IMG/VR virus record: IMGVR_UViG_3300011010_000325
Coordinates: 1 to 27,780 of that record
Length of the DNA stretch: 27,780 nt
Source: a virus
Direction: 5' to 3' (one strand)
The notes under the pieces were generated by a model that worked only from the letters and a program-made list of their open reading frames with translations, did no database searches and was not told the origin of the DNA. A program made the translations under genes and the position numbers. Of this stretch, positions 1 to 27,780 are shown one piece after another (the stretch's first letter is position 1; each line of letters opens with the position of its first letter).

Positions 1-183
1 GAACATAAGAGAGTGATCTCCTAGAGAGAGTTAAGTGCAGAGAGAGATTGAGAGAGTTATTCCTACCTATTACGGGTGCAGGTGAGGGTGTGATCTAACT
101 CACTAAAATACTTTGGCCAGTGGTCTAGGTTTGCTATCTAAGCAGTGGTTCAATTCTCTTATTCACCACGAAAGGGGAATTAA
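1..183 (+). promoter_or_regulatory. Purine-rich leader upstream of the plus-strand operon
   Basis: No ATG or convincing gene lies here. Four GAGAG-type purine clusters occur at 9-13, 24-30, 40-46 and 50-56, and the octamer AGAGAGTT is repeated at 25-32 and 51-58. A weak -10-like TAAAAT sits at 104-109 without a good -35 partner. A clear Shine-Dalgarno sequence, AAAGGGG at about 170-176, precedes the ATG at 184. The stretch is probably the promoter and leader of the plus-strand block, but no promoter can be assigned firmly. Confidence 0.35.
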
Positions 184-1563
184 ATGCAGGAAAGTCTTGC
201 AGTTCTAGTAGTCGGCTATCAGGGTTCTACCTGCTATCAGACTTTGATTATGCCTCAGGAAACTGATGTCACTCTCTACCATAGAGAATATACAGGACAA
301 AGAGGTCGCGGGTCGGCTTGGCGCGAAATCTCCATAGGAGAGGTTCCTAACGCTGACCGATTGCAGAAGCCTATCTCCTTCTCCGTATCACAAGCCAATA
401 TCGCTCAGGCTGGTATCGGCCTTATCACTCCCGTATCCACCAAGGCCATGAGCCTATGGACAGAGGACGAACCTTGGAATAACACGACCGATTACCTGAC
501 AGTCGTTAAGATCATTCGTGACCTGCTATTAGAGGGTGACTCCTCCTTACAGGACTATGTGGCAGACGGGTCTAATGTCTCGTTGAAGCCTATCCGTAAA
601 GCCCAAAATCCCGTTCAGGTGGTATTTAATCCGACTCCTGCACCAATGGTTGAACAACCTATGAACAACCCTCCTACCTCCAACGATGTAGTGATTGCTC
701 AGGTTCCCGACAAGAAGTGGGCGAAGCAATATGTCCAACGTCGTCTACCCTCAGGGCAGACCGAGTTCGAGATATTCGACTCAGCCCTAGCAGAACGCGA
801 TAACGTGCTTATCTTTGGCCCTACTGGTTCGGGTAAGACTATGTCCGTACTGGCCTATGCCTCAGAACGAAATATGCCTTATTACAATGTGGCGAGCCAC
901 AATGGTATCGAAATCAGCCAGTTAATCGGGCAGTGGATACCTACGCCTGACGGTCACTATAAGTGGCAAGACGGTGCAGTTACTCAGATTGTGCGTAACG
1001 GCGGTGTACTGCTACTGAACGAAATTAACTTCATGCCTGAACGGTTCACCACTGCAATATTCTCACTGCTCGACGACCGACGACACCTTCTCCTTATGGG
1101 TAACAATGGTGAGATTATCCACGCACACCCTGACCTGCTAATCGTGGCAGACATGAACCCACAATATCGTGGCACACGACCAATGAACGAAGCGTTCAAA
1201 GATCGCTGGGCGCATAAGTTGGAGTTCGATTACGACCCTAAGATTGAGCGTTCACTTATTAAAAGTAAGTCTCTGCTCGACATGGCTGGTGCGTTGCGTG
1301 AGTCGTATGACAAGCGTGAGATTGCAACACCTATCTCGACCCGTTCTTTGGTGACATTCTCCAAGAATATTATTAAATTAGGTATCGAGTATGCAATTTA
1401 CTCCTTCCTTAATTCCTTTGGTGACACCAAGGAACGTAATGCGGTTCGCATGATTGTTGATAACACCTACAAGGCGAATATTGCTAGTGACTTTGGTATC
1501 GCCGTAGACATTCGTCTTAATGAGGACGAAGTCAACCCACTAGAGGAGGTATCTAATGCGTAA
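184..1563 (+). CDS. CobS/MoxR-type AAA+ ATPase
   Basis: This is a 459-aa AAA+ ATPase of the dynein-related/MoxR/CobS group. Residues 1-190 match nothing I recognise. The ATPase core has Walker A GPTGSGKT at residues 212-219 and a Walker B strand LLLNEI at 276-281. It also has a sensor-1 region with VADMNP and an arginine-finger-like stretch AFKDRW. The Walker B Asp that normally precedes the catalytic Glu is Asn279, with Glu280 retained, which is unusual. Such ATPases usually remodel a target together with a VWA-domain partner, and the next gene, overlapping by 8 bases, is exactly that. In aerobic cobalamin synthesis the equivalent pair is CobS-CobT of cobaltochelatase, and phages often carry CobS-like ATPases. 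A general MoxR chaperone role is equally possible. The ATG has a good AAAGGGG ribosome binding site. Confidence 0.85.
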   Translation: MQESLAVLVVGYQGSTCYQTLIMPQETDVTLYHREYTGQRGRGSAWREISIGEVPNADRLQKPISFSVSQANIAQAGIGLITPVSTKAMSLWTEDEPWNNTTDYLTVVKIIRDLLLEGDSSLQDYVADGSNVSLKPIRKAQNPVQVVFNPTPAPMVEQPMNNPPTSNDVVIAQVPDKKWAKQYVQRRLPSGQTEFEIFDSALAERDNVLIFGPTGSGKTMSVLAYASERNMPYYNVASHNGIEISQLIGQWIPTPDGHYKWQDGAVTQIVRNGGVLLLNEINFMPERFTTAIFSLLDDRRHLLLMGNNGEIIHAHPDLLIVADMNPQYRGTRPMNEAFKDRWAHKLEFDYDPKIERSLIKSKSLLDMAGALRESYDKREIATPISTRSLVTFSKNIIKLGIEYAIYSFLNSFGDTKERNAVRMIVDNTYKANIASDFGIAVDIRLNEDEVNPLEEVSNA

Positions 1564-3535
1564 CGAACGAGATTACGGGTTCAACCTTAATGAACATGGG
1601 GATACCTTGCGCGAGTTATTCGGTGAGGAAATCTATACTCAGTGGCAGAACGGCGACTTAGACCAAGAGTCGGTCACCAATATCACTGACGAAGTGCAAG
1701 ACCTAGTCGAGCACGAACAAAATGAGTTAGGCGCGGTCTGCATTGTTTACGGCAAGGCTGACAGAATTATTACTCGTAACTCTGCGGTAAGCGTGGTCGT
1801 TCACAAGCCAACATGGGAGGAACCTCACTTTGCGGGAATTGCAGGTTGGAGTGACGGCAAGAAAATTACGTTTAACAAAGACGTGGTAACCCTGCTCAGT
1901 GAGACAGATATTCCTGCGCTTAATGGCCTTAATTACCATGAGTTGAGTCATATCTTGTATACGCCTCGCGGTGGTTCTGAGTTCGTAAACTGGGTACAGA
2001 ATAACTCCTATGGGATAGCGTTTAATTACTTAGAGGACGCACGTATCGAGACTCTAATGACTGCTCGGTTCCCTAGCACTCGTTTATTCTTAGAGGCTAA
2101 CTTCATGCGTTACGTTGCAGTTAACGATACGAACAGTGGCGACCTATTCCTGCTAAGTCGTGGACGTAAATACGTTCCCCTATCTATTCGTCAAAAGATC
2201 GCTGACCTATTCGTTACAGAACGCGGTCTTGAAATGGCCACAGAAGTTGCAGATATTATTGACACCTATCGAACACTCGTACTGCCACGCGACTCCGCGA
2301 TTGCTAAGCCACTTATCAAGCGGTTTGCCGAGGTTGTAGGCAAGGGAAATATGGGTAATACTCCCGAGGCTGGCGAAGGTGACGGAGAAGGCGAGAATAA
2401 TGTCGGTTGCCCAAGCGACTGCACTGGTCGTGAGCCTATGAAGTTCGGTCGACCACTCGGAGTCAACGAACAGACTGCTGACTCTAACAAAGCAAAAGGC
2501 TCAGGTAAATCTGAGGAGTTGCGTGAAGTTGATAATACTAAATTGTTTCAAGGTGCAGGTGAGGGCGATAACCCGATTGAGTCTGACCTTACGGCCGAAG
2601 GGTTCATGCAACAGGACACACAAAAGACAGATCGTTCACTCGCTGACTTAATTGAGCAACGTGCTAAGGATATTCGTAGCAACGACGAGGTACGACGTGA
2701 GGTTCGTGAGTTTCGTGAAGCAGTAGCGACCAATGATGAGCACCGAAATACAGTTCGAGTTGCTCGCTATACTAATATGACACCTGCTGAAATAAATAAT
2801 CAGAGCCAACGAGAAGGCGATTACCCACTAATTGCTGAGCAGTTCGGTCGTGAGTTAGAACGCTTGGAGATTGACAATGAGCCTAACTGGGATAAGGAGA
2901 AGCCTTCGGGTCGTCTTAATGTGCAACGCACAATGAACGCTGGCCTTAATGATATTGACCGACTCTTTGACCAGTGGAGTGAGGTTGATTACGGCACTGA
3001 GATTGAGGCGGTTATCCTTCTCGATAACTCAGGCTCTATGGGTTCTCAGATTCAACGCGCCTCGGCCTCAGTGTGGGCTATCAAGCGAGGACTAGAACGT
3101 ATCCACGCTAACACGACAGTATTCAGTTTCAATAGTGGAAGCCGAGTTCTATACACAAGCGAGGATAAGACTGCTTACGACACAATTCGTACAGTTCACG
3201 CTGGCGGTACGACTAACCCAGTGAGGGCGTTAGAGGAGTCTAAGCAGATATTTAATCTGACTAACCGAGCCACTAAACTCTTGTTTATTATTACTGACGG
3301 CGGTTTCGATTACGCAGAACCTTGCGATAATTTAATTAAGCAGTTCAACGAGGACGGCGTTATCACTAGCACTATCTTTCTTGGATATATTCCTGATAGT
3401 AGTTACGTGTGGGAAGCCGACAACATTGAAGGGTATCGACACTACGCTAAGCACTTTAACGTAATCTCTGACCCGTCTGACCTAGTACGAGTAGCAACAG
3501 ATATTGTTATCGAGCAGTTAGGAGTTCACCAGTGA
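1556..3535 (+). CDS. Metallopeptidase-like plus VWA-domain protein (CobT-like partner)
   Basis: This 659-aa protein has two recognisable parts. Near the N-terminus His128-Glu-Leu-Ser-His132 forms an HExxH zinc motif. It is followed about 28-33 residues later by NYLEDARIE (Glu160 or Glu165 as a possible third ligand), as in the putative-metallopeptidase domain linked to VWA-like proteins (DUF2201 type). Glycine- and acid-rich low-complexity sequence lies around residues 270-290. The C-terminal third is a VWA domain with the MIDAS motif Asp490-Asn-Ser-Gly-Ser494, followed by a conserved TGGTTNP-like threonine segment and an IITDGG strand. The ATG overlaps the ATPase gene by 8 bases behind a GAGGAGG ribosome binding site, so the two are probably translated together and act as a complex. 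In family terms this is a CobT-like or MoxR-partner protein. Whether the peptidase site is active cannot be told from sequence. Confidence 0.8.
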   Translation: MRNERDYGFNLNEHGDTLRELFGEEIYTQWQNGDLDQESVTNITDEVQDLVEHEQNELGAVCIVYGKADRIITRNSAVSVVVHKPTWEEPHFAGIAGWSDGKKITFNKDVVTLLSETDIPALNGLNYHELSHILYTPRGGSEFVNWVQNNSYGIAFNYLEDARIETLMTARFPSTRLFLEANFMRYVAVNDTNSGDLFLLSRGRKYVPLSIRQKIADLFVTERGLEMATEVADIIDTYRTLVLPRDSAIAKPLIKRFAEVVGKGNMGNTPEAGEGDGEGENNVGCPSDCTGREPMKFGRPLGVNEQTADSNKAKGSGKSEELREVDNTKLFQGAGEGDNPIESDLTAEGFMQQDTQKTDRSLADLIEQRAKDIRSNDEVRREVREFREAVATNDEHRNTVRVARYTNMTPAEINNQSQREGDYPLIAEQFGRELERLEIDNEPNWDKEKPSGRLNVQRTMNAGLNDIDRLFDQWSEVDYGTEIEAVILLDNSGSMGSQIQRASASVWAIKRGLERIHANTTVFSFNSGSRVLYTSEDKTAYDTIRTVHAGGTTNPVRALEESKQIFNLTNRATKLLFIITDGGFDYAEPCDNLIKQFNEDGVITSTIFLGYIPDSSYVWEADNIEGYRHYAKHFNVISDPSDLVRVATDIVIEQLGVHQ

Positions 3536-3732
3536 CAAGATACAAAGCAACAATTCACCAACATATTATTATGGACGTGTGGGTTGAGGCCCCTGACCGA
3601 GAGTCTGCATGGCAGTTAGCCAACGATCAAGTCAACGACCGAGAGGAACGAGGCGTGTGGATTGAGGACGTGTGGGCAGGTTGGACAGAGGTAGGTTCTA
3701 TCTATGATGAGGAAGGTAACGAAGTTGAGTAA
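3532..3732 (+). CDS. Small hypothetical protein (66 aa)
   Basis: The gene starts with GTG in a GTGA overlap with the stop of the VWA gene and has an AGGAG ribosome binding site, so it is translationally coupled to it. The protein has beta strands followed by a helix: a Tyr-rich start, then WVEAP-D-RESAWQLAND, with an acidic C-terminus. This strand-strand-helix pattern recurs in the next gene and recalls small DpnD/PcfM-like phage proteins. I cannot assign a function. Confidence 0.65.
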   Translation: MTRYKATIHQHIIMDVWVEAPDRESAWQLANDQVNDREERGVWIEDVWAGWTEVGSIYDEEGNEVE

Positions 3733-3880
3733 ATATGGAGTTGAAGTACGAGTTGAGTTATGGACAACGTTCGACGCGGACAGTGAACACGACGCTCTCG
3801 AACAAGCGAACGAGTGGGTCACGTTGGAGTACGGTTCCCTATCAGATAAAGCAGACTATACAGTTACGGAGTTAAAATAA
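3725..3880 (+). CDS. Small hypothetical protein (51 aa), probable paralogue of the previous gene
   Basis: This short frame starts with TTG, overlaps the previous gene by 8 bases and has AGGAAGG about 8 bases upstream. It encodes a protein beginning M-SKYGVEVRVELW, followed by a DADSEHDALEQANEWV helix. It shares with its neighbour the order Tyr, beta strands, then an A-x-D-x-x-x-A-x-x-x-AN-x-x-V helix, which suggests a tandem duplication. There is no in-frame ATG, so TTG is the only sensible start. Function unknown. Confidence 0.6.
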   Translation: MSKYGVEVRVELWTTFDADSEHDALEQANEWVTLEYGSLSDKADYTVTELK

Positions 3881-3881
3881 T

Positions 3882-4175
3882 ATGGAACATCACTTTGTTG
3901 TTAAGTTTAATGCAGAGACCCGAGAGTGGTCTTGGGACGTAGACACCGAGAACGCGGTGTTCACCGAGGGAACAATTCTCTTAGGTGAGCAGTGGGTTCG
4001 CTCAGGTAACATCATTGAGTCACACCCACACATTTACGGATTAGACGAGGTATGCAGTAGGGTTCTTACTCACGCCTTAGGTATTATGAACGACACGATC
4101 AAAGAGAACGAGTTGTTTAAGCCTATTCCACCAATGGACAAGAAGTACGTTACGGAAATGGACGGCGTAAGTTAA
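3882..4175 (+). CDS. Hypothetical protein (97 aa)
   Basis: The ATG lies one base after the previous stop, with GGAG about 10 bases upstream. The N-terminal half is strand-rich and acidic (FNAETREWSWDVDTENAVF), and the middle holds a helix around residues 53-72. No cysteine cluster, membrane segment or known motif is visible. It sits in a run of overlapping small genes typical of phage early regions and shares a 1-base overlap with the next gene. Confidence 0.65.
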   Translation: MEHHFVVKFNAETREWSWDVDTENAVFTEGTILLGEQWVRSGNIIESHPHIYGLDEVCSRVLTHALGIMNDTIKENELFKPIPPMDKKYVTEMDGVS

Positions 4176-4372
4176 TGGAGAAAGTATTGTTAGACCTAGT
4201 AACGAAAGAGTATAACTACGCTAAAGGTATCTGTAATGACTTTGACAGTAAAGGCATGGAGGATAGTGCTGAGGCTTGGGGGCTTGTAGTTGCTCGCCTC
4301 GGTAGAGTGCTAGAGGATTATGAGTCAAAAGTTTGTGTTGAAACCCTACTAACGAGAGAGATATACCTATGA
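4175..4372 (+). CDS. Hypothetical helical protein (65 aa)
   Basis: The start is in a TAATG overlap with the previous gene. The product is predicted to be mainly two amphipathic helices (residues 1-30 and 32-60), acidic overall, with no recognised motif. A purine-rich GAGAGAG sequence near its 3' end acts as ribosome binding site for the following gene. Function unknown. Confidence 0.65.
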   Translation: MEKVLLDLVTKEYNYAKGICNDFDSKGMEDSAEAWGLVVARLGRVLEDYESKVCVETLLTREIYL

Positions 4373-4749
4373 CCCTGAACCCTGACGACTTTGTTGCTAC
4401 AGGTACACCACGCTTTAATGGTGTGGTAGACGCCTATGCAAAAGGCGATAAACTCGCCATAATGCTGATTGAGAACAGTCTAAATCTAGTTGCTGACCTT
4501 GGCTACCTTCGCTCAGGCGAATACGACGGCGAAGATTATCTTATGATTAGAGCAGAATTAGACGAGTACGTTGATGCCATGGAGGCGTTCTTTACGCACT
4601 TTAATATTAAAGCCCTGCTTCAAGAGCACGTAGAGGAACATCTATCCGAACAAACGTTCGAAAACAAGCAGTGCGGTTGCGGTAATTGCACCTGCGGTGA
4701 TGGCGGTAGTGACGGAATAGTTATTCAGTTCCCTGGAAAGGACTCGTAA
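4369..4749 (+). CDS. Hypothetical protein with CxCxxCxC tail (126 aa)
   Basis: The start is in an ATGA overlap with the preceding gene and is preceded by CGAGAGAG. Residues 1-98 are largely helical and acidic. Near the C-terminus there is a compact cysteine cluster Cys102-x-Cys104-x2-Cys107-x-Cys109, embedded in glycine, then a short GIVIQFP strand. Such a dense cluster could bind a metal ion or an iron-sulphur centre. No family is recognised. Confidence 0.65.
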   Translation: MTLNPDDFVATGTPRFNGVVDAYAKGDKLAIMLIENSLNLVADLGYLRSGEYDGEDYLMIRAELDEYVDAMEAFFTHFNIKALLQEHVEEHLSEQTFENKQCGCGNCTCGDGGSDGIVIQFPGKDS

Positions 4750-4752
4750 GCC

Positions 4753-4923
4753 ATGGAAAACACCAAAGATAATAATAAAAACAAGCAATTAAATAGTATG
4801 TGGCTTATACAAACTATTATTCAAAAGCCAATAGATAAAAAAACTAAAACGTGGCAGCATGACTCTGCCGTAGAAAAACTTCAAGAGATAAGAGAGCAGA
4901 TAAAATATGACAGACTCAATTAG
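4753..4923 (+). CDS. Small lysine/asparagine-rich protein (56 aa)
   Basis: This 56-aa frame begins 3 bases after the previous stop. The product is Asn- and Lys-rich at its N-terminus (MENTKDNNKNKQLNS), followed by a hydrophobic IQTIIQK stretch and an amphipathic C-terminal helix (SAVEKLQEIREQI). It overlaps the next gene by 17 bases. There is no strong ribosome binding site, so translation may depend on the upstream gene. Function unknown. Confidence 0.5.
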   Translation: MENTKDNNKNKQLNSMWLIQTIIQKPIDKKTKTWQHDSAVEKLQEIREQIKYDRLN

Positions 4924-5044
4924 TTGGGGTGAGTTAGCAGACCTAACTCACAAAACACAGGTAGAGCGGTTTAATTTCTGCATGTGTGAGGACAACGAGG
5001 GGCAGGAAAACCCTTACTCAGATTGTCCGACGGGAGAAGCGTGA
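4907..5044 (+). CDS. Small cysteine-containing protein (45 aa)
   Basis: This 45-aa acidic frame contains FNFCMCEDNEGQENP and a further Cys near its end (SDCPTG). The three cysteines could be part of a metal site. It overlaps the frame before it by 17 bases, and its stop codon forms a GTGA overlap with the following HicA-like gene. That coupling supports it being translated. No ribosome binding site is obvious. Confidence 0.5.
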   Translation: MTDSISWGELADLTHKTQVERFNFCMCEDNEGQENPYSDCPTGEA

Positions 5045-5256
5045 GCAGTGACAGACGCTTGTCTCCTGACAGAGATATGAGAGCACTCATCAAGAAAGCC
5101 TTGCTACAAGGTTGGACAGTTGAGAAGCGCAACAACAACCACCTAAAGTGGACATCTCCTACAGGGTTCGTATACTATTCATCATCAACGCCTAGTGACT
5201 TCCGAGCAATTAGAAAGATTTCTCATGGGTTACGACGCGAAGGTCTAAAACTATAA
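5041..5256 (+). CDS. HicA-like (YcfA-type) small RNA-binding/toxin-fold protein
   Basis: The product is 71 aa from the GTG at 5041. I prefer this start because it overlaps the previous stop as GTGA and has GGGAG just upstream; a TTG at 5023 would add six residues. The sequence follows the HicA/double-stranded-RNA-binding-like pattern: a helix (MRALIKKALLQGWTV), a central N-N-H-L-K-W strand carrying the conserved His, a hydrophobic strand ending in STPSD, then a basic helix (FRAIRKISHGLRREGL). HicA proteins are mRNA interferases paired with the antitoxin HicB. No HicB-like gene adjoins here, so this may be a stand-alone phage version acting on RNA. It could also have lost toxicity. Confidence 0.65.
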   Translation: MSSDRRLSPDRDMRALIKKALLQGWTVEKRNNNHLKWTSPTGFVYYSSSTPSDFRAIRKISHGLRREGLKL

Positions 5257-5274
5257 CTACAGAAACGGAAATAA

Positions 5275-5643
5275 ATGTCTAAAACGACAGAAGCAATTAG
5301 CCTAGAAGCGTTAACCGCTATAGGTGGAACAACGTACAACCACTCATCTCAGATGATTAAAGCCGACGATCAATACTTCTTAGGCGATGACTATGAGGAA
5401 TATTCTGCTATAGACGCACTATGCCGTTCTATTATGGAACACCCTAAAAACTTCCATGCCGTTCAAGGTAGAGAAATAATCTCCTTGTCACAGTGTTACG
5501 AGTATGGAAGTTCTTTCATTGAAGTAACTAGCAAAGATGATATGGACGACGAGCATACCTACGTAGACGAAGTTCACTATGATTACGTAGACGTAAACGT
5601 AATGGTTAACTACCCTTCTAAACTTCAAGTAACAAAGGCCTAA
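5275..5643 (+). CDS. Hypothetical acidic protein (122 aa)
   Basis: The ATG at 5275 follows a CGGAA ribosome-binding-like sequence after an 18-base gap. The protein is acidic with a strand-rich C-terminal half (residues 85-115) full of Asp, Tyr and Val (TYVDEVHYDYVDVNVMVNY). No motif or membrane segment is recognised. It has no coupling overlap with its neighbours, unlike most genes in this block. Confidence 0.65.
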   Translation: MSKTTEAISLEALTAIGGTTYNHSSQMIKADDQYFLGDDYEEYSAIDALCRSIMEHPKNFHAVQGREIISLSQCYEYGSSFIEVTSKDDMDDEHTYVDEVHYDYVDVNVMVNYPSKLQVTKA

Positions 5644-5670
5644 AGCAGTAACGAGAGAGAGAGGAATATT

Positions 5671-5850
5671 ATGAAAGAATGTGAAGTTAAAGATTGTACG
5701 TCAACTGAGTTAGTTTACTCAGGTACAGACGCCTTCTGTCTTGGTGTGATAACAGAGAAAATCTGTTATAACTGCGCCAATATCTATGCTAAAGTCAAGG
5801 AAATAGTAAGACCCCAACGAGAGGAACACAATGCACAAAGTAACATTTAA
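5671..5850 (+). CDS. Small zinc-ribbon-like protein (59 aa)
   Basis: The gene follows a long purine tract ending in GAGAGAGAGGA, a plausible ribosome binding site. The product begins MKECEVKDCTSTELVYSG and has cysteines at 4, 9, 23, 32 and 35, the last two forming Cys-Tyr-Asn-Cys. The spacing is compatible with a small zinc-binding fold. The 3' end overlaps the next gene by 20 bases. Function unknown. Confidence 0.6.
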   Translation: MKECEVKDCTSTELVYSGTDAFCLGVITEKICYNCANIYAKVKEIVRPQREEHNAQSNI

Positions 5851-6106
5851 CGCACCTATCGAGAACGATAAGAAGCGTCACTATAAGTTTGCAATTATTA
5901 AGAACCAAGAAAAAGGTGGATCTTGGCTTGCCCATTACACAGTAACTAACCGAGAAGGCTCACTCGTTGAGACAGGTGCAGAAGCGTTCTCTAGTTCAGC
6001 ACCTGCAAAGCGTTGGTCTGCAACACTGGTTGGTAGAAGCCGTTTAACTTGGGACGTATCTGACGACAAGAAGGTTCTTGGCGCAGTTCACGACGTAAAA
6101 CTATGA
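5831..6106 (+). CDS. Hypothetical basic protein (91 aa)
   Basis: The ATG has a good ACGAGAGGA ribosome binding site. The product is basic and looks like a small beta-rich fold: HYKFAIIKNQ, SWLAHYTVTN, then RWSATLVGRSRLTWDV. It may bind nucleic acid, but no family is recognised. Its stop overlaps the next start as ATGA. Confidence 0.65.
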   Translation: MHKVTFNAPIENDKKRHYKFAIIKNQEKGGSWLAHYTVTNREGSLVETGAEAFSSSAPAKRWSATLVGRSRLTWDVSDDKKVLGAVHDVKL

Positions 6107-6195
6107 GCGTCAACTTCCCACAACCTGACTGGACTCCCAGCAGTGACCCAACAATTATCCCGTACGACGACGATGATGAGGACGACGATGAGTAA
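6103..6195 (+). CDS. Very small acidic protein (30 aa)
   Basis: An ATGA-coupled frame encodes MSVNFPQPDWTPSSDPTIIP followed by a tail of nine acidic residues and a Tyr. Its end overlaps the next start by 8 bases. Its only support is this double overlap with flanking genes and the good packing it gives. It could be a real microprotein or a translational bridge. Confidence 0.4.
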   Translation: MSVNFPQPDWTPSSDPTIIPYDDDDEDDDE

Positions 6196-6415
6196 ATATG
6201 ATGAGCAGTTCTCCAATGAAGCGCGTATGAACAACCCGCGTAAGGGAGAGAATTACTACGCTGACAAAAGCAGTAAAACTCGTAAAAAGATTACTGTAGT
6301 TCTTTACAAGAACGAGATACACCTTATGGGTGCACCAGAAGGCTTTGAAGTAGTAGTTCTTAACTTAGACAAAGGTATGCTGATAGAAAATGACGACGAC
6401 ACTTACGACGAGTGA
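6188..6415 (+). CDS. Hypothetical protein (75 aa)
   Basis: I choose the ATG at 6188, which overlaps the previous frame by 8 bases and has TGAGG upstream. The longer reading from GTG at 6143 would add a low-complexity Thr-rich N-terminus. The product has a polar, basic first half and a beta hairpin (KKITVVLYKNEIHLMG, then FEVVVLNLDKGM), ending in an acidic tail. No family is recognised. Confidence 0.6.
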   Translation: MSKYDEQFSNEARMNNPRKGENYYADKSSKTRKKITVVLYKNEIHLMGAPEGFEVVVLNLDKGMLIENDDDTYDE

Positions 6416-6746
6416 ATACGACTATTGCGTATTTGATGAAATAGGCGAGCCAATGACCTTTGCGTCTTGGCTTGCCTATTCTTCTAGGGGGTACAAAAGA
6501 GAGAGCGTTACAAACGGATTTACTATTATCACTAAATGGACAGGCATTGACATGCCTGAGCATGAACGCCTCACAAGTAACTTCTCTTTCTCACGCTGGA
6601 ACCCTAATAAAATACCTATGATTTATGAGGGTGTTGTGTATGACCAAGATATGCTGCCAATTCACCGGGCCCGCTATGCAACGAGAGAGAAAGCCTACGA
6701 GAGCCACTCTTTATTATTAAAGGTGTACTCAGAGGATAAAGAATAG
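6390..6746 (+). CDS. Hypothetical protein (118 aa), last gene of the plus-strand block
   Basis: The ATG overlaps the previous gene by 26 bases and lacks a clear ribosome binding site. The product is rich in aromatic residues (Tyr, Phe, Trp) and may be a small alpha/beta domain; no motif is recognised. Its 3' end overlaps by 18 bases a minus-strand microprotein gene (6729-6902), so the two transcription blocks collide here without a visible terminator. A perfect 7-bp inverted repeat, CAGGCAT-TGAC-ATGCCTG, lies inside it at 6541-6558. Confidence 0.65.
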   Translation: MTTTLTTSEYDYCVFDEIGEPMTFASWLAYSSRGYKRESVTNGFTIITKWTGIDMPEHERLTSNFSFSRWNPNKIPMIYEGVVYDQDMLPIHRARYATREKAYESHSLLLKVYSEDKE

Positions 6747-6902
6747 TAAAACAGCAGCTAGCGGCAATATGAGAGAGAACGCTAGACCCACTTGAAAGTA
6801 AAATAAACTCTTATTTGCGGCAGGTTTATTATCTGAGTGCTTAGAAAAGCCGTCGTTAATAAAATACGGACCTCCATGTTGTGAAAAATGATTTCTACCC
6901 AT
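6729..6902 (-). CDS. Single-pass tail-anchored membrane microprotein (57 aa)
   Basis: Reading the gap downstream of nrdJ gives a 57-aa protein starting MGRNHFSQHGG. The first 37 residues are polar, with His, Lys and Asn. The last 20 (residues 38-57, starting VGLAFSLILPLAAVLLFF) form a clean hydrophobic transmembrane helix that ends at the C-terminus. It starts 9 bases after the nrdJ stop, so it is the last gene of the minus-strand block. The ribosome binding site is poor. A continuous hydrophobic helix is unlikely by chance, and the frame fills the gap exactly. A small membrane role such as inner-membrane stress or superinfection control is conceivable, but nothing shows it. Confidence 0.55.
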   Translation of the reverse strand: MGRNHFSQHGGPYFINDGFSKHSDNKPAANKSLFYFQVGLAFSLILPLAAVLLFFIL

Positions 6903-6911
6903 GTAAAGAGT

Positions 6912-8945
6912 TTACTGGTTTGTGAAAGACTTAACCTCACAAGCGTCAGTTTCACAGTACTTTTCACCAATAGCATCTGAGGCCATACCTGCGTAGACAT
7001 CAGTAAAGTCGATTGGAAGTAACTTTTCTGCGTATGACTCGTACTCTTCTTCTGTAATCTGTGTGTAAGGCATCTGCGGATACACGTGGTTACCCATAGG
7101 TAAGAACGAAGCAGTCTTTAACTGCCCGTCAAACATGTGAAGCACAGTTCCCACTGCGTCCTTTTCTTTCTCTGCATCAAAAGAAATAGTCACTGAGACT
7201 GAGTTATCAGACCAGTAACGTTGAGCCGTAGCCGCGAGAGAGGTCTTTTCATAAATAGAAACATCTTTCTCAGAGCGAAGTGCTTTAGATTTAATAGGAA
7301 AGAACACCACTGAGGTAGAGTCTGGAGACTCTGCTGCAGGTTCTACTCGATAGCCAGAGAACTTAAAGAGAGGAAGCATAGGGTCTTCATTTGCAAAACG
7401 GATAGAACGCAAGAAGTACTTACCGCCTGGAGTCCAATGAACTCCTGGGGACTCACCTGCCAAGATTGAGACTGTGCCTGAAGGCTTAACAGTTGTCATC
7501 TTGATTGACTCACGGATACCAAGCCACTCTGAGTATGACTTGTCGTATGACTGGATAGTGCCATACCCCTCGTCCATCCACTTTCGTAACTCTGGAAGGC
7601 CGTTAATATCCGCAAAGTTGGCAATACCTGACATTGATGTTCCAATGCGACGATTGCGTTGCATGATCGCGTTAGTCTCTTCCCAGTGTGTTGGAAGCAG
7701 GGTGACAGTCTTGGCGTATAAGTAGGCAAACTTTAAAGTTCGCTTGTAGTCATCTAGTGAGTCGTGGCGGTTGAGATAGGTCTCTACCAACGTACAGCAC
7801 TCAAAAGATTCCAGGGATTGCTCAGCGCAGGGGTTGTACCCTGAGGCTCGCCAGTCTTTATTATTAATAGGGTCTGCTAGACGCCCGTACTGCTTAGTAA
7901 CATCCATCCACAAAACTCCAGGCTCCCCGTTCAAGGCGATGCCTTCTACGATTGAGGAGAGGTCTGCCCCTACTGCTACCGCTACAGAGTTGTTGGACAT
8001 CCAAGCCCAGCCAGGTTTCCCAGGGTCATAGGAGTTACGCTCAGGGAATTTCTCAGCGTTCTTTAGGTTCAAAAAGTCTTCATCATCTAAGCGTCCAATG
8101 AGTAGTTCTGCTGAACGTCGAACGTTACCGCTTACAACACAAACACCGATTAAGTTACCAATGTCTGCTACGTCAAGGCGGGTTAACTTGCCCCCTGCTC
8201 GGCCCTTAAAAATATTATGTACATAATTATGTAAACGTTCTAGTGGTTCGTGACCGGCGGCAGTTCCACCAAAGGTTTTAATTGGCGTACCTGCTGGTCG
8301 GATTTGTGTGTAGTCAAAAACAGGCCTCTTCGAATCTGGCTTAAGGTAGGCATTGATGACGGCGGAAGTTGACTCAACCCAGCCTTCTCGGGTGTCGGGG
8401 ATAACGATTGGGTCGGTGTCTGGTTGTGGTTCATATATTGTAAAGTCCTTGTCTGCGCCCTTTCCATCGAAGCCTACGCCCACGCCAAGCATGGAGGCTT
8501 CCATAAGGAAGGCAAATGGTTTAGCGGGATTAATCTTGGTCATTGACTCAGTTGATACAAATGAACAGTTTTGTAAAGCGGCTGAGTTCTTCTGCTCGTT
8601 TACTAGGGGTGTTCCCATTACCCACAGACCTCTACCTGGAGGTGTCCACTTCAAGTTCCACAAACGATCAAACGCTTCCTTTGCGGAAGCCTGAGCCTTG
8701 GCATCATTCCAAGGTAGTCGGTTTGATTTAGCGTGGTCTTTTTGTAGGGAGTACATGCCGTTGATAACACGCTCACATACATCTACCCAAGTCTCCTTGG
8801 TTCCATCCTCTTTTAATCGGGAGTATGTTCGAAGGAAGGTAATCTCCCCAACGCTATTTCCAGCCGCATCTTTGTAACCCCAAGGCACTTTCTTTCCTGT
8901 GTAGCCTGAGATGAACTCATCTGCTAGATGAAACGATAACGTCAT
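6912..8945 (-). CDS. nrdJ: Class II (B12-dependent) ribonucleoside-triphosphate reductase
   Basis: This 677-aa enzyme reduces ribonucleoside triphosphates to deoxyribonucleotides using adenosylcobalamin, as in the monomeric Lactobacillus leichmannii type. The active-site motif NPCAEQ gives the thiyl-radical Cys373 and Glu375. The redox pair is Cys127 (in LQNCSFVST) with Cys384, which lies 11 residues after the thiyl Cys as in the family. The C-terminus ends with a Cys664-x4-Cys669 pair, the swinging cysteines re-reduced by thioredoxin-like proteins. All catalytic residues are present, so it should be active. The ATG has GGGAG upstream. It sits behind a 148-base gap containing a terminator-like hairpin, unusual in this compact genome. 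It supplies dNTPs for the PolA-based replication module and makes the phage depend on host B12. Confidence 0.93.
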   Translation of the reverse strand: MTLSFHLADEFISGYTGKKVPWGYKDAAGNSVGEITFLRTYSRLKEDGTKETWVDVCERVINGMYSLQKDHAKSNRLPWNDAKAQASAKEAFDRLWNLKWTPPGRGLWVMGTPLVNEQKNSAALQNCSFVSTESMTKINPAKPFAFLMEASMLGVGVGFDGKGADKDFTIYEPQPDTDPIVIPDTREGWVESTSAVINAYLKPDSKRPVFDYTQIRPAGTPIKTFGGTAAGHEPLERLHNYVHNIFKGRAGGKLTRLDVADIGNLIGVCVVSGNVRRSAELLIGRLDDEDFLNLKNAEKFPERNSYDPGKPGWAWMSNNSVAVAVGADLSSIVEGIALNGEPGVLWMDVTKQYGRLADPINNKDWRASGYNPCAEQSLESFECCTLVETYLNRHDSLDDYKRTLKFAYLYAKTVTLLPTHWEETNAIMQRNRRIGTSMSGIANFADINGLPELRKWMDEGYGTIQSYDKSYSEWLGIRESIKMTTVKPSGTVSILAGESPGVHWTPGGKYFLRSIRFANEDPMLPLFKFSGYRVEPAAESPDSTSVVFFPIKSKALRSEKDVSIYEKTSLAATAQRYWSDNSVSVTISFDAEKEKDAVGTVLHMFDGQLKTASFLPMGNHVYPQMPYTQITEEEYESYAEKLLPIDFTDVYAGMASDAIGEKYCETDACEVKSFTNQ

Positions 8946-8963
8946 TTATTTCTCCCTTTGATA

Positions 8964-8994
8964 ATAGAAAATCCCGCTTGTGTGGCAGCGGGAT
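8964..8994 (-). terminator. Terminator-like hairpin in the nrdJ leader (possible attenuator)
   Basis: On the minus strand an 8-bp perfect stem (ATCCCGCT/AGCGGGAT, 8987-8994 with 8971-8978) encloses an 8-base loop and is followed by the U-rich run TTTCTATT. It lies only about 25 bases before the nrdJ start, too close to leave room for a separate promoter downstream. Read-through is therefore needed for nrdJ expression, which suggests attenuation. Confidence 0.55.
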
Positions 8995-9039
8995 GCCTAA
9001 TGTTACTGTATGGCAACCTTACCTCGAAGCACTAGCGGT

Positions 9040-9053
9040 GTCCAATTTTGGAC
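9040..9053. promoter_or_regulatory. Inverted repeat in the nrdJ upstream region
   Basis: GTCCAA-TT-TTGGAC is a perfect 6-bp inverted repeat with a 2-base spacer in the intergenic region before nrdJ. It could be an operator or a small RNA hairpin. Nothing else ties a regulator to it. Confidence 0.35.
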
Positions 9054-9093
9054 GTGTGCCAATTCTTACTTTTTTTGTGCTCTTATATACTAG

Positions 9094-10563
9094 TTATTCT
9101 TCAATAGATTGTTGAATAATCTTGGTAGTTTGCTCTTCACTAAGCCCGTTATTAGACAGTTCGTTTAGGTCTTTTGCTCGCTCTCCAAAGATGCTAGATA
9201 AAACTCCAGCACCTCCTTGGCGCTCTACTGTCATACGAATAAACTCTCGTGAATCGTCTAATTCCTTAGTTGTTTTAATTAATTTAAACAGTCGGTCAAT
9301 CTCCTGCGAAACGTTAGGATCAGCGTATCCGCCGTTCATTTCTTCTGCAAAACGCATAAAAGCCACTCGTTGGCCCTGCATTTCAATGATTGCATTAATC
9401 AAACTCTTGAGTTGTTCTTTAGTCTTAACCTCTACTGGTAACTTAAACGCACACACTGAATCAGGTTTAAAGGCAGGGCAATTACTGGCTACAAAGCAGG
9501 TATTACACACACGAAGTGAAGTTGATTGTGACTGCACATGAGTGGTGTCTTGGATGACTCCATGCTCGTCTACATTGGTCTTTAGGTCGTATCCAAAGAC
9601 GGGTAAATTGCCCATTTCTTCTGGTTTTCGCGGCTCAAGTTTCCGCATCTCTACCCCCTTGTTATCAACATTTGCTAGGGTAGTTTCCGCGTTATCGACA
9701 TCATCTAAATCATCGTTGTTAGTATATAAGTTGTCATCATCTGAACTATTGTGGTTAATCATATTTAACTTTGTCTCCAATTGTTCGTATGACCAAACTG
9801 CTAAACGACACACCTCTTGTGGGTCATCTTCCATAATCTTATTAAAATCTAGCCCCGCCTTTTCATATACCTGACGGTATCGCTGGCGGGCTTGTTCTTT
9901 CATCTTCTTGGGGTAACGTACCAGACGTGTGCCATCCCAGATAATCGTCTCCCCGTGGGTCATAGGCGATAGCCAAGCCAAGGTAGCCGCTGATTCAAAT
10001 AATATAGACCTAAGGTTATCTGGTTTAGCGCAAGCTATGGCATGGAACCTGGTGCCGTGTGTACGCTGAAGGTTGCGGGTTTCTGAAGCTAGCCAGGTAA
10101 CGTTGTCTACATTTTCCCCTGTAATTCCAATGTCTAAATATTTAGACGCTAGGTCTTGTAAACCTTTACGGTCAGTAGTTACGTCCCAAATCGGCAAAAA
10201 CTTAGCGGGAGGAACCTGTGACCAGCATGTCTTTCTTTGACTTTCAATAAACTCCTGGGACAAGCTGGGGTGGGTCAACTCGCTGAACATATTAATACGG
10301 TCAATATTATTGGCGACAAACTCTTCATAATCAGCGGCAAACTGCTCCAGCTCTGGCCGGCTCAGCTGCTGGGTTTTAGGGATTCCTGCGTGAACAAATA
10401 TTTTAGCGTCGTCATTAAAATAATTTGATAGCAGATATGCCTTGGTTTTAGGCAATCCGCGGCGGGTTAGCCGCCAGTAGCTCACGCCAACGTCTACAGC
10501 TCCGGTTGTAGCTAGCAGAACCCTGTTACTAGGAACATCTGCCCCTAGGTATATTATTTTCAA
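9094..10563 (-). CDS. Conserved actinophage protein: possible TGT-like barrel fused to a four-cysteine domain
   Basis: This 489-aa protein starts with TTG in a TTGA overlap with the upstream gene. Residues 1-265 recall a tRNA-guanine-transglycosylase/DpdA-like TIM barrel, with RFHAIACAKPDNL followed by SAATLAWLSPMTHGE, but the match is from memory and weak. Where TGTs have the nucleophile Asp in a D-S-G strand, this protein reads IFVHAGI, so the Asp appears to be replaced. Residues 272-303 are an acidic Asn/Asp-rich linker. The C-terminal region has Cys353-x2-Cys356-x5-Cys362-x8-Cys371, then long helices (EMQGQRVAFMRFAEEMNGGYADPN and onward), a pattern I associate with uncharacterised actinophage proteins. 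The cysteines probably bind zinc or an Fe-S cluster. Base exchange in DNA or RNA is only a hypothesis. Confidence 0.5.
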   Translation of the reverse strand: MKIIYLGADVPSNRVLLATTGAVDVGVSYWRLTRRGLPKTKAYLLSNYFNDDAKIFVHAGIPKTQQLSRPELEQFAADYEEFVANNIDRINMFSELTHPSLSQEFIESQRKTCWSQVPPAKFLPIWDVTTDRKGLQDLASKYLDIGITGENVDNVTWLASETRNLQRTHGTRFHAIACAKPDNLRSILFESAATLAWLSPMTHGETIIWDGTRLVRYPKKMKEQARQRYRQVYEKAGLDFNKIMEDDPQEVCRLAVWSYEQLETKLNMINHNSSDDDNLYTNNDDLDDVDNAETTLANVDNKGVEMRKLEPRKPEEMGNLPVFGYDLKTNVDEHGVIQDTTHVQSQSTSLRVCNTCFVASNCPAFKPDSVCAFKLPVEVKTKEQLKSLINAIIEMQGQRVAFMRFAEEMNGGYADPNVSQEIDRLFKLIKTTKELDDSREFIRMTVERQGGAGVLSSIFGERAKDLNELSNNGLSEEQTTKIIQQSIEE

Positions 10564-11015
10564 ATGCGTGGGTCTTCCGCGAACATCTCCTGCTGCTTGT
10601 CAATCTCAGCTTGAATGTCGTCCCAGCTTTTACGGCCATTTCTATTATCTGGCCGTGATGCTGGGTCTATGTACTCTGGGTCTAATAATAAAAGGGTGCG
10701 AAATCCGCGCTCCAGTAATTCTTTAGCTGATTCAACATTGCCAGTCATTACCATCTCTAATTTACCTTGGGAACGCACCCACTCAGCCTGACTTACTTCT
10801 AATATCTCGCTAGAAACAGGTACCCGTCCATCAACTAAATCATCAAATGCTTTTAAGTTATGCTGACGCATCCAGGTCTCGCACTCAGCCCTATCATCGC
10901 AGGCTATAAATATTTTTTGTGTTTCTTTTAGAGCGCGGTAAAGCACAAGGCTCTCACGAATAGGTACTTTGCGTTTATTCCTGAGTACGTTATCGACGTA
11001 CATAAGTATTGCCAC
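10560..11015 (-). CDS. HAD-like phage protein lacking the nucleophile Asp
   Basis: The gene starts with GTG behind a GGAG site and encodes 151 aa. The N-terminal strand ILMYVDNVLRN aligns with the HAD motif I pattern DVDGVLR. In that alignment the first Asp, the nucleophile, is Tyr6, and the second (acid/base) Asp is Asp8. Later segments fit small phage HAD-like proteins: a substitution strand KIFIACDD, a GFRTLLLLDPEYIDPASRPD motif, and a W-x-x-I-x-x-x-I helix. If the alignment is right, phosphatase activity through the usual phospho-Asp is lost. It is coupled to the following large protein by a 4-base overlap, which suggests they act together. Confidence 0.5.
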   Translation of the reverse strand: MAILMYVDNVLRNKRKVPIRESLVLYRALKETQKIFIACDDRAECETWMRQHNLKAFDDLVDGRVPVSSEILEVSQAEWVRSQGKLEMVMTGNVESAKELLERGFRTLLLLDPEYIDPASRPDNRNGRKSWDDIQAEIDKQQEMFAEDPRI

Positions 11016-11028
11016 GATTAGTGCTCCG

Positions 11029-11961
11029 TTACTGGTTTTTAAGTACTGCCCTACGTATTAGTACGTCAGTGCTGGGCAACTCTACACCATACGTCTCTTC
11101 ATTATGTATCTTCTGCGCTGAATCAGACAAGTCTTTTAACTTCTTTAACCCTGATACAACACCTGAATCTTTATTAGCCTGCCATCTGTAATTAGCAAAG
11201 TCTAGGTAACCTTCTCCAGACTCACTGAACGCAGCACGACGTCCGTGATGAATGCTTTCATATAATGCTGAGGCTTGTGATGCTGCCAATATTATTTCTG
11301 TTTGCGCGTTTAATCTTAAAGGTGCGTTCTGAGCAACTTGCATTTTATTTAACCCCTGTGTGTAACGGTTAAATATTTCAAACGCCATTGCACGGTCGCG
11401 CTCTACTCTAAGGTCCCAGTCTTTTCTATGCTCTGCTGTTTCCATATTTGGTTTTACTGTCCAGTCATCATCTGTAACAGAATAGGCTGCGTATGGTTTA
11501 ATATTTAAAATATTTGTTTGAACATTTACATAAAACGTTAGCTCGAATGCGTTTAAAAAGTTGCTTGTATCTTTTTGTAGTTCTTCTCTAAACCCATCGT
11601 TTAGGGTTGAAGCAATCTCTTGGTTACTGAACCCGCGGTAATTAGTATTAGCAGCCCTAAACTTTTCGTATTCAACTCCAATTAAACAATCTAAATCGCC
11701 AGGATCTCTGGCCGCGGCCCATTGAAAAGATACTCCGGACCCAGCTAACCAAACGTGGGCCCAAGAATCTGACCCTTGATAATATTTATTTAAATGCCCG
11801 TATAACGCGCTTAAAACGCCTGAACGTACAGCAGCAATTAACTTATTATTACGAAACAAGCGGGGGTCTAAACCCATCTGAGCATCGCTAAAATAGGAAG
11901 TAGGGGTATGCTCCACAGTAATTGGCTCCGCTATGTTTGCTAACGCCTCTTTATAATCCAT
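11029..11961 (-). CDS. Predicted nucleotidyltransferase
   Basis: This 310-aa protein has the nucleotidyltransferase signature: a glycine-serine motif AGSGVSF at residues 73-79, then GDLDCLIGVEY with Asp89 and Asp91 as the likely metal-binding pair. A strand AFELTFYVNV around Glu140 may carry the third carboxylate. Residues 156-160 read PYAAY, a segment I associate with the actinophage nucleotidyltransferase family. The C-terminal half is helical. Such enzymes transfer nucleotides to RNA, proteins or small molecules; the target is unknown. No ribosome binding site is clear in front of the ATG. Confidence 0.7.
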   Translation of the reverse strand: MDYKEALANIAEPITVEHTPTSYFSDAQMGLDPRLFRNNKLIAAVRSGVLSALYGHLNKYYQGSDSWAHVWLAGSGVSFQWAAARDPGDLDCLIGVEYEKFRAANTNYRGFSNQEIASTLNDGFREELQKDTSNFLNAFELTFYVNVQTNILNIKPYAAYSVTDDDWTVKPNMETAEHRKDWDLRVERDRAMAFEIFNRYTQGLNKMQVAQNAPLRLNAQTEIILAASQASALYESIHHGRRAAFSESGEGYLDFANYRWQANKDSGVVSGLKKLKDLSDSAQKIHNEETYGVELPSTDVLIRRAVLKNQ

Positions 11962-11979
11962 GAGGCTATACTACTTTAC

Positions 11980-12186
11980 TTACTCGTCTTTTTCTTTGCG
12001 TTTGATTGACGGATTAACGTTGTAATGTTTTGTTTTTTCTGGAAAATCAGTGTTTAACTGGTTCATAAACCCACAAGCGCGATGCGCTTCAACAAACGAG
12101 TTTGCCCACGTAAGAAGTAAGGTATCTGCATCTTCAGCATCGGCTTGAAAAGCAGCCATGCATCCGCAAGTCATTTCTATAAACAT
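11980..12186 (-). CDS. Small hypothetical protein (68 aa) with CGC motif
   Basis: The ATG follows AGGGG. The product begins MFIEMTCGCMAAFQAD, with Cys7, Cys9 and a further Cys38 in a helix (FVEAHRACGFM), then a basic tail. It may be a small metal-binding or regulatory protein. No family is recognised, though short CGC-type proteins of this layout are frequent in actinophages. Confidence 0.6.
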   Translation of the reverse strand: MFIEMTCGCMAAFQADAEDADTLLLTWANSFVEAHRACGFMNQLNTDFPEKTKHYNVNPSIKRKEKDE

Positions 12187-12201
12187 TACTTACCCCTGTC
12201 G

Positions 12202-12507
12202 TTACAATGAATCCCTCTTGAGTAAATTCTGACGTATCGCAGCCGCTTTGCGCTGGCCTTCCTCGTCATATCTGTTGTTTATTTTACCAACAACCGCGCT
12301 AGCAATCTGGTCAGCCTTTAGGGCGTCTAAAAGCTCCTGAAAAGCGGTCTTCATGTCGTTACGTGTAGCCAAACGCTCAACCAAAAAGGCAATATCTAGG
12401 GCCTGAGTGGCGTGAAACGCCCCCTCAAAGTCTTTGTATACAATAAACGCAGTCTCTACATCTGGGACTTCAGGGACTTCAGGCGCCTCAACTACCTCAT
12501 CACTCAT
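12202..12507 (-). CDS. Hypothetical protein with acidic Pro/Val N-terminus (101 aa)
   Basis: I start it at the ATG at 12507, where TAATG overlaps the previous stop, rather than at the longer frame inside the preceding gene. The N-terminus is acidic and repetitive (EAPEVPEVPDVE). A compact alpha/beta domain follows, then a basic C-terminal helix. The central segment DMKTAFQELLDALKAD looks like an amphipathic helix. Function unknown; it may bind a partner protein through its acidic arm. Confidence 0.6.
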   Translation of the reverse strand: MSDEVVEAPEVPEVPDVETAFIVYKDFEGAFHATQALDIAFLVERLATRNDMKTAFQELLDALKADQIASAVVGKINNRYDEEGQRKAAAIRQNLLKRDSL

Positions 12508-13037
12508 TAGTACGCGCCCTTTAACTGGTTGTACTTCTTCATGTTGTAGGACTTGACTGGGCAAAAATCGCACAGATAAACCTTTGGAGCCTTAGACTCT
12601 GCCAAGCCTTCAGCTTTGCGTTCTTTAGCGGTATCAGGTTTTAATATTTTCTTATCGGATTTGTAATCTCCGCATTGACCTACCGGGCGGTTGTGCAATG
12701 CAAAACAATTCATTGCATCTTGTTGAAATGTCGACTTTGTTTCATAAAACTTTGTGCCAAAAACGTCAAGGCCAGTTGAGCCCTCTTGAATTTGCTTCAT
12801 GATGGATTCTTTAACATCGGGGCGAGCCCAATATTTTACGGGAAACTTAAACAATAACCCAACGTGGGGAGCGGGCTGTTGATGGCGTTCTACTGTAATT
12901 TGCAGTAGTACATCATCGTCTGGATGCCCGTCCCAATCAGGAAGTTCTTCCGCGGACTTACAATTACGGCAGATTAAAAGACGTATTTGTTGTTCTTTTA
13001 CTTCTTTTTGTGCAATATCTTTAATGCTATCCGCCAT
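12507..13037 (-). CDS. Conserved actinophage cysteine-rich protein (176 aa)
   Basis: The ATG has GGAG upstream. The protein carries three cysteine groups: Cys23-x2-Cys26 near the N-terminus, Cys111 and Cys122 with His115 between them (MNCFALHNRPVGQC), and Cys156-x2-Cys159 (YLCDFCPVKSY). Between the first two lies a domain with a W-x-G-H-P-D-D-D segment and a HVGLLF strand. I recognise the overall pattern as a common hypothetical protein of actinophages, probably binding zinc or an Fe-S cluster. No enzymatic role is known to me. Confidence 0.65.
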   Translation of the reverse strand: MADSIKDIAQKEVKEQQIRLLICRNCKSAEELPDWDGHPDDDVLLQITVERHQQPAPHVGLLFKFPVKYWARPDVKESIMKQIQEGSTGLDVFGTKFYETKSTFQQDAMNCFALHNRPVGQCGDYKSDKKILKPDTAKERKAEGLAESKAPKVYLCDFCPVKSYNMKKYNQLKGAY

Positions 13038-13069
13038 TTTTTGCTCCTATTGTTAGACCAAGTGGAATA

Positions 13070-13696
13070 CTATCTTTCTGCGGGCCTTGGTGCAACTGCC
13101 GCTGGGATGTCACATTTGCCTTCTGCGCAAGTAACATCTGAGGCTCTTCCTCGACCTGCTTTTTCGGCTTCTAGTTCACTTTTTGGTGTATTATACGGAA
13201 CTGAATTATTACAACCAATGCCGTTTGGGCCTTTATTAACACAAGGCATTCTTTGCCCATCTACAAACCGTACAGCGGTTCTGCGCCCAGGGGTTAAATC
13301 ACTTGGATCGCCTTCTCCGCTATCTCGTTTAATTCCTTCGGCCATTGTCCAAGCTGCAGCGCGATGCTTTTCTTTTTCTGGGCCTGGTGGTGCTTTATCA
13401 AAAGCGTCTACAACAGCACCCATACGCCTTGCAAACTCTCCACCTTCTTCAACGCGTGGGGTAGCAAACACAGCAGTTTGACGCCCATGAAGTCTATCTG
13501 CAACGCCTCTATCGTAATCTCTTTTTTCTGACTCTGCCGCTAATTCTGCTTGTCCTGGGCGAGTTCGCATTGGGTTGCGTTCTACATCGCGCAAGTCATC
13601 TTCAGTAACTCCTTCTGGTAAAGCATTTGGGTTATTAAGTGCTTTATCATCTTCGTCTGTAAAACGTCTAGTTTTTTTTACCGGTTTTTTTGCCAT
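13070..13696 (-). CDS. Polar, probably disordered protein with C-terminal cysteines (208 aa)
   Basis: The start is taken at 13696, one base after the upstream stop, giving MAKKPVKKTRRFTDEDD. The first 140 residues are charged and rich in Arg, Glu, Ala and Pro, with few hydrophobics, so probably largely disordered or loosely helical. The end has Cys152-x9-Cys162 and Cys190-x4-Cys195, a likely zinc site. It is one of a run of such genes between 12.2 and 18.1 kb. Function unknown; a virion-associated or DNA-binding role is speculation. Confidence 0.6.
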   Translation of the reverse strand: MAKKPVKKTRRFTDEDDKALNNPNALPEGVTEDDLRDVERNPMRTRPGQAELAAESEKRDYDRGVADRLHGRQTAVFATPRVEEGGEFARRMGAVVDAFDKAPPGPEKEKHRAAAWTMAEGIKRDSGEGDPSDLTPGRRTAVRFVDGQRMPCVNKGPNGIGCNNSVPYNTPKSELEAEKAGRGRASDVTCAEGKCDIPAAVAPRPAER

Positions 13697-13697
13697 A

Positions 13698-14027
13698 TTA
13701 ATTACGCCCCGGATTAGGAGGTACAACTCGTCCAAAGCCAGAGCCCTTTGGAATTACTTTTACACTGCCTGTTTCATACGGTATGTTTCTTGCCCACGAA
13801 GCATCATTTCCTGCGTACCACTCGTCAGCTTCGCGTGCAGTGCGTTCAGCTTTTACAGCCTCGTGAACACGACCTAGTGCGGCAAGCTCGTTAGGACTTC
13901 CTGGCCCTACTGAACGCTTAGCATCACGTGCACGGTCTGGTGCGGTACCTGGGACAGGTGGAGTTCCTGAAGCGCGACGTGCTTGAACGTCTGCAAGTTC
14001 TGCTTTATCTGCGTCTGTAAATGCCAT
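13698..14027 (-). CDS. Hypothetical polar protein (109 aa)
   Basis: The ATG has a good TGAGG ribosome binding site and lies 10 bases after the previous stop. The product contains a helical N-terminal segment (FTDADKAELADVQARRAS), a Pro/Gly-rich stretch, another helix, and a C-terminus rich in Gly, Val and Pro (KGSGFGRVVPPNPGRN). It has no cysteines or membrane segment and no recognised family. It belongs to the same cassette of disordered small proteins. Confidence 0.6.
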   Translation of the reverse strand: MAFTDADKAELADVQARRASGTPPVPGTAPDRARDAKRSVGPGSPNELAALGRVHEAVKAERTAREADEWYAGNDASWARNIPYETGSVKVIPKGSGFGRVVPPNPGRN

Positions 14028-14037
14028 TTTAATTACC

Positions 14038-14211
14038 TCAATCTACCTGGTTAGTTCCAATAAAACCATGACCACCGGCTGGTCGTGGGTACTTCTTTGC
14101 AACATCTTCACGTGCTTTAGCAACTGCTTCGGGTGTTTTTAAACCTTGTTTTTTATTTTCATAAGTTTGACCTTTGAACGCAGGTTTAAATTGTTCTGTT
14201 TTTGGTTTCAT
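14038..14211 (-). CDS. Small basic protein (57 aa)
   Basis: This 57-aa frame fills the gap between two neighbours. It starts in a TAATG overlap with the upstream gene. Its product begins MKPKTEQFKPAFKGQTYENK, continues with a helix (PEAVAKAREDVAKKY), and ends PRPAGGHGFIGTNQVD. It is strongly basic and probably flexible. The coupling overlap and the lack of any other frame make it a likely gene. Confidence 0.6.
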   Translation of the reverse strand: MKPKTEQFKPAFKGQTYENKKQGLKTPEAVAKAREDVAKKYPRPAGGHGFIGTNQVD

Positions 14212-14420
14212 TAGTTACCTAATGGGTTTACCTTTGCAGATTCTTCTGAATTAATAAAACCGTAGTTCATATATGGATGTAGACCAGCGCGGTTCTTGCT
14301 AGTTAACTGGTCTCCTTGTCCTGGAGCTACAGTTGTATTAGGACGACGCTTACGATACTTGCCGTCTGTTGCGCCTTCTAACATATCTGCGTTCTCTGAA
14401 CGCGCTTTTCTGACGGTCAT
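14211..14420 (-). CDS. Small basic, probably disordered protein (69 aa)
   Basis: The start overlaps the previous stop as ATGA. The product is rich in Arg, Lys, Asn and Gly with a KYRKRRPNTT basic patch, then an aromatic stretch HPYMNYGFINSEESAK. No motif is recognised. Its stop overlaps the next ATG (TAATG), so it is part of a translationally coupled chain. Confidence 0.6.
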   Translation of the reverse strand: MTVRKARSENADMLEGATDGKYRKRRPNTTVAPGQGDQLTSKNRAGLHPYMNYGFINSEESAKVNPLGN

Positions 14421-14647
14421 GGTGCCATCCTATTCTTTACTAATTTGTTTGCATTTCTGCGTGAGCAGTTGTGGCAGTGGTCTGAACTAATAGCCTGTAC
14501 AGGGTTTAGGTTTGATCCACAACTCTTACATGCTTTAGAACCATTGTAGAGGGTTTCTTTTAAATTTTGTTGCGATTCTAGGGATAAGTCAATAGACCCA
14601 GCCATGCCTTCGCCGGTGGAGTCTGTGAATAATCCTGGGTCTTTCAT
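14417..14647 (-). CDS. Zinc-ribbon protein (76 aa)
   Basis: The protein has an extended acidic N-terminal arm and a classic two-knuckle zinc ribbon: Cys40-x2-Cys43 and Cys58-x2-Cys61 (ACKSCGS and HCHNCSRR). A basic tail (RRNANKLVKNRM) follows and would suit nucleic-acid or protein binding. The ribosome binding site is weak. It is coupled to the next gene by ATGA. Confidence 0.65.
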   Translation of the reverse strand: MKDPGLFTDSTGEGMAGSIDLSLESQQNLKETLYNGSKACKSCGSNLNPVQAISSDHCHNCSRRNANKLVKNRMAP

Positions 14648-14651
14648 TTGT

Positions 14652-14849
14652 TTATTGACGCCTCTGCATGTTTTCTGTTTGCTCGTCTTTGCTTACCATT
14701 GGGGTGTGGTCTGGATGTCCTTGAGGGAACGGGCTTACCCAACCATGTTTTTCTTGGTAAGCAGTTTTAGTTAGCATTGGAGCGTCTATAGCTGCTCGTC
14801 CTCGGCTAGTTCTATCTACTTCTGTACGAAATTCTTCTCTACGTCCCAT
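14652..14849 (-). CDS. Small hypothetical protein (65 aa)
   Basis: An AGGAGGG ribosome binding site stands 8 bases before the ATG, which itself overlaps the upstream stop (TAATG). The product is charged and Arg-rich at its start (MGRREEFRTEVDRTSRGRAA), followed by a Pro/His-rich segment GWVSPFPQGHPDHTPMV. No family is recognised. The strong ribosome binding site suggests good expression. Confidence 0.65.
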   Translation of the reverse strand: MGRREEFRTEVDRTSRGRAAIDAPMLTKTAYQEKHGWVSPFPQGHPDHTPMVSKDEQTENMQRRQ

Positions 14850-15226
14850 TAAATTGACCCTCCTAGGGTGTTACGACTTGTTGACTGCGTTGTGTTAGGT
14901 AGTTGTGAATGGTCTGCTTCAACACGTTGTTGTACAGCCCTACCTTGCAACTCAACAATATCTTTAATTCCAAACTCTGTAATTGTATACCCTAACTTAT
15001 CTGGAAATAGCTCTATCTGAGGTAAATTTGGGCGTACATATTCTTGCACTTCTTCTGAGGTCATCTGACCTACGGCGATTGCTTGAGTCATTAGGCGCTC
15101 TGAATTACTTTGAAACGGCCCAAGATAGGACTGTGGGGGGAAGGCGGCCTGCTCTGGAGCTATAAGCCCAGGTCGGTCTTTATCCCACGCTCTGTAACCG
15201 TGTTTTCCGTCGGCATGTCTTGTCAT
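14849..15226 (-). CDS. Hypothetical protein (125 aa)
   Basis: The start overlaps the preceding stop as ATGA. The N-terminus is polar with His and Pro (MTRHADGKHGYRAWDKDRPG). The middle is helical (ERLMTQAIAVGQMTSEEVQEYV), and a strand-helix segment follows (GYTITEFGIKDIVELQGRAV). The C-terminus is low-complexity Ser, Thr and Asn. Function unknown. Unlike its neighbours it has a plausible folded core at residues 40-105. Confidence 0.6.
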   Translation of the reverse strand: MTRHADGKHGYRAWDKDRPGLIAPEQAAFPPQSYLGPFQSNSERLMTQAIAVGQMTSEEVQEYVRPNLPQIELFPDKLGYTITEFGIKDIVELQGRAVQQRVEADHSQLPNTTQSTSRNTLGGSI

Positions 15227-15645
15227 GCTGGCACCTCTCTTGGTGGCGTATACGTTCTAACCCTAGTTCTAACATTTGTAGTGGTGCTTTTACTTTTTAA
15301 TTTAACTGGTTTTCCTGCTTTTACTGGAATTTCTTTTTCTTTGTTCTTACTTAAATCTTCTGGTGAAAGCACTTTTTTCTTTTTTAATACCTCTACATCA
15401 GTTTCTACTGAGCTTTGAGGAATAATGGCGTTGTATATAACAGTTTTATCTTTAAGTCCGGCGGTTTTGCCTAATTGATGCTGAGCATGAGATACCATCT
15501 CTTCTGCAACCCGCCTACTAGTAGACCAGTGCATCCCCAAATTTGGGTTAGAGGAAGAATAATTCCCGGGAACAAAAACTCCTCTGTACGCCTCTAATTC
15601 AGGTTGACGAGAAGGGTCACCGCCTCTGTCTGGTGGGTTAGCCAT
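15223..15645 (-). CDS. Possible ADP-ribosyltransferase-like protein (140 aa)
   Basis: Residues 19-85 follow the R-S-E pattern of ADP-ribosyltransferases. Tyr20-Arg21-Gly opens the fold, a GMHWSTSRRVAEEM segment carries Ser41-Thr-Ser43, and VIYNAII leads to a DVEVL strand with Glu85 (or Glu81) as candidate catalytic Glu. The Lys/Thr-rich C-terminal tail (residues 88-140) is basic and probably disordered. ADP-ribosyltransferases move ADP-ribose from NAD to proteins or nucleic acids, and phages use them to reprogramme hosts. The match rests on motif spacing only, and the domain is shorter than most family members. A non-enzymatic protein is the main alternative. Confidence 0.45.
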   Translation of the reverse strand: MANPPDRGGDPSRQPELEAYRGVFVPGNYSSSNPNLGMHWSTSRRVAEEMVSHAQHQLGKTAGLKDKTVIYNAIIPQSSVETDVEVLKKKKVLSPEDLSKNKEKEIPVKAGKPVKLKSKSTTTNVRTRVRTYTPPREVPA

Positions 15646-15646
15646 A

Positions 15647-16186
15647 TTATTTCCAACTTGGGCTCATGTTACGCATTTGACTTTGACGAACTTGATTGAT
15701 TTGCATTGGTGAATCACTTTTAGCAAGCGGCCCTGCTTTTCCATCATTTGGTAGATGAGGTGCTGGAGCAAACTGTGACATTGGAGTGTTACGAGCTACT
15801 CGCACAACATTTCCATCTATCATTCCAAGCATTTGTCTACGAATGCCGCGATCTGGTTCTAGCCCTGCGGGATAATAATAATCTGAGGCGTCAATGCGCT
15901 CTCCGCGGTGAACACCACGCTGGTATGAACGCTGACCAACTCTAGCCTTTAAACTATCCATTACCTTGTCGGAGGTACTAGATGGTCGTCCTCGGTCGTC
16001 ACGACGTGAACGAATAGTTCCTAAATAACCATCTGGATATTCTGCAGATGGTTGACGACCAACACCTAAACGTAAAAAGTCTAAGTCAGAACGTGCAACT
16101 GGAGAACCGCCACCACCGTAGTTAGTGTACGTTCCTTGTAAACCACCCGCTCCGAGTGACTGCACATTTTGATGCGTGTTTGGCAT
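15647..16186 (-). CDS. Conserved Gly/Arg-rich phage protein (179 aa)
   Basis: The ATG at 16186 is chosen, just after the upstream stop and an AAGGG sequence; an upstream TTG at 16216 would overlap that gene. The product is rich in Gly, Arg, Pro and Ser, with signature stretches GVGRQPSAEYPDGYLGTI, RSYQRGVHRGERID and DYYYPAGLEPDRG, which I have seen in hypothetical actinophage proteins. It is probably extended, perhaps an assembly or DNA-packing accessory. Function unknown. Confidence 0.6.
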   Translation of the reverse strand: MPNTHQNVQSLGAGGLQGTYTNYGGGGSPVARSDLDFLRLGVGRQPSAEYPDGYLGTIRSRRDDRGRPSSTSDKVMDSLKARVGQRSYQRGVHRGERIDASDYYYPAGLEPDRGIRRQMLGMIDGNVVRVARNTPMSQFAPAPHLPNDGKAGPLAKSDSPMQINQVRQSQMRNMSPSWK

Positions 16187-16190
16187 ACCC

Positions 16191-17396
16191 TTATGGTAAG
16201 CGATTTTCTCCTGCAAGAACTGCTAAATCTCTACGCGGGTCATACCCATCACCAACTACTAATGAAACAATACCTGTTGGTGACTCTAGTCCGCTCTTGT
16301 CACGGAACCATGCACTACCGCCATCCATTGCTGGAACTTGAATCCATAGACGAGGGCCAATCTGGTCGGCGCGAAAATGGTGAAAGTGGCCTGTCAATAA
16401 AACATCTGCTTGACCTACTGGTGTTCTACCAGTTGCTTGACCAGAAATCCACTTACCCATATCTTTAGCTTGATGGCCGTGAGCCATACCGATAGTAGTT
16501 CCACCTAAATTAATTGCTAACGTTGCGTGGTCAGGGTTTGGATAACAAAACTTCACGTGAGACAGCGCAGGGTTTTCTGCACACGCATCTTGAACGGCAG
16601 AAACTATGTCAATCTGCCACGAGTCTGTTGGGTCTGTCATCATAATTCTATGTGTTTCATCATGGTTGCCCGGAACCACTGGAATTATTAACTCTTCGCA
16701 TAGTGGGGCAAACGCCTTAACCCACGCCATTAAAACTCGACGTCCTATGCGTACCTGTTGGGTAACGCCTAAATCACTACGCCCTAATACTCTTCCATTT
16801 TGGCTTGTAGAACCCTCAATGCAGTCCCCTAGTTGAGGTAGAACTACAGTTCCTATATTACGTCCAATTTTTAGTAACTCCTTGTGACGAGAAACAGCTT
16901 CGTCTATCGCGTTCATAACTCTAGCCACAGTTGCTTCTGTTCCACCGCCCGCATCTTTTCCGTACTGGGTGTCACCAATTGCATAAATAGCAAACAAAGG
17001 CCCTGTTGGTTTATCAACTTTTGTAGGTTTCCATTTACTAATACTTGTTACTAACTCGTTGTAATCAAGGTCTTTGTCACCAAGTGCTTGATAGGCAGGC
17101 TTTACTGATACTCGCGCTGCTTCTAACCACTCACCATCAAATCGTTGCCAACGGCTTTTACGAACGCTAACTACTACCCAAACAGATGGGTCTAAATCAA
17201 AATCCTTAAACATATCTACAGCATCTGGAAGTTCTCCAGCATTGTGTGGCACTGAAACAAAGTAACCGCCATCAGGACCAATTTCTAAACGCGCTCTATA
17301 GTCTTGTGGCACGTTAGACTTTTTAGCATCAGCCTCTAAACCATTTAAATCCGCTGTTATTAAAGCTTTTTTTAATGCGTTTAGCTTTGCTGACAT
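16191..17396 (-). CDS. Calcineurin-like metallophosphoesterase
   Basis: This 401-aa protein has all blocks of the calcineurin-like phosphoesterase fold: AIGDTQYG (Asp142, with Gln144 where His is usual), QLGDCIEG (Asp191), PGNHDE (Asn244-His245-Asp246), AHGHQ (His306, His308) and TGHFHH (His337, His339). These bind the two metal ions that cleave phosphodiester or phosphomonoester bonds. About 130 N-terminal residues before the domain are unassigned. The gene overlaps the HTH gene before it by 16 bases, a pairing I have seen in actinophages. The substrate may be DNA or a nucleotide, but specificity cannot be read from sequence. The Gln for His change could alter metal binding at one site. Confidence 0.85.
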   Translation of the reverse strand: MSAKLNALKKALITADLNGLEADAKKSNVPQDYRARLEIGPDGGYFVSVPHNAGELPDAVDMFKDFDLDPSVWVVVSVRKSRWQRFDGEWLEAARVSVKPAYQALGDKDLDYNELVTSISKWKPTKVDKPTGPLFAIYAIGDTQYGKDAGGGTEATVARVMNAIDEAVSRHKELLKIGRNIGTVVLPQLGDCIEGSTSQNGRVLGRSDLGVTQQVRIGRRVLMAWVKAFAPLCEELIIPVVPGNHDETHRIMMTDPTDSWQIDIVSAVQDACAENPALSHVKFCYPNPDHATLAINLGGTTIGMAHGHQAKDMGKWISGQATGRTPVGQADVLLTGHFHHFRADQIGPRLWIQVPAMDGGSAWFRDKSGLESPTGIVSLVVGDGYDPRRDLAVLAGENRLP

Positions 17397-17617
17397 GTAC
17401 AGTACCCCCGTAAGTGTGAACGAAATGCTGTTAAACCAAGCGGCAAATAACCGCCTTCGCTCAACTCTTTAAATAACACAGCCAGCTTTATGTTTTTGCT
17501 GTTTTCTTTAATTAACTCAAGAGCTTTTTGTTCTTCCTCGGAAAGCGTATTTATCCAAAGGGCTGCGTTGCACTTCTTTGACGGACCTTCTAAATGTTTG
17601 CTTAGAATATCTAACAC
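17381..17617 (-). CDS. Small HTH-type DNA-binding protein (78 aa)
   Basis: I start this at the GTG at 17617, which has AGGGAGA six bases upstream. The longer TTG-started reading would begin inside an intrinsic terminator and is rejected. The product contains a CNAALWINTLSEEEQKALELI helix, then KLAVLFKEL, then LPLGLTAFRSHLRGYC, which resembles a helix-turn-helix with the recognition helix near TAFRSH. Cys74 and Cys76 lie near the end. Similar HTH genes precede metallophosphoesterases in other actinophages. It may regulate this operon, perhaps through the palindrome at 17648-17663 just upstream. Confidence 0.6.
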   Translation of the reverse strand: MLDILSKHLEGPSKKCNAALWINTLSEEEQKALELIKENSKNIKLAVLFKELSEGGYLPLGLTAFRSHLRGYCTCQQS

Positions 17618-17647
17618 GTACTCTCCCTCGCTGCAACTGTGATGAAT

Positions 17648-17663
17648 CTTTGACTCGTCAAAG
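17648..17663. promoter_or_regulatory. Perfect inverted repeat upstream of the HTH gene
   Basis: CTTTGAC-TC-GTCAAAG is a 7-bp perfect inverted repeat with a 2-base spacer. It sits between the terminator at 17683-17712 and the start of the HTH gene at 17617. It is a candidate operator for the HTH protein or a small stem in its leader. Confidence 0.45.
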
Positions 17664-17682
17664 CGTAGCACAAATGGGCAAC

Positions 17683-17712
17683 AAAAAACCCTCGGCAACT
17701 GAGTGCCGAGGG
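17683..17712 (-). terminator. Intrinsic terminator
   Basis: A perfect 9-bp GC-rich stem (17689-17697 with 17704-17712, CCCTCGGCA/TGCCGAGGG) with a 6-base loop is followed on the minus strand by six T residues (17683-17688). It is the clearest terminator in the window. It closes the unit ending with the gene at 17732-18085. Confidence 0.85.
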
Positions 17713-17731
17713 CTTTTAGTTGGGCCTGTGA

Positions 17732-18085
17732 TTAGGCCATGGAATCGTTCATTGAATCGTCGAAGTTAGGACGTGAACGGTTCACAGCGGATGACAATAG
17801 TCTTCCGTTGCCCTGCGTAGATGTAGCTTCTGGAGCTGTGTACGAAGGCATTTTTGCTCTAATTCCATAAGTTGCGCCATTACGTCCTTGAGCATTTGGG
17901 CTCATTACAAACGTGCGTGACGGCTTTGGCTGTGCGTATGGGTCAGTTCCACCCTTAGCATTACCAGTCTTCTTCATCAGCTTTCCTCGTTCAGGCTTTG
18001 CTACAACAGGCTTTGCGCTTGATGAAACTGATGGCTCTGTAGAGTTTGGGGCGATGTTCTTTGTGCTCTTAGTTGAATCTTTCAT
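17732..18085 (-). CDS. Ser/Lys/Pro-rich disordered protein (117 aa)
   Basis: The ATG has an AAAGGA ribosome binding site. The protein is low complexity: a Ser/Thr/Lys-rich start, KPVVAKPERGKLMKKTGN, GGTDPYAQPKPSRTFVM, and a C-terminus with DSMNDSMA. It has hardly any large hydrophobic residues and is almost certainly disordered. The gene is followed directly by the terminator at 17683-17712. Function unknown; it could bind nucleic acid or decorate a particle. Confidence 0.6.
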   Translation of the reverse strand: MKDSTKSTKNIAPNSTEPSVSSSAKPVVAKPERGKLMKKTGNAKGGTDPYAQPKPSRTFVMSPNAQGRNGATYGIRAKMPSYTAPEATSTQGNGRLLSSAVNRSRPNFDDSMNDSMA

Positions 18086-18147
18086 TTTGGTTCCTTTGGC
18101 CTAAAGGGTTTATCAAACAATAACTGTTTTATTATTATTTGTCTGTA

Positions 18148-18432
18148 CTAACTAGCTTTAACGTCAAAAACAATGGCAGAAATCTGTCCATCATGTGACT
18201 CAATCGAAGCAAACCCAGGAATACATACTAGGTCTAAGCCTCTTGGGGCGGTGTAACCTCGGGCAATAGCAATTGCTTTAACTGCTTGGTTTACTGCTCC
18301 TGCGCCTACGGCACGAATCTTGCAAGTACGGGTTTCATAAATACTATGGGCGATAGCAGAAGCTAGCGATTGAGGGTTGGACCCTGCGCTTACCCTTAAA
18401 ATGTGCTCTTCGTCTTGTGGTGTACCTGTCAT
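18148..18432 (-). CDS. spoVS: SpoVS-like (Alba-fold) protein
   Basis: The 94-aa product matches the stage V sporulation protein S family across its length: ILRVSAGSNPQSLASAIAHSIYE, IRAVGAGAVNQAVKAIAIARG, then APRGLDLVCIPGF. SpoVS has an Alba-like fold that probably binds nucleic acid and affects sporulation and cell division in Gram-positive bacteria. The key AVGAGAVNQAVKA loop is intact. It has AAGGAG upstream and gaps of 87 and 62 bases on its two sides, so it may have its own control. A phage copy could modulate host development or chromosome organisation. The family call is confident; the role is not known. Confidence 0.9.
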   Translation of the reverse strand: MTGTPQDEEHILRVSAGSNPQSLASAIAHSIYETRTCKIRAVGAGAVNQAVKAIAIARGYTAPRGLDLVCIPGFASIESHDGQISAIVFDVKAS

Positions 18433-18519
18433 GTTTTGCTCCTTGGGTTACGAATGTTGTTCGGTTCAAGAAGTAATTGTGAGGTGTATTGGCAGGTTTT
18501 TCAGCGTAAACTTACTAAT

Positions 18520-18735
18520 TTATGGGCGATCTAAAGGCGTAGGAGCTTTTGCGTAAGTGCCACAAATAGAGCACTCCATGTCCAATAAGTATTGGCTTAT
18601 CTCATAATCCTCAAACTGTACTTTTAAATTCCAAAGGCTTGACTCACATACTGGACAATCATGGCAAACTAACTCGGCGTAGTCCATACTACCCGTGTAA
18701 TCAGGTTTTAAAGACCTGATAGGCAGCCCTGTCAC
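18520..18735 (-). CDS. Zinc-ribbon protein (71 aa)
   Basis: A GTG start forms a GTGA overlap with the upstream FmdB-like gene. Cysteines are at 24, 27 and 30 (VCHDCPVCESSLW) and at 55 and 58 (MECSICGTYAKAP). Four of the five would make a two-knuckle zinc ribbon. No enzyme motif is seen. Its coupling to another zinc ribbon suggests a joint role, perhaps in transcription or recombination complexes. Confidence 0.65.
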   Translation of the reverse strand: MTGLPIRSLKPDYTGSMDYAELVCHDCPVCESSLWNLKVQFEDYEISQYLLDMECSICGTYAKAPTPLDRP

Positions 18736-18902
18736 CTTTGGCCGCCCCAGCCGCCACCTTTAAACTGTACTGCGGGCGGCGTGTAAACCTTAGTCATATA
18801 GTGGCCGCATTTATCACATGAAGGTCTTTCAACAGAATCAAACGTTAGGTGCATCTCAACGGTAGAGTCACACGCCATACACACAAAATCATAATTAGGC
18901 AT
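18732..18902 (-). CDS. FmdB-type zinc-ribbon protein (56 aa)
   Basis: I start it at the ATG at 18902, which has AGGGAGAAG upstream and lies one base after the RuvC-like stop. The protein has the FmdB layout: MPNYDFVCMACDST with Cys8 and Cys11, a spacer, CDKCG with Cys29 and Cys32, then PPAVQFKGGGWGG, the typical tail. FmdB-like ribbons are often called regulatory proteins, but their function is poorly known. It is encoded within the recombination block. Confidence 0.75.
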   Translation of the reverse strand: MPNYDFVCMACDSTVEMHLTFDSVERPSCDKCGHYMTKVYTPPAVQFKGGGWGGQR

Positions 18903-18903
18903 C

Positions 18904-19476
18904 TTACTTCTCCCTGAACTTTGGGTCTTGCAGCTTATCGTACACTTCTTTTTCAACTTCCCTAGTATGACTGCCAGACACTAGATGGGCTAAACCGTAT
19001 GAGTCAGCGGCGTTGTCGTCGTTAAACTCTACGCCCCACTTTTTATACACGCTTAGCAACATTTGACTTTTAGACACAGAGTTACCCTTACCTGCAACAT
19101 ATTTCTTGAGGTTAGTGGGGGGAACAATAAGTGGGTACTGGCCTTGACGGTCATTAAAATAGGAGTAAAGGCTGAGCTTTACAATTCCACCAAGTTCTCC
19201 CGCCATGTTAGCCATCTGACTACCAAAAGAATAGCCTTCCATGCAGGTGTCTTTAATAATATTGCCCTGTTCTTCAACTACCTTAAGTGTTTCAGTAGTT
19301 GAAACATAAACTAAAGCTAAACGGCGAATTCCCATATCTTCAAATCTTTTTACTGTAGTTATGTATGAGCCATCAGTGCCTAAGAAAGTCATAGCAAATC
19401 CGCTATATGACTGGTCAATACCTAAATATGTCTCTACGCCTTCAGTAAGCCCTGGGCCAAACGACTTTACTTTCAT
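18904..19476 (-). CDS. RuvC-like Holliday-junction resolvase
   Basis: The 190-aa protein has the RNase H-like fold of RuvC. The first Asp is Asp21 in YLGIDQSYSGF, a Glu is at 80 in CMEGYSFGS, and the C-terminal cluster NDDNAADSYGLA holds Asp153, Asp154 and Asp158. A NLKKYVAGKG segment followed by a K-S-Q-ML helix matches RuvC. Such enzymes cut four-way DNA junctions formed during recombination-dependent replication. It starts as ATGA with the previous gene and sits downstream of recA and the exonuclease, which supports the role. Length is close to that of bacterial RuvC (about 170 aa). Confidence 0.82.
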   Translation of the reverse strand: MKVKSFGPGLTEGVETYLGIDQSYSGFAMTFLGTDGSYITTVKRFEDMGIRRLALVYVSTTETLKVVEEQGNIIKDTCMEGYSFGSQMANMAGELGGIVKLSLYSYFNDRQGQYPLIVPPTNLKKYVAGKGNSVSKSQMLLSVYKKWGVEFNDDNAADSYGLAHLVSGSHTREVEKEVYDKLQDPKFREK

Positions 19477-19964
19477 GGGAACATTCTATCGCTGCGGTTA
19501 CGCAAGCTTGAGGTGCGTCTAGTTAGTTCTCTGCTTACCAATGCGGTATCTCTTTCTACGTTGTTTACCATTACTTCAAGAAGTTTGCGGTAGTTGTACC
19601 GAGCAGAATGAACTTCTTTTAACTCAACAACCTTTGGGTTTGTAGCCACATGCGCTTTTACCAGTGAGGCTAGGCTAGTTTTACCTGCGTAAGACTGCAA
19701 GAAAGCAACGCCCTCTTCATAATCTAAACTACGTTCTGAATCACGTTCGTCAATCATGGCACAAGCAAACTGTGTAGCTAAAAAGTTATTATACGCGGTT
19801 AGCTTTGAAAACAATAACATTAAATCTTCATCGCCAATTTCTGTAATATCAATTGGAAGTTCTGGCGTTTCCATCTTCATAGAGGTTCTAACTTGCAACC
19901 CCTGGTGCTTAAGTACCTCTAGAACAACATCTCCGTGACCCGCTTGAATATGCATATCAGCCAT
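19473..19964 (-). CDS. Conserved helical protein between exonuclease and resolvase (163 aa)
   Basis: I start at the ATG at 19964 (MADMHIQAGHGD), which has a strong AAGGAGGA site and overlaps the exonuclease stop by 8 bases. The product is mostly alpha-helical. A segment LPIDITEIGDEDLMLLFSKL is followed by long helices and a C-terminal basic part (SRELTRRTSSLRNRSDRM). It has few cysteines and no catalytic motif. Its location between a Cas4-like exonuclease and RuvC suggests it is a recombination accessory, perhaps a DNA-bridging or loader protein. I do not recognise the family. Confidence 0.6.
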   Translation of the reverse strand: MADMHIQAGHGDVVLEVLKHQGLQVRTSMKMETPELPIDITEIGDEDLMLLFSKLTAYNNFLATQFACAMIDERDSERSLDYEEGVAFLQSYAGKTSLASLVKAHVATNPKVVELKEVHSARYNYRKLLEVMVNNVERDTALVSRELTRRTSSLRNRSDRMFP

Positions 19965-20820
19965 TGATTTCCTCCTTGTAAGGTGTGCACTTGTAACAAC
20001 CCGCTTCACCATTAATGTTACACCCGGGAGGTTCTTTAGCGTCAAGTCTAGCCATTAAATCTTCACAGGCTTCTAAAATAGTAGTTATACCAAAATCGCT
20101 TTTCTTTACTACAAATTCTTTTGGTTCTTGAGACGCCTTGTTTTCATAAAGAAACAACGCCTCTTGTGGTTGATGTGGCAAGTTAATTAACTCTGCTAAC
20201 TTCATATACATCTGTGCCTGCATTATGTGGCTCATAAATGGAGCCTTAAGAACCTTCCACATAGCTTCAATCTCACCGTTATGTGCGTACATTAACTCAG
20301 GGGCTTCAAATCTAAACGTTCCTGCTCCTACAGACTTAATCTCTAGTAACAATGGTTCACCAAGGCCTAACAAAATACCGTCTGCGTGGCCCGAAATTCT
20401 AAGCGGGTCATACATTAAAGAAACTTCTTTGTAAGAGTGAGACTTGCCGTCGCAAACTGCACACGGATCAACACCCATACCCCAGCTAATTAATCCACAT
20501 GAGTCACAGGAATATTTACCGTACAGCTTTCCCATTTCGTGAAAGATAGTTTGCCAGCCAGCATGAATATCGTGACCAAGTTGAAATACACGTTTTTGTC
20601 TTAAACTTGTTTTGTATTTACTTGAGGGAGGGGGAAATCCTAATAACTGAAAATAAGAAGAACGATGACACCAATCTGATTTAATAATTTCAGAGGGGTG
20701 TAAAACAGTTGTAGAACGGCTTGTGTCTTTTGGCTGCGTCATTACGTACCGCTCAACAGACCCCAAAACTCTGCTGGGAATCTTACTTATATTAGCAAAG
20801 TCTTTTAGTGAGCCACTCAT
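19957..20820 (-). CDS. Cas4/RecB-like PD-(D/E)XK exonuclease
   Basis: This 287-aa protein has the PD-(D/E)XK nuclease motifs: His83 (LGHDIH), Asp147 in GHADGILLG, and the E-I-K strand Glu160-x-Lys162 in LLLEIKSV. Cys51 near the N-terminus and Cys267, Cys275 and Cys278 near the C-terminus match the Fe-S cluster of Cas4/AddB-like nucleases. A second set, Cys105-x2-Cys108 and Cys120-x2-Cys123, forms an inserted zinc knuckle before the catalytic strand. It probably resects DNA ends for RecA-mediated recombination. It is coupled by overlaps to whiB upstream and to the next gene downstream. No CRISPR context exists, so this is a phage exonuclease and not a spacer-acquisition Cas4. Confidence 0.82.
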   Translation of the reverse strand: MSGSLKDFANISKIPSRVLGSVERYVMTQPKDTSRSTTVLHPSEIIKSDWCHRSSYFQLLGFPPPSSKYKTSLRQKRVFQLGHDIHAGWQTIFHEMGKLYGKYSCDSCGLISWGMGVDPCAVCDGKSHSYKEVSLMYDPLRISGHADGILLGLGEPLLLEIKSVGAGTFRFEAPELMYAHNGEIEAMWKVLKAPFMSHIMQAQMYMKLAELINLPHQPQEALFLYENKASQEPKEFVVKKSDFGITTILEACEDLMARLDAKEPPGCNINGEAGCYKCTPYKEEING

Positions 20821-21131
20821 GGTTTGTTTTTATTAACCCATTCTTCTAATGTTGCTCCGTGTTTTTCAGCTTTCCTTTTTAACGCGTTTCTTTCTCTGTG
20901 GCTAAGTCCGCCCCAAATACCGTGCTGCTCGTCATTACTTTCTGCGTAAAGTAAACAAGCAACCCTTACTGGACATTCTGGCAGACCGTCTTTGCCTAAG
21001 CAAATTGACTTTGCTTGAGTAGCAATTACTTTATATAAATCTTTATCTCGTGGTGGAAACCACATTTCAGTGTCGTAGCCTTTGCATTTAGCATCGTAAC
21101 GCCACTTTTCTATACCTTCGTCTTCGTACAA
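20817..21131 (-). CDS. whiB: WhiB-family iron-sulphur transcription regulator
   Basis: WhiB-like proteins are redox or nitric-oxide-responsive regulators that bind the main sigma factor; they occur only in actinobacteria and their phages. The product has all four Fe-S cysteines: Cys16, Cys44, Cys53 and Cys59. Other landmarks are the CPVRVAC run, the GIWGG turn and a basic tail. The second pair is spaced C-x8-C instead of the usual C-x2-C, through the insert LGKDGLPE. I start at TTG 21131 because AGGAG stands 5 bases upstream; the GTG at 21137 would leave no spacing. The gene overlaps the nuclease genes on both sides. It may redirect host transcription or repress host WhiB functions. Confidence 0.88.
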   Translation of the reverse strand: MYEDEGIEKWRYDAKCKGYDTEMWFPPRDKDLYKVIATQAKSICLGKDGLPECPVRVACLLYAESNDEQHGIWGGLSHRERNALKRKAEKHGATLEEWVNKNKP

Positions 21132-21448
21132 GAACACTCCTGAAGTTTATGGCGCAGCTCCAGGAAATCGTCCTCTAATAACAAAACATAGTTCTCTTCA
21201 TTAAGATGAAAACCAAGGACAGGCATTCGACCATCAAGAATTGCTTCTGTGACAATCTTTTCTAGAACCGCAGCCTTTACGGATACGGAAGCTTTGCCAG
21301 TCCACTTATGCTCTACGAGCAAATCTTTAGACCTGACATCACCTTTTCGACTCCAGAATGCTCCGCTTGCAGCAGTACGCTGCCCGCCGATTTTCTTAGC
21401 AAGTCTATCCTCGTGCTTCCTTGATTCTTTTTGTCCCTTACTCTTCAT
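21110..21448 (-). CDS. Hjc-like PD-(D/E)XK nuclease (112 aa)
   Basis: The small protein has the core of archaeal-type Holliday-junction resolvases and related nucleases: a basic N-terminus (residues 1-19), GGQRTAASGAFW, Asp37 in KGDVRSKDL, and the catalytic strand LVEHK with Glu46-x-Lys48. A helix and a strand YVLLLEDDFLEL follow. The length fits a single PD-(D/E)XK domain. It overlaps recA by 11 bases and the WhiB gene by about 22 bases, so it belongs to the recombination operon. It could cleave branched DNA alongside the RuvC-like enzyme, or be a different structure-specific nuclease. Confidence 0.7.
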   Translation of the reverse strand: MKSKGQKESRKHEDRLAKKIGGQRTAASGAFWSRKGDVRSKDLLVEHKWTGKASVSVKAAVLEKIVTEAILDGRMPVLGFHLNEENYVLLLEDDFLELRHKLQECSCTKTKV

Positions 21449-22511
21449 CGTCAGGTTCTACTACGTACTTAGAACCAGCTTTGACAGTTTCAAGAACATC
21501 CTTCTCCAGTGTATCTCGGAGGTCAATCTCCTCCTTGATAGAGCTAACCATAGCATCTGCGCCTTGCCACTGCCGTTCCGCATATCGGTAGTACGCACCT
21601 GCTCTTATGATGACCTTATTAATAATCCCAAGGGCAACAATTTCCTTAGCAAAATCGTATTCGCCTGGGGCTACGGTGCCACCATCAGCAAAGTAGAAGT
21701 CAATATAACCAACCTGTGATGGTGGGGCAGACTTGTTTTTGATAGTTCGGGCTTTGATAGTTTGGCCTACACGACGTTTAGAGTCGCCAGTACCAACCTC
21801 AATCCAGTCATCTCGTTTAATCTCTACGCGAGTAAAATAACTGTAGTTCTTTCCCTTACCGCCGGGGGTAGTTCTAGGGTCACTGTACATAACACCTACA
21901 CGGTCACGCCATTGATTAATCATAATGCCAATAAATGGGCGCTCTATTTCAATAAGGCTGCGCTTTGAAGCAAGACCAACCTTACGAAAAAACTTATTAG
22001 TTAGAAGCGCTCCTCGTCCGACTGTGTATTCATCCATTTCTTTCTCATCTTCCGCTCCTGGAACAAGAGCAGGGAGTGAGTCAATAACAATGCAATCAGC
22101 ACCCTTGCTTTCAACGACTTGAATAACCGCTTCATAAGCTTCCTCCATAATATTCGTAGATATAACAAACACACGGTTAATGTCTACACCGCATAGTTCT
22201 GCATAAGAAGGAACCCACTGCTCTGCTGCAACCCACACAGTTGTAAATTCAGGATCTTTCTTTTGATTAGCAGCAATAGTTTTAAGTGCAATAGCCGTCT
22301 TACCGTTGGACTCTTCGCCAACAATCTCATGCCATTGATTGGTTGGCCAACCCCCACCTAGCGCTACATCTAACGCAAGTGAGCCTGTTGTGACACGACC
22401 AATTAGGTCGTCTCTTATATCTGTACCAATTACTACTGTTTCTGGCCCAAACTTTTTATTTAACTTTGCAATTACTTTTAATAGTTCTGGATTCATTGTT
22501 GACTTGGTCAT
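21438..22511 (-). CDS. recA: RecA/UvsX-type recombinase
   Basis: This 357-aa RecA-fold ATPase pairs homologous DNA. Walker A is Gly65-EESNGK-Thr72, with Glu replacing the Pro of the usual GPESSGKT. The catalytic Glu is Glu97 in WVAAEQW, and Walker B ends with Asp144 in DCIVIDS. A loop with GGKGKNYSYFTRVEIKR corresponds to the RecA core and L2 region. The C-terminus is acidic (VVEPDDEE), as in RecA where it tunes DNA binding. It starts in TAATG coupling with the zinc-finger gene. It sits with PolA, nucleases and resolvases in one operon for recombination-driven replication and repair. Confidence 0.93.
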   Translation of the reverse strand: MTKSTMNPELLKVIAKLNKKFGPETVVIGTDIRDDLIGRVTTGSLALDVALGGGWPTNQWHEIVGEESNGKTAIALKTIAANQKKDPEFTTVWVAAEQWVPSYAELCGVDINRVFVISTNIMEEAYEAVIQVVESKGADCIVIDSLPALVPGAEDEKEMDEYTVGRGALLTNKFFRKVGLASKRSLIEIERPFIGIMINQWRDRVGVMYSDPRTTPGGKGKNYSYFTRVEIKRDDWIEVGTGDSKRRVGQTIKARTIKNKSAPPSQVGYIDFYFADGGTVAPGEYDFAKEIVALGIINKVIIRAGAYYRYAERQWQGADAMVSSIKEEIDLRDTLEKDVLETVKAGSKYVVEPDDEE

Positions 22512-22855
22512 TACTCAAGCTTACCAATAATTGTTGTTGGGTTCCAACCGCCAGTTTCTACCTGTAAAGCGGCTTGAACAGGTCCTGTTGGTTGAGGGCC
22601 ACTTACTATGCCTTTACCCATACCTGAACCGCTTTGTTGAATTGGGTACCCGCAATCATAACAACGCGCTCTACCGCCACCAGCAGCAGAGTAGTTACCG
22701 CTTCCACATCCCGGACAGTTGTTAGATGCAACTGGTGGTGTGTATTGGGGTTGTTGCGGTTGTGGTTGATACACGGGCTGTTGCGGGGGTTGAGTTGCTG
22801 TCGGTATCGGTGCTGGGGCAGCACCTAGTTTATTAGCCCACCAATTACTGCTCAT
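22511..22855 (-). CDS. Pro/Gln-rich zinc-finger protein (114 aa)
   Basis: I start at the ATG at 22855 (MSSNWWANKLG) behind an AGGAGG site. The N-terminal 10 residues form a short amphipathic motif. Residues 12-42 are a Pro/Gln-rich flexible linker with repeated QPQ units. A zinc ribbon follows with Cys47-x2-Cys50 and Cys65-x2-Cys68, then a Gly/Pro-rich segment and a short WNPTTIIGKLE C-terminal motif. The layout suggests a bridging protein: terminal peptides that bind partners and a central zinc finger. Encoded between the polA accessory gene and recA, it may link replication and recombination proteins. Confidence 0.65.
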   Translation of the reverse strand: MSSNWWANKLGAAPAPIPTATQPPQQPVYQPQPQQPQYTPPVASNNCPGCGSGNYSAAGGGRARCYDCGYPIQQSGSGMGKGIVSGPQPTGPVQAALQVETGGWNPTTIIGKLE

Positions 22856-23303
22856 CTTCATCCTCCTCGTTTGCTCCATAAGTAGATAAAAAGTTATACG
22901 ACTTGTTTAAAAACCCTAGCTCAAGTGCTGCCGAAAAAGCGGCAACCAACGCAGCAAATGATACTTGCTGGTACAAGCCTTCCATTAAATCTGGGTCAAT
23001 ATCAGAAACATCTTCTGTCTCTATATCTTGTAATTGAATTGTACTTATAGCCTTGGCGTTAATCGCAGAAATCATCTTAAAGAACGGAATAAGGCCGTCT
23101 ATCTCTTCTACTCTAGACTCGCTCTCACCCATTTCGTATTCTTCACCCTCTTTACTTACGGGCATTAAATCAAAGGCACGAAATAAATCATTAGGCTCTT
23201 CAATACCTAAGTCGTAGCAATACCATCTAATTAAAGTACTAAGCGGAACCGTATTACTGTATATCTGAGGCTCTTCGTTTTTTTTCCAAAACTTCCAACT
23301 CAC
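22845..23303 (-). CDS. Conserved protein coupled to polA (152 aa)
   Basis: The GTG at 23303 forms a GTGA overlap with the polA stop, and GGGGAG lies upstream. The product starts MSWKFWKKNEE, continues with LSTLIRWYCYDLGI and an acidic region (EYEMGESESRVEEIDG). It then has two hydrophobic helices at about residues 68-80 and 110-135 (VSFAALVAAFSAALELGFL) and an acidic tail. The second helix looks amphipathic more than membrane-spanning. Similar small proteins follow PolA in actinophages. Function unknown; a polymerase accessory is a fair guess from coupling. Confidence 0.6.
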   Translation of the reverse strand: MSWKFWKKNEEPQIYSNTVPLSTLIRWYCYDLGIEEPNDLFRAFDLMPVSKEGEEYEMGESESRVEEIDGLIPFFKMISAINAKAISTIQLQDIETEDVSDIDPDLMEGLYQQVSFAALVAAFSAALELGFLNKSYNFLSTYGANEEDEDEQ

Positions 23304-25279
23304 TTTGCTTCTCCCCAACGCTGAACTGTTGTTATGTCCGCAATTAGTGGAACGTTTAAAATGTCTATGCCTTCCATTGCGGTTCTGATAGCGTCCTCGG
23401 TTTCTTTAACAAGGTGGTCTGGGCAAAGCGTAACTAGCTCATCGTGAACGGTCAATATTAGCTTAGATTCTTCGGGAAGTAGCCCGTGCGCCCGAACCAT
23501 GGCTAGTTTAATAATATCCGCGGCTGAACCTTGGATTCTAGTATTAAAAGCTTGACGTTCAGCTCCAGCTCTAATCATGCGGTCGTTAGAGTTAATCTCA
23601 GGAAGGTAACGCTTACGCCCTAAAATCGTATAAACATACGCTGGGCTACTAGCACGAGTGACGGCTAGAACCTTTAGGCGGTACTTGTTTACCGCGGAGA
23701 ACGTCTTAGAGAAGTTGCCCAGTAGGTCCTTGGCCTCCGTTACGGAACAGCCAATAGAACGTGCAATCTTATCTGGGCCAACGCCATAAGCCATAGAAAG
23801 CACAAGAACCTTTCCAGCTTTTCGATCAACCCCCATAGTGTCTCCAACTGTGGTGTATATGTCTTTACCTTCTAAGTAATTAGACATCATAATTGGGTCC
23901 TCAGACATAGAGGCAATAACTCGTGGTTCAATCTGAGAATAGTCAGCCACAACTAACTTATAACCTTCTGGCGCGTAAAACAGGTTACGAATAGATTTGC
24001 CGTGAACCGTGTGTGGGGCAGGTACGTTTTGAAGGTTGGGGTTACGACTTGAGAAGCGACCTGTCTCAGCACCATGCTGGATAAAGTCACAATGAATTCG
24101 ACCGTTAATAAGAAGGCTGTCTTTGTGCTCAACCTTAGACTTTCCACCAGTAGTTCGTGTTACATCGCCACCTAGGTACGGTACTACATATGTAGTAAGC
24201 AACTTGTTTAAGTCTGCGTATATAAGTATTGCGGTAACTAAAGGATCTTTATCTCTATAAGGTTCAAGGGCCTCTGCTGCAACAGAGTAGTCTGCGTAAG
24301 TTAACTCTTTGCCTTCTTTATCTCGCGTATTTCCACGCAAAGTAAGAACCTTAGGAGTTAGTCCTCTACCACCCTCTGCCTTAGGTGCATACAATAAATA
24401 CTGTTTTTCTTGATTTGAGTTCATATTAAATTGACGACCCGCTGAAATAAATACTTCTGCCTTAGCTTTTTCAATATCTTCTACAAGTTTTTCGTGAAGC
24501 TCTTCTAAAACAACCATATCAATTGGTGCCCCAGTAAGCTTCATAGAGCATAGAACGTTTAAAACATCCATCTCTAACTTCATTACTTTTTGTAGGTTGC
24601 TCTCAGTAAGTCTAGGGTTTAAGTTTTTCCACAGTAAAAACGTGTACTTTGCATCAAGGTAGGCGTATTTAGCCACGTCAGTAAATGAATGCTTTTCAAC
24701 CTCTTTACCCACACCTTTAACCATGTGATAGCCAAACTCACGCGCTAAGGAATCGGCTAAGCCCACTTTATTTTTGTTCTTGTTATCTAAAATAAAAGAA
24801 CCGATCATCGTGTCAAAGTACGGGCCTACTGGGTATTTGTTTCCGTAATACTTTGCTACGGAAGTTAAATCAAAAAGTAAGTTATGACCTATAGTTAAAA
24901 TGTTAGGGTCAAACATAAGTGGCTTTAAAGCCGTAAACACCTCAGCAGGAAATAACTGTTGTGGCGCATCACCAAAGACGTACGTTGCTTTTTTAGCATC
25001 TCGAGAGTAATCACTAGGTCTGGCAGGGAGACCCTTTTCTACGCGTTTTTCTCCCTGACCAGTTAGTGGATAAACCACATCTAGTAACTCTCCGTGAGGA
25101 TGTCCCATTGGGATAACGTCTGCTCGCCCGTGTGTGGCTAACGTAATCCACAAAACCTCATTTATTGGAGTATCACCACGACGGTCGCCTACAGTTTCAA
25201 CGTCATACGCAAAAGCATCAACCTTTGAGTAGTGGTCAACTAATTCCTGTAATTGTTCTTTAGTCGTAATTATATTCAT
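23300..25279 (-). CDS. polA: Family A DNA polymerase I with proofreading exonuclease
   Basis: This 659-aa enzyme has a 3'-5' exonuclease and a polymerase domain and lacks the 5'-3' nuclease. Exo I is Asp26-x-Glu28, Exo II is GHNLLFD with Asp137, Exo III is Tyr205-x3-Asp209. Polymerase motif A is VADYSQIEPR with Asp446 and Glu451, the O helix is RKAGKVLVLSMAYG from Arg486, and motif C is VHDE (His612, Asp613, Glu614). The O-helix position equal to E. coli Phe762 is Leu494, since Lys490 aligns with Lys758. The ATG is preceded by AAGGGG, which lies within a hairpin. It is the replicative polymerase of the module. Confidence 0.95.
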   Translation of the reverse strand: MNIITTKEQLQELVDHYSKVDAFAYDVETVGDRRGDTPINEVLWITLATHGRADVIPMGHPHGELLDVVYPLTGQGEKRVEKGLPARPSDYSRDAKKATYVFGDAPQQLFPAEVFTALKPLMFDPNILTIGHNLLFDLTSVAKYYGNKYPVGPYFDTMIGSFILDNKNKNKVGLADSLAREFGYHMVKGVGKEVEKHSFTDVAKYAYLDAKYTFLLWKNLNPRLTESNLQKVMKLEMDVLNVLCSMKLTGAPIDMVVLEELHEKLVEDIEKAKAEVFISAGRQFNMNSNQEKQYLLYAPKAEGGRGLTPKVLTLRGNTRDKEGKELTYADYSVAAEALEPYRDKDPLVTAILIYADLNKLLTTYVVPYLGGDVTRTTGGKSKVEHKDSLLINGRIHCDFIQHGAETGRFSSRNPNLQNVPAPHTVHGKSIRNLFYAPEGYKLVVADYSQIEPRVIASMSEDPIMMSNYLEGKDIYTTVGDTMGVDRKAGKVLVLSMAYGVGPDKIARSIGCSVTEAKDLLGNFSKTFSAVNKYRLKVLAVTRASSPAYVYTILGRKRYLPEINSNDRMIRAGAERQAFNTRIQGSAADIIKLAMVRAHGLLPEESKLILTVHDELVTLCPDHLVKETEDAIRTAMEGIDILNVPLIADITTVQRWGEAK

Positions 25280-25360
25280 GCATACCCCTTTAAGGGTCTA
25301 AGAGCTGGAGACTCCAGAAAGGGGGAAAGAAAGCCCCCAGCCCTTAGACAGCTAGTTTGC
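25280..25360 (-). promoter_or_regulatory. Structured polA leader with competing hairpins
   Basis: On the minus strand 25337-25349 pairs with 25296-25308 in a 13-bp stem with one G-U pair. Inside it, GGGGG (25334-25338) can pair with CCCCC (25321-25325), followed by TTTCT. CTGGAG/CTCCAG (25305-25317) forms a further hairpin that competes with the long stem. CCCTT (25292-25296) can pair with AAGGG (25286-25290), covering the ribosome binding site. Several of these helices are mutually exclusive, as in translational or attenuation switches. Confidence 0.6.
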
Positions 25361-26026
25361 TTAAGCTAACAATGAGTTGGCAATTTCTTCCAACTCTGCC
25401 CATGAATGAGTTTTAATATCATCCTTGGTATAACACGCCATTTGCGCGATTGCTGCTTCGGCTGCTGCTTCTTCAATGCCCCAGTCCTCTTGGAGGTCTC
25501 GGCCCTTGATTGCATTTAGGTGGTAAACAGTTTGCTGCATCTTACCTGTACGACTAAGTGCCCAAAAATTTTTATTCAGTGGGCCCTGAGGTGAGAAGTG
25601 TGCAGCGTGTAGTGTCTTGTAAAGACGCGGTGTAGCAATCATCATCTGACGCTGTGGACCGCCTGGAGCGCTAAGGTTAGCGACGGTAAACGCACGCTTG
25701 TCCTCAGGCTTGCTATTGAGTTTGGTGCACAATGGATCGTTAGCACCAAGAGAAATGTATGAACGACGACCAACAGTTTTTTGCTGTAGGAAGTGTTGCT
25801 TATATGTTGCAAATGGACCATCTGGGTCAAGGAACTTAATAACTTGGAAGTCTTCTCCAAGCTTTAATTCAACTGGGAAATCACCTGCTGTGCCCGCTAA
25901 TTTTTCAGCGGCATCCCAACCTGATTGAACTGCTGTTGATGAAGCCGCAACTGGGCGGTCTTCGATTACAAACGCTTCAGTTTCTGAAACGTACTCATCT
26001 GCATTTGGAACTCGATTAATTGACAT
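25361..26026 (-). CDS. Probable phage single-stranded-DNA-binding protein
   Basis: The 221-aa protein fits phage SSBs of the gp2.5/gp32-like kind. It has an N-terminal tail, a strand-rich core (ELKLGEDFQVIKFLDPDGPF, YKQHFL, then SYISLG and CTKLN) and a segment NFWALSRTGKMQQTVYHLNAIKG typical of these proteins. The C-terminal part is acidic and helical (EEAAAEAAIAQM), as expected for partner recruitment. It lies immediately upstream of polA, between DNA-binding genes and the replication-recombination enzymes. It would coat single-stranded DNA and help PolA and RecA. The zinc site of gp32 is not evident. The call rests on pattern and context. Confidence 0.6.
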   Translation of the reverse strand: MSINRVPNADEYVSETEAFVIEDRPVAASSTAVQSGWDAAEKLAGTAGDFPVELKLGEDFQVIKFLDPDGPFATYKQHFLQQKTVGRRSYISLGANDPLCTKLNSKPEDKRAFTVANLSAPGGPQRQMMIATPRLYKTLHAAHFSPQGPLNKNFWALSRTGKMQQTVYHLNAIKGRDLQEDWGIEEAAAEAAIAQMACYTKDDIKTHSWAELEEIANSLLA

Positions 26027-26040
26027 ATATTTCCTTTGTT

Positions 26041-26529
26041 TTAGTTGTTTTCTGTTTCCGTTGCTTGGATGTTATCCCAAGCCTCGGCTATCTCAGTTAT
26101 GAGGTGCCGGTTAGTAGACCATTCTATACGCTTTGCCGTAAGTACGCCAGCCTTATTAAACAGTTCTACCGTTACCTCAATCATTGGTCTTGTGTACAAG
26201 CGCTTACCTTGTACCTCCTTACCGTTTTTGTCAACTGTTGACGGCAAACGATAAGGAGATGTAGGTAGGTAACCTTCGCCCATCCACGCACGTAGTGTAA
26301 TGATAGGGCGACCTAAAGCATTTGCCAACGCTCCAAGAGTAAACATCTCCACACTAGTTCCGTTAGGTAGTGTTTTAATGACTGGTTTAGAGTCCCACTC
26401 AACTTGTACTTTTTGTGGCTTTACATCTTCTCGGCGTTTGCGTTTACTGCCTGGATAAAAGTTATCCAAGCTAGCAAAAGTAGACTCAATAAAGTCTTTA
26501 GCATTGTTTGAATTACTCATGTGTTCCAT
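26041..26529 (-). CDS. MerR-like helix-turn-helix DNA-binding protein
   Basis: The product has a polar N-terminus with a basic cluster (KRKRRED). A MerR-type winged-helix follows: MFTLGALANALGRPIITLRAWMGEGYLPTSPYR, then KRLYTRPMIEVTVELFNKAG. The pattern 'growth/trait helix, recognition helix, wing' is typical of an actinophage MerR-like family, without an effector domain. It probably controls this operon or acts in DNA replication initiation. The ATG at 26529 lies 1 base after the upstream stop and lacks a good ribosome binding site; the ATG at 26520, with GGA upstream, is an equally likely start. Confidence 0.75.
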   Translation of the reverse strand: MEHMSNSNNAKDFIESTFASLDNFYPGSKRKRREDVKPQKVQVEWDSKPVIKTLPNGTSVEMFTLGALANALGRPIITLRAWMGEGYLPTSPYRLPSTVDKNGKEVQGKRLYTRPMIEVTVELFNKAGVLTAKRIEWSTNRHLITEIAEAWDNIQATETENN

Positions 26530-26530
26530 A

Positions 26531-26935
26531 TTAAACGATAAAGGCGTAAATAACTTTTTCGGGGAACATGGCGTCAATATCTGCTTCTGTTAGTTCATCG
26601 CGGTAGAACGCAGCCATGATCTCTGCTTCATCTAACGTAGGAACCATTTTGACACAACGCTCTGTTAAACCTTTTTCTTGGATAATTTTTTCTGCAATAT
26701 CCATGTCAAGGTTTTTAATAACTTTTCGTTGATGAGTAATTTTATCAACACCAGTTACTTTGTCGTCTACCTCAAGAACGATGTGACCTTTTGAGTCAAC
26801 CTCACCGTATTCTTTAAGCAGGTCAATAAGACGAGTCTTTATCTCTTTTTGACGGTTTGTAAGGAGATTAATCTCATCTTTAAGCGACACGAACTGTTGG
26901 ACGTTACGTGTTAAATCTTCTTTGTTTATAGACAT
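26531..26935 (-). CDS. Conserved helical protein upstream of the MerR-like gene (134 aa)
   Basis: The ATG at 26935 has an AAAGGGG site. Residues 8-42 form a long coiled-coil-like helix with many Glu, Lys and Leu (QQFVSLKDEINLLTNRQKEI). A beta strand region GHIVLEVDDKVTG is followed by a helical part ending in MFPEKVIYAFIV. The shape resembles small phage coiled-coil proteins, but I do not recognise a family. A clear promoter lies just upstream (26957-26986). It heads the operon that leads to the SSB and polA. Confidence 0.6.
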   Translation of the reverse strand: MSINKEDLTRNVQQFVSLKDEINLLTNRQKEIKTRLIDLLKEYGEVDSKGHIVLEVDDKVTGVDKITHQRKVIKNLDMDIAEKIIQEKGLTERCVKMVPTLDEAEIMAAFYRDELTEADIDAMFPEKVIYAFIV

Positions 26936-26946
26936 ATCCAACCCCT

Positions 26947-26968
26947 TTCGAGGTCAAAGATAGTCGAA
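26947..26968. promoter_or_regulatory. Inverted repeat over the -10 region (candidate operator)
   Basis: TTCGA at 26947-26951 and TCGAA at 26964-26968 form a short inverted repeat 12 bases apart that brackets the -10 box of the promoter at 26957-26986. The ribbon-helix-helix gene lies directly upstream, so it is a candidate autoregulatory operator. Five-base arms are weak evidence. Confidence 0.3.
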
Positions 26969-26986
26969 GACTTATTTAGCTGTCAA
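26957..26986 (-). promoter_or_regulatory. Promoter for the gene at 26531-26935
   Basis: On the minus strand a perfect -35 TTGACA (26986-26981) is followed after 18 bases by TATCTT (26962-26957), which fits the actinobacterial TANNNT -10. Transcription would start about 7 bases on, leaving a short leader with AAAGGGG before the ATG at 26935. The -35 overlaps the last codons of the ribbon-helix-helix gene. Confidence 0.65.
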
Positions 26987-27128
26987 GCGGGGTTAGGTAA
27001 TCCTCAAGGGCTTTAATTATGATGCTGGTCACAGTAACCTTCTCAAGGGCGGCCTTCTTCTGAACCGCGGTCCAGAGGTCATCTGGGACGCGGATAGTAC
27101 GCGTAGGGGTCTTAGGTGCGTTAGGCAT
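26976..27128 (-). CDS. Ribbon-helix-helix (CopG/Arc-type) DNA-binding protein (50 aa)
   Basis: This 50-aa gene encodes PTRTIRVPDDLWTAVQKKAA followed by a helix with VTVTSIIIKALEDYL. This is the classic beta strand-helix-helix layout of Arc/CopG repressors: T-R-T-I-R-V-P-D-x-L-W is the DNA-reading strand and the two helices form the dimer. There is no ribosome binding site; instead TATAAT stands 6 bases before the ATG (see separate entry). Such proteins are local repressors, and the next gene's promoter carries an inverted repeat over its -10 box. The protein is therefore a candidate repressor of the replication operon. Confidence 0.75.
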   Translation of the reverse strand: MPNAPKTPTRTIRVPDDLWTAVQKKAALEKVTVTSIIIKALEDYLTPLDS

Positions 27129-27134
27129 CTGGAA

Positions 27135-27140
27135 ATTATA
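27135..27140 (-). promoter_or_regulatory. Consensus -10 (TATAAT) for a possibly leaderless transcript
   Basis: The minus strand reads TATAAT at 27140-27135, overlapping the stop codon of the helicase gene and lying 6 bases before the ATG at 27128. Transcription would begin at about the A of the ATG, giving a leaderless message, a common form in actinobacteria. No good -35 was found 17 bases upstream, so this is tentative. Confidence 0.4.
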
Positions 27141-27780
27141 CCGAAGATAGGCGCAGGAACCCGCTTAAACTGCCTACGCTCATATCTACTCCACCAGCCT
27201 CATTTATACCCTTGCCGTCAATAACAGCGCTGGCTACGGCGTTTTTATGTTGCAACATCTCGTGCTGTCTAATCTCAATAGAACCAGCCACTAGTAGGTC
27301 TTGCACAACTATGGTGGCCCACTTTGAGGAGGCTCGCATAATACGCCCGTTTCGTTGAGTAGCAGACCCCGCAGACCAAGGTAAATCATAATTAATCAGT
27401 AGGTTAGCAGCAGGCAAATCAACCCCATAACCACCAGCGTCAGAGGATATAAAAGCGCGAATATTGGGAAGAGTGTTAAACGCAATTTTATTATCTTCTT
27501 TGGTCTTAGCGTCAATGCGCCCTGAGTAAGTGACGCACATATTTGGACCTAAAGCAGTAGAAATCTTTTCCAGCATGTCTACATAAGTAGCAAATATAAC
27601 TACCTTGTTCTCTTCATTCTCGTCAAGAAAATCTTTAACGTAATTAATCAACAAGTCAAACTTTTGACTGTTGTTTACCCCCTCTAAAGCGCCATCTTTA
27701 ACTATCTCGTAAGCGTACTTTGATCCTGTGCCTGTCATCATGTCATAGTTAAACGCACTAGTACGAATAAGGTCTGGGTG
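27136..27780 (-). CDS. SNF2-type helicase, C-terminal part (gene continues beyond the window)
   Basis: The open frame runs off the right edge of the window, so its N-terminus and ATPase motifs I-III are not seen. The visible 214 residues contain the second RecA-like domain of superfamily 2: a motif IV-like strand (KVVIFATYV), then the GGYGVDL motif V, then motif VI QRNGRIMR. The order FISSDAGGYGVDLPAANLLINYDLPW matches Snf2/Rad54-type helicases. It lies before the RHH and SSB genes in transcription order and probably helps replication or recombination as a DNA translocase. Confidence 0.85.
   Translation of the reverse strand, partial: HPDLIRTSAFNYDMMTGTGSKYAYEIVKDGALEGVNNSQKFDLLINYVKDFLDENEENKVVIFATYVDMLEKISTALGPNMCVTYSGRIDAKTKEDNKIAFNTLPNIRAFISSDAGGYGVDLPAANLLINYDLPWSAGSATQRNGRIMRASSKWATIVVQDLLVAGSIEIRQHEMLQHKNAVASAVIDGKGINEAGGVDMSVGSLSGFLRLSSV

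Follow-up and report, generated by a model that had tools for sequence, protein, structure and literature searches.

Do the two overlapping genes near one end of this virus fragment encode cobaltochelatase subunits, or a remodelling machine of another kind? Lists of viral auxiliary B12 genes often include 'cobS' and 'cobT', and a published paper calls it unsettled whether cyanophage cobS acts as the cellular gene does (PMC9983427). For the 'viral cobST' found in cyanophages and in tailed viruses of archaea and bacteria, a B12 role has been proposed (Liu et al. 2021, PMC8651126), in which the two subunits would recruit host CobN and raise B12 for the phage NrdJ. The preliminary description of the locus found such a role attractive in view of the NrdJ gene nearby, and took the HExxH motif of the second protein as a pointer to a MoxR-VWA complex linked to a protease. 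Our analysis makes it probable that the pair is a MoxR-type remodelling machine, carried by viruses and equipped with a metallopeptidase of its own, and not CobST. It belongs to the already known MoxR-vWA-metallopeptidase or 'viral cobST' type, and a remodelling and peptidase function fits it better than its usual label.

The stretch analysed (the window) is the complete IMG/VR record, a linear virus fragment of 27,780 bases with 44% G+C. The ATPase gene (184..1563, plus strand; 459 aa) was assigned from AAA_5, phrog_249 and the structural model. Its partner (1556..3535, plus strand; 659 aa), with a zincin-like domain, a linker, a finger and a VWA domain, was assigned from VWA_2, phrog_459, phrog_1576 and the model. 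The 8-base overlap of the two genes noted earlier is exact to the base (ATGCGTAA, 1556..1563), and a strong Shine-Dalgarno sequence for the second gene (AGAGGAGGT, 1542..1550, plus strand) lies within the 3' end of the ATPase gene. Small ORFs of no assigned function surround the pair. The opposite-strand neighbour at 6912..8945 is, as first described, NrdJ, a true class II, adenosylcobalamin-dependent RTPR (TIGR02505 361.6 bits against a cut-off of 340; phrog_367 2e-140) that stands outside the complex. The window also holds a gene for a WhiB transcription factor (20817-21137; PF02467, 61 bits), so that an actinobacterial host is likely. The protein encoded at 9094-10563 matches phrog_887, 'queuine tRNA-ribosyltransferase' (1e-51), has no Pfam match, and could be part of a deazaguanine DNA-modification pathway.

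The ATPase is a MoxR-class motor of the helix-2-insert clade, nearest to CbbQ/NorQ. It matches AAA_5 above the cut-off (E 4e-21) and phrog_249 at 5e-47. Its AAA module (residues 175-440) holds the Walker A motif GPTGSGKT (residues 212-219; 817..840, plus strand), with G212, G215 and K218 invariant in 50 sequences, and the Walker B region LLLNEINFM (1009..1035, plus strand), with an invariant E280. The AlphaFold model (pLDDT 89.7) has a predicted fold closest to CbbQ2 (Z 24.1; 251 residues aligned, 28% identity) and NorQ (Z 23.2), followed by Mdn1 (Z 16). When solved structures were ranked by phmmer, multi-module midasins preceded CbbQ/NorQ (E 3e-22 to 2e-19), and CobS reached E 3e-4. A tree built from 32 AAA modules puts the window clade near NorQ and other actinophage ATPases; true CobS groups with the ATPases of a Rhizobium phage, a phage-plasmid and integrative/conjugative elements (ICEs). 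Constraining the window clade to CobS was rejected (p-AU 0.0002), whereas constraining it to the one NorQ in the tree was not (p 0.16). The CobS-specific models TIGR01650 and CobS_N gave no match to the window at E<=1; among the relatives, TIGR01650 matched weakly in 23 of 52 sequences (best 1e-6). On the models and the tree we rejected CobS as the identity of the ATPase, and both count against a cobaltochelatase. The N-terminal domain (residues 1-140) is lineage-specific. These first ~140 residues (184-603) form a confidently predicted domain without a Pfam match, which only part of the family has; other relatives have ATPases of ~290 aa without it.

The C-terminal half of the partner points the same way. 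It matches VWA_2 (E 2e-7, 32 bits, cut-off 27), and the model of the whole protein (pLDDT 84) predicts a helical N-terminal domain and a VWA domain with a finger, joined by a partly disordered linker. The first-ranked Foldseek match, over residues ~404-652, is the NorD VWA domain with its finger (E 4e-8), and the MIDAS domain of Rea1 matches the VWA fold with Z 20.9. The finger motif SGRLNVQRT (residues 451-460; 2906..2935, plus strand) precedes the VWA domain, lies in the NorD match and has an invariant G452. The MIDAS sequence DNSGSM (residues 490-495; 3023..3040, plus strand) is completed by T553 and D581, and the DxSxS, T and D positions are 99-100% conserved in an alignment of 126 sequences. 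From the conservation of SGRLN and the NorD-like match, we propose that the predicted finger may enter the pore of the ATPase. A resemblance to CobT is also seen here, as the VWA/finger half aligns with CobT in hhalign at 92.5% and CobT_C (PF11775) matches the partner with 19.1 bits; the latter is below the cut-off of 21, and the CobT N-domain model PF06213 found no match in the partner at E<=1.

The N-terminal half carries the feature that separates the partner from CobT. The sequence HELSH (residues 128-132; 1937..1951, plus strand), a putative catalytic zinc site recognized by its conservation, lies on a predicted helix (119-135). H128, E129 and H132 are constant in 126/126 relatives, although members of this alignment were selected by requiring HxxxH; a scan seeded with the ATPase, in which the partner was ignored for selection, also found HExxH in every full-length VWA partner ORF. 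Twelve of the 659 columns never vary in the 126 sequences: H128, E129, H132, L159, R163, G452, D490, S492, S494, M495, D581 and G582. From the alignment columns and the predicted secondary structure, the third zinc ligand could be E160 (92% E, 8% D among relatives) or E165 (97%) in NYLEDARIE (residues 157-165; 2024..2050, plus strand), where R163 is also found, on a later predicted helix (153-171). This is the gluzincin order, and the Vibrio phage ICP2 deviates at the candidate third ligand. The HExxH domain is a putative zincin, with the motif placed on two predicted helices. The region of HELSH matches phrog_459 'peptidase' at 9e-5, and phrog_1576 matches the partner at 1e-8; among 57 relatives, the metallopeptidase model DUF2201_N matched one and M48 two. 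The partner was folded and searched whole, N-terminal domain included, and its list of fold matches, filled by VWA domains, holds no zincin-domain family.

HMMs, structure matches and conservation agree on the two-gene layout and on the combination of HELSH and a VWA MIDAS in one protein, and they support the MoxR-VWA reading of the preliminary description. We rejected CobT as the identity of the partner, given the outcomes with PF06213 and CobT_C and the presence of HExxH.

The same arrangement extends well beyond the close family. HExxH, then an acidic helix and a VWA domain, occur in this order in a cyanophage 'peptidase', Vibrio phage ICP2, Rhizobium phage RHEph10 and halovirus HCTV-1, and also in Gordonia phages of other clades, E. 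coli phage-plasmids, pR997 and the plasmid pVAS19. In hhalign, the N-domain aligns with the cyanophage 'peptidase' and an E. coli phage-plasmid protein at 96% each, with the SXT/R391-type element pR997 at 95% and with the Rhizobium phage at 94%. Most of the distant versions in phages, phage-plasmids and ICEs keep HExxH. In pR997 (6037-11042) and pVAS19 (7049-14860), an AAA ATPase, a DUF3150 protein and a VWA protein lie beside bet/exo; the sequence HEAAH...IEDxRIE of this VWA protein fits the motif of the phage family. In the 'CobT' of an Acinetobacter baumannii phage-plasmid (4001-5923), QEVAK replaces HExxH; the metal site has been lost naturally there, so not every member depends on cleavage.

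Three true CobT proteins (3062-4963, 2604-4427 and 2625-4481 of their loci) lack HExxH and keep the ExxR-E helix. A wider mobile-element N-domain profile aligned with the CobT N-domain in hhalign at 84-90% (reversed control, 0.3%), and direct alignment of the window-family N-domain with one CobT gave 0.4%. We regard the link to CobT as a lead, because it appears only with the wider profile. These sequences suggest that CobT may carry a dead cousin of the viral N-domain. A broader proposal, which we hold only tentatively, is that the viral, phage-plasmid and ICE 'CobST' would be one family of ATP-driven metallopeptidases acting in early takeover or DNA replication, with CobT containing a catalytically dead peptidase relative. 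Literature searches on the function of DUF3150-VWA or phage-plasmid CobST, and on CobT with a metallopeptidase, returned nothing useful.

How could such a machine work? The ATPase would form a hexamer like those of CbbQ/NorQ, and the VWA domain of the partner would plug the ring through its finger. The MIDAS metal would bind an acidic residue, either of a target or of the linker within the partner itself; hydrolysis of ATP would then rotate the VWA domain relative to the N-terminal domain, putting strain on the bound target, and the presumed zinc-binding HExxH domain would cleave this loosened target or else a regulator, viral or host. The pair would work like NorQD, CbbQO or Rea1 with a protease added. 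A mechanistic model of NorQD has been published (PMC13036017).

Initially the B12 reading seems favoured by NrdJ, which occurs in 93 of the 100 viral records with the pair, DSL-LC01 included. The co-occurrence holds in that direction and fails in the converse: of the 36 long records whose NrdJ shares 77-87% identity with that of the window, 13 have the VWA partner and 15 any phrog_249 ATPase. As most long records with a close NrdJ are without the pair, the co-occurrence seems to reflect a high base rate of NrdJ within a single virus lineage, and we rejected it as proof of a B12 link. Among phages with NrdJ, 983/1146 infect Mycobacterium or Streptomyces, neither of which is among the ten genera listed for the ATPase (<=17 records for all unlisted genera). 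NrdJ is absent from six isolated relatives carrying the pair and CobN from 50 related viral records, counts that are inexact as viral records may be fragments. CobN is also absent from E. coli, whose phage-plasmids carry a related pair. The converse test, the six relatives, the missing CobN and the E. coli phage-plasmids all weaken the B12 reading and, together with the failure of the CobS/CobT models and the separation from CobS in the tree, they speak against the cobaltochelatase role considered in the preliminary description. In spite of the similar two-gene layout, the likeness of the VWA half to CobT and the frequency of NrdJ beside the pair, we judge it quite improbable that the two proteins are cobaltochelatase subunits recruiting host CobN. 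Still less probable is a chaperone that inserts a metal or cofactor into NrdJ or another viral metalloenzyme, in which case HExxH would serve as a structural metal site. NorQD and CobST do insert metals, and NrdJ does co-occur in this lineage, but NrdJ is often found without the pair and the pair also without NrdJ. Class II RNRs are not known to need an insertion ATPase.

The genomic context bears on when the remodelling machine would act. In the examined relatives of ~95-100 kb, terminase and DNA polymerase lie on one strand and the pair on the other, and in Gordonia phages the pair is located in the replication arm. Its neighbours in unrelated elements are gp46/47 and gp45/44 in a cyanophage, primase-helicase-polymerase in ICP2, DnaE in RHEph10 and phage-plasmids, and bet/exo/RadC/primase in pR997. 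The opposite strand and these replication and recombination neighbours suggest an early, DNA-replication-related step over virion assembly. A virion-assembly chaperone or protease, as proposed for jumbo-phage pairs (Iyer et al. 2021, PMC7824862) and Acidianus two-tailed virus, has in its favour the identical architecture of the jumbo-phage pairs and the presence of ATV ORF892 among the viral fold matches. We consider it unlikely, given the replication-arm position, the strand (mildly against late assembly) and the occurrence of the family on integrative/conjugative elements, which have no virions.

The distribution of the family informs a further alternative. Well over 100 viral loci contain the pair, which in phages of Gordonia and Brevibacterium is annotated as 'AAA-ATPase' plus 'CobT-like' or hypothetical. 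A pattern search in a collection of 84,980 species returned one cellular contig, a count limited by the two short patterns used, and within the limits of that search the pair is essentially a mobile-element family. The lone match is a 5.7 kb MAG contig of an uncultured Propionibacterium, with an ATPase of the window type and a HELGH/VWA protein at 1201-5703. The start of a MobF/TrwC-like relaxase adjoins this pair, which may ride on a conjugative element as well; a plasmid search with the N-domain of the contig's protein found none. A close-relative search with the single VWA protein yielded nothing, alignments being needed to find relatives, and a nucleotide search of phages with the window gave no match. 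Of the isolated relatives, the one nearest by NrdJ is Actinomycetia phage DSL-LC01, obtained from a lake. Its NrdJ is 77% identical to that of the window and its AAA/VWA pair falls in a different clade, with Sixama and GMA2 (NrdJ and pair are at 9396-11456 and 27180-30142 of the DSL-LC01 sequence). As a special case of the favoured explanation, the machine could act against the host or its defences, as a protease whose remodelled and cleaved target is a host protein. Its occurrence in phages, phage-plasmids, conjugative plasmids and the relaxase-bearing contig fits this, as do the small unannotated ORFs around it in the window. PADLOC matched no defence or anti-defence model, only P-loop cross-matches, and an arms-race effector would not usually be conserved so widely and steadily; we find this role rather improbable.

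What is new is a sharp sequence criterion, HExxH, that divides viral 'CobT' from true CobT and makes the function of viral cobST testable. The invariant motif missing in true CobT, the CobN-less hosts and the base-rate test of NrdJ raise three separate doubts on the B12 reading.

Comparison with known systems places the window pair among several relatives. NorQ/NorD and CbbQ/CbbO share the ATPase fold (Z 23-24) and the VWA domain with a finger; unlike the window partner, the one NorD tested lacks HExxH, and its N-domain aligns in hhalign at only 8%. CobS/CobT likewise combine AAA+ and VWA proteins, with the remote N-domain kinship described above, but CobT has no HExxH and CobS forms a separate clade. 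Midasin/Rea1 shares the VWA MIDAS fold and the H2-insert AAA+ modules, and differs in being one giant polypeptide that serves ribosome maturation and has no peptidase domain. The 'viral cobST' of Liu et al. has HExxH, VWA and an AAA+ partner, and its cyanophage, Rhizobium phage and phage-plasmid members are kin in the N-domain, whereas in the tree of ATPases the window pair branches elsewhere. Closest in architecture are the jumbo-phage pairs of Iyer et al., in which an AAA+ MoxR ATPase adjoins a vWA protein with an N-terminal metallopeptidase domain; the window family differs from them in residing in ~85-105 kb actinobacterial phages, outside the published jumbo group, and in the lineage-specific N-terminal domain of its ATPase.
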